Shown: positions 1-64,000 of the stretch, one piece after another
Layout: each line of letters opens with the position of its first letter
Numbering within the stretch: position 1 is the stretch's first letter
Assembly (NCBI GenBank): GCA_938030705.1
Contig: CALHIR010000001.1
Coordinates: forward strand, 1-64,000
DNA: 64,000 bases
Direction of reading: 5' to 3'
From: Candidatus Poseidoniaceae archaeon
GTDB lineage: Archaea; Thermoplasmatota; Poseidoniia; Poseidoniales; Poseidoniaceae
The notes under the pieces: model-generated
Seen by the model: only the letters and a program-made list of their open reading frames with translations
What the model was told of the DNA's origin: nothing
The model's database searches: none
Made by a program: the position numbers and the translations under genes

Positions 1-374
1 AGGTTCCACAACCGTGTACCAGAGACCTCTTGTCGCTCCAGGTCCATTCCAACGATGGGTCGCTTGGGATGAGCGTTCGCCGGCGTGCTGAGTGGCCGCC
101 CTTCGATGCGAAGAAACGCCTTCGCCACTTCTGTGGCCCCAAAGGGCACCCCTGTCTGCGCCATGCCCCACGGCCCGGGGTTCATACCCAGGAGCAAGGT
201 GGTGGCGCCCAGTCCGCCCCACAGGTCGAGGAATTGTTCGTGGTGGGCCCAAGCATAGTCGAGTGGGTTCGTAGCATGGGCGACCGCTCCCGAGGCTTCG
301 AGGCCGGCGATGGCTTCGTCGCACGCAGCCGACAAGCGGCGTGCCGCCTGCTTGAGTTGGTCCACCGTGTTCAC
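1..374 (-). CDS. SMUG1-type uracil-DNA glycosylase (partial, runs off the left edge)
   Basis: This is the N-terminal part of a single-strand-selective monofunctional uracil-DNA glycosylase, which removes uracil and oxidised pyrimidines from DNA at the start of base excision repair. About 124 residues are visible. They include GMNPGPWGMAQTGVPFG, nearly identical to the uracil-binding and catalytic loop of animal SMUG1 (which has GMNPGPFGMAQTGVPFG), followed by HPKRP and EVSGTRLW, which also match SMUG1 in order and spacing. The start is a GTG codon at 374; no ATG lies just upstream and the reading frame continues out of the window. It follows the surface protein ending at 410 on the same strand by 35 bases, so it may be read through from that gene. 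The family call is strong; the missing C-terminal half cannot be checked. Confidence 0.88.
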   Translation of the reverse strand, partial: MNTVDQLKQAARRLSAACDEAIAGLEASGAVAHATNPLDYAWAHHEQFLDLWGGLGATTLLLGMNPGPWGMAQTGVPFGATEVAKAFLRIEGRPLSTPANAHPKRPIVGMDLERQEVSGTRLWN

Positions 375-409
375 GCCTGTTCCTTGCGGAGGGGCCTGAT
401 AGTGCTTGC

Positions 410-3400
410 TCAGTTGTCCTGGCGGCGGGTCAGACCAACACCGATGGCGATGGCAAGGAGCGTACCAAGCGTACCAACTGACGGCAAAAGACCGCCCTCT
501 GTGGCGTCTTCAATGACGTCGTTCGTACCTTCTGGTAGGATGACCGTCGTTGCCGTCGATGGGCTGCTGGAAACCGAACCGTCGTTGACGGTAACCACAC
601 AACTCACCGTGTTGCCGACTGCAAAGCCGATACTGAGCGTGTTTGAACCGGCCTGGATGAGGGTCTCGTTCACCATCCAAACGATGGTCGCTGTGAGCGC
701 ATCGTTTTCTGCGTCCGAAGCGCTGTAGCTGCAGGTGAGCACATCGCCGATTTCAGGGAGCAGCGGGGTGATGGAAACGTTGTCAACCTCTGGAGCGGTG
801 TTGACGGGGTCAACGGGGTCGCTCTCTTCGCAACCCGTAGCGTCCACCGTGGTGCCGGCAGGCGTGTTGGGGCAGAGGTCATCAGCGTCCAGGACGCCGT
901 CGCCATCGCTGTCGGTTGGAGCCGTGGTGACTTCGCATCCGTCCTCATCAACCACGACGCCAGCTGTGGTGTTGGGGCAGAGGTCGTCCTGGTCGAACAC
1001 ACCGTCGCCGTCGGTGTCCACCGTGGTGTTTCCTCCAGTGTTCAAGACCACATCGAAACATACGGGCCCGTCTTCGTTAACGAAGAAGAATGCGCCGTAG
1101 GTGGTGTCGAACACCTTCAGTTCAGCGTTGAAACAATACTCTCCCGAATAGGGCAACGAGCTCACTTGGAGGTCCCAAGCACCCGCCACGCCGTAGTGTT
1201 GATCCATCGGGAAGGTTACGTGCCCTTCGTCATGCTCGGTGGCGTACCACCAGGAGGGGAAGTTCCCAGCCCCTTGCGCAGACCATTCTTCAACGACCGT
1301 TCCAGTTAACGTATGGTTGAGACTAACAGTGTACCACATTGAGACGTTTGTCGGCGTCCAACACACATCAATGTACGCTAGGACGGTATCTTCCTCGTCA
1401 TAGTAGGTTGAGACATTGAAAATGAGGATGTCGCCATCAATACCGCTCTGGTCAAGTTCTGAACAGTTGAGCTGAGTTGTCTCGGTTCCGTTGGTATCAT
1501 CATCAATGCTGATGACAAGACAGTCCTCGCCCTCAGCCTCAGTGTTGCCGTTGGTGTCCACAAACATCATCTCGACGCAGACTTCAGCACCGTCGGTCAA
1601 GCCCATGATGTCGAAGGTCGTGCTGTCGCTGTACACGCCCATGCCGTTGATGCTCACGTTGCCATAGACTTGATTGATCAAGAGGTTACCCGGAAGGAGG
1701 TAAGCCTGGTAGTAGAAGTTCCCTGACCAGTTGCCGGAGTTGTTCACGGTGTAGGACAGGCCGATGGTATCGTTGTCAATTTGCGTAATGTCGTAGTCGA
1801 AGTCAAGGTCGTAGAAGGCGTCGCTGTGATTGCCTGAGCTGTTGTTGCCCACGTTGAAGCAAGCGTAGTCGTAATCCACCCAATAGGCGTAGGTGTCCAC
1901 CTGCTGGTACAGGGAAGCATCGAGACAGTACGTGCCGTCGGACAGGCCGGAAAGGTTGCCCTGTTCACCGCTCATGTTGTTGTAGGCCGTCCACGAAGCG
2001 TTGCCTGTTGCCATGGTGGTGTTGGTCATGACCTCAACGACGGCCCACTCGATGTGGTAGTCTTCGCCCATCACGAGTTCAGAACTTTCGATGAACCACG
2101 AAACGGTGTCGCCACTGGCGTAGTTCGATTCCGTCGTGCTGGCCATCACCACACCGTCAATGTCGGTTTGGTTGCCGGATTGGTTACCGCCACCACCGGT
2201 GCTGCCGTTCCAGATGAAGAAGGGGTCATCGTCGGTGTCGAGTGTTTCCCAATAAGAAGCGTTGACCCAGCCCATCGTCACATCAAAGGAATAGTTTCCT
2301 GGGGACTGGGTTGCCAGTGCCGTGGAGGTCACGTTGTGGGTCGTAGAGAACTGGGTGTTCGTCCATGTGATGTTGCCGGAATCAACCGTCATGTTGGTGT
2401 CGGTGTTCGTGATGAACCAGTAGACGGTCATGGTTTCGTTGGTTAACGAACAGTAGGAATCAACCTCGCCGGTGAAGTTCTCTCCTTCGTCGTACACGTA
2501 CACACTAGACCATGCATAGACCGAACATTGCGGCCCCGTACTTTGGTTACCACCGCCACCGCTGCTGCCGTTCAAGACGGAGAACGCATCGTTGTCGCTG
2601 TCGAGCATCTCCCACATCGTCGAGGAGGAGTTGTACCACGAGAGGATGACCTCGAAGGAGTAGTTTCCAGCGTTTTGGTTAGCAATGGCCGAGGACGAGA
2701 CATTTTGCGTCTCAGAATACATGGTGCTGGTCCAGCTGATATTTCCTGCATCCACCGTCGTGTTCGTGTCGGTGTTGAGGATGCTCCACTCAATCATGAG
2801 CGTCTCGTTGGTCAGCGAACAGTAGGAGTCAACCTCTCCGGTGAAGTTGTCGCCCACATAGTACGCATAGTAGTCGGACCATGCATAAACCGCACAGGAC
2901 GGGCCGCTGCTCTGGTTGCCACCGCCACCGGTTGTGTTCGCCCAAACTTGAACGCTAAGGTTGGAATGGTCCACATACGTCCCGTTTGAAAGGGAAAGCA
3001 TGGTGCTGAACGTGTAGATGCCTTCCGAGAGGGAATGGATTTGCGGGTAGATGTCGTAAAAGAACCCTGAACCGTCGTAGAACATGTTGACGTTTTGCCA
3101 AGTTGCAGTAAAGTTCTGGAACCCTGAATGCGTGATGTTGGAGGTGTTGTGATTGTACAACTCCCATGTGTACGTGTACGGGGTGTTCATCATTGCACAT
3201 TCGATGTCCGACCAAGGGTACATTGAGGTGCCTTCAAAATAATAGTTGCTTGAAACATCGGTTTCCATCGAGACGAGGGTATTGTTGTAACCGCAAGCCG
3301 TGGTGGTCATCGTTGAGTTGACCTCGAAGGTGTTGCTCACATTGGCAAGGAACGACCATGAATTGTTCATCCAAACCGAGAAGTGCCCAAACACGGAGTA

Positions 3401-3808
3401 ATTGCCCGTTTGCATGTAGCTCAGATGAATATCAACTTCATTGAAGTGGTCCGTGTGGTTTGGGTGGTAGGTGACGCTCGATGTGTTGGTTTGAAACGAG
3501 GTGCTTCCATAATCAATGATTGAGCCGTTCGCGTCGTCGATCAGACCCCACGACACCATGTAGGAGTTGTTCCAAATACCGCAATACGTGTCGAGGTAGA
3601 CCGAAACGGTGTCCAGGTTGTTCCATGTTGGTTGGTACGCCTCCACTTCAAACGAGACGTTGGAAGCGTTTGTTCCACAATCAACGGTGCCACCCGAAAA
3701 ATGTGGTGCAGTGGATTCCTCAAGCGCAGAAGGTATCGTGGGTGCAAGGGCATTGGCCAAGGTAGAGAGGACCAACAAGAGGGCGAGCGTTAAGGCGCGG
3801 CTGTTCAT
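410..3808 (-). CDS. Giant secreted surface protein with tandem beta domains, TSP3-type calcium repeats and C-terminal anchor
   Basis: This 1132-residue protein starts with a clear signal peptide (NSRAL followed by a leucine-rich core ending in ANALA). The ectodomain is very rich in Asn-X-Ser/Thr sites, as expected for an N-glycosylated archaeal surface protein. The middle holds two near-identical units of about 122 residues separated by GGGGNQ linkers. Near the C-terminus are two thrombospondin-type-3-like calcium motifs (DTDGDGVFDQDDLCPN and DSDGDGVLDADDLCPN), then an Ig-like segment. The last 30 residues are GGLLPSVGTLGTLLAIAIG followed by VGLTRRQDN: one membrane helix and a basic tail, similar in layout to an archaeosortase-type sorting signal but without a motif I can name. 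Role in adhesion, particle binding or the cell envelope is inferred. No enzyme domain was seen. Confidence 0.85.
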   Translation of the reverse strand: MNSRALTLALLLVLSTLANALAPTIPSALEESTAPHFSGGTVDCGTNASNVSFEVEAYQPTWNNLDTVSVYLDTYCGIWNNSYMVSWGLIDDANGSIIDYGSTSFQTNTSSVTYHPNHTDHFNEVDIHLSYMQTGNYSVFGHFSVWMNNSWSFLANVSNTFEVNSTMTTTACGYNNTLVSMETDVSSNYYFEGTSMYPWSDIECAMMNTPYTYTWELYNHNTSNITHSGFQNFTATWQNVNMFYDGSGFFYDIYPQIHSLSEGIYTFSTMLSLSNGTYVDHSNLSVQVWANTTGGGGNQSSGPSCAVYAWSDYYAYYVGDNFTGEVDSYCSLTNETLMIEWSILNTDTNTTVDAGNISWTSTMYSETQNVSSSAIANQNAGNYSFEVILSWYNSSSTMWEMLDSDNDAFSVLNGSSGGGGNQSTGPQCSVYAWSSVYVYDEGENFTGEVDSYCSLTNETMTVYWFITNTDTNMTVDSGNITWTNTQFSTTHNVTSTALATQSPGNYSFDVTMGWVNASYWETLDTDDDPFFIWNGSTGGGGNQSGNQTDIDGVVMASTTESNYASGDTVSWFIESSELVMGEDYHIEWAVVEVMTNTTMATGNASWTAYNNMSGEQGNLSGLSDGTYCLDASLYQQVDTYAYWVDYDYACFNVGNNSSGNHSDAFYDLDFDYDITQIDNDTIGLSYTVNNSGNWSGNFYYQAYLLPGNLLINQVYGNVSINGMGVYSDSTTFDIMGLTDGAEVCVEMMFVDTNGNTEAEGEDCLVISIDDDTNGTETTQLNCSELDQSGIDGDILIFNVSTYYDEEDTVLAYIDVCWTPTNVSMWYTVSLNHTLTGTVVEEWSAQGAGNFPSWWYATEHDEGHVTFPMDQHYGVAGAWDLQVSSLPYSGEYCFNAELKVFDTTYGAFFFVNEDGPVCFDVVLNTGGNTTVDTDGDGVFDQDDLCPNTTAGVVVDEDGCEVTTAPTDSDGDGVLDADDLCPNTPAGTTVDATGCEESDPVDPVNTAPEVDNVSITPLLPEIGDVLTCSYSASDAENDALTATIVWMVNETLIQAGSNTLSIGFAVGNTVSCVVTVNDGSVSSSPSTATTVILPEGTNDVIEDATEGGLLPSVGTLGTLLAIAIGVGLTRRQDN
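2199..2561 (-). repeat. Tandem protein repeat unit 2 in the surface protein
   Basis: The second copy, about 121 codons, with CSVYAW, FTGEVDSYCSLTNET and GNYSFDV in the same order as unit 1. It ends at a third GGGGNQ linker near 2188. The identity over the cysteine-containing block suggests a recent duplication or gene conversion between the copies. Confidence 0.8.
2562..2930 (-). repeat. Tandem protein repeat unit 1 in the surface protein
   Basis: A unit of about 123 codons opening with the GGGGNQ linker and containing CAVYAW, FTGEVDSYCSLTNET, a second NTDTN segment and GNYSFEV. It aligns almost residue for residue with the next unit (2199-2561). It looks like an intragenic duplication of one beta-sandwich domain with two conserved cysteines. 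Confidence 0.8.
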
Positions 3809-3817
3809 GCGCTTTCC

Positions 3818-5599
3818 TCAATCAGAAGAGATATAAAATAACCTCAAGATGTTTCGAAGTTCTTCTGTGAGGGTGATCTCCGCGCTTTCAAGCCAACTCT
3901 CAACACTGAAAGGATGGCCTCTTGAAAGCCGTTTGGCACGCTCGCCGACCAAGGCCCACGCCGACTTTTTGCCGATGCCCGGAATCGCTTCGAGTTGCTT
4001 TTCCGAGACGGTCATCGGGTCAAGGCCCACCTCGACACCGGTGATGGAGCGGGCCCCGTGGCCGGTGATCATCACGCTGGACTGGGTCTCGAGCGGAATC
4101 TTGTATTCCACGCCAACAAGAATGGGGTAGGCCCCGATTTGCCGACCAAAGGTGATGCCGGCTTTGCCGTAGACCTCCGGGCGTCGGTGAAGGTCGGTCT
4201 CGTGCACGGGCAGGCGGGTTCGCCCGTCGTGAGATTCCCAATGGACGTCATGGATGATTTGGCCCAGCGGGAACAATTCCTCAAGGAGGGGCTTGTCAAT
4301 TTCATCCCGGCATGCCGTTTTGAACGAAGCAAAAGCCTCGGCCGGGACCTCTTGGAAGCCTTCACCTTCCACTTGACGAATGTTGATTCGGCGCAGTAAC
4401 AAGCCTTCGCTGCGTATGTCCCGAAGCAACGCCATGTTCATGCCATAACTGGCTTCGGTCTCGCCGTTGAGTCCGGCAATGAAGTTCAATCCAGGCAGTA
4501 ATTTGGGAAGGCCTCGCTCACCTCGAACACGGCCGTGCTTGTTGATGAGGCGAATGGCCGTCTTAAGTTGGCCGGGGTCGCAGTTCAACCAGTTCGCTTC
4601 GTGGACACTGGGGTCAGCCGACTCAAGACCAAAGGACAGCACGGCGCCGTCGGAGAGCGTTTCGACGAGCGTTTTGGTGATGGCTTCGGCCGGTTCAAGG
4701 TTCTCTGCGATGATGGACGGGTTGCCGTTATCGGTGTGGAGAATGCCGAGGCGTTCGTCCTCACGAAGGCCATGAAGAAGTTTCGCGATGGGTTCTGGAT
4801 TTGGAACCGGGTATTCCAACTCACGAACGCCTTCGGCCATGTAGGTGTAGGTGTCGGTCATGCCTCCAAGACGAACGTGATGGACACCGGCGTCATGGGC
4901 GATGCGCACTTCTTCGATAATATCCTCCGGTGTTCGCCAAATCGGGACGCCTTTCTTGGGCTCAATGCAGAATTTACAGCCCCGCTTGTACCGCACGCAG
5001 CCCTGGTAAACTTCCACTTCGTAGGTCAGCGGCCCGGCCTGCGTTTCGCTGCCAAGATCGGGATGTTGGGTGACCGCCTTGCTCCCAGCACCGGCTTGCG
5101 CCCAAGCCGTCCACTGTTCGGCGGTCCGGCGCTGATGTTTCCATTCCCCTTTTTCGAGGAAGTGGTGCAGCGTTGCGTCCGTGTCTTGAACGGCCAGGAA
5201 GAGGTTAGGTCGGAGCGGCGTCCAACCTTGCTGCTTCCATCCCCGAATGGCCCAGCCGCCGAATAGCGCAGGAGTTCCTTGCGGTAGACTCCGGATGAGG
5301 TGTTGGGTTTCTTTGAGTGAAATCGGCGTGCCTCGAAGGTATTTTCCGGGAACAACGGCCCCTGCGATGCACACCACGCCAAGGCAGTGCTTGAGTTGCT
5401 GTTCAATGAATTCGGGGTTGGTTTTGAGGGTCTGACGGTAGCGGTCGACGGTCATGTAATCGTAGGCCTCACCGCTCGCCTCGAGCACGCCACAGGCATA
5501 GCGGATGTGGAAGCCGACGTAGGGTGGAACACCAAAGGCGGCAGGTTCGTCTTCGTAGCCGTCCAAGACCAACCAGCGTGGCTCGGACGATTCAACCAT
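3818..5599 (-). CDS. Radical SAM protein with C-terminal helix-hairpin-helix (COG1031-like)
   Basis: A 593-residue cytoplasmic radical SAM enzyme. The cluster-binding segment GCVRYKRGCKFCIEPKKG, around residues 200-217, carries three cysteines with spacing C-x6-C-x2-C rather than the usual C-x3-C-x2-C; this agrees with the archaeal family described as radical SAM with C-terminal HhH. Later radical SAM elements include HHVRLGGM and LSFGLESAD. The C-terminal part has a helix-hairpin-helix signature, LEAIPGIGKKSAWALVGERA, near residues 535-555, which suggests nucleic acid contact. Substrate and product are unknown for this family; RNA or DNA modification is a guess from the HhH. It lies 25 bases downstream of the Csl4 gene on the same strand, so a link with RNA metabolism is possible. 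Confidence 0.82.
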   Translation of the reverse strand: MVESSEPRWLVLDGYEDEPAAFGVPPYVGFHIRYACGVLEASGEAYDYMTVDRYRQTLKTNPEFIEQQLKHCLGVVCIAGAVVPGKYLRGTPISLKETQHLIRSLPQGTPALFGGWAIRGWKQQGWTPLRPNLFLAVQDTDATLHHFLEKGEWKHQRRTAEQWTAWAQAGAGSKAVTQHPDLGSETQAGPLTYEVEVYQGCVRYKRGCKFCIEPKKGVPIWRTPEDIIEEVRIAHDAGVHHVRLGGMTDTYTYMAEGVRELEYPVPNPEPIAKLLHGLREDERLGILHTDNGNPSIIAENLEPAEAITKTLVETLSDGAVLSFGLESADPSVHEANWLNCDPGQLKTAIRLINKHGRVRGERGLPKLLPGLNFIAGLNGETEASYGMNMALLRDIRSEGLLLRRINIRQVEGEGFQEVPAEAFASFKTACRDEIDKPLLEELFPLGQIIHDVHWESHDGRTRLPVHETDLHRRPEVYGKAGITFGRQIGAYPILVGVEYKIPLETQSSVMITGHGARSITGVEVGLDPMTVSEKQLEAIPGIGKKSAWALVGERAKRLSRGHPFSVESWLESAEITLTEELRNILRLFYISSD

Positions 5600-5624
5600 A
5601 CCTCAAGGGGCAGGGGTGCCGCCT

Positions 5625-7058
5625 TCAATCCTTCTTTGGGCGGGGGCGTCGCTTGCGCTTCTTTCCGCCTTCACCTTCTTCTCGAAGGGCTTGGAGTTCT
5701 CGTGAGGATTTTCCGTCGCTATCGCCACCACGGCTTCCGCCACGGTTGCCATCACGGCCACCGCCTTTGCCACCCTTGGCTTTGGCAATGTCGACCTTGA
5801 TTTTGCGGCCTTCCACCTCGCTGTTGTTGAGGGCCTCCACCACGGCGTCGCCTTTGTCTTTCTCAGCGATGAAGACGAATCCAAAGCCCTTGGCTTTGCC
5901 GCCGGGTCCGGTGGCGAGGATGACTTCGTTGACCGTGGCGTGGGCAGCGACCATGGCCTTGAGTTGGTCTTGCGTGGCCGTGAACGGGAGGTTACCGATG
6001 TAGATCTTGAGGCCCTCGGGATCTTTTCGCTCCTTCTTAGCGCCATTCTTCTTGTCGTCATCCGCATCACGCACGCCAATGCGTCGTCCGTTGATTCGGT
6101 GGCCGTCAAGGGCTTTGATGGCCGCATCGGCCATGGCTTTCTCAGCGTAGGTGACGAAGCCGAAGCCTCGGTTCACGCCGGCGTCGTCGGTCAAGACAAC
6201 GCAATCGGTCATGTCGCCGTGCGACTTGAACAGTTCGCTGAGTTCATCGGTACCAACGTCACGAGGAAGGCCACCCACGAAGAGTCGGGTGCCAGGAGCG
6301 GCTCGTTGGCGTCCACCGCCTCGGCCTCCGCTCTGTCCCTCGAATCGGAAGTAGGTACGCTCTCGTCCGTCTTCACGAACGTCGGCGGCGATGAAGGTGG
6401 CTCGACCCGCAGGGCCTTTGGCGAACATGGCTTCTGCCGCCCCGCCCCAGCGCTTGCCGGCATTGTTCAAGGCGCTTGCACCTTGGTCGAGTTCGGCCCA
6501 ACCGGCGCCGAAATTGTCGGCGAGGGCCCGGTAACCTTGGTAGCCACATGTCGGGCACTTTACGTTCCAGTCGCCGTCGAGCTCGGCTTGGAGGGTGTCG
6601 CCACAAGGCGGGCAGATGGCGTGGAGGACGCCGCAATCGTTTCGCTCTCGGAAGTCGAGGCGAACGACCGGCTCAACTTCCTTGACGACGGCACGACAGA
6701 CGTCCCGTCGGCGGAGCGCATCGGAGGTCTGGTGCATGAATCGGTCAACCAGTCCGGTGACGAAGAATTGACCGTAGAGGTGCTGGGGTTGGATGGAACC
6801 GGTTTTGCCTTCAACGGCGAGGATCATCGCTTCACCGTTCTTCTCGTTGAGTTTGACCACTTCGCACAAGACCGTGTCGCCCACAACGGGTTCCACAATT
6901 GGTTTGGAGGGGGCGACCGAGATGGCGTCGCCGTCAACATGAACATAACCAACCACGGTGGAGATGATGTTGCCGTCGGCAAGGGTTGTTCCTTCACCGT
7001 GTTCGTGTTCGCCCTCTTTGGCGATGATGCTTCCTGGGGTGACGAGGCTCGCCGTCAT
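5625..7058 (-). CDS. Exosome subunit Csl4 fused to two RRM RNA-binding domains
   Basis: About 477 residues. The first 190 match archaeal Csl4, the RNA-binding cap of the 3'-5' exosome: an N-terminal beta segment (VTPGSIIAKEG), an S1-like domain (GDTVLCEVVKLNEKNGEAM to RDVCRAVVKEV) and a zinc ribbon with CPPCG and CPTCG. After a variable region come two complete RRM folds. RRM1 has RNP2 LFVGGL and RNP1 RGFGFVTY; RRM2 has IYIGNL and KGFGFVFI. The tail is a Gly/Arg/Lys-rich disordered segment ending KKRKRRPRPKKD. Archaeal Csl4 normally stops after the zinc ribbon at about 180-200 residues, so this is roughly 2.5 times the usual length. The start is taken at ATG 7058; ATG 7067 three codons upstream is an alternative. 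The fusion should widen the RNA specificity of exosome recruitment, which is an inference. Confidence 0.88.
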   Translation of the reverse strand: MTASLVTPGSIIAKEGEHEHGEGTTLADGNIISTVVGYVHVDGDAISVAPSKPIVEPVVGDTVLCEVVKLNEKNGEAMILAVEGKTGSIQPQHLYGQFFVTGLVDRFMHQTSDALRRRDVCRAVVKEVEPVVRLDFRERNDCGVLHAICPPCGDTLQAELDGDWNVKCPTCGYQGYRALADNFGAGWAELDQGASALNNAGKRWGGAAEAMFAKGPAGRATFIAADVREDGRERTYFRFEGQSGGRGGGRQRAAPGTRLFVGGLPRDVGTDELSELFKSHGDMTDCVVLTDDAGVNRGFGFVTYAEKAMADAAIKALDGHRINGRRIGVRDADDDKKNGAKKERKDPEGLKIYIGNLPFTATQDQLKAMVAAHATVNEVILATGPGGKAKGFGFVFIAEKDKGDAVVEALNNSEVEGRKIKVDIAKAKGGKGGGRDGNRGGSRGGDSDGKSSRELQALREEGEGGKKRKRRPRPKKD

Positions 7059-7154
7059 GATTCTCATTCCTTTCGCAGATATGGCCCGAGATGGGTCGCA
7101 CACCGTTCGCTGAATTGAGGCGAGGGTTCCTTCCTTTTGAACCCCCCATATGGT

Positions 7155-7808
7155 TCAATCATCGTTTTCAGCGGGGAGGCGAGCGTCGCCGTGGCGGAAA
7201 AATCGCCAGCACTTCACGTCCGTTCCGCCTTGACGTTGACCGTGATGTGCGTATGTAGGCGGAAGACGAAACGTGGTTCGTAACACGACTTCGCCCGCCC
7301 AATCCGATGCGTTGGCCATCGCTTCGAGGTGAACGGCGTTGTCGCTATGGAGCACGTGGATGGCGCTGGCTTCCGAGGCAAACCCAGCCTCCAAAAACGG
7401 ACGGTCAGCTTTCGCTCGCTGAACGCCCCACGGCGGATTCATGACGATGATGTCCGGGCGGTCAAGGCTGAACTCATCGGCGCCGATATGGGCTTTCCTT
7501 ATGCTCGCACGTTGGGCCAATTCGTCGTCAAGTCCGTTGATGTTCTGCTGAAGGACTTCCGCAGCGTCCTCATCGGTTTCCACGAACACGACGTTTTCTG
7601 CGCCCAGCATCAGGGCAGCGATACCGAGGATACCGTTTCCTGCTCCGAGGTCGGCCACACGGCGCCCTTCTAACCCGTCGAGTTGGTCCACGGCGAGCAT
7701 CCAATAAGCCGCAAGGTCGCCTTCTGTAGCGTATTGCTCAAGCGTGACGTCTGCACATGGATGGGGAATGAGTTTTGACAGGGCCATCGCCAAGTGCTTC
7801 GGGCGCAC
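7155..7808 (-). CDS. METTL5-like RNA adenine-N6 methyltransferase (COG2263 family)
   Basis: A 217-residue Rossmann-fold methyltransferase. It opens with KHLAMALSKLIPHPCADVTL and LEQYATEG, closely matching the N-terminus of METTL5 and its archaeal relatives. The SAM-binding motif I is VADLGAGNGILGIAA and the catalytic motif is NPPW, of the (N/D)PP(Y/F/W) class that methylates exocyclic amines. METTL5 makes m6A in the small-subunit rRNA in eukaryotes; an equivalent rRNA target here is inferred. The start is GTG at 7808, five bases after the stop of the zinc-ribbon gene (7814-8008), so the two are probably co-translated. An internal ATG at 7787 would cut into the conserved N-terminus and is less likely. 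Confidence 0.85.
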   Translation of the reverse strand: MRPKHLAMALSKLIPHPCADVTLEQYATEGDLAAYWMLAVDQLDGLEGRRVADLGAGNGILGIAALMLGAENVVFVETDEDAAEVLQQNINGLDDELAQRASIRKAHIGADEFSLDRPDIIVMNPPWGVQRAKADRPFLEAGFASEASAIHVLHSDNAVHLEAMANASDWAGEVVLRTTFRLPPTYAHHGQRQGGTDVKCWRFFRHGDARLPAENDD

Positions 7809-7813
7809 TCACT

Positions 7814-8008
7814 TCACCAACGGCGTTGTTGGTAGGGGTTGCCCTGTGGGGGTTGTTGCGATTGCATTTGCAAGCGCATGCTGTGAATTTGTTGAGCCTC
7901 GATCCGTAGACGTTGCAACAGTTGTTCACCGGGCTGCTGGTTGCCGCAGAAACGACAAAATCGGGTGCCATCAGGGTGTTGTTGGCCGCAATTGATGCAG
8001 AATCCCAT
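7814..8008 (-). CDS. Small zinc-ribbon protein
   Basis: A 64-residue protein beginning GFCINCGQQHPDGTRFCRFCG: two CxxC pairs separated by 11 residues, a standard zinc-ribbon. The rest is a Gln-rich helical tail (ARG/GLN/PRO-rich, ending NPYQQRRW). It sits immediately upstream of the METTL5-like gene with a gap of five bases and the same strand. METTL5 in eukaryotes needs the small zinc-finger-like partner TRMT112, which raises the idea of a partner role here, but the sequence does not resemble TRMT112 and this remains a guess. Confidence 0.7.
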   Translation of the reverse strand: MGFCINCGQQHPDGTRFCRFCGNQQPGEQLLQRLRIEAQQIHSMRLQMQSQQPPQGNPYQQRRW

Positions 8009-8053
8009 GGTGCTCCCTCGATTTCCTCATTTCGTTCATGGATTTAGACCTTC

Positions 8054-9136
8054 TCAGCCCATGGCCGTCATCTGCAAAAGAATGGGCCACGTCTCCAAGC
8101 CTTCTGCGACCGCTTGTTCGCTGATGTCTTCCCAGCGCGGGTCGTCCATGAAGGCCGATGGCTCCACGCCTGCATCGATGAGTTCCTGGAAAAAGGCTCG
8201 CAGTTCTGTTTCGAGTTCGGAAATTTCAACCTCTTCTTCCACCACTTCTGGGAGGTCAATGTTTTCACTGTCGCCTGGCGTTTCTTCCGTTGACGTCTCC
8301 TCGGCCGGGGATTGATCTCCTTCTTCGGTTGCGGCCGGCGGAAGGGGCACGGTTGGTTCGGTTGGCGCGGGAGAAGAGGCCGTTTCGCCTGATGGCGGAA
8401 GCGGGACGACGGCCTGTTCGCTGTCCGCTGGTTCCGGTGCTGGTTCAGGGGGCGAGGTTTCGGGAGAGCCCGCTTCCGGTGCCGGTGCCTGTGGGGGTGA
8501 TTCGGGGGGTGCTTCTGCAACCGGTGCGGGTTGTGGTTCTGGTTCCGGCGCGGGTGGTTTTGGCTTTTCAAGTCGGCCAACGCCCAAAACTTCTGCCTGT
8601 TGGCGAGCCATTTCGGCTGCAGCCCGCCGGGGGAGACTGACGAAACACTTGCCAGGTAGGGATTCGGCTGGATAGGGGAGGAAGTACTGTTCCAAGGCGG
8701 GCAGGGACGGATGGCGGAAACACAGCGTTTGGATGGCTTCAAACGGTCGCTGAGAGGGGAGACCAACCGAAAACGGTGTTGAAGCGAGGGCGATTGAACT
8801 CCTCAGCCATCCTTCGTTGTTGACCAGTTGTTGCATCCACGGTCCGAGGTCAGCGGTGGCGATGTTGACGAATTGGAAAGAGGCTGCTCGGGGATCAAAG
8901 CCCTGCTCCTCGAGGAGATGGGCTTCCGCACGAGGGCGGTGGAAAACCGCCATGACAGGCTGACCGTGTTCGATCATGTCGCCGTGCAGTTCCATCATTT
9001 TGCGTTCCTTCCGCGGGCACAGGAGCAAAATCGTCATCCGTGTTGCATGGGGGTCCCAAATTTCGCCCCAGCGAGAGGTCGCCTCGGTCGTCAGTTGACC
9101 GATGGTCATGTCCGGAATCATTGCGGTTATTCCCAT
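8054..9136 (-). CDS. Unknown protein with Pro/Glu/Ala-rich linker
   Basis: About 360 residues from ATG 9136; ATG 9121 is also possible, and the frame stays open upstream but overlaps asd. I do not recognise the family. The N-terminal 170 residues look folded (TSRWGEIWDPHATRM, LLLCPRKERKMMELH, ALEQYFLPYPAESLPGK). Next comes a low-complexity Pro/Glu/Ala linker of some 120 residues, then an acidic C-terminal helical segment ending DPRWEDISEQAVAEGLETW and LLQMTAMG. No signal peptide or membrane helix was seen. It lies between asd and the zinc-ribbon gene in the same orientation. The conserved-looking ends and flexible middle suggest a scaffold or tethered regulator, but nothing shows a function. 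Confidence 0.65.
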   Translation of the reverse strand: MGITAMIPDMTIGQLTTEATSRWGEIWDPHATRMTILLLCPRKERKMMELHGDMIEHGQPVMAVFHRPRAEAHLLEEQGFDPRAASFQFVNIATADLGPWMQQLVNNEGWLRSSIALASTPFSVGLPSQRPFEAIQTLCFRHPSLPALEQYFLPYPAESLPGKCFVSLPRRAAAEMARQQAEVLGVGRLEKPKPPAPEPEPQPAPVAEAPPESPPQAPAPEAGSPETSPPEPAPEPADSEQAVVPLPPSGETASSPAPTEPTVPLPPAATEEGDQSPAEETSTEETPGDSENIDLPEVVEEEVEISELETELRAFFQELIDAGVEPSAFMDDPRWEDISEQAVAEGLETWPILLQMTAMG

Positions 9137-9176
9137 ACCTGCACCGATGAGGAGGAGGTGGTTGTGACCTTTTACC

Positions 9177-10250
9177 CTACGGGTGAGCAGGTTTGGTGGA
9201 GAGCAATCCGCGCCAGTGGGCCAACTCTGCAAGGAAGATGACGCCACCCGCTGCGCCTCGGACGGTGTTGTGGCTGTAGGCCTCAAACCGAACGGTGGTC
9301 GAAGCAGGACAACCCACGCTGCCGACCACGACGGCCATGCCAGCAGCGAGGTTCTTGGCCGGGTCAGGGGTGACGGGGAAACCTGCCCCATCCGCAAACA
9401 AGTGCTTGGCAGGGTCGATGATCTCAACCACCGAAAGGGGTCGAACGGGTGCGCTTGGAAGATGGGCCATGGTGTGCTCACTCGACCACGTTTCCATCAC
9501 CCTAAGGACGCCCTCTCGGTCCACTGTCCGGTCAAAAGTAGCCTCGACAAAGACATGATGGCCATCGGCTCGCATCACCCGGTTGCAATCCAAAGAAGCG
9601 CCTCCTTTCCATTGCAAAATACGACTGAATTCCGCTTCTGTTTTCGTTGCCTCCCCGGGAATGTTGGGGTCGACAGTTCCGGCTTGGAAGGCTGCTTGCA
9701 TGAATTCGTGTCCTCCACCCGAAAGGCCTTGCTCGCTGCGCAGGGTGTACTCGCGCAAGCCGTAAGTTTCGTGCAAGGCCGCCAACGGGAGAATCAATGG
9801 CAACAGCGTGCAATTGGTCGCACAGACGTGTCCGGGTGCCTTTTCGCCTGCTTCCAACGCGGCTGGGTTCACTTCAGGAATCACCAGCGGGACATCCTCA
9901 GCGGCCCGAAAAGCACTGGCGTTGGAATAAACGATGATGCCACCGTTGACCCAAAGTGGCTCAAGTTCAGTGGCTTGTGCTCGAGGAAGAGAAGAAAAGG
10001 CGAGCACGACGCCGTTGTTGGCCAGGTCAGCCACGGTGTCGGCCGAGGCAACATCACGCACCGTGATGGAGGGCAGTTCAGGACGTGGTTCTTCAAGCAC
10101 CCAAGGGACCTCATCAAGGGCATGATTGTGAAATCGGGAGGAACCAGCTACGGCAACCAACTCGAACCAAGGGTGGTTTGAGAGGCGTTGCTGGAGACGT
10201 TGGGCCACAAGTCCGCCTGCTCCAAGCACGGCGACCTTGAGTCGTTCCAT
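9177..10250 (-). CDS. asd: Aspartate-semialdehyde dehydrogenase
   Basis: A 357-residue enzyme that reduces aspartyl phosphate to aspartate semialdehyde with NADPH, leading to threonine, methionine and lysine. The N-terminus VAVLGAGGLVAQRLQQRL is the nucleotide-binding glycine motif. The nucleophile is the cysteine of CATNCTLLPLILPLAAL, and SEQGLSGGGHEF contains the family's conserved Gln/Ser-Gly region. ATG 10250 is preferred over an upstream Met at 10271 because the Rossmann motif begins right after it. No other genes of the aspartate pathway are in the window. Its end runs close to the start of the unknown gene at 9136. Confidence 0.9.
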   Translation of the reverse strand: MERLKVAVLGAGGLVAQRLQQRLSNHPWFELVAVAGSSRFHNHALDEVPWVLEEPRPELPSITVRDVASADTVADLANNGVVLAFSSLPRAQATELEPLWVNGGIIVYSNASAFRAAEDVPLVIPEVNPAALEAGEKAPGHVCATNCTLLPLILPLAALHETYGLREYTLRSEQGLSGGGHEFMQAAFQAGTVDPNIPGEATKTEAEFSRILQWKGGASLDCNRVMRADGHHVFVEATFDRTVDREGVLRVMETWSSEHTMAHLPSAPVRPLSVVEIIDPAKHLFADGAGFPVTPDPAKNLAAGMAVVVGSVGCPASTTVRFEAYSHNTVRGAAGGVIFLAELAHWRGLLSTKPAHP

Positions 10251-10290
10251 GCTTCGGCGAGGGCCTCGCACCCTTTGAGGGCTTCCAACA

Positions 10291-11034
10291 TCACAACAAC
10301 GGTTCGGGGATGATTCGGCGGGTGATCAACTTCCTCAAGATCTGCCATCCGTCAGCGGTTGAACCGAGTTTTGCTTCACCGATTCGAGCGGCATAACTGA
10401 TCGGCTCGAAACCAAATTCAACGCCTTGGTGAACCATGCTGGCAAACATCTCGGCTTCGATTTCAAACGAACGGCTGTTGAGTTGAAGGGCGTGAATGGC
10501 CTCTTTGCTAAAGGCCCAATACCCTGAACAGACATCCGAAGTGGTGGTCCCAAAGAGGGCGGTCGCCAACCAAGTCAACACGTGGTTTCCGATGAAATTC
10601 AGTCGGGTCATCGCATCGGGAGCCATGCGTCCGTTGAGTCGGTCGCCAATGACCACCTTGTGGTCCTCAAGTCGGGCCAAAAGCCTGGTCATTTCGTGCG
10701 GCGCATAGGTCCCGTCGGCGTCCAACATCACCACACAGTCGGCCTCCAAGCGAAGCGCCTCACGAAAACCATGGCGGATGGCGTTCCCTTTCCCGATGCC
10801 ATCTTGGTCAACGAGCAGTGCCCCGTAGTCGTCGGCGACCTGCTCGGTGCCGTCTGTGCTGTGCCCGTCCATGACCAAAACCGTGGTCCTGTACCCCCTC
10901 TTCTCCAAGCGTTGATAGGGCAGGCGTTCCAACACCCATGCTAATCCCAATGCTTCGTTGAGCACCGGGAGCATGACAACAAGGTGTTGCATGGTCATCA
11001 CCCGTGGCTTCTTCCACATGTATCTGCCGTTCAT
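10291..11034 (-). CDS. Family 2 glycosyltransferase (dolichol-phosphate sugar synthase-like)
   Basis: A 247-residue GT-A fold enzyme that probably moves a sugar from a nucleotide sugar to a polyprenyl phosphate. Visible motifs are VVMLPVLNEALGLAWVLERL at the N-terminus, VMDGHSTDGT, the metal-binding MLDADGTY and DVCSGYWAFSKEA, all in the order seen in DPM1/DPG-type enzymes. No membrane helix follows the catalytic domain. The ATG at 11034 overlaps the TGA of the upstream membrane-protein gene as ATGA, which argues for this start and for translational coupling; ATGs at 10998 and 10992 are nearer the domain and cannot be excluded. The coupling suggests that it supplies a lipid-linked sugar to its neighbour. 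Confidence 0.85.
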   Translation of the reverse strand: MNGRYMWKKPRVMTMQHLVVMLPVLNEALGLAWVLERLPYQRLEKRGYRTTVLVMDGHSTDGTEQVADDYGALLVDQDGIGKGNAIRHGFREALRLEADCVVMLDADGTYAPHEMTRLLARLEDHKVVIGDRLNGRMAPDAMTRLNFIGNHVLTWLATALFGTTTSDVCSGYWAFSKEAIHALQLNSRSFEIEAEMFASMVHQGVEFGFEPISYAARIGEAKLGSTADGWQILRKLITRRIIPEPLL

Positions 11035-13331
11035 GAACCCGTGGACCAGCTGAACCATTGGAGTTTGACGCCTGTTTTGTCCAACAGTACGGTGTCTCTG
11101 CCTGAGAGGCCGAGAGGGTTGAGCCATCGTGTCGGCTCTGAGCGGTCCCATTCCAAGCGTAATTCCGTAAGTTCGCTGGCGTTGTCAACAGCAAAGCAGG
11201 CTTGGTGGTAGCCTGCATCGGTCCGCAGGCCGTGGAAAGGCCGCTCAAGGCCCGATGAGGCTTGCAGATAGAATCCGTCGGTCTGGCCGATGATCTCGTA
11301 GACAAGGCACATCGTGCTGGCGGTCTCTGGTGCCTCAACACGAAGTTCACCGACGGTTCCTTCGGGTAAGAACGGTCGGTCTTGACCGAGGTCAAGCGGG
11401 TCCCTGAATTTGTGATGCCTCCACGGGTCCAAACGTACATCACAGGCCGTACAATCTTCTTCATCGATGCCCGTCAGCAACAAGAGCGGGGCATCCCCAT
11501 CGGGCCTCAATGCCCACAACGTCGCTCCGTCGGTTTGGAGACTGGCCGCCCAATAGGGTGATGTTGCCAAGGTCCACTGCATCGTACCCAAGGGCGAGGT
11601 CAAGGCGTAGAGCATGTTGTTGTTCTCAAAATACGAGGTGTTGTCGAGGAACATCGCTTGGGTAGCGTTGGCGTGTTCGCTGGCCGTGAGGTGAACGAGG
11701 CCGAGGGTGGGGATGGAGGTCGTTTTCACACCCGCTGGAGCATCCCATATGTAGCCCCAGTGCATGTTTTCAGTGTAGATGATTCCTTCGATGTCGGCCA
11801 GGGCACGGCGTAATTCCAAGTCGCCGGGGGAAACCGCCATGAGTTCCTCGTGCTGTGCCAGTGAAATCGCCACAGACTGAGCGAACAGCGTGCCAAGAAG
11901 AACCGTGATGACCAAACCCAACGAGAGGGCTTGTGGCATGGGCGCTGGTACAGGAGACGCCTCGAGATGAGGGGTCAATTTGGTGCCCGGTGACCACCAA
12001 AGCGCCACCAGCACGGCCAGGGGGACATGAAACGCATGCAGGGCCATTGAGTAAAGGGTGTAGGACAACAGCGACAAGACGGGAATGAACCTCAATCCTT
12101 CCACGAGGTGAACAATACTGAGCAACCAAAGAAGGGCAAACCACGTGATGGCGATTCGCCCTTCCAGTGTTCTCCGGAGCGCGATGGCGGCCACGCCACC
12201 GGCGAACAGCAAGGCACCGTTGTAAACGACGAGTGGTTTTCCGCCCTGCCACCCGTATTCGGAAAACACCGCCTCATCAAACAGGCGGGGCGCGATGACC
12301 AGGAGGGCCACAGCAAAACCGACGGTGATAAAGGCCGAAGCGATGTAAGCCAAACGGCGAACGAGCTCACGGTGTTCCTCGTTCTCCATGGCCAGCCCGT
12401 GCATCACATGGCTGAGCAATAACAAGGCGAGGTAAATGGCCCCAGTAGGGTGAATCAAAGCCACGGAATACAGCGCCACGCAAAGGCCCACCGTGTGGTG
12501 CTTTTGTCGCTGGTCGGCATGCCGAAACAACACAAGGATGCCGACGACCAAACCCAACTGGCTCGCCACGCTCGGAAAACCTGAATCAAACGTCTTGGCG
12601 AACAACCCCAACCCCAGCCCCATCGCAAACATGGCGTACGCGCCTGCGCCGTGCCGGTCGAGCGAACCCATCAGCCCCATCAGTAGGGCGAAAAGGGTGC
12701 AGTGGCCAAGATGGAAGACGGCCGTACCCGCATCATGCCCGGTGAAGGTGACCACCCAAGCGGCGACCGATGGGAAGGCCGGGGGGTAGGTCCAGAACCC
12801 CTCGTTGGTTCCTGGCAGACTGAGATTACCTTCCAAGACCAATTGTTGCGTGAGCATGGCAAAACCGATCCAGTCCACGCCAAACGGTAACCGCTGAATG
12901 ATGGGCGTGAGCATGGCGGTCGCCGCTACGACCATGCTCAACGCCATCAGCGGTGTTGAACGGTTTCGCTGAAACTCGAGTTGTATTTCCGCTTCTTTGC
13001 TCAATGAGGGTGTGTCGGTTTCTTCGGAAATTTCCCCGTGCATGGCGGCCTCCAACAACTGCCATCGGGTTCGCTTCGCCAAGGTTTCATGGCGTTGGTG
13101 AATCAGCCGGTAGGCCAGCGCGTTGGCGGCCAACAATGCAGCGCCCATCAAGAGCGGCGACCAGAGGTTGAGGAGAACCAGCGTGCCGGACAGGCCGTAC
13201 ATCAAGAGCAGCCCGAGGGCAGGAGCGAGCAAGATCTTTCGAAACCTGTCGCTGCTGCCGTCCAAGACAGTGCTGAGCGCCCATCCCGGCAGGAGGCTCG
13301 GGGCGAACACGACCACAGCGCTACCGAGCAT
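11031..13331 (-). CDS. Large polytopic membrane protein, possible GT-C-type glycosyltransferase
   Basis: About 766 residues from ATG 13331; upstream Met codons overlap the divergent promoter region and the domain starts at LGSAVVVFAPSLLPGWALS. Roughly the first 500 residues form many hydrophobic helices, with loops such as PFGVDWIGFAMLTQQLVLEG and WTYPPAFPSVAAW that resemble the first extracellular loop of GT-C enzymes. The last 250 residues look like a soluble extracytoplasmic domain (TENMHWGYIWDAPAG, paired cysteines in EEDCTACDVRL). It is translationally coupled to a GT2 enzyme. A role in moving lipid-linked sugars onto surface proteins fits both fold and context but is inferred; it could also be an uncharacterised DUF6541-like membrane protein. 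Confidence 0.7.
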   Translation of the reverse strand: MLGSAVVVFAPSLLPGWALSTVLDGSSDRFRKILLAPALGLLLMYGLSGTLVLLNLWSPLLMGAALLAANALAYRLIHQRHETLAKRTRWQLLEAAMHGEISEETDTPSLSKEAEIQLEFQRNRSTPLMALSMVVAATAMLTPIIQRLPFGVDWIGFAMLTQQLVLEGNLSLPGTNEGFWTYPPAFPSVAAWVVTFTGHDAGTAVFHLGHCTLFALLMGLMGSLDRHGAGAYAMFAMGLGLGLFAKTFDSGFPSVASQLGLVVGILVLFRHADQRQKHHTVGLCVALYSVALIHPTGAIYLALLLLSHVMHGLAMENEEHRELVRRLAYIASAFITVGFAVALLVIAPRLFDEAVFSEYGWQGGKPLVVYNGALLFAGGVAAIALRRTLEGRIAITWFALLWLLSIVHLVEGLRFIPVLSLLSYTLYSMALHAFHVPLAVLVALWWSPGTKLTPHLEASPVPAPMPQALSLGLVITVLLGTLFAQSVAISLAQHEELMAVSPGDLELRRALADIEGIIYTENMHWGYIWDAPAGVKTTSIPTLGLVHLTASEHANATQAMFLDNTSYFENNNMLYALTSPLGTMQWTLATSPYWAASLQTDGATLWALRPDGDAPLLLLTGIDEEDCTACDVRLDPWRHHKFRDPLDLGQDRPFLPEGTVGELRVEAPETASTMCLVYEIIGQTDGFYLQASSGLERPFHGLRTDAGYHQACFAVDNASELTELRLEWDRSEPTRWLNPLGLSGRDTVLLDKTGVKLQWFSWSTGS

Positions 13332-13403
13332 GGACCGTCCACCCTCAAGGCATGCTTTGATGATTCGCCGAAACCTCAAGTAGAAACGGGCGGTCGCAGG
13401 GTT

Positions 13404-14027
13404 ATGACCTCTTTGCCTTCGTTCCCTTACCATCCCACGGTGGTGTTTGACGGTCCGTATTGGGTTCATGATTTCTCAAAACCCAGTCCTGATGGATGGC
13501 AGGCGCCTTATCCCTATTCGGTCGGTCGCTACGATGAGCATCGGCCGACCATGTACACCACCGAACTCTTTGGCGGGGATCGAGATCATCATGTTGGCTT
13601 GGATTTAGGTGGGCCGGTGAACACGCCGATTCATGCTTTTGCCTCCGGAGAAATCGCCGACATTGCCCTCAACGATGAAGACGGCTCCTATGGGCCGACC
13701 TTAATCACCAAACACACCCTTTGCCTTCCCCAGATGGTTGGCGGCCCCCTCGAGGAGGTTCCACGAACGTTTTGGGTGCTTTACGGGCATTTGAGTTGGG
13801 AGAGCATCGCCGGGTGGAAAAAAGGCGACCGGTTTTCCCCCGGTGACGTTTTGGCGACCATGGGTGACGAATCAGAAAACGGGGGCTGGCCTCCGCATGT
13901 TCATGTTCAGATGGCCTGGGAGGCGCCCGAGAATGGCGACTTACCCGGCGTGGTTCACCAAAAGGACAGGGCCGATGCTCTTGAACGCTATCCGGACCCT
14001 CGGTTGATTTGCGGGCCGCTTTACTGA
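13404..14027 (+). CDS. M23 (LytM/NlpD)-type metallopeptidase domain protein
   Basis: A 207-residue protein of the M23 fold. The zinc-binding signature is present: HHVGLDLGGP gives the His-x3-Asp pair and PHVHVQM the His-x-His pair; YGPTLITKH and VLYGHLS match the rest of the fold. This version, with YGP, LYGHLS and ENGGWPPHVH, resembles the M23-like domain found in fusions with class-III aminotransferases rather than bacterial cell-wall hydrolases. No signal peptide is seen, so it should be cytoplasmic, and archaea of this kind have no murein. Substrate is unknown. ATG 13404 is chosen because the frame upstream runs into the divergent membrane-protein gene. Its 3' end overlaps the convergent isomerase gene by seven bases. 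Confidence 0.8.
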   Translation: MTSLPSFPYHPTVVFDGPYWVHDFSKPSPDGWQAPYPYSVGRYDEHRPTMYTTELFGGDRDHHVGLDLGGPVNTPIHAFASGEIADIALNDEDGSYGPTLITKHTLCLPQMVGGPLEEVPRTFWVLYGHLSWESIAGWKKGDRFSPGDVLATMGDESENGGWPPHVHVQMAWEAPENGDLPGVVHQKDRADALERYPDPRLICGPLY

Positions 14028-15127
14028 ACGCTGTTCAGGTGCGCCTTGAGCGCGTTGATGGGTGCAATGGCGGCAGGGTCCTTTCCGTGCAAGAAAGCGA
14101 GGGTGATGGAAAGCCAATCCATCACGAGACAGTGATAGAGCATGCATTCGAGCAACGAGTCGCCTTCGCCAGCGAGGTTCCACGCTGTTTCGGTGGGTGA
14201 ATGCGCCACCATCCAGTCCAGGCGTTGTTGAACACGAGGGTGCATGCCGGGCCAAGTCAGCAAGAGCAACGCCTGATCAGTGGCTTGTTCGTCGCCGTCA
14301 GGACCAACACCGCCCCACGCCACGCTCTCGTTGTGGTTCATTTCGGGCAACACGCCGACACGGACGAACCGGGCGGCGTTTTCATTCATCTGATTCTTGA
14401 ATCGGTTGAGCGCCGGTGCGAGTTCGTTCGGCCCGATGACGGCAAGGGGCTGCTTGAGCAGGCCAGCCGCTAAGAGCGCAATGTCGCCCTCCGGTTGGTT
14501 CAAGACGTCGAAATGGAGGTTGTTCGCCTCCAATCGCTTGAGCATGGCTTCACGCACCTGGGTCGTTTGGGGCGGTAACAACCCGAGCTTCTCCAAACAT
14601 GCCACTTGCCGGCTAAAGATATGGCCGAAGGCGGTCCGAGGTGGTTGGCCTCCAACCGTTGGAATCAGGTGACATCGTGGCGATAATTCTGGCAATCCTG
14701 CGAGAACACCACCGGTGGCGATAACGATGACGGTGGCCCCGAGGCTCAAGGCCGCTTCAGCTGCCGCTACGGTCTCCTCGGTGTTTCCGCTGTGGCTTGT
14801 GGCAAGCACCAACCATGTGGGGTCAAACCAAGCGGGCAGGGTGTAATCCCGGTGAACGAATACCGGACAACCGCCAGCATGCGCCGTTAACGCTGCAAGG
14901 AAATCTCCGCCCGCTGCACTCCCACCCATGCCAAGGCAGAGGACGCCGCTCCAAGGGGCTTGTTTGAGTTGATGCAGCCACGGCAGGCGTTCTTCGTTGA
15001 CGGCCTCAAACCCTCCTCGCAGGTCGTCATGGAATGTGCGGGTGAAGCCAACCATGCCTTCGTTGTCGAAACGCTCGGCGAGGTCGACCAAGGTGGGCTC
15101 TGGCATTGCATCTGGGTCGTGCTCCAT
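14021..15127 (-). CDS. Bifunctional phosphoglucose/phosphomannose isomerase-like SIS protein
   Basis: A 368-residue enzyme with two SIS domains that interconverts glucose-6-, fructose-6- and mannose-6-phosphate. The first SIS domain has LGMGGSAAGGDFL and TSHSGNTEETV, the sugar-phosphate binding loops. The second half carries NQMNENAARF and PEMNHNE, which match the active-site glutamate and histidine region of the archaeal PGI/PMI family. Its ATG lies two bases after the NMD3 stop, so it is likely co-translated with that gene. With glmS and the GT2 gene it could feed both central metabolism and sugar nucleotides for surface glycans. Confidence 0.87.
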   Translation of the reverse strand: MEHDPDAMPEPTLVDLAERFDNEGMVGFTRTFHDDLRGGFEAVNEERLPWLHQLKQAPWSGVLCLGMGGSAAGGDFLAALTAHAGGCPVFVHRDYTLPAWFDPTWLVLATSHSGNTEETVAAAEAALSLGATVIVIATGGVLAGLPELSPRCHLIPTVGGQPPRTAFGHIFSRQVACLEKLGLLPPQTTQVREAMLKRLEANNLHFDVLNQPEGDIALLAAGLLKQPLAVIGPNELAPALNRFKNQMNENAARFVRVGVLPEMNHNESVAWGGVGPDGDEQATDQALLLLTWPGMHPRVQQRLDWMVAHSPTETAWNLAGEGDSLLECMLYHCLVMDWLSITLAFLHGKDPAAIAPINALKAHLNSVQ

Positions 15128-15129
15128 GT

Positions 15130-16206
15130 TCAGTCCTCCTGGAGTTCGGGGGTGTCAATCGCCATGTGAGGTAAGGCAATCCATTCTTCATCCTGTCGTA
15201 TCAGAAGACCTTTCCTTCCCAGTACGTGGTCGAAGGGCAGACGAACGAGGCTCATCGACCACGTGGTAGGGTCCAAGAATTCGCCGACCGAGGCGTCTTC
15301 GTTGATGAATTCAACTTCGATAAACTCATGCCGTTGCGCCAAAACCTTCGCATTTTCAAGGTCTCGCCACGATGCCCCCGTGCGTTCCCGGCGGTCAATA
15401 CGTTCCATGATGGCGCCTTCTTTCGTCCAGGCCGATGGCCGCCACAGATGATGCCTCCATTGGACCACATCACCGATCTCGTAGCCGGGTTTACGGTAGA
15501 GGAGGGTGAGTCGCGTAACATCCACGCCGTCTTTTCGACCGACCGTTGAATTGGTCTCGACCACCATGCCGCCGTACTCGTTGATGAGGTGGCGCCCCCA
15601 GGCTCTGGCGAGACCTTTGCTGCCCAACACCACATCGTAGCCTCCGGTTACGGCGCCTTCAGAGGTGATGAAGAACATGGGGTCGTCGGACAATTTCTCG
15701 AGAACGTCTTCGAGGGTCGCTCGCAGTCGATTGAATTCTTCTTCGCTCAAACGGCGCGCACTGGAACGAAGTTGAACGGTCGCTTCAAAGTAATTTCCAG
15801 CACGACGCGTGCAAGTCAGACAAACCCCGTTGGCCATTCTTGCTCGCATGGTGTGCTCTTCTTGGAAGAGGAGGTCGTCGATCACGCCTTCGAGTTGAAG
15901 GTGAATCAAGGTGTGGCGGTCAGAAACTTTGACCGGTTCCATCGCGAGTTGAATGTCTTCGGCTCGTTCATGGACCACCAAATTCCGATGCAACAACTCG
16001 TCCCAAACTTCGGCTTCGGTGGTGTTTTCCCACTTCCCCTCTATCTCGACGATGCCGCATCGAGCGCATCGCACCCATGGAATGTTTTCCGGTACTTTGG
16101 CCAACACGGTTCTGGCCCTCAAGCATGGCTCACACATTCGGTCGCCAAACAACGGGGGGTCCGCACCGCAGACCAAGCAAAATTCACCGCCGAGCCGTGT
16201 TGACAT
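15130..16206 (-). CDS. NMD3 family ribosome-associated protein
   Basis: About 358 residues of the archaeal NMD3 family, homologous to the eukaryotic 60S export adaptor; in archaea it is thought to act in large-subunit maturation. The N-terminal zinc-binding region is clear: CLVCGADPPLFGDRMCEPC, then CARCGIVEIEGKW and, further on, GVCLTCTRRAGNYFEATVQLR, the family's hallmark sequence. The C-terminal half is beta-rich (YEIGDVVQWRHHLWRPSAW). ATG 16206 begins STRLGGEFCLVCG; an ATG four codons upstream is possible. It is followed two bases later by the isomerase gene. Confidence 0.9.
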   Translation of the reverse strand: MSTRLGGEFCLVCGADPPLFGDRMCEPCLRARTVLAKVPENIPWVRCARCGIVEIEGKWENTTEAEVWDELLHRNLVVHERAEDIQLAMEPVKVSDRHTLIHLQLEGVIDDLLFQEEHTMRARMANGVCLTCTRRAGNYFEATVQLRSSARRLSEEEFNRLRATLEDVLEKLSDDPMFFITSEGAVTGGYDVVLGSKGLARAWGRHLINEYGGMVVETNSTVGRKDGVDVTRLTLLYRKPGYEIGDVVQWRHHLWRPSAWTKEGAIMERIDRRERTGASWRDLENAKVLAQRHEFIEVEFINEDASVGEFLDPTTWSMSLVRLPFDHVLGRKGLLIRQDEEWIALPHMAIDTPELQED

Positions 16207-16247
16207 GGTCCTCCCCACGGGTGTCTCGAGGCATGGCCTTTGAAAGA

Positions 16248-16412
16248 CTACGCCTTGGAATTATCTTCAGCGTCGGTTTTACCGGCGGCCGCTTCCATCG
16301 CCAGAAGTCGCTCGTCCAGCCGTCGACTTCGCTGCACAACCGTCCACGTCCAGAGGGCAATGGCGACGAGCATCCCAAAGTAAGCAACGGCGAGGTAGGT
16401 CATGCCTTCCAT
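16248..16412 (-). CDS. ccmD: CcmD-like small membrane protein of the haem exporter
   Basis: A 54-residue protein with one membrane helix (YLAVAYFGMLVAIALWTWTV) followed by a basic, then helical acidic tail (QRSRRLDERLLAMEAAAGK). This is the layout of CcmD, which stabilises and releases holo-CcmE from the CcmABC complex. The start at ATG 16412 is favoured by a GGAGGA site seven bases upstream; the longer reading with TTG 16430 would overlap ccmC. It begins one base after the ccmC stop, so it is almost certainly co-translated. Sequence similarity in CcmD is always weak, so the call rests on size, topology and position. Confidence 0.78.
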   Translation of the reverse strand: MEGMTYLAVAYFGMLVAIALWTWTVVQRSRRLDERLLAMEAAAGKTDAEDNSKA

Positions 16413-16413
16413 G

Positions 16414-17109
16414 TCAATTTCCTCCGTCAAGGTTGTGCTGCATGCGCTCGAGTCGTTGTTCCAATGCCGTCAGTCGCATGGAGGCCATCATGTGCCCGAT
16501 GATGAAGACGGTAAATGAGACCGCGCCTATCAGCAATACAAGACCCATGTCGCTGTTGATGGAACTGCCGTCGCCGGTCGCCACCACGGGCCCTGGATGA
16601 CGAATGGTCCAAATTCGTGTGGCGATGTAGGTGAGCGGCACCAGAACAAAGCCGTACAGACCAAACGCAGCAAAGGTGTCCCGAGTTTCCACGCCGTCAG
16701 GCTGACTGTTGCGGCCGAGAACGACATAGATGGCGAGAAGGGTGAGCAGACCAAATGAGTTCAACCGTACATCGGTCCAATCCCACGGTGTACCCCATTC
16801 TGCAGCGCCCCAAACACAACCCGACCACACGGCCATGAGTCCGGTGGCGAGGCCGGCTTCAGATCCTGCGACATGGAGGCGCCACATCCATTCAGAGCGT
16901 TTGAACAACCAGCCCGCTGACCCCACGAAAAGAGCGCCAAAGGCGATGAAGGCAGCCCACGCGGCCGGAACGTGCCAGTAAAAGATGCGTTGAGCCGCAG
17001 GAGATTCAAAGGCGTTGATGGAGACGCTGGGGGCCCAGAGCAAAGCCAAGAGAAGGGTGGCACCGATGCCTGTGAAACCGACGAACAGTACGGTTTCGCC
17101 CAACCTCAT
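16414..17109 (-). CDS. ccmC: Cytochrome c maturation protein CcmC (haem handling)
   Basis: A 231-residue protein with six membrane helices. It has the tryptophan-rich haem-binding segment WGTPWDWTDVRLNSF between helices and flanking histidines in FYWHVPAAWAAF and WTIRHPGP, as in CcmC, which places haem on CcmE in system I cytochrome c maturation. The WWD segment has one extra residue compared with the common WGTxWxWDxRLTS form. The tail ends in a short helical segment. It lies between the CcmA/B-like fusion and ccmD on the same strand. CcmE, CcmF and CcmH are not in the window. Confidence 0.88.
   Translation of the reverse strand: MRLGETVLFVGFTGIGATLLLALLWAPSVSINAFESPAAQRIFYWHVPAAWAAFIAFGALFVGSAGWLFKRSEWMWRLHVAGSEAGLATGLMAVWSGCVWGAAEWGTPWDWTDVRLNSFGLLTLLAIYVVLGRNSQPDGVETRDTFAAFGLYGFVLVPLTYIATRIWTIRHPGPVVATGDGSSINSDMGLVLLIGAVSFTVFIIGHMMASMRLTALEQRLERMQHNLDGGN
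16420..16425 (-). promoter_or_regulatory. Shine-Dalgarno site deciding the ccmD start
   Basis: GGAGGA read on the minus strand, seven bases before ATG 16412 and inside the last codons of ccmC. It supports the 54-residue start for ccmD over the upstream TTG. Confidence 0.65.
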
Positions 17110-17151
17110 GGTTTGGGGGTTGAATCGTCCTCCTTGAACTTGGTGTTTGGC

Positions 17152-18366
17152 TCAAGAAAGAACGCTGATAAGAATCGAGTAGGGTAAAATCAACACCGGT
17201 GTCAGCAAGCCAACAAAGACAGCGTGCGGCCTCGCCAAGCGCTGGGTTGAGCGTTGCATCCAGCCAACGCAGTGCCAGACGACAAAACACAACACGGCGC
17301 CTGTGAGGATGACATGGGCTTCTCGAGCGTTCCCCAAACCTGTGGTGGACAACAAGGTGAACGCTGCCCCGATGGCCAAAGGCATCCAACCTGCGTGGGG
17401 CTCGCCACCACCGACCGCACGCCACCAAACACCGGCTCGTTCTTCCCGAAGCGCAGCGACAAGCGGGTCACCGCAAAGGCCGACCGCCAAGGTCGGGGCG
17501 AGGATGAACCCCATCTGCTGGAGGCTGTCCAATTCCTCCATGAAGTCGCCCATGGTCAGGAATAGACCGAGCGTCAAAAGGCCCGCCATGGCGTTGGTGT
17601 TCAACCACATCATCGTTCGTAGATGCATACGTACACCAAAGGAAGCAGGGGAAAGAGGTTTCACAGGACGGGAAGGTCGTGGTTCTGCTTTTTTCCCAGC
17701 AGGAGGGGTGTTGACTTGGCGTTCGTTTTGGCCAACATCGAAGAGTTGTGTGGCGTGAACCATCAAGCGTTCGTCGTGGGTCGCTATCAGCAAGGCATGA
17801 CCCATGGTGCAGAGCTCTCCCATCCACCCAACGAGGGTTTCAATGGACGCATCGTCCAGTCCGGCGTCGGGTTCGTCAAGCATCACCAGCGCAGGTGTCG
17901 GGCTGGCAAAGGCGGGCAACAAACCAGCGAGAACGGCGACCTTCCTGGCCTGACCCTGCGAGAGATGGGCCACGAGATCGTTGGCACGGTGCATGAGATT
18001 GAACGCTTTGAGGAAGGGGGCGATGTCGACGGAGTGGCCGCTCATGGACATCGCCATCTGGAGGTGCTCGGAGACCATTTCACTTCCCAACATTCCGTTT
18101 CGCTGGAGGACCATGCCCGTGGTGAACGGCGAAGTTCGGCGACGACCTTCGGCATCGGCGACCACCACCTCGCCGTGCTTGACATGCCCTTGTTCCATGG
18201 GCAGCAAGCCGGCAGCGGTCTCCAGCAGGGTTGACTTTCCAGCCCCGTTGGCTCCGGTCAACGCCACGATTTGGGCGCCCCCCACACTCAGAGAACATCC
18301 GTCCAGGACCGTGTTCATGCCTCGGCGAACCTGAACATCAACGAGGTTGAGCAGGGCCTTGGCCAT
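17152..18366 (-). CDS. CcmA ATPase fused to a CcmB-like membrane domain
   Basis: About 404 residues. Residues 1-210 are an ABC ATPase with Walker A GANGAGKST, a Q-loop region, signature LSQGQARKVAVLAGLL, Walker B ALVMLDEPDAGLD and the switch His in IATHDE. After a Pro/Lys linker (residues 215-240) comes a hydrophobic region of about 165 residues with four to five membrane helices (GLLTLGLFLTMGDFM, ILAPTLAVGLCGDP, HVILTGAVLCFVVW, VGLLTPVLILPYSI). CcmA and CcmB are normally separate; here the membrane half is shorter than CcmB (about 220 residues), and its identity is inferred from the ccmC and ccmD genes downstream. ATG 18366 is chosen because the ABC domain starts right after it. Confidence 0.8.
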   Translation of the reverse strand: MAKALLNLVDVQVRRGMNTVLDGCSLSVGGAQIVALTGANGAGKSTLLETAAGLLPMEQGHVKHGEVVVADAEGRRRTSPFTTGMVLQRNGMLGSEMVSEHLQMAMSMSGHSVDIAPFLKAFNLMHRANDLVAHLSQGQARKVAVLAGLLPAFASPTPALVMLDEPDAGLDDASIETLVGWMGELCTMGHALLIATHDERLMVHATQLFDVGQNERQVNTPPAGKKAEPRPSRPVKPLSPASFGVRMHLRTMMWLNTNAMAGLLTLGLFLTMGDFMEELDSLQQMGFILAPTLAVGLCGDPLVAALREERAGVWWRAVGGGEPHAGWMPLAIGAAFTLLSTTGLGNAREAHVILTGAVLCFVVWHCVGWMQRSTQRLARPHAVFVGLLTPVLILPYSILISVLS

Positions 18367-18455
18367 GATGCGGGGAAGGGTCAACCAAGCAAGAACCCTC
18401 CTGTTTTTGTCCTGTGGGACATCAACTCAAAAGAGATGGAGGTAGAGGGGCGTGC

Positions 18456-19502
18456 ATGGGCTTCGCCATGTCGCTGTTCAACACGACGGAGTGGTTGGTT
18501 CTGTCGTTGTGGTTCGTCGCCGTCATTGCGCCCATCGTTTACGCCGTGCGCACTCGCACCTCCTTGGCCATGGGCATCACCGTTGCGGTCTTGTTGGGCG
18601 CGGTGGTCCAAGTCTTCTGGGCCATGCTTGACAACTGGGGCATGGTTGAATACTGGGTCTGGAGCGATTTTGTGCTCGTTCCCGTTCGTAGTTTTGAGCC
18701 CGCTTTCCTTCACACGTTGGCTACGGCAGGTTTTCTTCACAGCCAAGGCGACATGATGCATGTCTTGGGCAACGTCATCATTCTGGCACTGGTGGGGGTT
18801 CCCTTGGAACAACGTCTTGGCGCTAAGCGTTTTGCCGCCGTGTACGTCATCGGCCTGCTTGGCGGATCGCTGGGCTGGGTCGCGTTCAATGCCGACTCCT
18901 TCACGCCGGCTTTGGGAGCCTCAGGAGCAGCCTTTGGTCTGCTTGGGGCGTATCTCGCTGGATGGCCAAAAGACGAGATTCCATTTCCGCTCTTGTTGAT
19001 TCGTCCGTGGCCGGTCGTGTTCATTGCCTTGCTGTATTTCGGACTGGAACTCATTCGGGCCTTGGCCACGATGGATTCGGGAGTCTCCAGCGGCATCGCT
19101 CACATGGCGCACATCGGAGGCTTCGTCGCCGCCTACGCCCTGCTGCCCTTGGTGGCCAAAGGCGGACCTGTTGAACTCGGGGTGGTGGACGGAGGTCCAA
19201 GTCAAGGTGACGCTCACGCCGCCAAGCGACGCCGTATGAAGGCCAACATGGCTGACTTGAAGGCCATTGACGACCCTTGGACCGCCCGGGGCCTTGACGT
19301 CCCCAAGCATCTTCGTGAACCGCTCAAAAACTTGGTTCAAGCCAGCGACGAGCCCGAAACAAGGGCGGCGTGGATGGAGCACCTTGCCGATGCAGGTCGT
19401 TGCCCAGAATGTGACGCACCGTTGGGTTTGGTCGAGCGAAGTTCGGGGCCACATTTGCAATGTTCCTCCACCGCTGAACACCTCGAATGGCCACCTCGTT
19501 AA
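18456..19502 (+). CDS. Rhomboid family intramembrane serine protease with C-terminal zinc-ribbon-like tail
   Basis: About 348 residues. The rhomboid core is complete: HVLGN in the second helix, the catalytic serine in GASGAAFGLLGAYLAGW, and the catalytic histidine in AHMAHIGGFVAAY. It cleaves membrane proteins within their transmembrane segment; substrates are unknown, but single-pass surface proteins are abundant next door. After the core is a cytosolic tail of about 110 residues ending in CPECDAPLGLVERSSGPHLQC, half of a zinc-ribbon. ATG 18456 follows a purine-rich GGAGGTAGAGGGG stretch. The gene is divergent from the Ccm genes and followed by the giant subtilase, so two proteases lie side by side. 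Confidence 0.87.
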   Translation: MGFAMSLFNTTEWLVLSLWFVAVIAPIVYAVRTRTSLAMGITVAVLLGAVVQVFWAMLDNWGMVEYWVWSDFVLVPVRSFEPAFLHTLATAGFLHSQGDMMHVLGNVIILALVGVPLEQRLGAKRFAAVYVIGLLGGSLGWVAFNADSFTPALGASGAAFGLLGAYLAGWPKDEIPFPLLLIRPWPVVFIALLYFGLELIRALATMDSGVSSGIAHMAHIGGFVAAYALLPLVAKGGPVELGVVDGGPSQGDAHAAKRRRMKANMADLKAIDDPWTARGLDVPKHLREPLKNLVQASDEPETRAAWMEHLADAGRCPECDAPLGLVERSSGPHLQCSSTAEHLEWPPR

Positions 19503-19586
19503 ATCCCCGTTTCATCGGCCCGCAGCGTGATACATTTGAGGATAGAATCAAAGGTGGGCAAGGCTTCCAACCTCATGAGAGGTGAA

Positions 19587-22500
19587 ATGATGCGGGGTCA
19601 ACAACGGGCATCCTTGCGCACGGGTGCCGTTCTCTTTGCTCTCTTGATGCTCTTCGCAGATATCAGCGGCGGCGTGCTCTCCAACGCAACACACACGTCG
19701 GAAAGAAAGGAGTTCGAAGCACCGATTCTCATCGACGGTCTCCCTCCGCTGATGTGCGGCGAAGACCTGTGTGAACGCCCGACACGACTGATTGACCGAG
19801 GCGACCGAGCTTCTTCAGAACCCGACCAGTGGTGGCTTGCCTACGGGCCCGATTTGGATTGGAACGGCATGGACGACCGCCTTCAACGGGTACTGGACGG
19901 CCAAGAATCCATCTCACCCACCGCCATCATCGGCCCAGACGGCCGAAAAACCGTGGCCATTGTCGTCGACTACGCCTGGGCACCAAACGATGAGGAAGTG
20001 AACGAACTTCGAACGGTCCTCAACCATCACGGATGGGTGGGAGAAAACGGAGGCGCTTGGTTCCAAGTCATGAACGCCATCGACTCGGTGGTGGTTGACA
20101 AAGTCCCCGTCAGCGCTCTCATGGACCTTTACACTCTCGAGGGTGTGGTCGTCATTGAAATGCAGAACGTCATGATACCCTTCAACGGCGTGGCCAGCGA
20201 AGCCGCTCGCGCCATGCCTTCGGATGTCTATTCGGCGAGCACGTACGCCCGGGGCTACAACGGCGAGGGCGTCGTCATCGCTGTCCTCGATACCGGTGTT
20301 GACAACGAACATCGGGCGCTCAATGATTTCGATGATATTGACGACGAGCCGGAAAGCGACGCAACGAGTTACACCGACCAAAAATGGGTCGCTGGTTTCG
20401 ACGCAACTTCCTCGGCCGCCAATCCTGATGGAAGCGTTGACCCCGACGACGGCCAAGGGCACGGAACCCACGTCGCCGCAACAGCGCTTGGTACTGGCGG
20501 TGCTGGTCGAGTTCACACCGGGAGCGGCATGGGGGCTTACCTGGTTGACATCAAGGTCCTCACCGACTCGGGCGGCACCAATTCTCAAGCCTCGCTCAAC
20601 GGCATCCAGTGGATGATCAACAACAAAGACACCGACTGGGGCAACAACGAATCCAGCCGTGGCATCGACATCGGCTCGATGTCGTTTGGTTCGCTGAGCA
20701 GTCCGCTCAACCCTGACGACGAGGGCGACAACGGTTCGGGCGCAGAAGCACGCTTGGTCAATGATGCACGTGATGCGGGTATCGTCTGCATCGTCGCGAT
20801 GGGCAACGATGGCAGCAAGCGTGTTCCGTCGCCTGCCAGCGCCGACGGGGCCATTTCCATCGGGGCCGTCAACGACCGAAACTCGGTGAACCGCACCGAC
20901 GACATCGTGGCTTCTTACTCCAATTACGGTCCTCGCTTGGACGACGGGGACGACAACGAGTGGGAGGAGCTGAAGCCGGACTTGACTTCGTACGGCACCG
21001 GCATCACCTCGGCCTCAGCAGCGACCGGGCCGTCGTTCCCCGGTCAACCTGAGCGCCCGCTGGCCGACAACGAATACGAGTCTAAAGACGGAACGAGCAT
21101 GGCGACGCCTCTGGTGTCGGGTATCGTGGCCTCGTTGCTTCAAGCCGACGACACGCTTTCTCCAGAAGATATTCGTAACATTCTCCGCAATTCATCGGAG
21201 GCACGAGGTTCGGCTTCAGAACCGGATGTGTCAAATCGTTGGAACGAGAAGTGGGGTTTTGGCCTTGTTGACGCCTCGTGTGCCCTCGACCATGTCCTCG
21301 GCCGGGCATGCACGCCTTTGGAAGATAACGGCGGGGTGATCGTGAATCCTCCGCCCGGTGGTGATGGCCTCGGTGAAGATGTATCAATGACAGCACCTGT
21401 CAACCAGACGTTGCACCTGGCCGGCAACATTCTCTCGGTTGAGGGCACCACTGACCTCAGCGAACATTCTTACATCGAGGTTCAAGTGAAATTTGAACAA
21501 TTTTACGACGACGGAGAAAGCACCGAACTGACCAACTGGCTGGGAGCCGACGGCACGATTGAAGACTGGTACTTTGACATCACGGTGGACGATGATTGGG
21601 TCGATGCTGATGAAGCCTATACCCTGGTGTACGCTCGTGCTCTCAACGAGGACGGCGAAGCTTCCGTGGTCGATGTCCGCATCGTTCGTTTTGCTCGCAT
21701 GTCGGTTTCCGTTTCAGAACCTCCGCTTGGAACCGCTTTGGTTGGACTCGTTGAATTCTCTGGAACGGCCGAAGGCATTGAGCATGACCGTATTGAATAC
21801 AAGGTCGACAGTCAAGATTGGCAACTCGGCGATACCCTCAACCAAGACGGCGAAGGCGTTCAAGATTGGTCCCTCACCTGGGATTCCACCGAGGTGGACG
21901 ATGGCTCCCACCGAATCAGTGTGCGGATGGTCAACGCATCGGGCGTGGTCAGCGATGTGCTGAAGCGAACCTACGAAGTCGACAACCTGCCTGCAGCTCC
22001 CGACTTTGCCTTCACGGGAACCGTGGGCGTGTACGACGGGGGCCTTCCGGTCAATACCGCCGTCGCCGGTACCGTTCTCGAAGTTCGTTTTGGCCTTCGA
22101 AACATTGGCGATCTGGACGCCAACGAAGTCTACCTTACGTTGGACGGACCGGGTTCTGACTCGACCACCTACCCGTCCGAGGGCAAAGTGACCTCACTCG
22201 AACAAGGCGAAAGTGTCCAAGTTACCCTTTACTGGTGGGCCACGGAAGCCGGCACACACGACGTGACATTATCCCTTGACCCAACCAACCAATACGAAGA
22301 CCCTGACCGCACCGATAACGATTACACCTTCAGTTTCACCATCGAGGAGCGACCGGTTGAACCCATGCTTCGTTTCCTCCCCGGTGCTGCTCGCACCACA
22401 CCCGATGTGCCGGTGCCCGGTACGCCCTACGACCTTCGCCTTCGCGTCGACAATCTGGGGCAAACCGATGCGAGCGGTCTTAACCTTGGCCTGGAACGTT

Positions 22501-24479
22501 GGATTGAGGAAGTTGGATGGCAACGAATTGATGATCAATCCGTAGCCTTGGTCCCTGGTTCAAGCACGACCTCCGGCTATGCCTTCGCCCGATTTGCAGA
22601 TGTCCATGATTCGGCAGGGGCCGTCTCCTATCGTGCTGTACTGAGCGGTTCAGGTGTTGAAATCGAGCACAAGGAACTCCGATTCAACGTCACCATCGCC
22701 AACGTCCAAGCCGGTTCTAAAGTAGGCATTTCGCTCTCGACAGGCGAGGTCGCCATCGATTTCGTCGGTTTGAAGGACGGGGGGCTCCTCTTCACGACCA
22801 TTGACGGAGAACTCCATGCTCGAACCATCACCTCAACCCTCGCCATGGTCGGTGGCGTGGTTCTCGAAGAAAATTGGGGCGGTGAATTGGCCGTCTATCA
22901 GCGAGACGATGGATTGGTGCAGGTTGCGTGGGCACGTCGCTCAATGAGTGTCGAAGGCTACATCCTGACCGACATCGCCATGACGTCCATCTCCGCCGCT
23001 GGAAAAACGACACCGAAGCACTACCACATGCCCGCTCTCAAACTCTCAGAGGGTTCCTATTACGGCTTCAACTTCGATCAATACGACGGCACCATGGTTC
23101 TTGCAGGCTACCATCGAGACCTTTCCACCAGTGGTTCCTGGCAAGACATCACCTCGCTCTTTGTCATCTCGTCCACCTCCCCGGACAGAGGGAATTCTTG
23201 GAGCAGCCCGCTCACCGTTCTCTCTGATATTGATATTCGTCCCGGTGATGCTCAACCGCTCGCGGTTGGTCTTGGTGAGGAATACCTTCACCTGATTTAC
23301 CAAGAATACAGAGACGATGTCTCGGGCATCGAGCGTGTTGGGCTCATGTACACGCACGGCGCTTACACCTCCTCCTCTTGGAGTTTCCAATACTCCATTG
23401 GTGACGATGCGAAACACCCTGCCATCGAAGTGCTCGTTGAGGATGATGAAGACCGTCTCATCGTGGCATGGGCCGAAGGCCAAGGCAAGGTCTCAAACGT
23501 CGTGGTAGCGAACACCAATGCGCTTTGGTCGGGCGATGACGTTCAACGCATCCTCGCTCCTGGCGTCTCAACGCTTGGCTTTGCCTCTCGCGACGAGGGA
23601 GTTTACCTCTACCACGACGAAATCAACATTTACGGCCCCGTTCATCGAATGGGACTTGTCGCTGATAGCGACGGTGAAACGCTGCAAGGCATGTCAAACA
23701 TGCTCGACGATGGCTACTTGTACGGCATTGCCGTGATGAAAGAAGACACCATCATCTGTTCCATCACGCCCGGTGGCTCCCTAAGTTTGAGCAAGGTGGC
23801 TTCCCTCCAAGGCTCCAACAACCCGGTCGAATCCCCCGGTCTTTTGGAAACGCTTCTTGATTACCTCCCCGGTGGTTCAAACGAGGTGAAATACCGAATC
23901 CTCGCTGCCAGCATGGTTCTTTTGGTCCTCTTCTTGGGTGCCGTCGTTGTTATGGTTCGTCGCTCCCACAGCGAAGTGGAAGAACTGCTCGAGGAAATGG
24001 CCGAGGAAGGTGAGGTTGTGGAGATCATGATCATGCCCGAACATGACGCAGGCCCGTTGCTTTCCATCGATGATGACGCCGAGGAACTCACGGTCCAAGA
24101 AAGCCAACTCTCGGTGGTCAAAGAGGATGAAGAGGAAACGTTGGCCGAAGAACTTGAACGTAAACTCGAGGACGGGGGGGGCAATGCTCGCCTTGAACGG
24201 CGAATGAAGCGAAAGCAGCAGCGGGAAATGGAGGCTATTTTGCAAAAAGGTCTCCCTCCTCTGCCCACGCCGGAACTTCCCCTGCCCATTCCAAACCTTC
24301 CAATGCCCGATGCCCTCCCACCGCTGGAGGGGAACGCTCCCCTTCCGACGCCGTCGTTGCCTCTGCCCGACTTGAAGCGCGAAGTATCATGCCCTTCATG
24401 CAAGGCCAGCTTTGGTGTGAAAGACTTGATGCTGAAGCGTATTTCCTGCCCGGTGTGCGCCAACAGTTTCGACTTGTGA
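19587..24479 (+). CDS. Giant membrane-anchored subtilisin-like protease with cytosolic zinc ribbon
   Basis: About 1630 residues. A signal peptide follows the start (TGAVLFALLMLFADISGG); a GAGAGGTGA stretch precedes ATG 19587, with ATG 19590 equally possible. After a propeptide-like region comes a peptidase S8 domain with catalytic Asp near 235 (VIAVLDTGVD), His near 292 (GHGTHVAA) and Ser near 504 (DGTSMATPLVSG). Then follow Ig-like and CARDB-like beta domains (for example LRNIGDLDANEVYL) and a long beta-propeller-like region. One membrane helix (AASMVLLVLFLGAVVVMV) precedes an acidic coiled segment, Leu-Pro-x-Pro repeats, and a final zinc ribbon with CPSCKASFG and CPVCANSF. It should digest extracellular protein at the cell surface; a zinc ribbon on the inside of a surface protease is unusual. 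Confidence 0.88.
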   Translation: MMRGQQRASLRTGAVLFALLMLFADISGGVLSNATHTSERKEFEAPILIDGLPPLMCGEDLCERPTRLIDRGDRASSEPDQWWLAYGPDLDWNGMDDRLQRVLDGQESISPTAIIGPDGRKTVAIVVDYAWAPNDEEVNELRTVLNHHGWVGENGGAWFQVMNAIDSVVVDKVPVSALMDLYTLEGVVVIEMQNVMIPFNGVASEAARAMPSDVYSASTYARGYNGEGVVIAVLDTGVDNEHRALNDFDDIDDEPESDATSYTDQKWVAGFDATSSAANPDGSVDPDDGQGHGTHVAATALGTGGAGRVHTGSGMGAYLVDIKVLTDSGGTNSQASLNGIQWMINNKDTDWGNNESSRGIDIGSMSFGSLSSPLNPDDEGDNGSGAEARLVNDARDAGIVCIVAMGNDGSKRVPSPASADGAISIGAVNDRNSVNRTDDIVASYSNYGPRLDDGDDNEWEELKPDLTSYGTGITSASAATGPSFPGQPERPLADNEYESKDGTSMATPLVSGIVASLLQADDTLSPEDIRNILRNSSEARGSASEPDVSNRWNEKWGFGLVDASCALDHVLGRACTPLEDNGGVIVNPPPGGDGLGEDVSMTAPVNQTLHLAGNILSVEGTTDLSEHSYIEVQVKFEQFYDDGESTELTNWLGADGTIEDWYFDITVDDDWVDADEAYTLVYARALNEDGEASVVDVRIVRFARMSVSVSEPPLGTALVGLVEFSGTAEGIEHDRIEYKVDSQDWQLGDTLNQDGEGVQDWSLTWDSTEVDDGSHRISVRMVNASGVVSDVLKRTYEVDNLPAAPDFAFTGTVGVYDGGLPVNTAVAGTVLEVRFGLRNIGDLDANEVYLTLDGPGSDSTTYPSEGKVTSLEQGESVQVTLYWWATEAGTHDVTLSLDPTNQYEDPDRTDNDYTFSFTIEERPVEPMLRFLPGAARTTPDVPVPGTPYDLRLRVDNLGQTDASGLNLGLERWIEEVGWQRIDDQSVALVPGSSTTSGYAFARFADVHDSAGAVSYRAVLSGSGVEIEHKELRFNVTIANVQAGSKVGISLSTGEVAIDFVGLKDGGLLFTTIDGELHARTITSTLAMVGGVVLEENWGGELAVYQRDDGLVQVAWARRSMSVEGYILTDIAMTSISAAGKTTPKHYHMPALKLSEGSYYGFNFDQYDGTMVLAGYHRDLSTSGSWQDITSLFVISSTSPDRGNSWSSPLTVLSDIDIRPGDAQPLAVGLGEEYLHLIYQEYRDDVSGIERVGLMYTHGAYTSSSWSFQYSIGDDAKHPAIEVLVEDDEDRLIVAWAEGQGKVSNVVVANTNALWSGDDVQRILAPGVSTLGFASRDEGVYLYHDEINIYGPVHRMGLVADSDGETLQGMSNMLDDGYLYGIAVMKEDTIICSITPGGSLSLSKVASLQGSNNPVESPGLLETLLDYLPGGSNEVKYRILAASMVLLVLFLGAVVVMVRRSHSEVEELLEEMAEEGEVVEIMIMPEHDAGPLLSIDDDAEELTVQESQLSVVKEDEEETLAEELERKLEDGGGNARLERRMKRKQQREMEAILQKGLPPLPTPELPLPIPNLPMPDALPPLEGNAPLPTPSLPLPDLKREVSCPSCKASFGVKDLMLKRISCPVCANSFDL
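24388..24473 (+). other. Cytosolic zinc ribbon at the end of the subtilase
   Basis: Encodes CPSCKASFG, then 12-15 residues, then CPVCANSFDL, a two-CxxC zinc ribbon. It sits beyond the membrane helix of the protease, so by topology it is inside the cell. Confidence 0.8.
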
Positions 24480-24488
24480 AGTGATGAG

Positions 24489-26312
24489 ATGTGTGGCATT
24501 TTCGGATATATTGGGCATCAGCATGCCCTTCCCATTTTGGTTGAAGGGCTACGACGATTGGAATACCGAGGTTATGATTCCACTGGCGTCGCAATCGATG
24601 ACGGCTCCCATGTTCAAACGCACAAAACGGTGGGCAAAGTGGCCGATCTGAAAGCCATCCTACCCGAGACCGTGAGTGGAACCCGAGGGATCGCTCACAC
24701 TCGCTGGGCCACCCACGGGGGTGTCACCCAAGGGAACACCCATCCCCACGCTTCAACCGACGGAGCCATTCACCTTGTCCACAACGGCATCATCGAAAAT
24801 TATCAACATCTCCGTAGAGGCCTTTCGGCACGAGGTGTGGATTGCGTCAGTGAGACCGATTCTGAAGTCCTCGTCCAGATGATGGCGCTGGAATTACAAG
24901 GCGGTGCAACACCTCTTGAATCCGTTCAAAATACCCTTCAACACCTTCGCGGGACGTGGGGGCTTTGCATCCTCTTCCGAGATCATGACCTGTTGATCTG
25001 TGCCCGAAATGGTTCTCCTCTCATCATCGGTCAGGGTCAAAACGAGACCTTTGTTTCAAGCGACCCTCATCCCTTGACGGCTCACACCCAGCGAGTGGTT
25101 TACCTCGATGACGGAGACGTCGTGGTCATCAACCGTGAGTCTTTCCAAATCAAGACGACCAAAGGGCTTCCTGTCGAACCCAGCATCACGGTGCTTGAGG
25201 ATGCATGGGGAGAAGCGGAACTCGGCGATGCACCGCATTACATGTACAAAGAAATCTACGAACAACCCGATGCATTGCGTCAGTGCATCGGGGGCCGGGT
25301 TGACCGAGAAATGGGTACGGGGCGGCTGGGAGGAATGGGTCTCGATCACCAAACCCTCGTTCAAGCGGCTCACATTCACTTGCTGGGGTGTGGCACGGCT
25401 GCTTTTGCTGCAGAAATTGGCCAGATGTTGATCGAGAAAATGGGGCGCATACCTGCGACAACCCACATCTCAAGCGAGTTCCGAAACAACGACCCGGTCA
25501 TCAATCCAAAATCCCTCTATCTCGCTGTGTCTCAATCGGGTGAAACCGCTGACACCATCTCTGCGCTCAAGGAAATCAAGCTCAAGGGCGGACAGGTCTT
25601 CGGTGTCGTCAACGTCGTGGGTTCCACCGTGGCCCGTTTGTGCGGGCGAGGCGTCTACATCCACTCGGGTCCTGAACAGTCCGTGGCTTCAACCAAGGCC
25701 TTCACCAACATGGTGGCGGCCTTGACGGTTTTTGCAACGCAGCTTGGCCGCACTCGGCATCTTTCCAAGGCCGACGGTCGCAACTTGATTCGCCACCTCC
25801 AACAAGCACCGCACTTGATGGAGACCTACTTCGAGGACATCGGGCCCATTCACGAAGCCGTGGACCTCCTGTGCGAGGCCGACTCCGTTCTCTTCCTCGG
25901 GCGCGGTCTTTCAGCACCGGTGGCCAAAGAAGGGGCGCTCAAATTGATGGAATTGGCTTATATTCCCTGTTTGGCCTACCCTGCGGGTGAAATGAAACAC
26001 GGCCCCATCGCGTTGCTTGAAGAGGGCAGTCCGGTCGTGGTGGTTGCCCCCAATGACCATCTCAAGGAGAAGACCATGTCGGCCCTGCATGAATGCAAGG
26101 CACGTGGTGCGAAAATCATCTTGATTCACGAAAAGGGCGACCCTATTGGTGCCGAGGGCGATGTCTCCATCGCCGTTCCAGCCATTCATCCTTGGTTGAC
26201 CCCACTGCTCACGGTCCTCCCGCTGCAGTTGATGGCCTACGAGACAGCCTTGAAACTTGGTCGAGACGTTGACCGGCCTCGGAACCTTGCGAAATCGGTC
26301 ACGGTTGAGTGA
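24489..26312 (+). CDS. glmS: Glutamine-fructose-6-phosphate aminotransferase (isomerising)
   Basis: A 607-residue enzyme that makes glucosamine-6-phosphate from fructose-6-phosphate and glutamine, the entry to amino-sugar synthesis. The N-terminal nucleophile Cys2 lies in CGIFGYIGHQHALPILVEGL, and RGYDSTGVA, HTRWATHG and HNGIIEN complete the glutaminase domain. The C-terminal half has two SIS domains (GCGTAAFAAEIG, SQSGETADTISAL, LGRGLSAPVAKEGALKLMEL). Length equals that of typical GlmS. It starts nine bases after the subtilase stop and converges on the KaiC-like gene. It is the first step toward the amino sugars expected in the glycans of the local surface proteins. Confidence 0.95.
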   Translation: MCGIFGYIGHQHALPILVEGLRRLEYRGYDSTGVAIDDGSHVQTHKTVGKVADLKAILPETVSGTRGIAHTRWATHGGVTQGNTHPHASTDGAIHLVHNGIIENYQHLRRGLSARGVDCVSETDSEVLVQMMALELQGGATPLESVQNTLQHLRGTWGLCILFRDHDLLICARNGSPLIIGQGQNETFVSSDPHPLTAHTQRVVYLDDGDVVVINRESFQIKTTKGLPVEPSITVLEDAWGEAELGDAPHYMYKEIYEQPDALRQCIGGRVDREMGTGRLGGMGLDHQTLVQAAHIHLLGCGTAAFAAEIGQMLIEKMGRIPATTHISSEFRNNDPVINPKSLYLAVSQSGETADTISALKEIKLKGGQVFGVVNVVGSTVARLCGRGVYIHSGPEQSVASTKAFTNMVAALTVFATQLGRTRHLSKADGRNLIRHLQQAPHLMETYFEDIGPIHEAVDLLCEADSVLFLGRGLSAPVAKEGALKLMELAYIPCLAYPAGEMKHGPIALLEEGSPVVVVAPNDHLKEKTMSALHECKARGAKIILIHEKGDPIGAEGDVSIAVPAIHPWLTPLLTVLPLQLMAYETALKLGRDVDRPRNLAKSVTVE

Positions 26313-26314
26313 AC

Positions 26315-27034
26315 TCAAACGATGGTGAACCGTTGTTCACTCTCTTTCCAATTGAACGGCTTGTAGCCGAGCAAATGGTTGGTATGGCGCATCTTGACGA
26401 TGCCGAGTTTACGGAAGACATCGTCGCCGTGTCGTTCCATCACCAGGTGCATGACACCGTCCGATAGGTAATCTTCAACGCCGTATTCACCAAACTGTTT
26501 GTGGTCTTCACCGGTCATCTCGCAAATGAAGAAGGAGGTGAGTTCCAAGCGTCGAACCGCTTCAAACAATCGAAAGATTTCGTCGCGGGGATTTTCCATC
26601 TTGGTCAAGGTGAAGAAGGCTCCCAAGGAGTCAAACACCAGCAATTCAAAGCCGATGGATTGGCGGTAGGAGGTCAACTGCTTGATGAGTTGCCCCATCC
26701 AGTCCACGCGGTTGCTCATGCCCTGTTCATCCAGCTGAACTCGAAGGTCGGCGAGGTCGATGATGGCAATTCGGTTGCGCACGCGAGGGTCGTCCACGTT
26801 CATGCCCATGTTGGCCATGTGAGAGCGGAGGGAATCCTTGCCCTGCTCGAGCGTGACGTAAATTCCACTGGTTTCACCGTAGAGAACAGCGTTGTAGAGC
26901 ATGGAAAACGTAAGGCTGGACTTCATGGCACCGGAGGCGCCAGCGACGATACAAATGTGGCCCTGTGGAATACCGCCCTGCATTTTCTCATCAAGACCTT
27001 CAATGTGTGTTGGGATTCGTTCCATCTCGGACAT
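26315..27034 (-). CDS. RecA/KaiC-like ATPase domain protein with altered Walker A
   Basis: About 239 residues of the RAD55/KaiC-type RecA superfamily. It opens ERIPTHIEGLDEKMQGGIPQG, the usual entry to the KaiC core. The P-loop reads VAGASGAMKSSLTFSMLY: the glycine that should precede the lysine is Met. The Walker B strand is FELLVFDSLGAFF. The C-terminal part (VMHLVMERHGDDVFRKLGIV and KMRHTNH) matches the conserved end of archaeal KaiC-like proteins. Such proteins are often regulatory or, as ArlH, attached to archaellum machinery, but no archaellum genes are here. ATG 27034 is taken; GTG 27052 and ATG 27025 are alternatives. It is divergent from the Maf-like gene. Confidence 0.82.
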   Translation of the reverse strand: MSEMERIPTHIEGLDEKMQGGIPQGHICIVAGASGAMKSSLTFSMLYNAVLYGETSGIYVTLEQGKDSLRSHMANMGMNVDDPRVRNRIAIIDLADLRVQLDEQGMSNRVDWMGQLIKQLTSYRQSIGFELLVFDSLGAFFTLTKMENPRDEIFRLFEAVRRLELTSFFICEMTGEDHKQFGEYGVEDYLSDGVMHLVMERHGDDVFRKLGIVKMRHTNHLLGYKPFNWKESEQRFTIV

Positions 27035-27130
27035 GGGGCTCACTCGTTCCACGGTGGACCTTCCGATTCTTCAATATCACCCACGCATTTGATGAGTAAT
27101 CTCCAAAACCCTCGGCGTTCGGTTTGAACT

Positions 27131-27697
27131 ATGGACGTGTGGTTGGCCTCCAACTCTGAGCGTCGTTACGCCCTGTTGTCCTCGCTTTTTCCAAATCTCC
27201 ACCACGAGGGTTTGGCAGGGGTTGATGAAACGCCTCCGAACGGAACGGTGGAGCACCAAGTCATGACGATTTGTCAACGGAAAGCAGGGGCGTTGCCCGA
27301 CTCGGACCACGAGGTTGTCATCGTCGCAGACACGATGTTGAGTGACCCTGACGATCATTCGCTTAGCATGGGGAAACCACGAGACCGTACCCATGCCGCC
27401 ATCATGCTCCATCGCCTAAGCGGTCGCTTGCACCAAGTTTGGTCGGCAACCGGCGTTCGCTGGAACGGAACATGGCATTACTGGTGTGAGGCTTCGGTGG
27501 TGGCCATTCCGGAGTTGACCACCGACCAACTGGACGAACTGCTCTCTTCAAATTCATGGAAAGGAAAAGCCGGAGGGTACGACCTTCACGGTCCCATGGG
27601 TGAATACGCACGGTTGGTCGAAGGCGCAGAAAGTACCGTCCTCGGATTTGCAGGTGAAGCCATGACCTTCCTCGAGATGCTGGCGTCAACACGCTGA
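27131..27697 (+). CDS. Maf-like nucleoside triphosphate pyrophosphatase
   Basis: A 188-residue protein of the Maf/Ham1-like fold, which hydrolyses non-canonical or modified nucleoside triphosphates and has been linked to septum formation. Motifs in order: WLASNSERRYALLSSLFP, EHQVMTICQRKA, VVIVADTM, GKPRDRTHAAIMLHRLSG and WKGKAGGYDLHG. All catalytic-region segments are present. It is divergent from the KaiC-like gene and converges on the SepF-like gene, with which the Maf family has a functional association in bacterial division. Confidence 0.88.
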   Translation: MDVWLASNSERRYALLSSLFPNLHHEGLAGVDETPPNGTVEHQVMTICQRKAGALPDSDHEVVIVADTMLSDPDDHSLSMGKPRDRTHAAIMLHRLSGRLHQVWSATGVRWNGTWHYWCEASVVAIPELTTDQLDELLSSNSWKGKAGGYDLHGPMGEYARLVEGAESTVLGFAGEAMTFLEMLASTR

Positions 27698-27700
27698 TGT

Positions 27701-28279
27701 TCACAGCAACGGCGTCAAGCCCAATTCATGCTTTTGCATGTCCACCACGACATTTTGACCGGGAATCATCAACAACTTGTCTTCTGCATCGAGCGAAAAG
27801 ACGCTGACGCGGGCGTGGTCGGCCATGTGTTTGATCTCCCTGCGACACGCCATCTGGTGACTTTCCATGTGGACCAACGAACGCAAATCAACGATGGCGG
27901 TGTCGCCTTGCAGGACCCGTTCAAACATGGCGTTGGTTGGAATCCGCTTCATCACATCGGGGGCGATGTAGCGAAGGGCTTTATCGGGCACGTGTGGTCG
28001 ACGTTTTCTCTCCACGCCCAGGTCATGAAAGGCTTCTCCATCGGGGGTGAGGGGGCCGTTCCAGCCCAGCGGCGGGGTGCGTAAACTGCGAACGTTGGGT
28101 TCGAGGGCTGGGGCGGCCGTCGTGGCGAGCTGGGGTGCATGCCCCGTCTCTTCTTCGGTTGCGGCTCCTGTCAGCGAAACTGGTTTTGATGCCGTTGCCG
28201 CTTGGGCCGGGGGGCTTGTCGTGGCGGGTGGGTTTCCATCAGGGTCGGGTAATCCGAAAAAATTCCACAAACTTCCCAT
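27701..28279 (-). CDS. SepF-like cell division protein
   Basis: A 192-residue protein. The first residues GSLWNFFGLPDPDG can form a short amphipathic helix of the kind SepF uses to bind the membrane. A Pro/Ala/Thr-rich linker of about 80 residues follows. The C-terminal domain reads VLQGDTAIVDLRSLVHMESH, then CRREIKHMADHARVSVFSL and KLLMIPGQNVVVD, matching the SepF/DUF552 core (strand, long helix, then the LLLxPxGVxI strand). SepF tethers FtsZ to the membrane in many archaea; FtsZ itself is not in the window. The residue-level match is moderate and the architecture match is good. Confidence 0.75.
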   Translation of the reverse strand: MGSLWNFFGLPDPDGNPPATTSPPAQAATASKPVSLTGAATEEETGHAPQLATTAAPALEPNVRSLRTPPLGWNGPLTPDGEAFHDLGVERKRRPHVPDKALRYIAPDVMKRIPTNAMFERVLQGDTAIVDLRSLVHMESHQMACRREIKHMADHARVSVFSLDAEDKLLMIPGQNVVVDMQKHELGLTPLL

Positions 28280-28290
28280 CTTACTCAGCC

Positions 28291-31200
28291 TCAGAAGTCA
28301 AGGTCGTCGAGCAACGACTGTAACTCTGAGGATGCAGGGGTGGGTGGAGTTTGTGAAACTATGGGTTGAACAGGGGCCGGAGCGGGTTGGTTTGCGGCCA
28401 ACCATTGCTCTCCGTAGTAATTCCATTGCTCAATGGTCCATCCCAAAGGCAGACCGGTGGCGGGAAGCGGAGGGCCGGTGTTGACCGTTTGAATCGCTTC
28501 CACGGGTGCAGCAACGGCGGGGGCCGCAGGCTGGGTTGCCTGAACGGGGGCTGCAGGCTGTGAACTTGGCAACGGGGCCATGTCTTTGGGTGCGGCGGTG
28601 AACTGACTTTGTTCGAACATACCGAAATCTTCGGACGAGCCTGCACCTTGGCGTGTGAACAGCAGGAAGAGGACGAGGCCGGCGATGATGATGCCAAGCA
28701 GAGCGATGATCACAGCCGTGGTGGTGCCGACGGTGCTCGTAATGCTTTGGAGGATGCCTTCCGCTGGTGCTTCGGCGACCAATACAGTGATTTCGGTTTG
28801 GGTTGATTCGCCGTCGTCATCGGTCACGGTCAAGGTAAACGTCCAGGTCCCTGCTGGCATATCTTCTACGGTCCAGGTCGGTCCTGTGAAGTCCACGTCT
28901 CCGGTCTTTTGCCCGTCGAGGTCAGTATCAAGGTGGGAGCTGTCCCACTCGTAAACCAAGTTCTCCTTGTCGCTGACCGTTTCAACGCTGTCTGTTCCAG
29001 AGAGCGTCACGTTGTCACCTTCGGTCAGTCCATCAAGCACCGAAATTTCAGAAATAACGGCGGTGGGCGGGATGTTCAACACGCTGACGTTCATGCTCTG
29101 CTGAGCCGTTGCACCGTCGTCATCGGTGACGGTGACCGTGAGCATGCGCACGCCCCGCGTGGTCCACGACGGAGCGATGTTGGTACCCGTGAGTTCGCAA
29201 TCGTTGTCGTCAATGCCGTCTCCGCTGACATCGATCTTGGCGTCCAAATCCCAACAGACCTCAAGTGTGGCCATGTCCGATGCGGTGTCAGAGGCTACCA
29301 CGGTCAGATTCAGAAGGTCGTTTTCAAACACGGGAGTATTTCCCGGTAGGCCCGTGACGCTTGGAGGTACGTTGTGAATCATCACCGTCGCTTGTTGGAT
29401 GTCGGACGATGCGCCATCGGCGTCAATGGCCCGAACCTGAACGGTATGCATGCCCGAACTGTTCCATGCGACCGCTTCTGACGAGGAGATGCCGATGCTG
29501 GAGATGGTCCAGTTCTCGTCTTGGAGTGAGGGGTGCCACTCGATGATGACCGTGCCCACATCGTTGGCGGTATCGACGGCGGTCGCTCGTAAGAGTGCAA
29601 CTTCATCCTCGTTCAAGTGCCAAGTTCCATTTTCGTCGGGCATGACCTCTTGGCCGCCCTTCAACAGCGATGGTGCAGAAAGGGTGGGCGCCACGTTGAG
29701 CACCATCACTTCACTGGTGAGCGTGACGGTCGCACCGTCATCGTCGGTCGCGACGGCGGTGATGTTCAGCGGGCCTTCAAAGAGGGGAGTGAAGGTGCAC
29801 GTGGGTTGGGTTGTGCCTTCATCGCAATCCAGCCCTGGCCAGGAGATGCTGACTTGCTGACCCGACGGCGAAGACGTATCGATGTCCTCGATATCGGTGG
29901 CTTGGACGGTGATGGGCGATTCGACCTCCACCGATTCGGGGTGGGTCAGGTTGAAGGTCGGCGCTCGATTCAACACCACCACATCAACCATCATTTCGTC
30001 CGTATCCAATTCTTCGTCGATGACAAGAACCTTCACGCTCCACGAGCCGCTGTTTGACCAGTTCCACTGGGTCCAACAATCGGGCGCCTCAATGACGTCA
30101 ATGAGGCCCGCCCGTGATTCAATTTCAAAGCGACAATCCACCTCGCCACCGTCGATGTCGAAACTTTGGGTGGCGTTGAGTGTGATGTTTTCGAAGGTGT
30201 ATTTCCCTTCATCCACCACGAGGGACGCATTGGGTGCACGGCCGATAAAGACGGAAATGGAAGCGTCGTTGTTACTGCGGTTGGCATCGGCCGTCACGTT
30301 TTCGTCGGGGTCGACTGAGAAGGTGAGTTCTGCCGTCCCAATTTGCATATCGGCCGGTACCGACCAATCGATCAGCACGCGTTCCTCTGCGTAGGGGGCG
30401 ATGGCGGGGAGGGCGCTCCTATCGATCAAACCGTCTGGTGTTTCAACTTCCATGAAGGTGGAAGGTGCGGTCAGGACGCCTCGGTTTTGGGCGGGTAAGG
30501 AGAAACTGAGTATGTCGCCGGGCAGGGCATTGTAGCCAATGGAGGCGCCCAGTGTGGACGTGTCTCCGTTTCTGGTTCGCTCCACGATGACCGAGCTGGC
30601 TTGGGCCACGAGGTCAACACCAACAACGCTGAGGTCTTGAACGACCGTGGTCGCACCGACGACGTCTCCGACCGGGTCGTAAACTACGATGCCGTTGCTG
30701 GTATAATCGTCGCTTGCGGGTGTATCGTCCACTTCGTCAGAGACATTGAGTGGAACTTGAGCCTGCCCGTTGTTGTCCGTGGTGGGGTTGATGATGGTGC
30801 CTGCAATTTCGTAACGAAGCTGGAGGTTGGTGTTCTTGAGAGGGATGCTCGGAGAGCCGGCTACGCTGTACTCGATGGAAACTTGTTCAACGGCGTTTGG
30901 CAAGGTCGCTAAGGTCGCGGTACTGACGTGAATTTGCGTGTTGCGTCCACCGGGGGAAGACGATGAGACGACGCTGTTGGAATCTGCAGGGTCGTAGGTT
31001 TTCAACAACCAATCAATGGTAAATCCTGCAGGGTTGATGATGCGATTCCATGCGCTGCCCCGGACGGCAGGACAATACCAATTGAATCCTAAGTTCACGC
31101 CGGTGGCGTTCCACTCCGAAATTTTGTAGGCATCATCACATCCCGTGTATTGCGGGGTAATGCCGTCCTCGGAAGGGGCTTCGTTCTTGACCACCTGCCA

Positions 31201-31878
31201 AGAGTTGTTTTCATCCTCTTGGGAATCAAATTCAGACGGGTCAAAATAATCTGAGGTGCCGCTGACCTCGGTTTCGGCTTCGAATTCCATGTACCACTGA
31301 TCGCCGGTTCGCAGCGGGAAGTCATGACGTTCCTTGGCCGGTGTGTAGGTGTTGTCAAAGGTGACAATGCCGAGGGTTTGTTCAAGAAATCCAAGGTTGA
31401 ACGGGCGAAAGCGAACATCCAGTGTGAAATCGCTGGTGATGGTCGCAAGGTCCCGTGCACGCAGGACGTCGATGCCGTCGTAGTCAATGTTGAGGCGACC
31501 GGTGACCCCCTCCAAGGTTGCACCGCTGTTGCCGGAGGTAAAACTCCCGCTGATCTCAATCTCGTAGGCCAATACTGTGTCCCCGTTGTTATCGGTTTCG
31601 TAAAAGATGTCGGTGACTTCGTTGACCGTATCGCCCGTCAACGTGTTGAGTGAAGCCGAAACGTTGGCTTGGGCAAGCAATTGAGCCACGTCGAATTTTG
31701 TCTCATACACCCACTCATCGCCAACGCGATGGGTGGGAACATCGACCACGCCGTTGGTTCCTTGCGTGCGTTCGGTCGGCGCCTGTTCTTCGAGGGTTGA
31801 AGATTCCACGAAGCCGAGGCCCATGGAGAAGACAAAGAGAGCGACCAGAAAGGCGGCTTGGCACTCACGCCCGAGCAT
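28291..31878 (-). CDS. Giant PKD-domain surface protein A with cytosolic Trp-rich motif
   Basis: This 1195-residue protein has a signal peptide (AAFLVALFVFSMGLGFVES). An N-terminal domain beginning VPTHRVGDEWVYETKFDV and running for about 330 residues is shared with the next gene upstream. Then come beta-sandwich domains and at least four PKD-like units with SVLNIPP or VLNVAP boundaries and VTDDDG turns. Asn-X-Ser/Thr sites are frequent. A single membrane helix (TTTAVIIALLGIIIAGLVLFLL) near residue 1050 is followed by an Ala/Pro/Gln-rich cytosolic tail containing LPLGWTIEQWNYYGEQWL. The tail ends in a short acidic helix (LQSLLDDLDF). No enzyme signature was found; binding to particles, polymers or neighbours is inferred from PKD domains. 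Confidence 0.85.
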   Translation of the reverse strand: MLGRECQAAFLVALFVFSMGLGFVESSTLEEQAPTERTQGTNGVVDVPTHRVGDEWVYETKFDVAQLLAQANVSASLNTLTGDTVNEVTDIFYETDNNGDTVLAYEIEISGSFTSGNSGATLEGVTGRLNIDYDGIDVLRARDLATITSDFTLDVRFRPFNLGFLEQTLGIVTFDNTYTPAKERHDFPLRTGDQWYMEFEAETEVSGTSDYFDPSEFDSQEDENNSWQVVKNEAPSEDGITPQYTGCDDAYKISEWNATGVNLGFNWYCPAVRGSAWNRIINPAGFTIDWLLKTYDPADSNSVVSSSSPGGRNTQIHVSTATLATLPNAVEQVSIEYSVAGSPSIPLKNTNLQLRYEIAGTIINPTTDNNGQAQVPLNVSDEVDDTPASDDYTSNGIVVYDPVGDVVGATTVVQDLSVVGVDLVAQASSVIVERTRNGDTSTLGASIGYNALPGDILSFSLPAQNRGVLTAPSTFMEVETPDGLIDRSALPAIAPYAEERVLIDWSVPADMQIGTAELTFSVDPDENVTADANRSNNDASISVFIGRAPNASLVVDEGKYTFENITLNATQSFDIDGGEVDCRFEIESRAGLIDVIEAPDCWTQWNWSNSGSWSVKVLVIDEELDTDEMMVDVVVLNRAPTFNLTHPESVEVESPITVQATDIEDIDTSSPSGQQVSISWPGLDCDEGTTQPTCTFTPLFEGPLNITAVATDDDGATVTLTSEVMVLNVAPTLSAPSLLKGGQEVMPDENGTWHLNEDEVALLRATAVDTANDVGTVIIEWHPSLQDENWTISSIGISSSEAVAWNSSGMHTVQVRAIDADGASSDIQQATVMIHNVPPSVTGLPGNTPVFENDLLNLTVVASDTASDMATLEVCWDLDAKIDVSGDGIDDNDCELTGTNIAPSWTTRGVRMLTVTVTDDDGATAQQSMNVSVLNIPPTAVISEISVLDGLTEGDNVTLSGTDSVETVSDKENLVYEWDSSHLDTDLDGQKTGDVDFTGPTWTVEDMPAGTWTFTLTVTDDDGESTQTEITVLVAEAPAEGILQSITSTVGTTTAVIIALLGIIIAGLVLFLLFTRQGAGSSEDFGMFEQSQFTAAPKDMAPLPSSQPAAPVQATQPAAPAVAAPVEAIQTVNTGPPLPATGLPLGWTIEQWNYYGEQWLAANQPAPAPVQPIVSQTPPTPASSELQSLLDDLDF
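28399..28452 (-). other. Cytosolic Trp-rich tail motif (copy 1)
   Basis: Encodes LPLGWTIEQWNYYGEQWL in the cytosolic tail of surface protein A, beyond its only membrane helix. It matches the motif at 31945-31998 at 11 of 18 positions with no gap, in a tail that is otherwise low complexity. Confidence 0.8.
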
Positions 31879-31929
31879 GCTTGTAGGTTGCAGTTCTGAT
31901 ACAAAAGAGAATGTCCTCGTTGCACATGC

Positions 31930-34900
31930 TCATCCCTGAGAATCCAACCATTGTTGACCGTAGTGTTCCCACTGTTCCATGCTCCATCCCTCGGGAAGAC
32001 CAGAGGCAGGAAGCGGTGGCCCTGCTGATGGATTTGAAACAGGAGAGGCCATGTTTTGCATGGCTTGTTGGAACAAGTAATCCGGTGGAGGGCCTTCGGG
32101 TTGTTTCTGACGAAGCCGTTCATTTCTATCGCTGAACAAATCGCCGGACAAGGCATCGGATACCTCGTCCCAAACGCCGTCGTTGGCTTCCACACGGTTG
32201 CGTCGACGGGCGAACAAGGCCACAAGCAGCAACATCAGGGCAAGAAGGCTGAGTTGAGCGAGCGGGTTGGCTTCTTCACCCACCAACGCAGCGCCAAGGT
32301 TCTCAATGGGCGTACGGTCCGCAGGCAGAACAGCAAAGGTCACGACTTTGGTCCCCGGTCGTTCTGGGTTCTCATCCCACGCCATGACCTTCACCGATTG
32401 CAAACCGTCCCGTTTGAACGTGTACGTGACCGTTTTCCCGATCAGGTCGGCATCGTTGTCGGGAATACCGTCCTCGTTGCTGTCTTCGGTGATATCAATG
32501 TCCCATGCCACGGTCAGGTCGTTCACGTCGTTCAAGGCATCAAGGGTCGTGCTTGCATCGAGCAGGCATGCTTGGTAGGCCGTGCAGGAAAACGGCGCCG
32601 TGCGGACGATGGGTGGGGTATTGAGGACCAAGACCTCCAGCACTTCACTGGCGTGAGCACCGTCGTTGTCGGTCACGTGGTAAACGAGTTTGTGGACGCC
32701 GCTTCTGTTCCACGAAACGGTCAGGTTGTCACCGATGACATCACAATCGTCGTCAGCGCTTCCGAAATCGTCGGAATCCATGCTCGGGTCGATGTCCCAA
32801 CATCGCACCAACGTCTCCGCATCCGAAGCTGTATCGGTTGAGGAGCCAGCGACACGGATGGTCTGTCCCTCAGCAACCGGGAGCACCGGGGCGATGGGTT
32901 CGATGGTGGGCGGTACGTTTTGTACGCTTACCCAGCGTTCCTCTACACCACTGGACGCCCCTTCGGAGTCCGTAACCTCGAGGCGCATTTTGTGGAGGCC
33001 TGCTTCCAACCAGACCATTTCAAATTCAGAGATACGTCCGTCGAAGACCCGAATCAGTGAAGGCTGAGCATCATCGGGCCACCAGGTGTGGGTTAAGTCG
33101 TCAATATCATCCATGGAATCTTGGGCTTGCCCCTTCACCCGAACCGTCTGGTCTTCCTCAACGTGCCAGGTGTCCTGAGCGTCCATGGCGATCGGCCCTT
33201 CGTCGCCCACCATTTGCACGTTCAGGCTGTGGGGGCGGATGTTGGTAAATTTGACATCAAAGGTGGCTGATGCAACGGCTCCATCGTCGTCGGTGCCAAC
33301 AGCCGTGAACGTTTTCCAGCCCTCGGTATTGGATGTCGTGGTGCAGATGCGAGTATAGTAGCCTTCCTTGCAGTTCGCCCCTGGCCAATAGATGTCGACC
33401 ACACCGGGCCAAACTTTCTCTGAATCGGAATCGTTGGCGTAGGCATAGAGCGTGATGGGATATTCCACCTTTGCCTCGGTTCGTTGGCTACGAACTTCGA
33501 TTTTCGGGTCTCGGTTTTGCACCGTGACATTGAGTGTCATAATCGACTCGTCCCGCTCTTCGTCTTCAACCGTTATTTCAACCGGGTAAACGCCGTCGTC
33601 GATCCATGTATAATTCAACAAGCAGGACGGCGATACAATGCGTTCGTAACTCCATGTCCTTGTGCCGTCATCGAAGGGAACATAGAATTCACACGAAACA
33701 TTCCCCCCGTCTTCGTCGTAACTTCCACTGGCGTTGATGAGAATGCTTTCTTGCGTGAGGCCAACGGTGGTGGGGGCCATGGGCGTGGGCAATCGCCCCA
33801 CGAACAACTCAATGCTTCCGACGTTATTCTGGAAGTTGGCATCCGCCGTGTTCGTTTGTCCAGTGTCGGCTTCCCACTGTATCTGCAGCGAGCCAATGCT
33901 CGAGCCGTTCGGGACCTGCCAAACCGTGTACATCTTGTAGGCTTGATAGGTTTGCAATGCAGGGAGTTCCTCCGTGAGGGCCACGCCGTCGGGTGTGGTC
34001 AATTTGGCATCGGTTGGTGTAGAGGTCGTGATGCCTCGGTTGTTGAAGGCGACTTCAATGTCGAGTTTGTCGCCCGGCAACACGTTGTAGCCAGAGAGGG
34101 CGTTGAGTTGGGTTATCGTGCAATCATTCCCGATGCACCGCTCTCGCAGGATGACGGCTGCCCCCTCGTCAGCAAAGACATCCAAGCCAACCAGGTATTG
34201 GTCAAGGGTTACGGTGGCCGCACCGACCTTATTCCCTGATTTGGCCACGAGTCCATGACTGGCGTAATCGAGTTGCGTCGCCGACGAGTCGACGGCATCA
34301 CCGATGTCGATCAGCGCCCAAGCGCTTCCGTTGGCCGCCGTGGTCAAGGTTGACACGAAACCTTCCACCTCGTGGTGCAGGTCAAGTTGCAAGCCAGCCG
34401 TGTTGGAAAAACACGATGAGGATGCATTCACCCACACCTGCATCGGTGTGTTCAAGGCCGTAATCGAGCGTTCCGGAACCACGTCAAGACAGTCCGAACG
34501 AGTGCCGGGATTGGTGTAGGGTTCAACGCCGGTCGCACCGACAGGGTCGTAGCGCTTGAGTTTGAAATCAATGACGAGTCCGATGTCATCAGCGGTATGG
34601 AGCCACGCATAGTTTCGCACTTCAGGGCAGTACCAGCGGTAGCCTTCCGAAACACCGTCGCTGTTGAACGAGGTCATTTCATAGGATTCATTGCAACCGC
34701 CGTAATCGATGGTTTGGCCGACGTTATTCGTGGGTTTTCCGACGTCGGAGACCACCCATGTGGTGGTGTTGGTGTCGGTCTCTGGTGGTGGGAAGGGGGT
34801 GATGTAATCGCTTTGCCCCGACCATTGGGAATACGAGGTGGTTGTGGTGGTCCACCGTTCATCAATACGGAGCGGGAAGTCGTAATTTTCGTTGACCGGG

Positions 34901-35460
34901 GAGTAGGTGGTGGTGATGGTGATGTCGCCAAGGATTTGCTCGAGGAAGGAAATGCCACTGGGGACGAACCGAATGTACATGTCGAGTTCACTTCGGATGG
35001 GTGCAAGGTCGCTGACCCGTAGGTATTCGGTTTGGGTGAATTGGATGTAGACGTTACCGGTGTACCCCTCAAGCGAGACGCCGGATTTGTCGAAATTAGC
35101 TGAGGTTCGGAGGGTGTAGGCCAACACCGACATGTTGTCCACATTCTGGGTGGTGATGCCGGTGACTTCAGACGTGGTATCGCCTTGGATTTCCCCAACG
35201 GTTGCATCAACCCCGGTGTCGGTGACAAGAACGGTCGGGTCGAAGGTGCCCGAGTAGATCCATCGGTCTCCGATACGCCATGTGGGCACATCAGAAACGC
35301 CCGGGTCACCGGCGATTGAACGCTGAACAGTGGCCTCGCCGAGAGGCTCGTGGTGCACGAGTGGGACCATGTTCAACACGAGCAGCAACATCAAGGCCAA
35401 CGGGACGGTCCGGCTCAAGCGTACCTCTCCCATGGCCGGGCCACGGGCCCGGGAGGACAT
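31930..35460 (-). CDS. Giant PKD-domain surface protein B, paralogue of A
   Basis: About 1176 residues, the tandem paralogue of the gene at 28291-31878, with the same order: signal peptide (TVPLALMLLLVLNMVPLV), N-terminal domain starting VPTWRIGDRWIYSGTFDP, beta-sandwich and PKD-like domains, one membrane helix (LAQLSLLALMLLLVALFA), then an acidic tail ending in LPEGWSMEQWEHYGQQWLDS. Cysteines are more numerous than in A. ATG 35460 has a GGAGGAGAAG site seven bases upstream and follows the tbp stop by 37 bases; the open frame further upstream lies inside tbp and is not used. The gap to gene A is 51 bases, so A and B are likely expressed together. Confidence 0.86.
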   Translation of the reverse strand: MSSRARGPAMGEVRLSRTVPLALMLLLVLNMVPLVHHEPLGEATVQRSIAGDPGVSDVPTWRIGDRWIYSGTFDPTVLVTDTGVDATVGEIQGDTTSEVTGITTQNVDNMSVLAYTLRTSANFDKSGVSLEGYTGNVYIQFTQTEYLRVSDLAPIRSELDMYIRFVPSGISFLEQILGDITITTTYSPVNENYDFPLRIDERWTTTTTSYSQWSGQSDYITPFPPPETDTNTTTWVVSDVGKPTNNVGQTIDYGGCNESYEMTSFNSDGVSEGYRWYCPEVRNYAWLHTADDIGLVIDFKLKRYDPVGATGVEPYTNPGTRSDCLDVVPERSITALNTPMQVWVNASSSCFSNTAGLQLDLHHEVEGFVSTLTTAANGSAWALIDIGDAVDSSATQLDYASHGLVAKSGNKVGAATVTLDQYLVGLDVFADEGAAVILRERCIGNDCTITQLNALSGYNVLPGDKLDIEVAFNNRGITTSTPTDAKLTTPDGVALTEELPALQTYQAYKMYTVWQVPNGSSIGSLQIQWEADTGQTNTADANFQNNVGSIELFVGRLPTPMAPTTVGLTQESILINASGSYDEDGGNVSCEFYVPFDDGTRTWSYERIVSPSCLLNYTWIDDGVYPVEITVEDEERDESIMTLNVTVQNRDPKIEVRSQRTEAKVEYPITLYAYANDSDSEKVWPGVVDIYWPGANCKEGYYTRICTTTSNTEGWKTFTAVGTDDDGAVASATFDVKFTNIRPHSLNVQMVGDEGPIAMDAQDTWHVEEDQTVRVKGQAQDSMDDIDDLTHTWWPDDAQPSLIRVFDGRISEFEMVWLEAGLHKMRLEVTDSEGASSGVEERWVSVQNVPPTIEPIAPVLPVAEGQTIRVAGSSTDTASDAETLVRCWDIDPSMDSDDFGSADDDCDVIGDNLTVSWNRSGVHKLVYHVTDNDGAHASEVLEVLVLNTPPIVRTAPFSCTAYQACLLDASTTLDALNDVNDLTVAWDIDITEDSNEDGIPDNDADLIGKTVTYTFKRDGLQSVKVMAWDENPERPGTKVVTFAVLPADRTPIENLGAALVGEEANPLAQLSLLALMLLLVALFARRRNRVEANDGVWDEVSDALSGDLFSDRNERLRQKQPEGPPPDYLFQQAMQNMASPVSNPSAGPPLPASGLPEGWSMEQWEHYGQQWLDSQG
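31945..31998 (-). other. Cytosolic Trp-rich tail motif (copy 2)
   Basis: Encodes LPEGWSMEQWEHYGQQWL at the extreme C-terminus of surface protein B. The Gly-Trp, Glu-Gln-Trp, Tyr-Gly and Gln-Trp-Leu positions are the same as in copy 1. Confidence 0.8.
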
Positions 35461-35465
35461 CAAGA

Positions 35466-35475
35466 CTTCTCCTCC
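35466..35475 (-). promoter_or_regulatory. Strong Shine-Dalgarno site for surface protein B
   Basis: GGAGGAGAAG on the minus strand, with five bases between it and ATG 35460, in the short gap after tbp. It fixes the start and indicates that B can be translated from a tbp-containing transcript. Confidence 0.65.
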
Positions 35476-35497
35476 AGCCGTTTGGCGGAGAATGTGT

Positions 35498-36112
35498 TCA
35501 AAGCAGGTCGGCCAGTTCGTCCTTGATGATTTCAACGGCTTCGAGAATCTCGTCCTTATGTCGAGCACCGGTGATGACCATCTTTCCTGAACCGAAGATG
35601 AGACAGACAACCTTGGGGTCGTCAAGTCGGTAGATGAGGCCGGGGAACTGCTCTGGCTCGTATTCCACCTTGTCGAAAGGTAGGTGGAAGGTCAAGTGGT
35701 TGAGGTTGAGTTTGCGAGGGACGCCGGCTTGCGGCTCGCCAGTGAACTTGTCAACGCCGTCGTAATCTTCAGGGTAGTGAAGGGCGTAGGTGGCGACCAT
35801 GTTTTGCACTTCAATGGTCACGTCTTTGAGGTCCCAGGTTTCAATGCCGGCAGCTCGCAAGTCCTTGATCATCCGATCGATACCGGTGTGGATGTTGTCT
35901 TCGTCCTTTCCTCCGGTGCAGACAGCACGGCCAGAGCGGAACATGAGGATGGCAAGTTTCGGCTCGGTTACACGGTAGACGACACCAGGGAATTGCTCGG
36001 GTTCATACTCACAGTTGAGTTGAATGGCAATGTCGGGGAGGTCAAGTTCTTCGGCAACACGGGTGCTGGCGACAACGTTCACAACTGTCAGGCGTTCTTC
36101 ATCGGTGGTCAT
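35498..36112 (-). CDS. tbp: TATA-box-binding protein
   Basis: A 204-residue TBP that binds the TATA element and, with TFB, recruits archaeal RNA polymerase. The two-fold repeat of the saddle is visible: CEYEPEQFPGVVYRV with AILMFRSGRAVCTGGK in the first half and VEYEPEQFPGLIYRL with VCLIFGSGKMVITGAR in the second. The loop in the middle contains an insertion (YPEDYDGVDKFTGEPQAG) between the halves. ATG 36112 fits a leaderless transcript from the TATA element described separately; an ATG four codons upstream exists. It is followed by surface protein B on the same strand. Confidence 0.95.
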   Translation of the reverse strand: MTTDEERLTVVNVVASTRVAEELDLPDIAIQLNCEYEPEQFPGVVYRVTEPKLAILMFRSGRAVCTGGKDEDNIHTGIDRMIKDLRAAGIETWDLKDVTIEVQNMVATYALHYPEDYDGVDKFTGEPQAGVPRKLNLNHLTFHLPFDKVEYEPEQFPGLIYRLDDPKVVCLIFGSGKMVITGARHKDEILEAVEIIKDELADLL

Positions 36113-36134
36113 ATAAAGGCCCAATGACCTTTAG

Positions 36135-36143
36135 TATATAAAA
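36135..36143 (-). promoter_or_regulatory. TATA box of tbp
   Basis: The minus strand reads TTTTATATA, the clearest AT-rich element in the region. Its centre is about 27 bases before ATG 36112, the spacing expected when transcription starts at or near the start codon, so the mRNA is probably leaderless. Because TBP would bind its own promoter, self-regulation is possible. Confidence 0.65.
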
Positions 36144-36176
36144 GGAATTTCGGTGCCCAACCTTGGGTCACAGCCG

Positions 36177-37166
36177 TCAACTCTGGCTATCGAGGCGAAC
36201 GCCTGCGTTGCCGAGCCTTGAGATGAGCACCCGTCCACCGGCCAGTTCAATGGCTTCGCTGGTGGTTTTCGGGTCTCGGGTCAAGGCGACCATGCAGCCG
36301 CCTCCGCCCGCCCCCGTCAACTTCACGCCCAAAGAAGTGGGTGTTGCCGCTTGAATCAAATCTTCCAGTTCGGGAGACGACACGCCAAGGTTTCGCAGCA
36401 AGAGGTGATTTTCACTCATGGCGTGACCCACCGCCTCGTAGTCGCCACGAATCAGCGCCTCAATACCTCGGCGGGCGACGGTGCCGATGGCTTTGATCTC
36501 CTGCATGCGATGCGGCTCCGCAGACAAGGCGTTGGCGACCATAGCGACTTGGCGAGCGGTCGGTGCGTGGACACCGGTGTTCCCAAGGACGAGGTAGATG
36601 TCATCGGCTGCAGCGGGCAAGGCGTGAACTTCCCATGTCCGCTCGCCCTCTGGCGTGGCCAACCGACGGGTGTACAACCAATCGCCACGTTCTTCTCGTT
36701 GATTGGAAAGAAGGACAACGCCACCCTCAACGCTTGTTGAAGCGTCCATGGGGGATGCACGACCGTTTTGGGCGTGGGCTTCGGCGAGATGGGCCAGTGC
36801 GCTCAAGCGGTCGTTGTCAAGCGCTTCATGCTCGGCGGAGAGATGGTGCATGGCGGCGCCGACCGCAGCGCTCAGAGCGGCGCTGGAACCGAGTCCAGAG
36901 GCGTTGGGGATGTCGCCGGAGACCCTCAGGGCCATGGGGGTGTCCTTGCTCATCAAGGCCTCCTTGAGCATCATGATGTGGGGGTGTTTTTTGCTGTTGA
37001 GGGGGCTGCCATCTACGCTCCATGAGGAGGCGGGCGTCATGGTGACGGTCAACCGCTGCTCGATGGCGACCGCCACGGCGGGCTGCCCGTAGACCACAGC
37101 GTGTTCTCCGAACAAGATGCATTTTCCCGGGGCGCTTGCAGCCGTTGACTCCACCGCATCACCCAT
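36177..37166 (-). CDS. mvk: Mevalonate kinase
   Basis: A 329-residue GHMP kinase that phosphorylates mevalonate in the pathway to archaeal isoprenoid lipids. The N-terminus APGKCILFGEHAVVYGQPAVA is diagnostic; the ATP loop is SGLGSSAALSAAVG, and the third motif is KLTGAGGGGCMVAL near the C-terminus. ATG 37166 is used: the frame stays open for another 370 bases but that part lies across the divergent promoter and the next gene. It is divergent from the Fe-S oxidoreductase gene, with 132 bases between the starts. Confidence 0.93.
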   Translation of the reverse strand: MGDAVESTAASAPGKCILFGEHAVVYGQPAVAVAIEQRLTVTMTPASSWSVDGSPLNSKKHPHIMMLKEALMSKDTPMALRVSGDIPNASGLGSSAALSAAVGAAMHHLSAEHEALDNDRLSALAHLAEAHAQNGRASPMDASTSVEGGVVLLSNQREERGDWLYTRRLATPEGERTWEVHALPAAADDIYLVLGNTGVHAPTARQVAMVANALSAEPHRMQEIKAIGTVARRGIEALIRGDYEAVGHAMSENHLLLRNLGVSSPELEDLIQAATPTSLGVKLTGAGGGGCMVALTRDPKTTSEAIELAGGRVLISRLGNAGVRLDSQS

Positions 37167-37298
37167 GAACCCATCACCAGGTCGCGCTTCATATTCCTTG
37201 TTGCGCAGTGTACGATTTCGTGCTTCTTTTGACGGTGGTTTGAAAGTGCGTCTTGAACTGGGGGAGATAGGCGCGTTCAAGCGCCAACGGTGAAGGAC

Positions 37299-39356
37299 AT
37301 GGAACACCCCCTGTTTTTGGATTATGGCCCGATACCCGGTTGGGCGATTCTGTTGGTCTTGTTTGGTGTCTCCGGGGGCTTCTTTGGCTATCAGGTGGTC
37401 AAGGCTTCCCGTCTGGTGCTCAAAGGCAAACCAGAGAACCGGTTTGACAACTGGGGGGCTCGTGTTTCTGAAGTGCTCACCGGGTGGTTGGGGCAAAAGA
37501 AAGTGCTCAAAGACCGCGTAGCCGGTGGCATCCACGTCCTCATGTTTTGGGGGTTCCTCATGCTCTCAACCGATATGTTTGACCTCGCCAGTGGCAACCA
37601 ATTTTCACAGAAAATTCTGCCGGAATGGCTTCGAGGGCCGTGGAACCTCGTGGTTGAAATCGGCTACACCATCGCCTTCGTGGGTTGTGTCTTGGCGTTG
37701 ATTCGCCGCGTGGTCTTCACCCCTGAGAAGCTCAAAGGCAAGTCTCAACTCGAAGGCAACGTCATCTTGTTGCTCATCATGACCATCACCACGACCTCTT
37801 TTGTGGTCGAAGCCGGTGAACCCACGGTCTCGTCCACGTGGGAGCCCATCGGCGCATGGGTGGCCAGCACGCTGGTCCCCTCGACCAGCATCGTTATCGC
37901 CGCCTATTGGGCCCACATGCTCGCCATTTGTGTCTTCTTATTCCTCATACCCTTGTCCAAACACATGCACTTGGTCATGGCGTTCCCGAACGTGTTCTTT
38001 CACGACCTTCGCCCCATGGCCACCATGGAACCCCTCGCTCGTGGTGAGAACGGAAAAGCGGTGTTGCTCGATGAGTTGGACCTCGAATCCTTCGGAGCGG
38101 TGAGCTACACCGATTTTTCTTGGCGAGACCTCATCGACGGCTGGGCCTGCACCTCTTGCGCTCGCTGCCAAGATGTTTGTCCGGCTTACGCCAGCGGTAA
38201 GGCCCTCAACCCCATGCAGATCATCCACGATGTGCGTCACTATGCCAACGACCACGCGACCAGCATTTTGGCCGATGAGACTCCCGAGGAGGACATCATC
38301 GCCCGGTTCGGGGAGGACGCCATCTGGGCGTGCACCACCTGCCACGCTTGCGTGGAGGCCTGCCCCATTTACATCGACCACGTTCCGAAACTTACCGACG
38401 CTCGCCGCCATTTGATGATGGAGCGTATGGAGTTCGACGAAAGCGTGGAAGACACGGTCATGCCATTGATGGCCACCATCGAGAACCTTGAATCCGATTC
38501 AAACCCCTACGGGCTGCCTGCCCACGAGCGAGGCGATTGGGCCGATGGCCTCGACGTCAAAGTGGCCGAACCCGCCGAATACATCTACTTCGCAGGGTGC
38601 GCTGCTTCCTTTGATGAGCGCAACAAAAAGGTCGCCAGAGACACCATCAGCATCATGAAAGAAGCCGGGCTTGATGTGGGTATTCTTGGCATGCAGGAAG
38701 GGTGCAGCGGCGATGCCGCACGGCGAGCAGGCAACGAATACCTGTTCCAGATGCTGGCTGAGACGAACCTCTCCACCTTTGAGGAAATCGGCGTGAAGAA
38801 GATCGTCGCTTCCTGCCCACACTGCTTCCATACCCTGGGCAAAGAGTACAAGGATTACGGCGGTGAAGACATCGAAGTGATGCACCACTCCCAACTCATC
38901 AACCATCTCCAAGTCGAAGGCAAACTTCCACAGCCCAAGCACGACGGAACGGTCACCTACCACGACCCCTGCTACCTCGGCCGGATCGGAGGGGAATTGG
39001 ATGCACCCCGAGACGCCATCGGCGGTGTCGATGTCGAGGCCGAGCGCCACGGGCGTGATTCCTTCTGTTGCGGCGCTGGAGGCGCTCAAATGTGGATGGA
39101 AGAGCACGTTGACGAAGGCCACGACCGTGTCAACGTCATTCGTTCAAAGGAATTGGCCGCAACGGGCGCTGAAACGGTCGCCGTAGGTTGCCCCTTCTGT
39201 TCCACCATGGTCACCGACGGCCTGAGCGCTATCGGCTCCGAGATGGAAGTGAAAGACGTGGCCGAACTGGTTTGGGAGCAAATCAAGGCCAACGACGCCA
39301 AGATCCAGGCGGCCAAAGCCTCGGCCGAACCCGCTGCTGAACCTGCTGAAGCCTGA
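37299..39356 (+). CDS. Membrane HdrD/EMO-like Fe-S oxidoreductase with cytochrome b-type domain
   Basis: A 685-residue electron-transfer protein. The N-terminal 250 residues form about six membrane helices of the NarI/cytochrome b type, with histidines that could hold haem (HVLMFWGFLML, AAYWAHMLAI, SKHMHLVMAF). Next come two 4Fe-4S motifs, CTSCARCQDVCP and CTTCHACVEACP. The C-terminal half has the two cysteine-rich CCG units of HdrD/GlpC type (GCAASF, CPHCFHTLG, DPCYLGR, FCCGAGGAQMW, GCPFCSTMV). This order is that of proteins thought to pass electrons from electron-transfer flavoprotein to quinone; that role fits fatty-acid oxidation but is inferred. ATG 37299 follows GGTGAAGG; GTG 37290 is an alternative. 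Confidence 0.85.
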   Translation: MEHPLFLDYGPIPGWAILLVLFGVSGGFFGYQVVKASRLVLKGKPENRFDNWGARVSEVLTGWLGQKKVLKDRVAGGIHVLMFWGFLMLSTDMFDLASGNQFSQKILPEWLRGPWNLVVEIGYTIAFVGCVLALIRRVVFTPEKLKGKSQLEGNVILLLIMTITTTSFVVEAGEPTVSSTWEPIGAWVASTLVPSTSIVIAAYWAHMLAICVFLFLIPLSKHMHLVMAFPNVFFHDLRPMATMEPLARGENGKAVLLDELDLESFGAVSYTDFSWRDLIDGWACTSCARCQDVCPAYASGKALNPMQIIHDVRHYANDHATSILADETPEEDIIARFGEDAIWACTTCHACVEACPIYIDHVPKLTDARRHLMMERMEFDESVEDTVMPLMATIENLESDSNPYGLPAHERGDWADGLDVKVAEPAEYIYFAGCAASFDERNKKVARDTISIMKEAGLDVGILGMQEGCSGDAARRAGNEYLFQMLAETNLSTFEEIGVKKIVASCPHCFHTLGKEYKDYGGEDIEVMHHSQLINHLQVEGKLPQPKHDGTVTYHDPCYLGRIGGELDAPRDAIGGVDVEAERHGRDSFCCGAGGAQMWMEEHVDEGHDRVNVIRSKELAATGAETVAVGCPFCSTMVTDGLSAIGSEMEVKDVAELVWEQIKANDAKIQAAKASAEPAAEPAEA

Positions 39357-39365
39357 GGTTGAGGC

Positions 39366-40343
39366 GTGCTGTCCGAGGAGAACCAGCAGGCGTTGCTGGC
39401 CTGGTACGATGACCACCAGCGGGAGTTACCCTGGCGGCAAACCAACGACCCTTGGGCCATTCTTCTCAGCGAAATTTTGCTGCAACAGACCCAAGTCAGC
39501 CGGGGCCTCGTGTTTTGGGAGCGAATGGTGGAAGTCTTTCCCACCGTTGCCTCAATGGCCGCATCTCCGGTTGATGCCGTCCTGAAGGCTTGGGAGGGGG
39601 CCGGCTACTACAGCCGTGCTCGCCGACTTCACGCCTTGAGTCAGCAGGTCATGCTTGCAAAGGAGAAGGGCGGGTTTGACGGTCGATTGCCTTCAACCTA
39701 TGACGAACTCCTCTCCCTACCGGGTATCGGCCCGTACACTGCAGCCGCTGTGGCGAGCATTGCGTTCGGTCAAGCGGTCGCTTGCGTGGACGGGAACATT
39801 CGTCGAGTGATGGCTCGGCAGACAGCGCAACCCGAACCAACGCCAAAACAAGTGCAAACTTGGGCCGATGGTTCACTTCATGCTCAACGGCCCGGTGATT
39901 GGAACCAAGCCCTCATGGAATTGGGTGCGACGGTGTGCACGCCGAGGCGGTGGTCTTGCAAAACATGTCCCGTGCAAGCATCCTGCGCTGGAGAGGTGTC
40001 TCCAGCGAAGTATCCAACTCCGAAGAAACCACGGATTGAGTTGCTCAGGCTTTGGGCGGTGGTGGAGTATGCGCTTGACGGTCACCCCGTGCTGCACCAG
40101 CGTCCAATGTCCGGCATGTTTGCCGGGCTATGGGGGCCGGTCTATCACACCGAAGCCGAGAAGGTTGACCAGACCCTGCTCAAGTGCGGGGTTATCGCGC
40201 ATCAATTGAGTCATCGAAGGATCGAAGTTGAGGTTTACTGCAAACAACCCAGCGAGTTCGCCATCGGGACAAACCGAACGGAGGTGGCCCTCTCTTCGCT
40301 TGATGAGAAGGTCTTGCACCTCGCTGCTCAGCATGGCCCCTAA
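39366..40343 (+). CDS. mutY: A/G-specific adenine DNA glycosylase
   Basis: A 325-residue enzyme that removes adenine opposite 8-oxoguanine. The N-terminal HhH glycosylase domain has LPWRQTNDPWAILLSEILLQQTQV, the HhH LPGIGPYTAAAVASIAFG, and the catalytic Asp region VACVDGNIRRVMAR. The iron-sulfur cluster cysteines are in CTPRRWSCKTCPVQASC (C-x6-C-x2-C-x5-C). The C-terminal part has the NUDIX-like domain that recognises 8-oxoguanine (LHQRPMSGMFAGLWGPV, AHQLSHRRIEVEVY). The start is GTG at 39366, nine bases after the previous stop, so it is likely in the same transcript as the oxidoreductase. Confidence 0.93.
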   Translation: MLSEENQQALLAWYDDHQRELPWRQTNDPWAILLSEILLQQTQVSRGLVFWERMVEVFPTVASMAASPVDAVLKAWEGAGYYSRARRLHALSQQVMLAKEKGGFDGRLPSTYDELLSLPGIGPYTAAAVASIAFGQAVACVDGNIRRVMARQTAQPEPTPKQVQTWADGSLHAQRPGDWNQALMELGATVCTPRRWSCKTCPVQASCAGEVSPAKYPTPKKPRIELLRLWAVVEYALDGHPVLHQRPMSGMFAGLWGPVYHTEAEKVDQTLLKCGVIAHQLSHRRIEVEVYCKQPSEFAIGTNRTEVALSSLDEKVLHLAAQHGP

Positions 40344-40399
40344 GGGTCATCCTCATGGGTTTGGCAAAGACCTAAACAGGCCACCATCACCACCCGGGC

Positions 40400-40705
40400 A
40401 TGAAGTATGAGATTTCGAGGGCTTGGGACGAAGTTTCTCTCCGGTTCCACCAGATGTTTGACGGTTTGGGTCTCGTAGAGTTGAACGAACAACGAGCGGA
40501 ATTTCGGTCGCTGCCTCCTGCCGTATCAACGGGCATCAGCCTTGACCGACAGGGCCGTCTTTTGGCCAACATGCCTCTGCACTCAATTCAATCAACCTTC
40601 ACCACCATTACGTTTGATGAGGGCATGAGGTTCCTTCTGCTCGAAGGACCGGAGAGATCCTACACCTACACCGTTCCTTCTGAACTCCTCGCTCTTCGGG
40701 GTTGA
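40400..40705 (+). CDS. Small protein of unknown function
   Basis: A 101-residue ORF (KYEISRAWDEVSLRFHQMFD, then a beta-rich end with SIQSTFTTITFDEG and SYTYTVPSELLAL). Composition is normal for the genome and it is co-directional with mutY, 56 bases downstream. I do not recognise the family. It has no signal peptide, membrane helix or cysteine. It converges on the lipoprotein gene with six bases between them. Confidence 0.6.
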   Translation: MKYEISRAWDEVSLRFHQMFDGLGLVELNEQRAEFRSLPPAVSTGISLDRQGRLLANMPLHSIQSTFTTITFDEGMRFLLLEGPERSYTYTVPSELLALRG

Positions 40706-40711
40706 TTGACC

Positions 40712-41281
40712 CTACGAGGTGTGGGTGGAATTCCAACCGGTCTCCGAAGAGAAGGTGGCGGTGGTCGTCGCTTCCCAAAGGTCTGCGATGTACGTTTGGT
40801 TGGTTTCTTTTCCGATTTCAACGTGATAGACAAAGCCTTGCGAGTTGACAAAGACGGCGTGCGGGATGGACTTCGCCTCGACCTCCATGGCTAAGGCGGG
40901 GTGAAGCATAAACGGCCGGGCAATCGTGCGGTTGAGGTTTTCCTCAGTGGTGTTGTGCCATTCGCTCATGTTGGCGTATTCTTCACTGGCCTCCCTTGAG
41001 AAAATCATGAGCCTGTCTTCGGGGATGACGTGGTCATATGCGTCCAACGTTGACTCGCAATGAGCACACCACGGTGCCGAGAAATAAGCGAGGTAGGACA
41101 GGTTGGTAAACTGGTCGAGCGAATGCGATGCATTGGTGTGGTCAACTGCTTCCCAAGCTGGGAAGACGGTAGCCACGGGAGCGGGAATTTGCTCTTCCTC
41201 AATCGGTTCAGGGCTCTCCTCTGCCGTACATCCGGCCACCATGAGGGTGAGGCACAGCAGGATGGAGATCGCTTTGTCCAT
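40712..41281 (-). CDS. Thioredoxin-like (TlpA-type) lipoprotein
   Basis: A 189-residue protein with an N-terminal lipobox (LTLMVAGC), so it should be lipid-anchored outside the membrane. The thioredoxin-like fold is signalled by LAYFSAPWCAHCESTLDAY, with the CxxC redox pair as C-A-H-C, and by the cis-Pro segment SIPHAVFVNSQG. Outside the cell it could reduce or oxidise disulfides, for example of apocytochromes handled by the Ccm genes at 16-18 kb, but that link is inferred. Several Asn-X-Thr sites lie in the ectodomain. Confidence 0.83.
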   Translation of the reverse strand: MDKAISILLCLTLMVAGCTAEESPEPIEEEQIPAPVATVFPAWEAVDHTNASHSLDQFTNLSYLAYFSAPWCAHCESTLDAYDHVIPEDRLMIFSREASEEYANMSEWHNTTEENLNRTIARPFMLHPALAMEVEAKSIPHAVFVNSQGFVYHVEIGKETNQTYIADLWEATTTATFSSETGWNSTHTS

Positions 41282-41319
41282 GTACGCCTGTTGCCTTCAT
41301 CAGTGTTAATTCTGCTGAT

Positions 41320-42009
41320 TTAGGATTTTACGCCAAGCAACTCATGCCGAAAAGAAGCCAAGCACAACATAAGGCCACACACCAGTACGTATTCTGCAGG
41401 TGCAGCGACTTGAATACCGTCTTGCGCTTGGTTGAGGAATTCAGCGGTGGTCATTCCGGTTGAGTCTATTTCGTTGGCTGCGCTCTGAAAGGACACCACC
41501 ATGACCACAAAACCAGATGCCGCCAAGAAGACACCGAACCGTCGGCCTCGTTTCCCTTTGGCTGTGGCTTGGTCGCCGAGTGCTCTGTTGGCCAAGAACG
41601 CCCAAACGACCCCTCCACCAAAGGCCAACATCGCCGTGAGGATGTGCGGGTTGATGTATCGATACATGTCGAACTGACTGACCAGTATCGTGTTCAATGA
41701 GGCAAGAAGGCCGATGAGCGTCGCCACAAACCAGAGGCGAGGGTGTTCTGCCTCCAGGGTGTGGTACAAATGCCATGCATAGGTCATTTGTACGAGGCCA
41801 CTGAGCGTCAAACCAACGGTGAACACCACCCCGTCCATCCCGGTGGCGTCCGTCTCAGAGATGAAAAATGGAACAGCACGTGGGCCAGCGAGGCCGTGAA
41901 GCACCATGGCGACCACGACGGTAAGCGTCGGAATCAGGTAACTTGCACGAGCGGCGAACAAGCCTTGGTCGTGGGTCAGAGGAAGGCGTCGACCGTATCT
42001 TGGATACAT
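41320..42009 (-). CDS. Frag1/DRAM/Sfk1-like six-helix membrane protein
   Basis: A 229-residue membrane protein with about six hydrophobic segments. PFFISETDATGMDGVVFTVGL resembles the conserved PxISxTG...PExxxF loop of the Frag1/DRAM/Sfk1 family. The molecular function of that family is not settled. The ATG at 42009 lies inside the end of the SDR gene (overlap of 34 bases); no better start is visible before the first helix. The two genes are likely co-translated. Confidence 0.7.
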   Translation of the reverse strand: MYPRYGRRLPLTHDQGLFAARASYLIPTLTVVVAMVLHGLAGPRAVPFFISETDATGMDGVVFTVGLTLSGLVQMTYAWHLYHTLEAEHPRLWFVATLIGLLASLNTILVSQFDMYRYINPHILTAMLAFGGGVVWAFLANRALGDQATAKGKRGRRFGVFLAASGFVVMVVSFQSAANEIDSTGMTTAEFLNQAQDGIQVAAPAEYVLVCGLMLCLASFRHELLGVKS

Positions 42010-42995
42010 GTGTCAAAGTCCTCCCATGCCAGCCCGAGCACCTTCTCGGCTTTGGCACTTGAGTAGTCGGTATCACCGCCCATCATGTTCTTGGCCACGG
42101 CCCGTGTTAAGTAGCGTTGGCGCCCGAAGAGACCACCAAACCAATCCTGGAACACGGCCAGGGGCACCAGCACGTTTGGGAGGCCGTACTTCGGTGCTTT
42201 TGTGTTCGGGTTCAGGGTGCGGATGCGTTTGCAGATGGTAGCCAGGGTAAGGTTGGCGTGGGGTGCCAGAATAAACCGTCCTTCGGCTTCATCCACCTCA
42301 AACGCCCGTCGATGCGCTTTGGCAACGTCCCGAACATGAACCACCGACATGGGGAATTTTGGTACCACCGGATAGTTTCCCGCTATCGCATCTTGAAAGA
42401 AATCCACGCTGGGTGTTGGTCGGACGAAGCCTCCACCAAGGACGGCGGTGGGGTTGATGACACGCAAATCGAGGTCGAGTTCATCGGCGAGTTTCCATGC
42501 CAATCGCTCCGATTGTGTTTTGGCCGTGGTGTAAGGCAGCGACGTATCCGTGTTCCATACCGATTCGTCTTTGGTTTTCCCTTTTGGAGAGGTTCCAACG
42601 GCTGCCGTGCTGGAAGTGTAAATGATGCGGTTGAGTCCCACCGCAGCAGCAGCGTGAAGCAGGTGGGTGGTGCCTTTGTTGGCCGTATCGAGGATCACCG
42701 TCGCCGTATTTCGGGTGGAGTAGACGGTGGCGGTATGGAACAACCCGTCGCATCCTCTCAGCATTTCGTCCCAACCGTCGGCTTCCAGCACATCGCCTTC
42801 TACCAACTCAAGTCGGTCCTCAAGCCCGAACTCGGCGGCGTGGGCGAGGACATGGGCTGTTTTTGATTCGTCGTTAAGGTCTCGAACCGAGCCGCGAACC
42901 AGGTAGCCATTCTCCAGCAGATCACGAACGATGTGATTGCCGATGTGGCCGTTGACACCCGTGACGAAAATCCGCTGCCGTGCCTTGTCCTCCAT
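41976..42995 (-). CDS. NAD(P)-dependent extended SDR (dihydroflavonol reductase-like)
   Basis: A 339-residue Rossmann enzyme. The cofactor motif is FVTGVNGHIGNHIVRDLL, with VEGDVLEADGW for the adenine-binding acidic residue, and the catalytic pair in YTTAKTQSERLAW (Tyr-x3-Lys) with an upstream serine in IIYTSSTAAVG. SVVHVRDVAKAH and NPTAVLGGGF match the dihydroflavonol-4-reductase/NSDHL-like group. Its substrate, possibly a sterol-like, sugar or lipid carbonyl compound, is unknown. It overlaps the Frag1-like gene and is divergent from cysS. Confidence 0.83.
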   Translation of the reverse strand: MEDKARQRIFVTGVNGHIGNHIVRDLLENGYLVRGSVRDLNDESKTAHVLAHAAEFGLEDRLELVEGDVLEADGWDEMLRGCDGLFHTATVYSTRNTATVILDTANKGTTHLLHAAAAVGLNRIIYTSSTAAVGTSPKGKTKDESVWNTDTSLPYTTAKTQSERLAWKLADELDLDLRVINPTAVLGGGFVRPTPSVDFFQDAIAGNYPVVPKFPMSVVHVRDVAKAHRRAFEVDEAEGRFILAPHANLTLATICKRIRTLNPNTKAPKYGLPNVLVPLAVFQDWFGGLFGRQRYLTRAVAKNMMGGDTDYSSAKAEKVLGLAWEDFDTCIQDTVDAFL

Positions 42996-43063
42996 AGGCC
43001 TTCTGAGGGGCGCGTCCTGTATGAACCTTCAAGTGCAACCCATCCGAGCGGGAATTGAAGCCC

Positions 43064-44551
43064 ATGCCCATTCGCCTTCACGATACTCGGCGCCGAGAGA
43101 AGGTGATCTTCACCACGCTCGAACCCGGAAAGGTGTCAATGTATGTCTGTGGTGTCACCGTTTACGACCGGTGCCACCTCGGTCATGCACGTTGCTATCT
43201 TGCCTTTGACTTGATTCATCGCTGGCTTGAATCCAGCGGCTACGATGTTCATTATGTTCAGAATTTCACCGATATTGACGATAAAATCATCCATCGAGCG
43301 AACGAAACGGACGGCGATTGGAAGGCGTTGGTGGACCGCAACATCCAGGCCTACTACGAGGACATGGACGCCTTGAACATCCTTCGTGCCGATGTTTACC
43401 CACGATGCACCGAGTATGTGGACGATATGATTCGAATCATCCAAGATCTCATTGAGAAAGACCACGCTTACGAGGCCAACGATGGCGTCTATTTTCACGT
43501 TGAATCGGCGCCCGAAAAATACGGTCAGTTGACCGGCCAGTCCATTGATGCGGTGCGTTCAGGTGCTGGCGGACGGGTAGACGATACCGGTTCGGGCAAG
43601 CGCGACCACAAGGACTTCGCTCTTTGGAAGGCCGCCAAGCCCGGTGAACCAACATGGGATTCTCCCTGGGGCCCGGGCCGGCCGGGTTGGCACATCGAAT
43701 GTACCGCCATGTCCCTTGACCACTTCGAAAAGGAGTTCGACATCCACGGAGGCGGCCATGACCTCCGGTTCCCTCACCACGAGGCAGAAATCTTCCAAGG
43801 CGAATGCCACACAGGCCACGCCCCCGTGGTCCACCACTGGCTTCACAACGGCTTTGTCAACATCGACGGTGAGAAAATGAGCAAATCCCTGGGCAATTTT
43901 TGGACCGTTCGCGACATCCTCGCCCAAGTTGACGCAATGGTGCTTCGTTTTGCGCTCATCAACGCTCATTATCGCTCCCCCATCGACATGAATGAAACAC
44001 TGCTCAACGATGCCGAGCGAAATTACAACCGTTTGTTGGAGTGCTATGTCGCCGCCCTCAAATCGAAGGAAAACGCTTCTCCCGTCGCTCTTCCTCATCC
44101 CGATTTGGCGTCTTCGCTGCCGCTGGCACGCTCGCTGGGTTTGCTTGAGAAAATGGGTGAAGGTTTCGCCAAGGCCATGGATGACGATTTCAATTCCAGG
44201 GAAGCTGTGGCGAAAGTTCTGGGTATGGTGCGTGAAATCAGTAAGATGCTTGGCATCGACATGGATGCTACTGACCGAAATGCGTTCGCTCACTATGCCG
44301 TGGACCTCCTCGAAGAGACCGCCGGGCGCGTGCTCGGTGTCTTGCCTCCTCAGGACGTGGCGCTGGCCGAACCTGAAGAAGACCCGAGAAAGGCAGCAAT
44401 TGCTGACGAAGTTGAAGCCTTGTTGCTCCAACGCAGTCAGGCCAGGGCGGAGAAAGATTGGACCTTGGCTGACCAAATTCGAGATCAACTCAACGCCTTG
44501 GGCGTGGTGGTGACCGACACCGCCAGCGGCCCTGAATGGGACCTGGCCTGA
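43064..44551 (+). CDS. cysS: Cysteinyl-tRNA synthetase
   Basis: A 495-residue class I synthetase that charges tRNA-Cys. VCGVTVYDRCHLGHARCYLAF contains the HIGH-equivalent HLGHA and the first zinc cysteine. The zinc site continues with HIECTAMS and HHEAE, and the KMSKS loop is KMSKSLGNFWTV. ATG 43064 is preferred over TTG 43055. The C-terminal anticodon-binding helices are complete, and the gene ends one base before the convergent lamin-tail/amidohydrolase gene. Confidence 0.96.
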   Translation: MPIRLHDTRRREKVIFTTLEPGKVSMYVCGVTVYDRCHLGHARCYLAFDLIHRWLESSGYDVHYVQNFTDIDDKIIHRANETDGDWKALVDRNIQAYYEDMDALNILRADVYPRCTEYVDDMIRIIQDLIEKDHAYEANDGVYFHVESAPEKYGQLTGQSIDAVRSGAGGRVDDTGSGKRDHKDFALWKAAKPGEPTWDSPWGPGRPGWHIECTAMSLDHFEKEFDIHGGGHDLRFPHHEAEIFQGECHTGHAPVVHHWLHNGFVNIDGEKMSKSLGNFWTVRDILAQVDAMVLRFALINAHYRSPIDMNETLLNDAERNYNRLLECYVAALKSKENASPVALPHPDLASSLPLARSLGLLEKMGEGFAKAMDDDFNSREAVAKVLGMVREISKMLGIDMDATDRNAFAHYAVDLLEETAGRVLGVLPPQDVALAEPEEDPRKAAIADEVEALLLQRSQARAEKDWTLADQIRDQLNALGVVVTDTASGPEWDLA

Positions 44552-47098
44552 TCATTCTGATTCATCGTCGGGCGGCGCCATCGGTGGCGGCGTAGGGACG
44601 AATACGCTGGCGGCAAGGGCAGCGGCTTCTTGTTCATCCCACATTTTCTCGATGTGAACCTCGGCGGCCAGGGCATCTTCACCTCCACGGGAGACGAAGT
44701 ACAAGGCGGCGAGCATGATGATGATGATGCCAAAGAACAACAGAAGCGCTTGGTTTTCGATGTTTTCATCTTCTGCTTGAGAGGTGTCCACCGGCGTGTT
44801 GGTGGTGCCTGTGTTGTCGGTGGTGTCAGCGTTGTCGGTGGTATCGGTGTTGTCGGTGTTGTCCGTATTGCCCGTGGCATCGGTGTTGCCGGTGTTGCCG
44901 GTGGTACCTGTGTCACAGGGCGGCTGTGTGCCGTCTTCGCAAGGCTCTGGCTCGGGTTCTACGACGACCTCGAGATTCGTCACAACATCAAGCGTTTCGG
45001 CACGGTCGTAATAGCGGTCGTAAAGCAGTGACATGTCCCATTGGAAGTTGGCTGTTCCGGAATTGTTGAGGACGTTGAAATAGCGTTCATCACCGTAGGT
45101 GTACCAAGGGTCAAGGCCGACATTGCCCATGTTTCGTGTGACGCTATCGAAATCGTTGGCATCACCAAAGGCGGCCGTCATTTCCTCAACATCAAAACGC
45201 ATGGCCATGGTCAAGTTTTCAACGATGCTGTTCCATGTCTGAGCCCCTTCAGGTGCAGCCAGGAAAGTTACGTCCACCGCTTTGCCGAATTTGCCCGCAG
45301 GCTCAATATCGTCGCCCTTCAGGCTCGTCATGATGTCTTCATCACCGTAGACGGCCAATCCACCGACGACGGTGAGGCGCACATCGGGGTCGATGGCGTT
45401 GATGAGGTTCCGGTATGGATTGGCATGGATGTTGTCAACAACCACAAAGTCAGCGACTTTGCCAGCCTCGAGGGTGCCCAGTTCGTTGTCCCAATTGGTG
45501 GCGATGGCAGCACTGGACGTGACCATCTCCACCATTTCGTAATCGGTGAAGATATCACCCAACATCTCCTCATCCCATAGATCGGCTACTTTGAGTTCGT
45601 GCAAGGGGGATTTGGAACCCGAAGGGGCCCAATCCGGTGCCAACGTGATGTGAACGCCAGCTGCCTTGGCTGCGGCAACATCGGCCGTTTGGCCGTAGAG
45701 GAGAAGGTTGGACAGCGGCGACCATACGAGCGTGGCCCCGACGTTGGCCATTTGGGTGAATTCTTGCTGGCCGAGCGCCACGCCGTGAATCAGGACCAGT
45801 TCGCCCACGAGCAGGTTGTTCTGGACCAAAATGTCAAATTCCGCTCGGCTTTGTTCGTCCACGCCTTCTGCGATATGAATGAACCACGCGTCAAGTTCCC
45901 CACTGGCGTTCCCCGTCTTGATGTGGTTGCCCACATAATCCGAGGTCAATTCGGTGACTTTGGTGTGGATTTCATCCCTGCCAAAATTGTAATCTTCGAT
46001 GTTCCGTGAAAGGACCGTAGCATAACTGTCGTCGGGATTGCTGGGTCCGCCTTGAGCAGACGTTGCTCCACCAACGAGGGATTTCATCTCGATGTATTTC
46101 ATCGCCTGCGATTCCATGTTCCAATAAGGCCCTGAATGGACCAGCATCTTTGGTTTAGTGACTTGCTCGCTGTAATCCGGATGGTTCTTCCATTCGTAAC
46201 GGTTGTTGTAGCCGCCCCATGCGTTCCGGTTGTTCTCCGAAAGGTGAGGTGTCATGTCCCACAGGGGCGCTTGGTTGTAATGGAGGTGGTTGTGCAGGTC
46301 AAGCAGGCCGGGGTAAATCGTACCGTTGGTCTCCAAAATCGGTACGTTGGTCAATTGGATGTCTGACGGAACATCGTCTTCCCAAACGGCTTCAATCATG
46401 CCGTCCTTCACGAGCATGTGCCCTTCATTGATGACATCTGCCTCGCCGGTCATCGGTACGATACGTCCTTTGAGGACGTAGGCGCCGGAGTGAACATTGT
46501 CGTTGAGTCCGTAGCAACGAACCATGTTTTGGGCCACGGCGTACGTAGCGTCATCACCCCATCCGGGCGTGGGCGGAGAGACTTTCGAGACCGTGTCGTT
46601 GAGGCCCTTTGCGTAGGATGTGTCCCACCATGAGTCTTCTTCAGGGTACGAGAGCGTGTCAATGACGTTGCCGGAACTGTCGGAAATGGTCGCGGTGTCG
46701 CCGTCCCAATAATCGAGTTCAATCCTTGAACTGTCCCGGAAGATCACGATGTAGCCGTTGGGCTCAATCGTGGTGTTCCAGGCGAGTCGACAGGGGGCTG
46801 AACCGCCTCCCGTGATGTCGTCGAGCAACCAATCGGAGACATCTACGGGTTCGGCACCGCTGTTCCAGAGTTCAATGAACTGGTCGGATATCGAGCCGAT
46901 GTCGCCGTCGTTGTTCCAGTCCGTGCCGTTGTAATCAGCAGAACTCGCCGAGACCAAGATTTCGCTGATGCGGACATCGTCGGATCCACGAGCAGATGCG
47001 GCGCTTGGGCCGTCATTTGCGGCTGGAAGTACAACGCTTGCACTTTGTCCAAGGAAGAGGGCGACAATGAACAAAGCGAGTGTGAGTGGTCGGCGCAT
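44552..47098 (-). CDS. Membrane-anchored lamin-tail domain/amidohydrolase fusion
   Basis: An 848-residue secreted protein. After the signal peptide (LALFIVALFLGQSASVVLP) is a lamin-tail domain, residues about 40-170 (VRISEILVSASSADYNG, DQFIELWNSGAEPVDVSDW). An amidohydrolase-fold enzyme follows: GTIYPGLLDLHNHLHYN gives the His-x-His metal pair, HIAEGVDE and LVLIHGVAL further metal ligands, and LAPDWAPSGSKS and TLEAGKVADFVVVD the end of the barrel. The stalk is a Asp/Thr/Asn/Gly repeat, then one helix (ALLLFFGIIIIMLAALYFV) and a cytosolic tail ending VPTPPPMAPPDDESE. It probably hydrolyses a C-N bond compound at the surface; the substrate is unknown. Amidohydrolases of this type are usually cytosolic. 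Confidence 0.85.
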   Translation of the reverse strand: MRRPLTLALFIVALFLGQSASVVLPAANDGPSAASARGSDDVRISEILVSASSADYNGTDWNNDGDIGSISDQFIELWNSGAEPVDVSDWLLDDITGGGSAPCRLAWNTTIEPNGYIVIFRDSSRIELDYWDGDTATISDSSGNVIDTLSYPEEDSWWDTSYAKGLNDTVSKVSPPTPGWGDDATYAVAQNMVRCYGLNDNVHSGAYVLKGRIVPMTGEADVINEGHMLVKDGMIEAVWEDDVPSDIQLTNVPILETNGTIYPGLLDLHNHLHYNQAPLWDMTPHLSENNRNAWGGYNNRYEWKNHPDYSEQVTKPKMLVHSGPYWNMESQAMKYIEMKSLVGGATSAQGGPSNPDDSYATVLSRNIEDYNFGRDEIHTKVTELTSDYVGNHIKTGNASGELDAWFIHIAEGVDEQSRAEFDILVQNNLLVGELVLIHGVALGQQEFTQMANVGATLVWSPLSNLLLYGQTADVAAAKAAGVHITLAPDWAPSGSKSPLHELKVADLWDEEMLGDIFTDYEMVEMVTSSAAIATNWDNELGTLEAGKVADFVVVDNIHANPYRNLINAIDPDVRLTVVGGLAVYGDEDIMTSLKGDDIEPAGKFGKAVDVTFLAAPEGAQTWNSIVENLTMAMRFDVEEMTAAFGDANDFDSVTRNMGNVGLDPWYTYGDERYFNVLNNSGTANFQWDMSLLYDRYYDRAETLDVVTNLEVVVEPEPEPCEDGTQPPCDTGTTGNTGNTDATGNTDNTDNTDTTDNADTTDNTGTTNTPVDTSQAEDENIENQALLLFFGIIIIMLAALYFVSRGGEDALAAEVHIEKMWDEQEAAALAASVFVPTPPPMAPPDDESE
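44796..44916 (-). repeat. Asn-Thr-Asp/Gly low-complexity stalk repeat
   Basis: On the plus strand short units such as GTTGTCGGT and GTTGCCGGT recur about every nine bases. The encoded stalk alternates Asn-Thr-Asp, Asn-Thr-Gly and Thr-Thr-Asp between the enzyme and the membrane helix. It is a coding repeat prone to length change, not a CRISPR array. Confidence 0.8.
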
Positions 47099-47189
47099 GA
47101 CCTCTCCAATGAATGTCGGCTCATAAGCGCGTCTCCGAACAGGCTAGCCTTTCACATGCCTTCAAGAAGGGTGGAGGAAAGGCCCCCGT

Positions 47190-47570
47190 ATGGCCACCCT
47201 CGAAATGAGCGAACCCATGTTCGCCGAGACAATTGAAAACAACGAACTCGTTCTTCTCGATTTTTGGGCGGAATGGTGCGGCCCTTGCAAGGCCTACGGT
47301 CCCGTTTACGAGCGGGTCTCTGAGGAATTCCCCGATGTCGTCTTCGGAAAAATTGACACCGAAGAACAACAGGCTTTGGCCGGGATGTTCGGTATTCGTT
47401 CCATTCCAACCACGATTGCCTTCAAGCAAGGCATCGGCGTCTTCATGCAACCCGGCGCCCTCCCCGAGGATGCCCTCCGTGATTTGGTTCAGCAGCTTCA
47501 GGGCCTTGACATGGACGAAGTTCGAGCCGAGATGGCGGCCAAGGAAGCGGAAGAAAGCAAGGACGAGTAA
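47190..47570 (+). CDS. trxA: Thioredoxin
   Basis: A 126-residue cytosolic thioredoxin with LVLLDFWAEWCGPCKAYGPV (redox WCGPC) and the cis-Pro segment IRSIPTTIAFKQG. The Asp of the buried pair is in FGKIDTEEQ. A 20-residue acidic tail extends beyond the usual 105-residue domain (MAAKEAEESKDE). A GGAGGAAAGG stretch precedes ATG 47190. It is divergent from the lamin-tail/amidohydrolase gene and followed after 51 bases by the S15-type lipoprotein. Confidence 0.93.
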   Translation: MATLEMSEPMFAETIENNELVLLDFWAEWCGPCKAYGPVYERVSEEFPDVVFGKIDTEEQQALAGMFGIRSIPTTIAFKQGIGVFMQPGALPEDALRDLVQQLQGLDMDEVRAEMAAKEAEESKDE

Positions 47571-47621
47571 TCGGAACGCCGTTCCGATTGGTTCAAGTCA
47601 GTCCTGTGCCCCGGTTTATTC

Positions 47622-49427
47622 ATGGACATGAAACCGCTGTTGGTGGTGCTGCTCTTTTCGACGAGCATGCTCGCTGGCTGTTTCGGAGAAAGCGAGGCCG
47701 TGGACGAGGGCACCTCCGGCGACGGTGCCTATCCGGAACCATGGGACCGGGCATCGTTGTCTTACGATGATCAAGACATCTACGCTCGTGTCTCCGTGAA
47801 CGGAACCTATGGCATCGATGACGTTCGCTCGGTTTACGTCCCCGTCCCCACCATTACCGCCGCTGATGGGGGCGCAGGCTTGACCGGTGATGCCGAAGTC
47901 CATCTTGGCCTCTGGCTCCCCGTGGTCGAGGGTTGCGATTGGGAGAGCGAATCGCTTGACCCTTCGTGTCAGGTCCCTGTCATCGCAGAGGTGGGGCCGT
48001 ACTACAACGACGGCGATGTTGATGCGCTGACACCTGCGGACCGCCTCGGAAAGATGCTCATCGAGAATTACGTTCCTCACGGCTACGGCGTAGCCCAAGT
48101 GTCGGTGTTTGGTACCGGTGAATCCAACCACTGCATGGACCTTATGGGTACGGATGAGCAACGGGGCATCGATGCGGCAGTGACATGGCTGGGCACCCAA
48201 GCATGGTCCAACGGGAAGGTTGGAATGATTGGGAAATCCTACGACGGCTCAACACCTTGGCAGGCCGCCACTTTTGGTAATCCACATTTGGCGACCATCG
48301 TTCCCATGTCGGGCCTGATCGGTGTACACGAGCTGATGTGGCGTAACGGGAGCATGGAAGCCCGAGGAATGATCATGCACAACGGCGTGTACGGCTCCTT
48401 TGGCATCGACGGCGACAGCGAAGACGCTCACACCCTGTGCGAAGGTTACCTCGAAGGCTATGTGAACGGTCCAGCCGCCTATCTCTCCGGGGGCATGGTG
48501 ACCTACGCCGGCAACGATTACTGGACGGAACGCTCGTTCCTCGACCGCGTACTGGAGAACTACAACGGCTCAGTTTACATCATTCAAGGCATGCAGGATT
48601 GGAACGTTGACCCCCACATGTCCTTCCCCACCCACCAACTGGTTGAAGCGGCGGGTATTGAAATCAAGACGCTCGCCGGTCAGTGGGCGCACGATTATCC
48701 CGACCGTAAGTCTGGACACAGCGCTTTGCCAAGCGGCGAGGGTGCCGAAGCCTATCCGTACACGCTTCGATGGGATTGGGCCGACGAGATGCTGTATTGG
48801 TTTGACTGGTACCTCAAGGGTGAAGGACGGGCACCGACACTGGGCGTCGAGATGCAAGACAACCAGGGCGGATGGAGGTTCGAAAGCTCCTATCCTGCGC
48901 CAGACACGGAATACCTGGAAATTTCGGCCGCTGACCTCAACCCATCGGGCGCCTCGATGGTCACCACGACTGAAACTATCACGATGACCTACGGTCCGTT
49001 CGAAGAAGATGTCTACATCGCAGGAATGCCAACTTTCCACATCGCCGTGACGCCGCATACGGCCAACGGTGCCCACGGCTATCTCGAAATGACCGACGGC
49101 AACGGGCTTCGCTTGGGACACGCCGTGATGGACTTCCGCTTCCACGAAGGTGGCCGTGATGGCCAAGAAGTGCTGCCGGCCTTCCAGACGGTGTTGGGTA
49201 AAATGGAATTCATGGCCATGGACATCTTCCTTGCACAGGGTGAAACGGTGGTGATCACCATGTCCCAAACGGGCCGAGATTACGTGCCCTCGCCGGGTGC
49301 CGCCGGTGGCTATTCCCTCAATTGGGCCGAGTCCACCCTCACCCTTCCCATTGTGAAACGCACCTGCGACGACCTGTTCCAAGCACCCATGCTCGAGTAC
49401 GGTGGGGACGGTCAGCGAGCCTGCTGA
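47622..49427 (+). CDS. Extracellular S15 (CocE/X-Pro dipeptidyl-peptidase-like) hydrolase lipoprotein
   Basis: A 601-residue alpha/beta hydrolase with a lipobox (LLFSTSMLAGC), so it is anchored outside the membrane. The nucleophile elbow is GMIGKSYDGSTPWQAA, the acid is in IIQGMQDWNVDPHM, and the catalytic His in TLAGQWAHDYPDR. The last 170 residues are a jelly-roll-like beta domain (EYLEISAADLNPSG) usual for this family. It probably cleaves peptides or esters in exported material, in keeping with the protein-degrading character of the window. ATG 47622 begins MDMK; ATG 47628 is also possible. Confidence 0.87.
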   Translation: MDMKPLLVVLLFSTSMLAGCFGESEAVDEGTSGDGAYPEPWDRASLSYDDQDIYARVSVNGTYGIDDVRSVYVPVPTITAADGGAGLTGDAEVHLGLWLPVVEGCDWESESLDPSCQVPVIAEVGPYYNDGDVDALTPADRLGKMLIENYVPHGYGVAQVSVFGTGESNHCMDLMGTDEQRGIDAAVTWLGTQAWSNGKVGMIGKSYDGSTPWQAATFGNPHLATIVPMSGLIGVHELMWRNGSMEARGMIMHNGVYGSFGIDGDSEDAHTLCEGYLEGYVNGPAAYLSGGMVTYAGNDYWTERSFLDRVLENYNGSVYIIQGMQDWNVDPHMSFPTHQLVEAAGIEIKTLAGQWAHDYPDRKSGHSALPSGEGAEAYPYTLRWDWADEMLYWFDWYLKGEGRAPTLGVEMQDNQGGWRFESSYPAPDTEYLEISAADLNPSGASMVTTTETITMTYGPFEEDVYIAGMPTFHIAVTPHTANGAHGYLEMTDGNGLRLGHAVMDFRFHEGGRDGQEVLPAFQTVLGKMEFMAMDIFLAQGETVVITMSQTGRDYVPSPGAAGGYSLNWAESTLTLPIVKRTCDDLFQAPMLEYGGDGQRAC

Positions 49428-49511
49428 TGCGAACCAACTCCGTCCCGACGGTCAAAAACTGAGGTTTCTATCTTCGGCCTCAGCGTCATCCTCTTAAGCC
49501 CTTGACAAACG

Positions 49512-51512
49512 ATGGCTCGTATGGTTTTGACCTCCATACCGGGCGTAAGCGAGCGCATGGCATCAAAAATGACCGATCACTTCGGGTCTGAAGAAGCGGT
49601 GGTCTCCACCCTTGCAGCGGGTGATGTCGGTCGCCTTGCTGAAGTTGAAGGCTTGTCGGTCAAGCGAGCGTTGTCCCTTGCCCGCTCTTTTGCGGGGGGG
49701 GAAGGGACGTTCCTGGCCACGAAAGAAGCCATGAAACTCCACCAAGCTTTGCTTGCTCGTATCCAATCTTTCACCGCCTGTCCTGCGACCAAAGAGCGCA
49801 TGGGGCTCTTGATGCCCGTGGCTGACCCCGAACCTCGTCGTCGGATGGTAGAGGCCGCCATGGCGTTGCGTCCGGACTGGCTCGAGAACCAACGCGAAGC
49901 ATGGAAAGACTTGGGTCGGTTGAAGGAGAAACAAGAACGCTACGAACGGGTGGTTGTTTCAGCAGAGCCATTGGAACATCTGAAGCGATACTGCCGCGTT
50001 CTGCAACCCACCGAACAAGAGACGTGGAAGGATTACACCGTGTTCAAAACCGTGTCGTGGTTGGGGCCAGGAGCGCCAATGGAAACGCCTGACGGGTGGT
50101 TGGTTTTGGGTTCCTCACCCGACCTTTCCCTGATTCTTCCCGAGCGTACCATCGACTGGTTTGCCCATAATCGAAAGACCTTGAACGTCCTTTGTCAGGT
50201 CATTGAATCCATTCAAGCCGACCGTTTTCCGCTGAATGCCTCCTTAGAGGAACTTCGAGAGGCCCTGCTTCCTCTTTCGTCCCTCCCCGAGGTCATGTCC
50301 ATGTTGGGCGACGCCTCTCAAATCGAAGACGTAGCCCGAATCAAGGACGAACTTTGGGGTTTGGTCAAGAACCTCGAGGAAGACGTGAATCAACAGGTTG
50401 AGTCCGCCATGAACGACGCCAAGATGGCGCTATCGGGCGCTGAACTCTTGGAGGCCTTGGCTGATGGGACAGCCTTTCAACGAAAGCTACGTGACGCCAC
50501 AGGCCACGTGATTCAAGAGGCCATGCAGCAGGCAAGAGAGAACCTTGCGGCTTTCCTAGAGCCCGCCAGTTTGCGTTGTCCATTCGACGTTTTCACTGAT
50601 GCATGGCCTGCTAAAATCAACCGACAAACCATTGACGGCATTGATGCGGCGCTCGAGTCCAAGTTGAAGGCCGAGAAAACAGAGCATTTGGTGAACCTTG
50701 CTCGGCAACTCGGGCCGTTGAAACCGCATTGTGAACAGGCCGTGAGCCGTTTGATCGAGGCCGACCAATGGCTTTCACTCGCTCGTTGGGCTCAGCATGA
50801 CCGTTGCGTCATGCCGGAACTCGTCGACCATGGCATATGGTTGGAGGAAGGCCGCCACGTGCTCTTGGGCATGGAGCCTGACCCGGTCACCTATGGTCTG
50901 GGAGCCGCAGCCATCAAGGAAGATCAACAATCCTTGGCGTTGCTGACTGGAGCGAATTCTGGAGGGAAAACTACGTTGTTGGAATGTCTTGCTTATGCGT
51001 CCATTCTGGGCCACATGGGCTTGCCTGTGCCGGCCAAGCGTGCACGAATTGGCAAAGTCGAGGCCCTCCACATTCTCGCCAAGGCCGGCGGAACTCAGAG
51101 TGCAGGGGCTTTGGAACAAACGCTTGTGGAATTGGCGACCGTGGTCAGCGACCCCACGCCGAAATTGATCCTCGCTGACGAATTGGAAGCCATTACCGAA
51201 CCCGGAGCAGGGGCCAGAATCATTGGTGGCATGCTCCTGGCTGCAGAAACACAGCCGGATACAACGATGATGCTTGTAACTCACCTTGCACCGGCCATCA
51301 TTGAAGCGACCGGTCGGGATGATTTGCGTGTTGATGGCATTGAAGCCCAGGGTCTCGGTGAGGATTTGGAATTGGTGGTTGACCGGACGCCTCGCAGAAA
51401 TTATCTGGCCCGCTCAACTCCTGAACTGATTCTACGTCGCCTTGAACAAAAAACAACAGGAGCCATTCAAGATGTATTCTCCTCCATTCTCCAACGATTT
51501 GAAAGTGAATAA
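49512..51512 (+). CDS. MutS-family ATPase with N-terminal helix-hairpin-helix (archaeal MutS-like)
   Basis: A 666-residue protein. The N-terminus has HhH-like elements (LTSIPGVSERMASKMTDHFG, then RLAEVEGLSVKRALSLA). Long helical segments resembling the MutS lever and clamp follow. The C-terminal MutS ATPase has Walker A LLTGANSGGKTTLLECLAY, Walker B KLILADELEAITEPGAG and the MutS-type LVTHLAPAI. Mismatch-binding domains I and II of MutS are absent, as in MutS2-type proteins, and no Smr nuclease domain is present. It may act in recombination, ribosome rescue or repair, as proposed for MutS2 relatives; the exact role is unknown. It starts 84 bases after the S15 gene. Confidence 0.85.
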   Translation: MARMVLTSIPGVSERMASKMTDHFGSEEAVVSTLAAGDVGRLAEVEGLSVKRALSLARSFAGGEGTFLATKEAMKLHQALLARIQSFTACPATKERMGLLMPVADPEPRRRMVEAAMALRPDWLENQREAWKDLGRLKEKQERYERVVVSAEPLEHLKRYCRVLQPTEQETWKDYTVFKTVSWLGPGAPMETPDGWLVLGSSPDLSLILPERTIDWFAHNRKTLNVLCQVIESIQADRFPLNASLEELREALLPLSSLPEVMSMLGDASQIEDVARIKDELWGLVKNLEEDVNQQVESAMNDAKMALSGAELLEALADGTAFQRKLRDATGHVIQEAMQQARENLAAFLEPASLRCPFDVFTDAWPAKINRQTIDGIDAALESKLKAEKTEHLVNLARQLGPLKPHCEQAVSRLIEADQWLSLARWAQHDRCVMPELVDHGIWLEEGRHVLLGMEPDPVTYGLGAAAIKEDQQSLALLTGANSGGKTTLLECLAYASILGHMGLPVPAKRARIGKVEALHILAKAGGTQSAGALEQTLVELATVVSDPTPKLILADELEAITEPGAGARIIGGMLLAAETQPDTTMMLVTHLAPAIIEATGRDDLRVDGIEAQGLGEDLELVVDRTPRRNYLARSTPELILRRLEQKTTGAIQDVFSSILQRFESE

Positions 51513-51574
51513 CCATCATTTTTGGCCTGAAATCATCAATAATATGAAATGGTAGAGATGGTGTCTGCTACTCA

Positions 51575-52303
51575 ATGCAATTAAGTGATGATGGCAATTT
51601 TATGTGGAACGGAACTGAATGGATACCAAATCCGGAAGCGACTCAGGCTACGCCTGTGCACAATGATGTGGAAGCTGATTCAGCCGCTGCGGTTCCGACC
51701 TCGGTTAACCCTGGTGCGGCTACCATGGTGGCGGACCCAATGCAGCCTGTAGCAATGACGCCAATGACACCAATGACGACTGCCCCAAGTGCGATGCCCA
51801 TGGGGACCATACAAGGTTCGACAACGGGAACTCCTGCCATCAACATGGCAGCTGCCTTATCTGTATTCAAATACGGAATCCTCAGCATAGTTGGAATGAT
51901 TCTTTCCTTCATTCTGCTGACAATTGTTTGGGTCTTGGCCTTCGGAGTGGCTTTCGCCGGTTCAGGAGATGACGGAGGTGGAGTGGTTGCTCTTATCATT
52001 ACATTTGGGGCTCTCCTCATCACGGTGATTGGATACGGCCAAATCATCATCTATCCGGTCGGCGTTGCCCTCAAGGACGGTCGCCGTGATTCGGTATCGT
52101 TTGGATATGTAGATTCCTGGAAGGCCTCCATGGCCGGATTCATTGAATCGGTCGGTGTGACCGCTGGAATGGGGCTCGTTGTTGGGATCGGTGCTTTTCT
52201 TGAGAGTGGAGTCTTGATCGGACTTGGAGTTCTTGCATTCGTCCTGTTCCTTGTAGGATACGTGCCTTACATGGTTCGCAAGACAGCAGAAATCATGAAC
52301 TGA
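51575..52303 (+). CDS. Membrane protein with N-terminal Trp-rich cytosolic motif
   Basis: A 242-residue protein. It begins QLSDDGNFMWNGTEWIPNP, a W-N-G-T-x-W motif that resembles the short DUF2510 module of actinobacterial membrane proteins. A Pro/Thr/Met-rich linker of some 65 residues leads to about four membrane helices (FKYGILSIVGMILSFILLTI, VVALIITFGALLITVIGY, FIESVGVTAGMGLVVGIG, LIGLGVLAFVLFLVGYV). An AT-rich stretch AATAATATG about 33 bases upstream could be its TATA box. Base composition is visibly lower in GC than the neighbours. Function unknown. Confidence 0.72.
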   Translation: MQLSDDGNFMWNGTEWIPNPEATQATPVHNDVEADSAAAVPTSVNPGAATMVADPMQPVAMTPMTPMTTAPSAMPMGTIQGSTTGTPAINMAAALSVFKYGILSIVGMILSFILLTIVWVLAFGVAFAGSGDDGGGVVALIITFGALLITVIGYGQIIIYPVGVALKDGRRDSVSFGYVDSWKASMAGFIESVGVTAGMGLVVGIGAFLESGVLIGLGVLAFVLFLVGYVPYMVRKTAEIMN

Positions 52304-52309
52304 TTTCAT

Positions 52310-53707
52310 TCAACTTGCTGGTAGTTCCAATTCAACCGCAAAGAGCGGGTCGGGGTCGGTTGAGTCGTGGTAGGCCACCACCACACCGCCGTCGTTCAGG
52401 ATGGCCAGTGAGGCAAAATCAAACCGAATGTCGTTGCCAGCCCCCGAGGTGGAGTCAAGGTCGCCTTGGCCAATGTAGGTCAGGGTGTCGGGCGACATGT
52501 CTTCGGAATAGCCGCGAACATGGTACACGGTGTCAACATCCGGTCCATCCTTGGATTGGTACCGTACATTGAGGATGAAGAGGTCCAATGCTCCATTGGC
52601 TTGGAATTCCCATTCTTCAATTTCTGAAGCAGTACCGTCAAGCGAGTAGGTGTGGTTGGACCACGTTTGCGCGCCATCGGTTGACATGTAGTGGGTAAAG
52701 CTCGTTCCGCTGTTGACAACGCAGTGCAGAGCGCCGCTGCGGTCAATTTGACAGTATTCCGACGGAAATTGAACTTCAAGTTCGTTCCACGACAGCGTGG
52801 TGTCCATGTAGGCCGCATGGCCATTGTCGTAATAGGAAGGGAAGATCAACCCCCCGCTCGGCAGCGAGAAGGCTCGCATTTCCTTGTGGGGCTTGTTGAC
52901 GTCCCAATAGGCGGGGAGGTCGGCGTTGGTGAAATCAAGATCGAGCTCAATGACCGGCTCACCGCCATCGCGTCCTGGGAATTGGAAGGGGTAGTAATTC
53001 AGGCCGTCAACGCTGATTTGTCCACCGGCGTTCTGGGTCTGGTGCCAGAAATTGGACACCACGATGCTGGCCCATTCACCATCGCCGATGGAGGAACTGA
53101 TGGGGCCGATTACTTCGACTTGCCATGAGCGGTCGTAGAAGGGTTCTGTGATTCGGTTGTAGCACCATTTCCATTCACCTTCAGACGCATCGTATAGGAT
53201 GGCATAGAATTTGTCCAACTTGAGATCGCCTCCGACGTAGGGGAACCACGACATCGAGATGATGTCGCCGTTGGTGGCTTGGACAATGCTCCCCTCACCG
53301 AGGCCTTCCTGTCCGGGATTGGTCGGGACAAAGGTGCGGCATTGCGTGTCTGGAAGCGCTGGGGGGATGTAGGTGTCCCAAAGGTGGCCTCGGTCGGTGG
53401 AAAACACCGGATACTCGCCGCCAATGTTCAGAATCTGACCGTCAATGTCCGTTGCGAGGTAGTGTTCACAGCAGTTACCGCCGTAGGAGGCATCGAACAC
53501 CGCCCAGGTGGTGTTGGTCGTTTCATTGGTTCGGAGGTCCACGGTCACGAACACCCGTTCGTCTTCGTGTGGTTGGGCGTCCACCCGTTCGTAGGACTCC
53601 CAAATGGAGGCGTCCGGCTCGTTGGCCACGGTTCCACTGCCATCACCAAAACATCCCGCAAGGAGCATGGACATGGCCATGGCGAGTACGAGGAACCATC
53701 GGCGCAT
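52310..53707 (-). CDS. Beta-propeller-like lipoprotein
   Basis: A 465-residue exported lipoprotein (lipobox SMLLAGCFGDG). The mature part is beta-rich with Asp-box-like turns (STDRGHLWDTY, STDGAQTWSNHTY) as in sialidase-type propellers, and a Cys pair in GGNCCEHY. No enzymatic residues are recognisable. It may be a binding protein at the surface. It starts within 70 bases of the divergent-looking cluster end at 53774 and converges on the membrane protein gene with six bases between them. Confidence 0.78.
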   Translation of the reverse strand: MRRWFLVLAMAMSMLLAGCFGDGSGTVANEPDASIWESYERVDAQPHEDERVFVTVDLRTNETTNTTWAVFDASYGGNCCEHYLATDIDGQILNIGGEYPVFSTDRGHLWDTYIPPALPDTQCRTFVPTNPGQEGLGEGSIVQATNGDIISMSWFPYVGGDLKLDKFYAILYDASEGEWKWCYNRITEPFYDRSWQVEVIGPISSSIGDGEWASIVVSNFWHQTQNAGGQISVDGLNYYPFQFPGRDGGEPVIELDLDFTNADLPAYWDVNKPHKEMRAFSLPSGGLIFPSYYDNGHAAYMDTTLSWNELEVQFPSEYCQIDRSGALHCVVNSGTSFTHYMSTDGAQTWSNHTYSLDGTASEIEEWEFQANGALDLFILNVRYQSKDGPDVDTVYHVRGYSEDMSPDTLTYIGQGDLDSTSGAGNDIRFDFASLAILNDGGVVVAYHDSTDPDPLFAVELELPAS

Positions 53708-53773
53708 GGGGTTGGCTTGTTGGGGCTTAATTTGAAGCCGTCGCTTTGAGGTCCATGGCCGAAATACACGCGT

Positions 53774-54526
53774 TTAGGGTTGAGACCACTTGGTTCGCAG
53801 GCGTTTCAATCCCGTCAAGGTTCGTGTCCCCATCCAGGTCAGGTCTTCCCCGTCGATGTGGTGCACCCGAGGCGGCGTCGCCGTCAACTGTTGGAGGACC
53901 TTGAACAACGATTCACCTTCTTCAACCGTGAAATCGTGCGGCTCGCTGGAGAGGAAGAGGTCGGTGACGTCGTGTTCAACGAGAATGGCTGCGTTCACCA
54001 CTGGATATCCGGTGCCTTCTGGCTCTATCTTTGGGACACTGAAGCCCGTGCATGTGAGCATGTTCCCGGCGTAGGTGTTCCCGTTGGCCGCCATCAACGG
54101 TTCGTGCCAAATCAAGGGAAGGCCAATTCGTTGTGAGGTTGGTAGGGGGTCGTTGAGGAGCGATTCAATCTGCTTCGCCCACGTCTCGGCTTGCTCCGTC
54201 CGGTTGACCGCCCGCCCGAGTTCACGCAGCATGGCGGGCACATCGTGGGGGTGTTGGACGTGGCACACAAAGGTTGGAAAGCCCTTTTCCTGACACCAAT
54301 CGTACACCGCCTTCGGGTTTTCGTCTCGGTCCATCACGACCAAATCCGGTCGGGCAGCCTCAATTTTTGACAGCGTTGGCGTCTTGGTACCGCCGACCAC
54401 GGGCACATCGGCCACGCTTTCGGCTGGATGAATACACCACGGCGTACGGCCGACGATGGACGTCGCGTCCAATCCAAAGTCAAAAAGCGTGAGTGTCAGG
54501 CTGGGCACCAGCGAAACGATACGCAC
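53774..54526 (-). CDS. Cytosolic helical-backbone metal-receptor (BtuF-like) protein
   Basis: A 250-residue protein of the class III substrate-binding fold used by cobalamin and siderophore transporters: RIVSLVPSLTLTLFDFGLD, VVGGTKTPTLSKIEAARPDLVV and HPHDVPAMLRELG. It has no signal peptide and no lipobox, so it should stay in the cytosol, unlike transporter subunits. Similar soluble forms are often annotated as cobalamin-binding proteins, but ligand specificity cannot be seen here. The start is GTG 54526, nine bases after the ileS stop, so it is likely translated together with ileS. No ABC transporter genes are nearby. Confidence 0.83.
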   Translation of the reverse strand: MRIVSLVPSLTLTLFDFGLDATSIVGRTPWCIHPAESVADVPVVGGTKTPTLSKIEAARPDLVVMDRDENPKAVYDWCQEKGFPTFVCHVQHPHDVPAMLRELGRAVNRTEQAETWAKQIESLLNDPLPTSQRIGLPLIWHEPLMAANGNTYAGNMLTCTGFSVPKIEPEGTGYPVVNAAILVEHDVTDLFLSSEPHDFTVEEGESLFKVLQQLTATPPRVHHIDGEDLTWMGTRTLTGLKRLRTKWSQP

Positions 54527-54535
54527 GATAAGGCC

Positions 54536-57500
54536 TCACTTGACCGTGAAATGAACCGAGGTTCCGTCAACCTCAAAGTGCTCTGCATCGCTGGGCGGCG
54601 TTGAGCCTTCGGGGTGGAAGATACACGCCGCTGCTCGGGTTTCAGTGGCGACCCATGCTTCGTCATCGGCGTGCATTTCCGGTGCGTTGTTGAGCCAGAC
54701 CTCCAAGTCAATGCTCGCTTCAATCTCGAGGTTCAGGTTCTTTCGCTTGGCTTGGACTCGGCGCACGATGTCTCGGGCCATGCCTTTGGAAAGCAGGGCG
54801 GGCGTATCGTTCATGTCCAAGACCAAACTAACGTGGAGTTGCTCTCCCTGACTCTCCAATTCAACGGTTTGTGCGGCGAAGCCCTCACGTTCAACACGTT
54901 TCACTTCCACATCCCCGCTCTCGACCACAACGCCGAGCACTTCAGCCCCGCCGTCGTTGATGGAGGCCAGCAAAGCCACCGGGTCCTCTGCCTGACGGAT
55001 GGCGTTCGCGACGTTGTTGACTTCAGCTCTGGCTTTGGGGGCCAGTGCCCGGAAATTCGGAGCCAACTCAATTTGTTGGAAGCGGTCCAGGTCGTCCTCA
55101 ACGAGGATGGATTCAACGTTCAACTCCTCGGCGAGAAGTTCGTGGAAGGCGGAGAGGTCAGGGCCTGCGACGACCCACCCCTGAGCGCACGGCAGGCGTT
55201 GCCTCCGACCGCCGTCAATGCGGATGCGGCGTCCGGCCTCAGCCAGTTCTCTGACCAGGGTCATGGTGTCTTCGAGGGCAAGGTCTTGCGGCGGAAGAAC
55301 CGCCGTGGCCTTGGCCGCATTTTCGTCCCATGCATCGGCGGTTGCTCCATCGAGGCTTCCCGGGACACCAAGGGGCCAGTTGGCGGTGTGGACGGAGACG
55401 CCCGTGAGGTTTCGGTGGATGTGATCCACCATGAACGGGGACACGGGGGCGACCAGTTTGCACACCGTTTCGAGCACTTCATGGAGCGTATGCTGGCACG
55501 ACAATTTGTCGTGGCTGTCGGCTTCATCCCAGAGCCGTCGTCGGCTTCGACGAACGTACCAGTTCGATACATCGTTGACCATGAATTCCTCCAAGTCGCG
55601 ACAGGCCTTGTGGAATTGCCAGTTGGTGAAGTTGTCGTGGTAGGCCTTGGCGACGGTGTGGAGCCTTGACAAAATCCATCGGTCGAGGGCACTGCGTTGA
55701 GCAACAGGAACGTTCTGTGCTTCAGGGTCAAAGCCATCCAAGGCTGCATAATCGGCATGGAATTTGTACACGTTCCACGTGGTCAAGAACATCTTGGCGT
55801 AAGTTTCTCGCACCCCGTTGGGGTCGAACTTCATCGGGTTCCAGGGTGCACCTGCGGTGACCATGTACCATCGGGTGGCGTCGGCCCCCTCTCGATTGAA
55901 ATGGTCCCACGGGTCGACGATGTTGCCCCGGGATTTGGACATCTTCTTGCCTTCAGCATCCAAAATCAAGCCCAACGAGAGGCATCGCTTGTACGCCATG
56001 TTGTCAAACACCGTCGCGGAAACAGCCAGCAGCGTGTAGAACCAACCTCGTGTCTGGTCAACGCCCTCGCAGATGTAGTCGACCGGGAAGGAGGCGTTGA
56101 AGGTGGATTCGTTGTTGAACGGGTGGTGCCATTGTGCAAACGGGGCGCATCCGGAGTCAAACCAGCAGTCCATGACAAACGGTTCACGCTTCATGGGCGC
56201 TCCTGTCTCCGAAACGAGGGTATAGCCGTCGACGACGGGTCGGTGCAAGTCGACATCGTCGGGACACTCGGGGTTTTCAAAACCAGCAGCCACGGCTTTG
56301 GCCACTTCGTCTTGGAGTTCTTGAATGGAGCCCACGCACTTCATCTCGCCGCTCTCGCTTCGCCAAACGGGCAGCGGCGTTCCCCAATAGCGTTCTCTGG
56401 AGATGGCCCAGTCCTTGACGTTGCGAAGCCACTCACCGAAGCGGCCTTCTCCAACCCAATCCGGAGCCCATTCGACTTGGTCGTTAAACTTCAGGAGATT
56501 TTCCTTGACCGCCGTCATGCGAACGAACCATGAATCCATGGCGTAGTAGAGGAGCGGATGGTCGGTTCGCCAACAGTGTGGGTAATCGTGGAGGTAATCC
56601 TTCTCACGGTAAAGAAGTCCACTTTCTGGGCCTTTCCCGTTGCTGCCTTTGGGCGCTGAGAGCAAGGCGATGATGGTCTCGTCGCACGCTTTGACATATT
56701 TTCCATCCAGTTCGGGGTGGGTGCCGTCCACAAAGGAACCGTCCATGCCAACGGTGTGGTGGGCCGGAAGACCGGCTTCCATGCCCAGGTTGTAATCGTC
56801 TTCACCGTACATGACGGCCGTGTGAACCACGCCCGTACCGTCCGTGGTGGTGACCCAGTCAGCAGCGAGCACCGTCCATGCGGTGGTTGAATCGCCTCGT
56901 GGAACCGCCTCGGGGAAGAGGGGTTCGTAGGATCTTCCGACGAGGTCGGAACCGGGGAACTCATCGATGATGTCAACGTGATGGCGAAGCACTTCTTTCA
57001 TCAGGTCTTTGGCCAGAATCACCACTTCGCCCACCTCGGCGCCACCTGCACCTGTCCATGCATCGCCTGCTGCTTCTTTGATGCGGCATCGGGCATAGGT
57101 GACGTCGGGTCCAACCGCGAGGCCCACGTTTCCGGGCAAGGTCCAGGGCGTTGTGGTCCATGCCAAAATAGAGGCATCGTCATCGGTCAGCTTGAACTTG
57201 ACGTAAACGGAGGGTTCCTCGACCTCCTTGTAACCCAGGGCTACTTCGTGGCTGGAATAAGAGGTGCCTGTTTGGGGGCAGTAAGGAAGGACTTTGTGGC
57301 CTCGATAGAGCAGGCCCTTGTCGAACATTTGCTTCAAAGCCCACCAAGCGGATTCAACATAGTCGTTGTGGAGGGTGACGTAGGGGTTGTCGAGGTCGAC
57401 CCAATACGCCATGCGCTCAGTCATTTCTCGCCACGCTGCCTCGTAGGTCCAAACGGATTCTCGACAGGCTTGGTTGAATTCCGCCATGCCGAAGGCTTCA

Positions 57501-57826
57501 ATCGCTTCGTTGCTCATCAAGTCAAGTCGCTTTTGGACCTCAATTTCGACGGGAAGACCGTGGGTGTCCCAGCCGCCCTTTCGCTCAACGAGAAAACCCT
57601 CCATGGTCTTCCAACGACATACGAGATCCTTGAAGGTTCGAGCGACCACGTGGTGAATACCCGGTTTGCCGTTGGCGGTTGGTGGGCCTTCAAGGAAGAT
57701 GAACGGGGCGTTGCTGCGTCGCCCGTCGATGGAGGATTGGAACGTTTTCTCCGTGGCCCATCGCTCCAAGAGATCTGTTTCCAAATTCACGGCATTCAGT
57801 TCACCTGCCGATGAAGGTTGAGCCAT
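54536..57826 (-). CDS. ileS: Isoleucyl-tRNA synthetase
   Basis: A 1096-residue class I synthetase. The HIGH motif is in FIFLEGPPTANGKPGIHHV, and the CP1 editing domain includes LAWTTTPWTLPGNVGLAVG and TGVVHTAVMYGEDDY. The KMSKS loop is KKMSKSRGNIVDPWDHF, and the tRNA-binding C-terminal part is complete. Length matches archaeal and eukaryotic-type IleRS. Its start is divergent from the giant surface protein at 57998, with 171 bases between them. It is followed by the metal-receptor-like gene. Confidence 0.97.
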   Translation of the reverse strand: MAQPSSAGELNAVNLETDLLERWATEKTFQSSIDGRRSNAPFIFLEGPPTANGKPGIHHVVARTFKDLVCRWKTMEGFLVERKGGWDTHGLPVEIEVQKRLDLMSNEAIEAFGMAEFNQACRESVWTYEAAWREMTERMAYWVDLDNPYVTLHNDYVESAWWALKQMFDKGLLYRGHKVLPYCPQTGTSYSSHEVALGYKEVEEPSVYVKFKLTDDDASILAWTTTPWTLPGNVGLAVGPDVTYARCRIKEAAGDAWTGAGGAEVGEVVILAKDLMKEVLRHHVDIIDEFPGSDLVGRSYEPLFPEAVPRGDSTTAWTVLAADWVTTTDGTGVVHTAVMYGEDDYNLGMEAGLPAHHTVGMDGSFVDGTHPELDGKYVKACDETIIALLSAPKGSNGKGPESGLLYREKDYLHDYPHCWRTDHPLLYYAMDSWFVRMTAVKENLLKFNDQVEWAPDWVGEGRFGEWLRNVKDWAISRERYWGTPLPVWRSESGEMKCVGSIQELQDEVAKAVAAGFENPECPDDVDLHRPVVDGYTLVSETGAPMKREPFVMDCWFDSGCAPFAQWHHPFNNESTFNASFPVDYICEGVDQTRGWFYTLLAVSATVFDNMAYKRCLSLGLILDAEGKKMSKSRGNIVDPWDHFNREGADATRWYMVTAGAPWNPMKFDPNGVRETYAKMFLTTWNVYKFHADYAALDGFDPEAQNVPVAQRSALDRWILSRLHTVAKAYHDNFTNWQFHKACRDLEEFMVNDVSNWYVRRSRRRLWDEADSHDKLSCQHTLHEVLETVCKLVAPVSPFMVDHIHRNLTGVSVHTANWPLGVPGSLDGATADAWDENAAKATAVLPPQDLALEDTMTLVRELAEAGRRIRIDGGRRQRLPCAQGWVVAGPDLSAFHELLAEELNVESILVEDDLDRFQQIELAPNFRALAPKARAEVNNVANAIRQAEDPVALLASINDGGAEVLGVVVESGDVEVKRVEREGFAAQTVELESQGEQLHVSLVLDMNDTPALLSKGMARDIVRRVQAKRKNLNLEIEASIDLEVWLNNAPEMHADDEAWVATETRAAACIFHPEGSTPPSDAEHFEVDGTSVHFTVK

Positions 57827-57997
57827 GTTTCAACCCACCGAGGGTTCGGTTTTGAACACTCCTCCACTTTTTGTTCATTTTCATCGTCTCAGGCCGTAAT
57901 TCACGGTCCTGAAAACGAGGGGGTACAACGGTTGGAAACAAAATGAGGCAAACCCAAGAGGGGTATGCTTCAAGTCCTTGAATGAGCACCAGGGTCC

Positions 57998-60900
57998 ATG
58001 GCGGGTAGGCGTGCCCACGCACAGGCTCTTGGATTGGTCGTGCTCTTTGTCATGAGCAGTTGGCTGAGTTTGGTCGCTCCAGCGGGCTCCTATGCACCGG
58101 TTCTTGCCGAAGAACACGAGGTCATGGAAGCCGGTCAAGGGGACGAAATGAACCTCACGCTGACCAGCACACCCAACACGATGTTCAAACTTGATTTGCC
58201 CAACGGTGAGCCGCTGGTTAACGCTGAATTGAACTTCACCCCACGCATCCTACCAACCCAGTCCGGTTTTGCATGGGATAGCCAGAGCGATTGGGAACAC
58301 CCTGATGCCATTTCCAACGGTTCAAGCGTGTCCAACAACGTCCTCACCGGCTCCACGCCGGGTCTCCTTTGGGATTTTAACACCAACAACCAAGGTTGGA
58401 CGTTCTCCAATTCCTACACGGCACGGGTCACCTCGCCTTCCTGCGGATTCAATGGTTCATCGGGGGGGTCGCTTCGAACCTATGCCGGTTCAACCTACGG
58501 GACCTCGCCCGTGGTCAATCTGGCAGGCGGCGCAAACATCCCGTTCCATGCTTGGGTCCACGAAGGTCGCTCTGGCTGCGGTGAGACACCGGACAGCAAT
58601 GAAAACCTCCAATTCCAATACAAGTCGGCAACAGGCAGTTGGACTGTGTTTCGTACCTTCAGCGGTGGAGGCTCACAGACCTCGAACTTTCAGTTCATGA
58701 CCACCCTGCCGGCCGCTGCCATCCACGCCAACTCGCAATTCCGCATCCACCAAACCAGCGGCAGCAGCACCTGCTGTGATTATTGGTTTGTTGACGATAT
58801 CCGCATCGCCACCCCACCGGAATCAAACTGGACCAGCCCTACCCTTGGCCACAAAGCCGGCACCACCCAACTCCTTGCGGCCGATACCTATGCGCCGCTG
58901 TACATCGAAGCGGATATTCCGGACGGCTCCTACCTCAACTGGTCCATCCTCAACACCGCCGGTGAGGTCATTCCCGGTATGCTGGGCTCCAACGAATTCG
59001 TCGTTCCTCTCAACCTTCTTGACCACACCCTGGTGGATCAGTTCCGTCTTCATCTTGAATTCAAAGGCGGAAGCGGAGGCCTTCCCGAAGTGTACTCCAT
59101 CGTCGGCGATGGGGCCTATCGTGAGTCCTTTGTCAGCGATCCAAGCCTGCGCGGATGGACGATGACCAACGCCACCTACATCACCGGCATCGGCGTCCTC
59201 GGTTCTGACGCGAGTTCGACCCTGACCTCGCCTTGGTTGTTGGCCAATGCACCGGTTTACGACGCTATGCTCGGAGGCACGGTATCAAGCGGCCAGGTGC
59301 AAGTGCGCTACCATCCCGACGACGCTTGGATGAACGTCACCCTCCCCTACACGCCTCTGGTTGACCAGAACACCGTGGGCATGCAAACTCGTGTTGTCTC
59401 TGTGCTTCCGGCCGATGGCAACATGAACAATTTCATCGCTTGGAACGTTGAAGAACTCGCCATGGACATGTTCGGAGGGCAGCACCCTGCTCGACCAACC
59501 CTCGATTTCAACGTCGATGAGCGATACGAGTGGGGCGGTGAAGACGCTCGTGTTGGCACATGGGGCTGGCAAGACCGTTTTGCCAACGCTGAAGAGCGAA
59601 TTGAACTCTCGTTGACTTCGGGCGCCCCAAGCGATGCCAAGGTCTGGGTTCCCTCTCAGGACTTGACCTCCTTTGGCTTCAGTTATGTTGCCGAAGCGGG
59701 AACCACGCTCGAAATCGCCCTCTTCGTGCAGAACACACTGGTCGCCAACCGGAGCACCAACGCCTCCACCAGCGGCTTGTTCCATCTCAACGGCAGTGAG
59801 CTGGCCGCCTTTACACACGCACTGGCCAACACCGGAAATTCGGTGGACATTTTGGGCACGGCGTTCACCGAGGCCCGCATTGAAGTCTCCGGAAATGGCG
59901 TCACCGTGCTCGCCGGTCTTCGGGCCACCTACCACGCTACGCACAACCTCGTCGCCGATGCCTCCTCCTCCTTCGTGATGGGCGTCAACGAGGCACGTAC
60001 CGCCGTTCAGAACATCAACGGTGTACAGGCCATTCCACTTCCGTTCATGGCGGACCAGCGTGGTGGCCTGACGGTTGAAGTGGTCAGTTTGCAAACGTCG
60101 AGCACCGTCCTGCTTCAGGAAGGTGCTATGGTCGATGCTGAATCGGTGCTCACGCCATCCAAGGAATGGCAAACTATCTCGGCCGAATACCAGGTCATCG
60201 GCGGGACCATCACCCATCACCGATTGGATGTTTACAGCAAATCTCACCAAGCCACCTTCCTCTTCCCTGCCGTGGGCGGCGGTCCGGCCGGATTGGGCGA
60301 CGCCGACATGGTTGAACTCCACCCAACCGAGGCCATCGACATCACCGAAGACGGCATGAACGTCGTGACCAACATCACGTTCAGACTTCGTCCAACATGG
60401 GACGATGAGGCTCAACTGACCGCCACCTCCCGCCTCGTCATGCAGAGCGGCGTCATCTCAATTCCCTTCGCCCACACCTGGGGCGGTGGTTCAACACAAG
60501 GCTATGAGAACGATTTGGAACTCAAATCCGTGGTCTTCGCAGAAGACGATGTGGAGATGAGTCCATCTCGGCAGTACTTGCGTGGTGGTGAATCGATGAA
60601 CATTTCCATTGCCGTTGGATACGAGGGCATCTCACAGCACCGCGGTTTCGTTGACGGCGATGCTGAACTGACCCTCTATCGAGACGGCGTGGCCGTTCGC
60701 AACACCACAGCGGTGGACGGGGCCTATTGGAATTTCACCGAGCAAATCCCGTTCACCTACGGTGATGTGGAATGGGAGGTTTCCCTTGTCTCTTTGAACG
60801 GATCATCGGTGATTGAACCTGGTTCAATCAGCCGTGTGTTCACGGTGGATTCGGTGAAGCCCAGGGTCACGGAGACCTCCATGTATCGCTACGACCACCG

Positions 60901-63100
60901 CACACCAAGCCCAACTCAAGTGATGCAAGTTACCATCATGGACCAACCCGTGCTTCCCAATGCGGTGACCGCCATGGTCTGGAAAGAATGGTCCGATGAT
61001 ACCAACCTGAACGGTTGGCCAGACGAAGGTGAATTCAATCCTGTTCCCATGCTGGTGCCCAGCGACTTGACGGCGCTGACCGGCGTTTACACCTTGATGA
61101 TGGACGACACAGCCGGTAGCCTCGGCCAGAAAGTGGCCGTGTACCTCAACGGGTCCGACCCTTCCGGATACGCCATACAAGACGGTGGAAGTGCCGAAGA
61201 TGGCGAACAACTCTTCGTATACCAACTGGCGGTGGACGGCGCTCCAGAGTTGGCTCCCGATGCCTTTGCTTGGGCCAACGGGCGTATGTCATGGCTTCAC
61301 CCCGCTCAACCTTACGAACTCAACATCAAACTCACCGAGCCCAACGGGGGTTCTGACCTTTCCACCGTTGAAGTGATGCTGGCCAGCAATCAAGGAAGCG
61401 ATTCCATGAGCATTCAGTGGGCGTTTGAGACCGGACAGTGCACCACGACCTCCACCCACCTCCTCATCGACCAGTGCACCATGCTTGGCCAAAACGGCAT
61501 CGCAGGTCCGTACGAAAAAGACCTCGTCTTGAACATTCAATTGCGCCTTGGATGGAACACGCCGGATTTGGGCGAAAACCGCAGAGAACCTGCCATCCTC
61601 GTGGTGGACCGTGCTGGTCAAGAAGAGATGAGGAATTTCCCCGAACACCGATGGCGTTTCTCCGCAGGCCTTGCGGTTCCCGAAGAAAGCGTGAACCTCC
61701 ACCTGACCCGCGGCTCCTTCCTCGGCGACGGAGCCAGAGTTACGCCCCTCACACCCATGGAAATTTCCGGTGGCCTCGTGTTTGCTGAAACGACCAGTGT
61801 GCCCGATTTCGACTGTCAGGTTGACGTGCTCTTCGCCGGTCAAACCTATTCTGCCACGGCGATTGATGGCATTTGGTCCATCGCCCTCAATGCTCCCGCA
61901 ACCTCTGGTTCCGTTCCCATGACATGGGAGGTTGGATGCCTTGAAGGTCAAGGTATGGACTTGACCGATCAGGAAACGTCGGTGAAGTGGATCGTCGTTG
62001 ACGGAACGGGTCCCGAACCTCAAGAAGTTCTCTCGCCTCGGCCGCTGGCTATTTTGGAAGGTCAAAACCACGAGGTTCGGTTGATTGTTCAAGAACTGGG
62101 CGGCCTTGATTTGCCCTCCCTTGAATTGGTGTGGCAAGTCGAGGATTTCGAAACGGGAGATGTCATTCGCTCAGGACGAGAACCGCTCTCGCTTGAGGGC
62201 GAGGACTTGGACGGTTTGCGCCTTGAGTTGTACGCCGACATGAACCTCAGCGTCATCACCAACGAGATGCTCATCGACCGCATGGTGGTGAAAATCAGCA
62301 TCGCAGGTCGCGACCTCGCTGGAAACGCCGTGACCGGACTGGGTGGCAACGTGAACAATCCCTACCTCGCCACGTGGAACATGGAATGGTTGCAACCCAA
62401 ATTTTCCGTCGCCCCTTCAGCCTTGACCTATTCCAGGTTGCTCATGGAAGTCGGGGACACGACCTCCATTCAACTTGAAGTCGAAAACATTGGTTCGCTC
62501 CAAGGTGAGATCGGCGTGATGTTTGAGGCGGTTGACGCCAATGGTGAACGAACCTTGATCCAACGCACAACCGTCGCTGCTGAGCCAGGGGCCATCGGTT
62601 TGGTCACGGTTGACTGGGGTCCGGAAGAGCCCGGTGTCCAGTGGGTGGAAGCGACCCTCGATAACGGCATGACCGCCAGTGGGCCCAACATCGATGTCCG
62701 TGTCGCAGAAGAGCCGAGTTTCTCCCAGAAATTATTCGGTGATGTGAACCCGATTATCGGAAGCCTCACCGCTCTCCTCTTGGTCGCCGTAGTGGTAACC
62801 CTGCTGGCTTGGATGCGGCGCATGACGGTAAACTCCGGTACAAAGGTGGATTACGACTGGGACGAGTATTCTTCGGAGTTTGAGGATGAATATGAGGACG
62901 ATGACGACGGTGACGTCGCTTCCAGTGGGGCTTCCGCTGCTGCTACAACAACCGCTGCTTCCACCGTGGATTCATCTTCTTCTGGAGAACAGGAAACGGA
63001 CTGGGTCATGGGCTCCGACGGCTATTGGTGGTACCACGACAAGGCCACGAACGAATGGTGGTACAAGGACGCCAACGGCGAGATTGTCAAGCATCCTTGA
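57998..63100 (+). CDS. Giant membrane-anchored surface protein with cytosolic aromatic-rich tail
   Basis: A 1700-residue protein with a signal peptide (LGLVVLFVMSSWLSLVAPAG). Near residues 120-270 is a jelly-roll, MAM/concanavalin-like domain with conserved cysteines and CCDYWFVDDIRIATPP. Ten or more beta-sandwich units follow, with late CARDB-like units (LEVENIGSLQGEIGVMFEAV). A single membrane helix (GSLTALLLVAVVVTLLAWM) precedes an acidic Glu/Asp-rich and Ser/Ala-rich cytosolic tail and a last module, SDGYWWYHDKATNEWW followed by YKDANGEIV. No enzyme domain was recognised. The anchored, sequon-containing ectodomain suggests a cell-surface binding role. The start lies downstream of the divergent ileS gene. 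Confidence 0.85.
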   Translation: MAGRRAHAQALGLVVLFVMSSWLSLVAPAGSYAPVLAEEHEVMEAGQGDEMNLTLTSTPNTMFKLDLPNGEPLVNAELNFTPRILPTQSGFAWDSQSDWEHPDAISNGSSVSNNVLTGSTPGLLWDFNTNNQGWTFSNSYTARVTSPSCGFNGSSGGSLRTYAGSTYGTSPVVNLAGGANIPFHAWVHEGRSGCGETPDSNENLQFQYKSATGSWTVFRTFSGGGSQTSNFQFMTTLPAAAIHANSQFRIHQTSGSSTCCDYWFVDDIRIATPPESNWTSPTLGHKAGTTQLLAADTYAPLYIEADIPDGSYLNWSILNTAGEVIPGMLGSNEFVVPLNLLDHTLVDQFRLHLEFKGGSGGLPEVYSIVGDGAYRESFVSDPSLRGWTMTNATYITGIGVLGSDASSTLTSPWLLANAPVYDAMLGGTVSSGQVQVRYHPDDAWMNVTLPYTPLVDQNTVGMQTRVVSVLPADGNMNNFIAWNVEELAMDMFGGQHPARPTLDFNVDERYEWGGEDARVGTWGWQDRFANAEERIELSLTSGAPSDAKVWVPSQDLTSFGFSYVAEAGTTLEIALFVQNTLVANRSTNASTSGLFHLNGSELAAFTHALANTGNSVDILGTAFTEARIEVSGNGVTVLAGLRATYHATHNLVADASSSFVMGVNEARTAVQNINGVQAIPLPFMADQRGGLTVEVVSLQTSSTVLLQEGAMVDAESVLTPSKEWQTISAEYQVIGGTITHHRLDVYSKSHQATFLFPAVGGGPAGLGDADMVELHPTEAIDITEDGMNVVTNITFRLRPTWDDEAQLTATSRLVMQSGVISIPFAHTWGGGSTQGYENDLELKSVVFAEDDVEMSPSRQYLRGGESMNISIAVGYEGISQHRGFVDGDAELTLYRDGVAVRNTTAVDGAYWNFTEQIPFTYGDVEWEVSLVSLNGSSVIEPGSISRVFTVDSVKPRVTETSMYRYDHRTPSPTQVMQVTIMDQPVLPNAVTAMVWKEWSDDTNLNGWPDEGEFNPVPMLVPSDLTALTGVYTLMMDDTAGSLGQKVAVYLNGSDPSGYAIQDGGSAEDGEQLFVYQLAVDGAPELAPDAFAWANGRMSWLHPAQPYELNIKLTEPNGGSDLSTVEVMLASNQGSDSMSIQWAFETGQCTTTSTHLLIDQCTMLGQNGIAGPYEKDLVLNIQLRLGWNTPDLGENRREPAILVVDRAGQEEMRNFPEHRWRFSAGLAVPEESVNLHLTRGSFLGDGARVTPLTPMEISGGLVFAETTSVPDFDCQVDVLFAGQTYSATAIDGIWSIALNAPATSGSVPMTWEVGCLEGQGMDLTDQETSVKWIVVDGTGPEPQEVLSPRPLAILEGQNHEVRLIVQELGGLDLPSLELVWQVEDFETGDVIRSGREPLSLEGEDLDGLRLELYADMNLSVITNEMLIDRMVVKISIAGRDLAGNAVTGLGGNVNNPYLATWNMEWLQPKFSVAPSALTYSRLLMEVGDTTSIQLEVENIGSLQGEIGVMFEAVDANGERTLIQRTTVAAEPGAIGLVTVDWGPEEPGVQWVEATLDNGMTASGPNIDVRVAEEPSFSQKLFGDVNPIIGSLTALLLVAVVVTLLAWMRRMTVNSGTKVDYDWDEYSSEFEDEYEDDDDGDVASSGASAAATTTAASTVDSSSSGEQETDWVMGSDGYWWYHDKATNEWWYKDANGEIVKHP
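62999..63095 (+). other. Cytosolic aromatic-rich C-terminal module
   Basis: Encodes two tyrosine/tryptophan clusters (GYWWYHD and NEWWYKDANG) right at the end of the giant surface protein, after its membrane helix and acidic linker. The arrangement recalls WW- or OCRE-like interaction modules but matches neither exactly. Confidence 0.7.
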
Positions 63101-63120
63101 GGACCTTCGGGGGTGATTGG

Positions 63121-64000
63121 ATGAGCAAGGTTGGTTTGCTACAATTTGACCCCACGGTCGGCGACCTTGAACAGAACGTGCTTCGTTTGTCATCGCTTGC
63201 AACGCAAGCCGAGCAGGCCGGTGCGACGGTGGGCATCTCAACCGAGTTGGCCGTTTGCGGCTACCCTCCCAGAGATTTGCTGATGGAGCGTGATTTTGTT
63301 CAGCGTTCGATGACGGCTGCCCTCGGTATGCGTGCGCCACTCCCGGTGCTTATCGGCACCCCGATTCCTGCCGAGGACGACCGTACCCTTCCCACCAATG
63401 GCGTGGTGCGCTCCGGCCCAGAGGCCACCAGCATCACCAAGGACGAACACGGGCGCATCGTCGCTGAGAAGCAACTCTTGCCGACCTACGATGTCTTTGA
63501 CGAGGCCCGGTATTTTGCCGCCAAGAATCGCTCGGGACTCGCCCGTTCCTTTGGTGGCTTGACCCTCGGGGTCACCGTTTGTGAAGACGCTTGGCAGTCC
63601 GCCGGAATGACGCCCTCTTCTTATGCACAGGACCCGATTGAGCACATTGCTGAATGGACCCGTCAGGGCGTGGATATCCAAGCGACGGTCAACCTCTCAG
63701 CCTCGCCGTTCCACACTGAGAAATTCACCACTCGCTTGGCCGTTGCCCGGCACGCAGCTGCCGTGTTGAACCACCCCTTCCTCTTGGCCAATCAAGTCGG
63801 AGGAAACGACGATCTGTTGTTTGACGGTCGAAGTTTGGTGGTGTGGCCCGATGGTCGGGCTGTCGTGGCTCCATCCTGGCAGGAAGGTGTCCTCGTGGTC
63901 GACCTTGAAGATGCAAGCGCCTGCACTTGGATTCCAAGCCAAGCTGATGACGCCCTCTGCATCGGCTCGGCGACCCTGATGGTTTTGGAATCTGGCGATG
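63121..64000 (+). CDS. nadE: Glutamine-dependent NAD synthetase, nitrilase domain (partial, runs off the right edge)
   Basis: The first 293 residues of an NAD synthetase that amidates nicotinic acid adenine dinucleotide. The N-terminal glutaminase (nitrilase fold) is visible: KVGLLQFDPTVGDLEQNVLR, the catalytic Glu in STELAVCGYPPRDLL, Lys in AEKQLLPTYDVFDEARYF, and the nucleophile Cys in GVTVCEDAWQ. NLSASPFH and NQVGGNDDLLFDGRS complete the nitrilase family signature. The synthetase domain lies beyond the window. ATG 63121 follows 20 bases after the surface-protein stop. The domain pattern is the usual NadE of the glutamine-dependent type. Confidence 0.92.
   Translation, partial: MSKVGLLQFDPTVGDLEQNVLRLSSLATQAEQAGATVGISTELAVCGYPPRDLLMERDFVQRSMTAALGMRAPLPVLIGTPIPAEDDRTLPTNGVVRSGPEATSITKDEHGRIVAEKQLLPTYDVFDEARYFAAKNRSGLARSFGGLTLGVTVCEDAWQSAGMTPSSYAQDPIEHIAEWTRQGVDIQATVNLSASPFHTEKFTTRLAVARHAAAVLNHPFLLANQVGGNDDLLFDGRSLVVWPDGRAVVAPSWQEGVLVVDLEDASACTWIPSQADDALCIGSATLMVLESGD

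Follow-up and report, generated by a model that had tools for sequence, protein, structure and literature searches.

The locus considered here lies in a window of 64,000 nucleotides (the whole stretch of DNA analysed, from contig CALHIR010000001.1 of the Candidatus Poseidoniaceae archaeon assembly GCA_938030705.1). At positions 7058..5625 on the minus strand, the window carries a single intact frame of 477 amino acids (aa) comprising an archaeal Csl4, two canonical RRM domains, and a basic tail. The frame is open from 7103 to 5625 (minus strand), an ATG at 7058 yields the 477-aa protein, and the stop codon is TGA. An identical single-frame layout of this Csl4-RRM-RRM fusion gene (5625..7058, minus strand) is found across the sampled genomes of Poseidoniaceae, the family to which this genome belongs.

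The Csl4 core (aa 1-186; 6501..7058, minus strand) consists of an ECR1_N domain (aa 5-42), an S1-like domain, and a C-terminal zinc ribbon. It matches the NCBIfam model of archaeal Csl4 (NF034126) over aa 5-183 with 96.7 bits (curated cut-off 90) and Pfam ECR1_N (PF14382) with 35.7 bits (cut-off 27), and it matches PDB entry 2ba1_A both by sequence (E 3.4e-12) and by fold (Foldseek E 4.6e-16); no Pfam S1 match to the window protein was reported above threshold. The zinc ribbon cysteines are C149, C152, C168, and C171 (6546..6614, minus strand). Among 45 aligned proteins of Poseidoniaceae and the second family of Poseidoniales, C149 and C168 are present in all and C152 and C171 in 44. The window protein exceeds the usual length of Csl4, which ends soon after the zinc ribbon (a typical rather than strictly defining attribute). 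The first-pass annotation had described that ending as normal for archaea, and this holds wherever it was checked elsewhere in the phylum, namely in the sister family within the class and in long-frame cases. Four long Csl4 frames from elsewhere in the phylum were considered as other fusions and rejected: most of their excess length precedes the Csl4 domain, and none of them has an RRM.

Between the zinc ribbon and the first RRM lies a conserved, lineage-specific segment (aa 187-245; 6324..6500, minus strand) with the motif LNxxGKRWxxAAExxFAKGPxxR...ADxRxDG. Helices are predicted at aa 194-219 and disorder thereafter. The segment is conserved between the two Poseidoniales families, with invariant G, N, RW, D, and R in its alignment, and a Pfam search with aa 184-255 returned no match. 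A profile built on the segment matches Csl4 in 63 of 64 sampled Poseidoniales genomes, once per genome; it matches none of five sister-family genomes and, among other Thermoplasmatota, yields one marginal match with an internal stop. Judged by this profile, the segment is restricted to Poseidoniales Csl4 in the sampled genomes. It is followed by a hinge rich in glycine and arginine ahead of RRM1 (aa 241-255; 6294..6338, minus strand), where pLDDT stays below 50 up to aa 253.

RRM1 (aa 256-332; 6063..6293, minus strand) has the RNP2 motif LFVGGL and the RNP1 motif RGFGFVTY, and RRM2 (aa 350-425; 5784..6011, minus strand) has IYIGNL and KGFGFVFI. The two copies of RRM_1 (PF00076) total 111.6 bits and singly score 72.4 (at 6078-6284) and 47.2 (at 5796-6005), against a cut-off of 20.7. 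Their motifs had been called canonical in the first-pass annotation, and rightly so: the RNP1/RNP2 core aromatics are intact in both RRMs of 30/30 aligned Poseidoniaceae rows, as well as in 15/15 rows of the second family. The final RNP1 position of RRM2 is Ile, not an aromatic residue. The remaining tail (aa 426-477; 5628..5783, minus strand) is basic (pI 11) and rich in glycine, includes a helix, SSRELQALREE (around aa 452-462), and ends in KKRKRRPRPKKD. Poseidoniaceae Csl4 proteins end in this conserved helix motif (SSRExxAxREE; 5628-5783 in the window), which is absent from the proteins of the second family and is possibly a docking motif. The first-pass annotation had pointed out neither this helix nor the segment at about aa 187-245.

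In the AlphaFold prediction, the Csl4 part and both RRMs, the latter well folded, are linked by poorly predicted stretches. Both RRMs adopt the beta-alpha-beta-beta-alpha-beta order (pLDDT about 85), whereas the relative placement of the domains is not given by the model (pTM = 0.42). The best Foldseek matches of the model are archaeal Csl4 (2ba1_A) and the tandem RRMs of Sxl/HuD/HuR. Every segment of the protein has a median dN/dS below 0.25: as rough figures, given that synonymous sites are near saturation, the values are 0.036 for aa 187-245 (the lowest of the whole protein), 0.083 for Csl4, 0.062 for RRM1, 0.107 for RRM2, and 0.198 for the tail. Since constraint is strongest in the segment at aa 187-245, we suggest that some of the protein's function sits there; a docking role for it is a guess.

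That an assembly join or frameshift has fused two genes is a reading to which we assign practically no weight. A start of a separate RRM protein near the junction is unlikely, since aa 225-259 contain no ATG, GTG, or TTG. The first-pass annotation would have been overturned by separate genes in close relatives, with a break near 6300-6500; instead, many genomes from 11 genera of Poseidoniaceae, assembled independently of one another, carry the fusion as one frame, and a one-RRM form is found in genera of the second family, which refutes the artefact reading. The Csl4-RRM fusion is real, neither an assembly join nor a one-off, and the earlier description of one frame joining Csl4 to two complete RRMs is borne out by profiles (ECR1_N and two RRM_1 matches), by the predicted folds, and by recurrence.

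Upstream of the fusion gene is a Rossmann methyltransferase with an NPPWG motif (7155..7808, minus strand), preceded by a zinc-ribbon ORF of 64 aa (7814..8008, minus strand; PF13240, 28.9 bits, cut-off 25). Downstream, 25 bp past the Csl4-RRM stop, is a radical SAM gene (3818..5599, minus strand; PF04055, 40.9 bits). Pfam agrees with the radical SAM and zinc-ribbon labels given previously, while no profile confirmed the label 'METTL5-like' for the methyltransferase, whose matches are to Cons_hypoth95/RsmD, MTS, and PrmA. The pairing of methyltransferase and Csl4 is kept in both Poseidoniales families and in the sister family; as the latter has the pair without an RRM, this tie is older than the RRM fusion. 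The radical SAM neighbour is kept in most loci examined from the two Poseidoniales families. Two deep Poseidoniaceae loci (L186 and L187) have Csl4 inverted with respect to the methyltransferase. Farther along the window, an Asn/Ser/Thr-rich ORF of 1132 aa (410-3808, minus strand), without any match in Pfam, has DxDxDG-type repeats close to the C-terminus, where it finishes in a hydrophobic stretch; its appearance is that of a protein secreted or exposed at the surface.

The genes for Rrp4, Rrp41, and Rrp42 are adjacent to one another elsewhere in this genome. Rrp4 (149.5 bits, cut-off 200) and Rrp42 (237 bits, cut-off 280) fall below the curated cut-offs, but these models are clearly the best ones and both genes lie beside Rrp41. 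Upstream of the three are ORFs that, by eye, resemble a proteasome alpha subunit and SBDS. In addition to the exosome, this archaeon has a ribonuclease PH of bacterial type (TIGR01966, 242 bits, cut-off 141.5; L176:2789-3625, plus strand; G000:C27 near 76845), and a third RNase_PH match is present in the genomes of both Poseidoniales families that were searched and not in the two sister-family genomes. The genome also encodes a DnaG that retains its three regions, the C-terminal one diverged, and the idea that the RRMs replaced DnaG was rejected on this ground. Relative to sister-family DnaG, the C-terminal domain has diverged in Poseidoniales (L195, G000:C15 near 22485-23651, and L196-L199).

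Poseidoniales are abundant archaea of the surface ocean. Our survey covered a sample of Thermoplasmatota, and other archaeal phyla may hold fusions too. A class-wide search found the fusion frame recurring in Poseidoniaceae, with a few copies cut by contig ends. Sampled genomes of this family have Csl4 with two RRMs; translated proteins of the second family have Csl4, the conserved segment, a CxxC-x17-CxxC zinc finger (TIGR04272/PF23477), and one RRM. The zinc finger is found in 15 of the 45 aligned proteins, which is the number of second-family rows, and has no match in the window protein. In the sister family, Csl4 has its ordinary length and the single RRM is encoded apart from it, by an ORF of about 100 aa on a different contig. 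Tallied by rows, the phylum sample holds 71 Poseidoniaceae genomes with at least two RRM matches, 54 second-family genomes with one (G055 with two), and 8 sister-family genomes, each with one small RRM ORF. Outside the class, RRMs are as scarce as had been claimed for archaea, occurring in 21 of about 255 sampled genomes; those listed or inspected are small standalone ORFs apart from Csl4. Nearly all sampled Poseidoniales genomes have RRMs only within Csl4, and in the genomes examined no second Csl4 without an RRM was seen, the second matches there being Rrp4-like. One Poseidoniaceae genome (G080, contigs C15 and C16) has two additional small RRM ORFs beside the fusion, which is unusual for the family.

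With both Poseidoniales families fused and the sister family and the rest of the sampled phylum separate, the fusion is most simply, and on these sequence comparisons probably, ancestral to Poseidoniales. Before the two families split, Csl4 would have been joined to a small RRM gene of bacterial type, of the kind that is still separate in the sister family. In a tree of RRMs (a short alignment of 78 columns, with many open forks), RRM1 of Poseidoniaceae forms one group next to the RRMs of the second family, some RRM2 copies join that assemblage and others form a divergent group, and RRMs of the sister family and the remaining phylum group with bacterial ones. This topology fits an RRM of bacterial type that was captured and later duplicated, without constituting proof.

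What might such a protein do? We infer exosome assembly, RNA binding, a sequence preference, and an effect on substrate choice for it. The gene product would be the C-terminally extended Csl4 cap subunit of the Poseidoniales exosome, and its N-terminal domain would dock on the ring of Rrp41 and Rrp42 in the usual archaeal manner. Above the pore, the two RRMs and the basic tail would be held by the zinc ribbon, the lineage-specific segment, and the flexible Gly/Arg hinge. There the RRMs may bind single-stranded RNA, raise the local concentration of substrate, and, together with DnaG and Rrp4, influence the choice of RNAs for degradation or tailing. Domains and fold, distribution, selection, the partner genes, the RRM tree, and an engineered precedent lead us to consider it fairly probable that the RRMs act as arms which are tethered to the exosome cap and capture RNA. 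In Sulfolobus, DnaG binding requires Csl4. When Csl4 was engineered to carry DnaG's RNA-binding domain at its C-terminus, the fusion bound poly(A) strongly and its exosome outperformed all others tested in efficiency (PMC4227792). Several considerations count against RNA capture: because DnaG is retained, an additional RNA binder is not obviously needed; RRMs can bind protein, as the RRM of RBM7 binds ZCCHC8 (PMC5322736); the strongest constraint falls on the segment ahead of the RRMs; and the model, with its pTM of 0.42, does not place the domains. More tentatively, and with somewhat less than even confidence, we propose that the segment at aa 187-245 and the RRMs form a built-in, sequence-preferring RNA-targeting module in the cap, one polypeptide taking the place of separate, eukaryotic-style RNA-binding cofactors.

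Other functions are conceivable for the same architecture. The RRMs and the lineage-specific segment might anchor the exosome at the ribosome or on pre-rRNA and so serve the maturation or decay of rRNA, instead of selecting mRNAs by sequence. In a PDB sequence search, the RRM pair best matches a chloroplast ribosomal protein with tandem RRMs (5mmj_v, E 5e-32), and the adjacent methyltransferase matches rRNA methyltransferase models and adjoins Csl4 even in the sister family; yet that tie predates the fusion, being found in the sister family without an RRM, and the RRM matches reflect the domain class, with mRNA binders such as PABP scoring nearly as high. We regard such a tether as unlikely. 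Somewhat less likely still is a C-terminal region that serves mainly as a protein docking platform (e.g. for a helicase or other decay factor), with RRMs that bind partners more than RNA. Contacts between RRMs and proteins are known in exosome cofactors (RBM7-ZCCHC8; PMC5322736), aa 187-245 are the most constrained part, and the short C-terminal helix motif is kept in Poseidoniaceae, but the core aromatics of RNP1 and RNP2, intact in all 30 and all 15 rows of the two families, are as expected for RNA binding. We give the least credence among these three to a protein with an additional, exosome-independent role, as a general RNA chaperone or hnRNP-like protein, replacing the sister family's standalone RRM protein. 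The sister family does have such a protein and Poseidoniales almost never do, and similar tails rich in Gly and Arg are found on standalone bacterial RRM proteins; against this, the protein has an entire Csl4 part on which purifying selection acts, and the genomes examined have no second, RRM-free Csl4.

No description of a Csl4-RRM fusion, or of work on the Poseidoniales exosome, was found in the open-access literature that was searched. Should the RRMs function as tethered RNA-capture arms, an archaeal exosome gained direct RNA targeting through a bacterial-type RRM fused to its cap, and the two Poseidoniales families provide natural two-RRM and one-RRM versions for comparison. The segment at aa 187-245 offers a new conserved target for partner searches.

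The protein shares the ECR1_N domain, the S1 fold, the zinc ribbon, and the exosome partners encoded in the genome with archaeal Csl4 (2ba1_A, AF_0206; NF034126), but differs from it in about 290 more C-terminal residues, i.e. the lineage-specific segment, two RRMs, and the basic tail. With the small bacterial-type RRM proteins (NF058537, Rbp_regulator, which scores 102 bits on the window protein against a cut-off of 100; standalone RRM proteins of cyanobacteria and others), it has in common an RRM_1 near the RNP consensus; those proteins are standalone and about 80-120 aa long, whereas here the domain is fused to an exosome subunit and, in Poseidoniaceae, doubled. Like the engineered Csl4-NT (Hou et al. 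2014, PMC4227792), it bears a putative RNA-binding domain on the C-terminus of a full-length Csl4; Csl4-NT was made in the laboratory with the N-terminal domain of DnaG, whereas the Poseidoniales version is natural, uses RRMs, and coexists with a retained DnaG. In the eukaryotic NEXT complex, RBM7 acts with ZCCHC8 and MTR4, and the likeness is an RRM protein that helps to bring RNA to the exosome, as the Poseidoniales protein may do; NEXT is a separate cofactor complex with a helicase, whereas the Poseidoniales RRMs are part of the cap subunit itself.

Follow-up and report, generated by a model that had tools for sequence, protein, structure and literature searches.

Genes and features of the locus

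The window, i.e. the whole stretch of 64,000 nucleotides that was analyzed, belongs to a Marine Group II archaeon (Poseidoniales); Poseidonia and further marine archaea of the Poseidoniales are its named relatives. A subtilase gene with a rhomboid gene directly upstream on the same strand occupies the region of interest; the features, all on the plus strand, are the following.

18414..19502, +, rhomboid intramembrane serine protease, 362 aa, with a C-terminal C-x2-C-x16-C-x5-H ribbon (PF01694, alignment, model)
19587..24479, +, surface subtilase (S8), predicted to be membrane-anchored, 1630 aa (ORF translation, Pfam, orthologue matches)
19587..19685, +, signal peptide region, residues 1-33, hydrophobic core 13-31 (hydropathy)
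20262..21263, +, Peptidase S8 catalytic domain; triad motifs DTGVD (from 235), GHGTHVA (from 291) and GTSMA (from 502)
22047..22328, +, CARDB domain, residues 821-914 (Pfam, E = 8.4e-11)
22671..23813, +, beta-rich segment before the membrane helix, residues ~1029-1409 (confident strands in the model)
23898..23954, +, transmembrane helix, residues 1438-1456, followed by RR (hydropathy, alignment, structure model)
24189..24212, +, RxxRRxxR motif, residues 1535-1542, in a predicted helix (alignment, structure model)
24252..24374, +, variable Leu/Pro-rich disordered linker, residues ~1556-1596 (alignment, structure model)
24390..24476, +, four-Cys ribbon, predicted to be cytosolic, C1602, C1605, C1621 and C1624 (alignment, stop-ended ORFs, structure model)
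24489..26312, +, gene directly downstream of the subtilase, which we take to be glmS-like from its sequence, without a database assignment

Residues 226-559 of the subtilase match PF00082 (E = 1e-42; 146.9 bits against a cut-off of 21.8) and the Asp, His and Ser of the triad are present in all 96 aligned orthologues, which places the protein in family S8; NCBIfam returned distant S8 models only, and a Pfam match to Big_7 stayed below threshold. An in-frame GTG at 19527 is a possible alternative start, but the better orthologue matches begin at about residues 1-16. Hydropathy detects exactly two hydrophobic segments (13-31 and 1438-1456). An AlphaFold2 model of residues 580-1630, built with 55 orthologues that share 24-76% identity with the window protein in this part, has a mean pLDDT of 83.3, a confident beta-rich ectodomain and a long helix at ~1432-1471. 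The segment at ~1029-1409 may, judging from the model, be a beta-propeller; Foldseek matches of the whole-chain ectodomain model were too unspecific for naming any fold. These features suggest a type I topology (N-out, C-in) with the single C-terminal membrane helix as the anchor and ~170 predicted cytosolic residues behind it. Thus, the signal peptide, intact triad, beta-rich ectodomain and single late helix of the original prediction are borne out by hydropathy, the alignment and the model, and the reading of the helix as a membrane anchor agrees with hydropathy, the model and the RR that follows.

The rhomboid (E = 1.3e-23; 84.2 bits against a cut-off of 22.6) is the single PF01694 match in this genome, and most genomes of the class likewise have one match. 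The catalytic-type residues H116, N120, S170 (the GASG serine) and H230 (the catalytic His) are each found at a frequency of 1.00 in 95 aligned rows. The AlphaFold2 model (mean pLDDT 89.5) consists of GlpG-like helices and a C-terminal two-strand unit, and its top structural matches are GlpG (best E = 1.4e-3). The C-terminal domain, which reads DExETRxAW...CPxC-x16-C-x5-H-x2-WP in the window protein, is nearly invariant, with C330, C333 and C350 at 1.00 and H356 at 0.97 of the 95 rows; replacement of the His by Cys, seen in 5 of 108 loci, is what a metal ligand would be expected to show. This ribbon, like that of the subtilase, is expected to lie on the cytosolic side. An NCBIfam scan of the rhomboid at E up to 1 did not return the rhombosortase model.

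Conservation of the predicted cytosolic tail

The subtilase ends in a CxxC-x15-CxxC pattern. All four Cys and the Pro of the second pair are invariant among the 96 aligned full-length orthologues, in a tail that otherwise changes fast. This alignment took in only ORFs of at least 1500 aa that are free of X and have a matched ribbon, so by itself it cannot reveal ribbon loss, which counts of stop-ended ORFs can. Among such ORFs, 76 of 79 from Poseidoniaceae and 39 of 39 from a second family of the order (115 of 118 in total) have the ribbon, and the three misses are an N-gap (L038) and two broken reading frames (L041, L072), i.e. there is no genuine ribbon loss in these relatives. In the model, the ribbon region is a compact four-strand unit (~1598-1629, pLDDT ~79-88) within a tail that is largely below pLDDT 50-60. 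The predicted two-CxxC ribbon at the end of the tail is thus confirmed. A chance pair of CxxC motifs was rejected on the basis of the Cys invariance across orthologues. With its invariant Cys pairs and four short strands in the model, the unit is a zinc ribbon in the structural sense, and it probably binds zinc. Like Zn_ribbon_4 (PF13717), it has two CxxC pairs with similar spacing, but the match at residues 1600-1628 scores 15.2 bits in the whole protein and 22.9 bits with the tail alone, below the curated gathering cut-off of 30.3, and membership was rejected.

Between the membrane helix and the ribbon, R1535, R1538, R1539 and R1542 are each retained in 0.95-0.97 of the 96 rows (91-93 of 96 per position) and fall in a modelled helix at ~1534-1553; at three loci (L227, L246, L247) the Arg motif is absent and the ribbon is kept. 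The Leu-Pro-x-Pro repeats named in the original prediction hold up only as a Leu/Pro-rich linker of variable composition. The alignment has gaps over much of the linker and the acidic stretches, and in 9 of the 96 orthologues the 70 residues ahead of the ribbon contain 'LP' once or not at all, the repeats being nearly absent in some lineages.

Linkage of the rhomboid and subtilase genes in Poseidoniales

All 115 genomes of the family matched the subtilase at E 1e-20, some only through paralogous subtilases or fragments, and 165 of 194 genomes of the class matched at E 1e-90. Of the 29 unmatched, 8 listed genomes belong to the two Poseidoniales families, 12 listed genomes are Marine Group III and 9 were unlisted; accordingly, the class search at E 1e-90 found the subtilase in none of the 12 listed Marine Group III genomes.

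Three duplicate loci were dropped (L096-L098, duplicates of L014, L019 and L031), as was L095, which holds the rhomboid only partly. For the analysis of gene order, at least 600 upstream bases were required, which set aside 15 of 86 Poseidoniaceae loci and 2 of 39 loci of the second family. The rhomboid lies just upstream of the subtilase, on the same strand, at 105 of 108 testable loci (70 of 71 in Poseidoniaceae and 35 of 37 in the second family), counted without correction for the relatedness of the loci. The pair is broken, with both genes kept and the rhomboid located elsewhere in the genome, in G007 (L043) and in genus g12 (L246, L247). One more case, found by eye and outside the 39 second-family loci, is L231, where a 1583-aa ORF with the ribbon adjoins the rhomboid. 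The glmS-like gene is linked to the subtilase in 69 of 75 Poseidoniaceae loci and 7 of 37 second-family loci, so that the rhomboid link outlasts it (35/37 vs. 7/37 in the second family).

A 204-kb sample of this genome contains 122 ORFs, of which 12 encode anchored secreted proteins by a hydropathy rule and 15 (~12%) have such a protein as an immediate same-strand neighbour. A single adjacency is therefore weak evidence, and the argument is carried by the order-wide retention and by the recurrence of the rhomboid beside three unrelated partners. Toward the outer end of the membrane helix of the subtilase, positions 1440, 1441 and 1443 hold small residues at frequencies of 0.61-0.77, which is compatible with a rhomboid site and is not diagnostic. 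Gly is frequent at the helix start. A search for a membrane-helix signature peculiar to rhomboid substrates found none.

Rhomboid partners in other lineages

A rhomboid profile search of the phylum at E 1e-30 matched 141 of 243 genomes, a cut-off too strict for Marine Group III, where rhomboids are present in 16 of 21 genomes examined. Co-distribution of the rhomboid and the subtilase across the class was accordingly rejected, given that Marine Group III has rhomboids and its listed genomes are without this subtilase. We then have two non-random samples, picked by match strength and genus: 10 loci from Marine Group III (L349-L358) and 32 from outside the class (L279-L290, L297-L316).

At all 10 Marine Group III loci, a surface protein with a C-terminal helix is encoded directly upstream of the rhomboid. 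These partners measure 1200-1500 aa (several are cut by the stretch taken), end in a TPSF...LRR-type anchor in 9 of 10 cases and, in the four that were scanned, gave matches of cupredoxin or MAM type; the rhomboids have terminal Cys pairs in 9 of 10 cases (not in L355). Outside the class, all 32 rhomboids have the C-terminal Cys/His ribbon pattern, and at 15 of the 32 loci, from other Thermoplasmatota, the gene immediately upstream, in the same orientation, encodes a protein related to LTD/PLD surface proteins whose last hydrophobic segment lies 2-10 residues before the C-terminus. Six of these proteins were scanned with Pfam, and PLD and LTD were confirmed in all six; a seventh scanned protein, from L289, is not PLD. 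An anchored neighbour is absent at the other 17 of these 32 loci, among them L301 with only 273 upstream bases. The partners outside Poseidoniales are without the ribbon; their chains stop within ~10 residues past the helix or have a short basic C-terminus. Gene order flips, the rhomboid being first in Poseidoniales and second elsewhere. Because the rhomboid adjoins different anchored secreted proteins, the partner changes and the C-terminal anchor stays.

Ribbons and other tails in surface proteins

When the genome was searched with a ribbon profile, the subtilase (E = 1.2e-21) was accompanied by few other matches. The weaker ones include an 851-aa ORF on C47, in which a membrane helix is followed by two ribbons, and an anchored surface protein of 1324 aa (G000:C1:186570-190541), whose Poseidoniaceae relatives (L319-L343) keep a C-terminal ribbon of the kind CPSC...LGVPxGSxPPFRFTCPxC. 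Across 30 loci of the 1324-aa family, 25 of the longest ORFs are stop-ended, with 22 pattern matches, and 5 are open at the edge; among the exceptions, L324 and L325 have CxxC...CxxC slightly further in and L337 is without it. In the 204-kb sample, a cytosolic end ribbon was found in 2 of the 12 anchored secreted proteins. Judged by sequence, ribbon tails thus recur among the surface proteins of these archaea. The intracellular ribbon that the original prediction regarded as unexpected does lie inside according to the predicted topology and is strongly constrained; given the comparable ribbon on another Poseidoniaceae surface protein, it is less an oddity of this protease. As this second protein has no known rhomboid link, the ribbon is not simply a rhomboid tag and, considering also the ribbonless partners elsewhere, need not concern the rhomboid.

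Other tails were observed as well. The motif GWTxEQWxxYGxxWL ends several anchored surface proteins after a Pro-rich linker (window positions 28294-31878, minus strand; G000:C1:191420-194923; the L204 subtilase, 2652-7817; and the PLD proteins of L317 and L318). Further surface proteins have cytosolic tails with Trp-rich ends, at window positions 57998-63097 (plus strand) and in G000:C1:159308-168472 and 168454-171090. Pfam gave no convincing domain in the Trp-rich cytosolic tails; the idea that they are WW domains binding the Leu-Pro linker was dropped, Pfam detecting no WW domain there. Another subtilase of this genome (L203, 3360-8060, minus strand, a 1567-aa ORF) has a different Cys-rich cytosolic tail.

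Discussion

The rhomboid neighbour, the RxxRRxxR helix and the second ribboned surface protein go beyond the original prediction, and the pairing of the two genes is the more important finding. We give an even chance to a reading, taken as a whole, whereby the subtilase is displayed on the surface and held by one C-terminal membrane helix, the rhomboid handles and probably cuts this anchor, and the ribbon, along with the RxxRRxxR helix, would serve as a cytosolic docking or retention module directed toward the ribbon of the rhomboid or a shared cytosolic partner. Cleavage would shed the protease from the surface or control its level, as with rhombosortase and the GlyGly-CTERM serine proteases. 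Control or release of the surface enzyme by its neighbour is suggested by the order-wide retention of both the cytosolic knob, which is folded and probably binds metal, and the membrane-cutting protease next to it. Against the cutting of the anchor stand the facts that adjacency does not equal cleavage, that ~12% of ORFs have such a neighbour by chance, that some pairs are unlinked and that gene order is reversed in other lineages. More tentatively, this may be one case of a Thermoplasmatota system in which a ribbon-marked rhomboid processes the anchors of lineage-specific surface proteins, namely the subtilase in Poseidoniales, where the ribbon of the target would dock the enzyme, the cupredoxin/MAM-type protein in Marine Group III and LTD/PLD proteins elsewhere.

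It is somewhat doubtful that surface proteins of Poseidoniales instead carry the ribbon as a generic plug, or as a knob that binds a scaffold, on the cytosolic side, with the rhomboid link incidental to it. The retention of a ribbon in the 1324-aa family, the two ribbons of the 851-aa ORF and the 2 of 12 ribboned proteins in the sample fit such a role, whereas the 10 of 12 sampled proteins that are without a ribbon do not, and the durable gene pair is left unexplained.

The original prediction also had the ribbon connect protease display to an intracellular protein or nucleic acid, or sense membrane state. A link to an intracellular partner is plausible, the adjacent rhomboid now being a gene-linked candidate; nothing firm was found for nucleic acid or membrane-state sensing. 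Regulated intramembrane proteolysis, in which a freed tail of ribbon and Arg helix acts on a nucleic acid or a polymerase-like target, appears improbable: the basic helix is nearly invariant and the ribbon profile weakly matches zinc-binding segments of archaeal RNA polymerase subunits and other nucleic-acid proteins (E 0.015-0.19), but these matches are short and come mostly from a few Cys, as any ribbon would give. The usual cleavage site of rhomboids lies toward the outer face of the membrane, and the stub would then stay behind in it. Equally improbable is an ordinary anchored scavenging protease in a mere cluster of surface-protein genes, with a ribbon that only stabilises the C-terminus; one study predicted extracellular S8 peptidases in every one of its Marine Group II MAGs (PMC6864105), and chance adjacency is not rare (15/122), but the pair is kept order-wide (105/108) and the partner changes in other lineages.

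The proposed processing of the subtilase anchor by the rhomboid bears on the feeding mode of these organisms, since Marine Group II archaea are described, in the available text of two studies, as abundant in surface seawater and are thought to be protein feeders (PMC6461757, PMC9723583), so that it matters whether a main surface protease is kept or shed. A folded cytosolic module under absolute constraint is, moreover, unusual on an exoenzyme. In a literature search, with preprints and most subscription papers outside its scope, no title or beginning of an abstract described the subtilase tail or the gene pair.

Comparison with known systems

The subtilase belongs to the same peptidase family, in the same organism group, as the extracellular S8 peptidases reported for Marine Group II (PMC6864105); the words 'Zinc' and 'C-terminal' are absent from the main text of that paper, and thus neither the tail nor the ribbon is described there. 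The closest parallel to the gene pair is that of rhombosortase and GlyGly-CTERM proteins (V. cholerae VesB and others; PMC3237569, PMC6219818), where, according to the available text, a rhomboid-family enzyme lies beside a single secreted target with a C-terminal helix, in some cases a serine protease, as here; one V. cholerae protein is reported there to need both rhombosortase and its own GlyGly-CTERM domain (PMC6219818). An enzyme gene beside that of a putative dedicated target is likewise found at 105 of 108 loci here. However, the targets of rhombosortase have a short basic end after the helix, as far as these texts describe them, whereas ~170 predicted cytosolic residues follow it here; both proteins of the present, archaeal pair carry ribbons, and cleavage in this pair is putative. 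The rhomboid does not belong to the rhombosortase subfamily and the subtilase, with its long ribbon tail, has no GlyGly-type motif, helix and short basic C-terminus in combination, so that membership in the rhombosortase/GlyGly-CTERM system was rejected.

Among archaeal enzymes, RhoI and RhoII of Haloferax volcanii likewise have a role at the cell surface, and the available text of the reports on them mentions neither a ribbon nor pairing with a neighbour (PMC9263693, PMC11985538). Their natural substrates are merely proposed there (PibD, Agl15), and the identification of natural substrates of archaeal rhomboids is named as future work (PMC11985538), whereas the candidate is gene-linked here. 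The durable gene pair, which recurs with three different anchored partners, thus names candidate archaeal rhomboid substrates that would, if the reading is true, be the first gene-linked ones.
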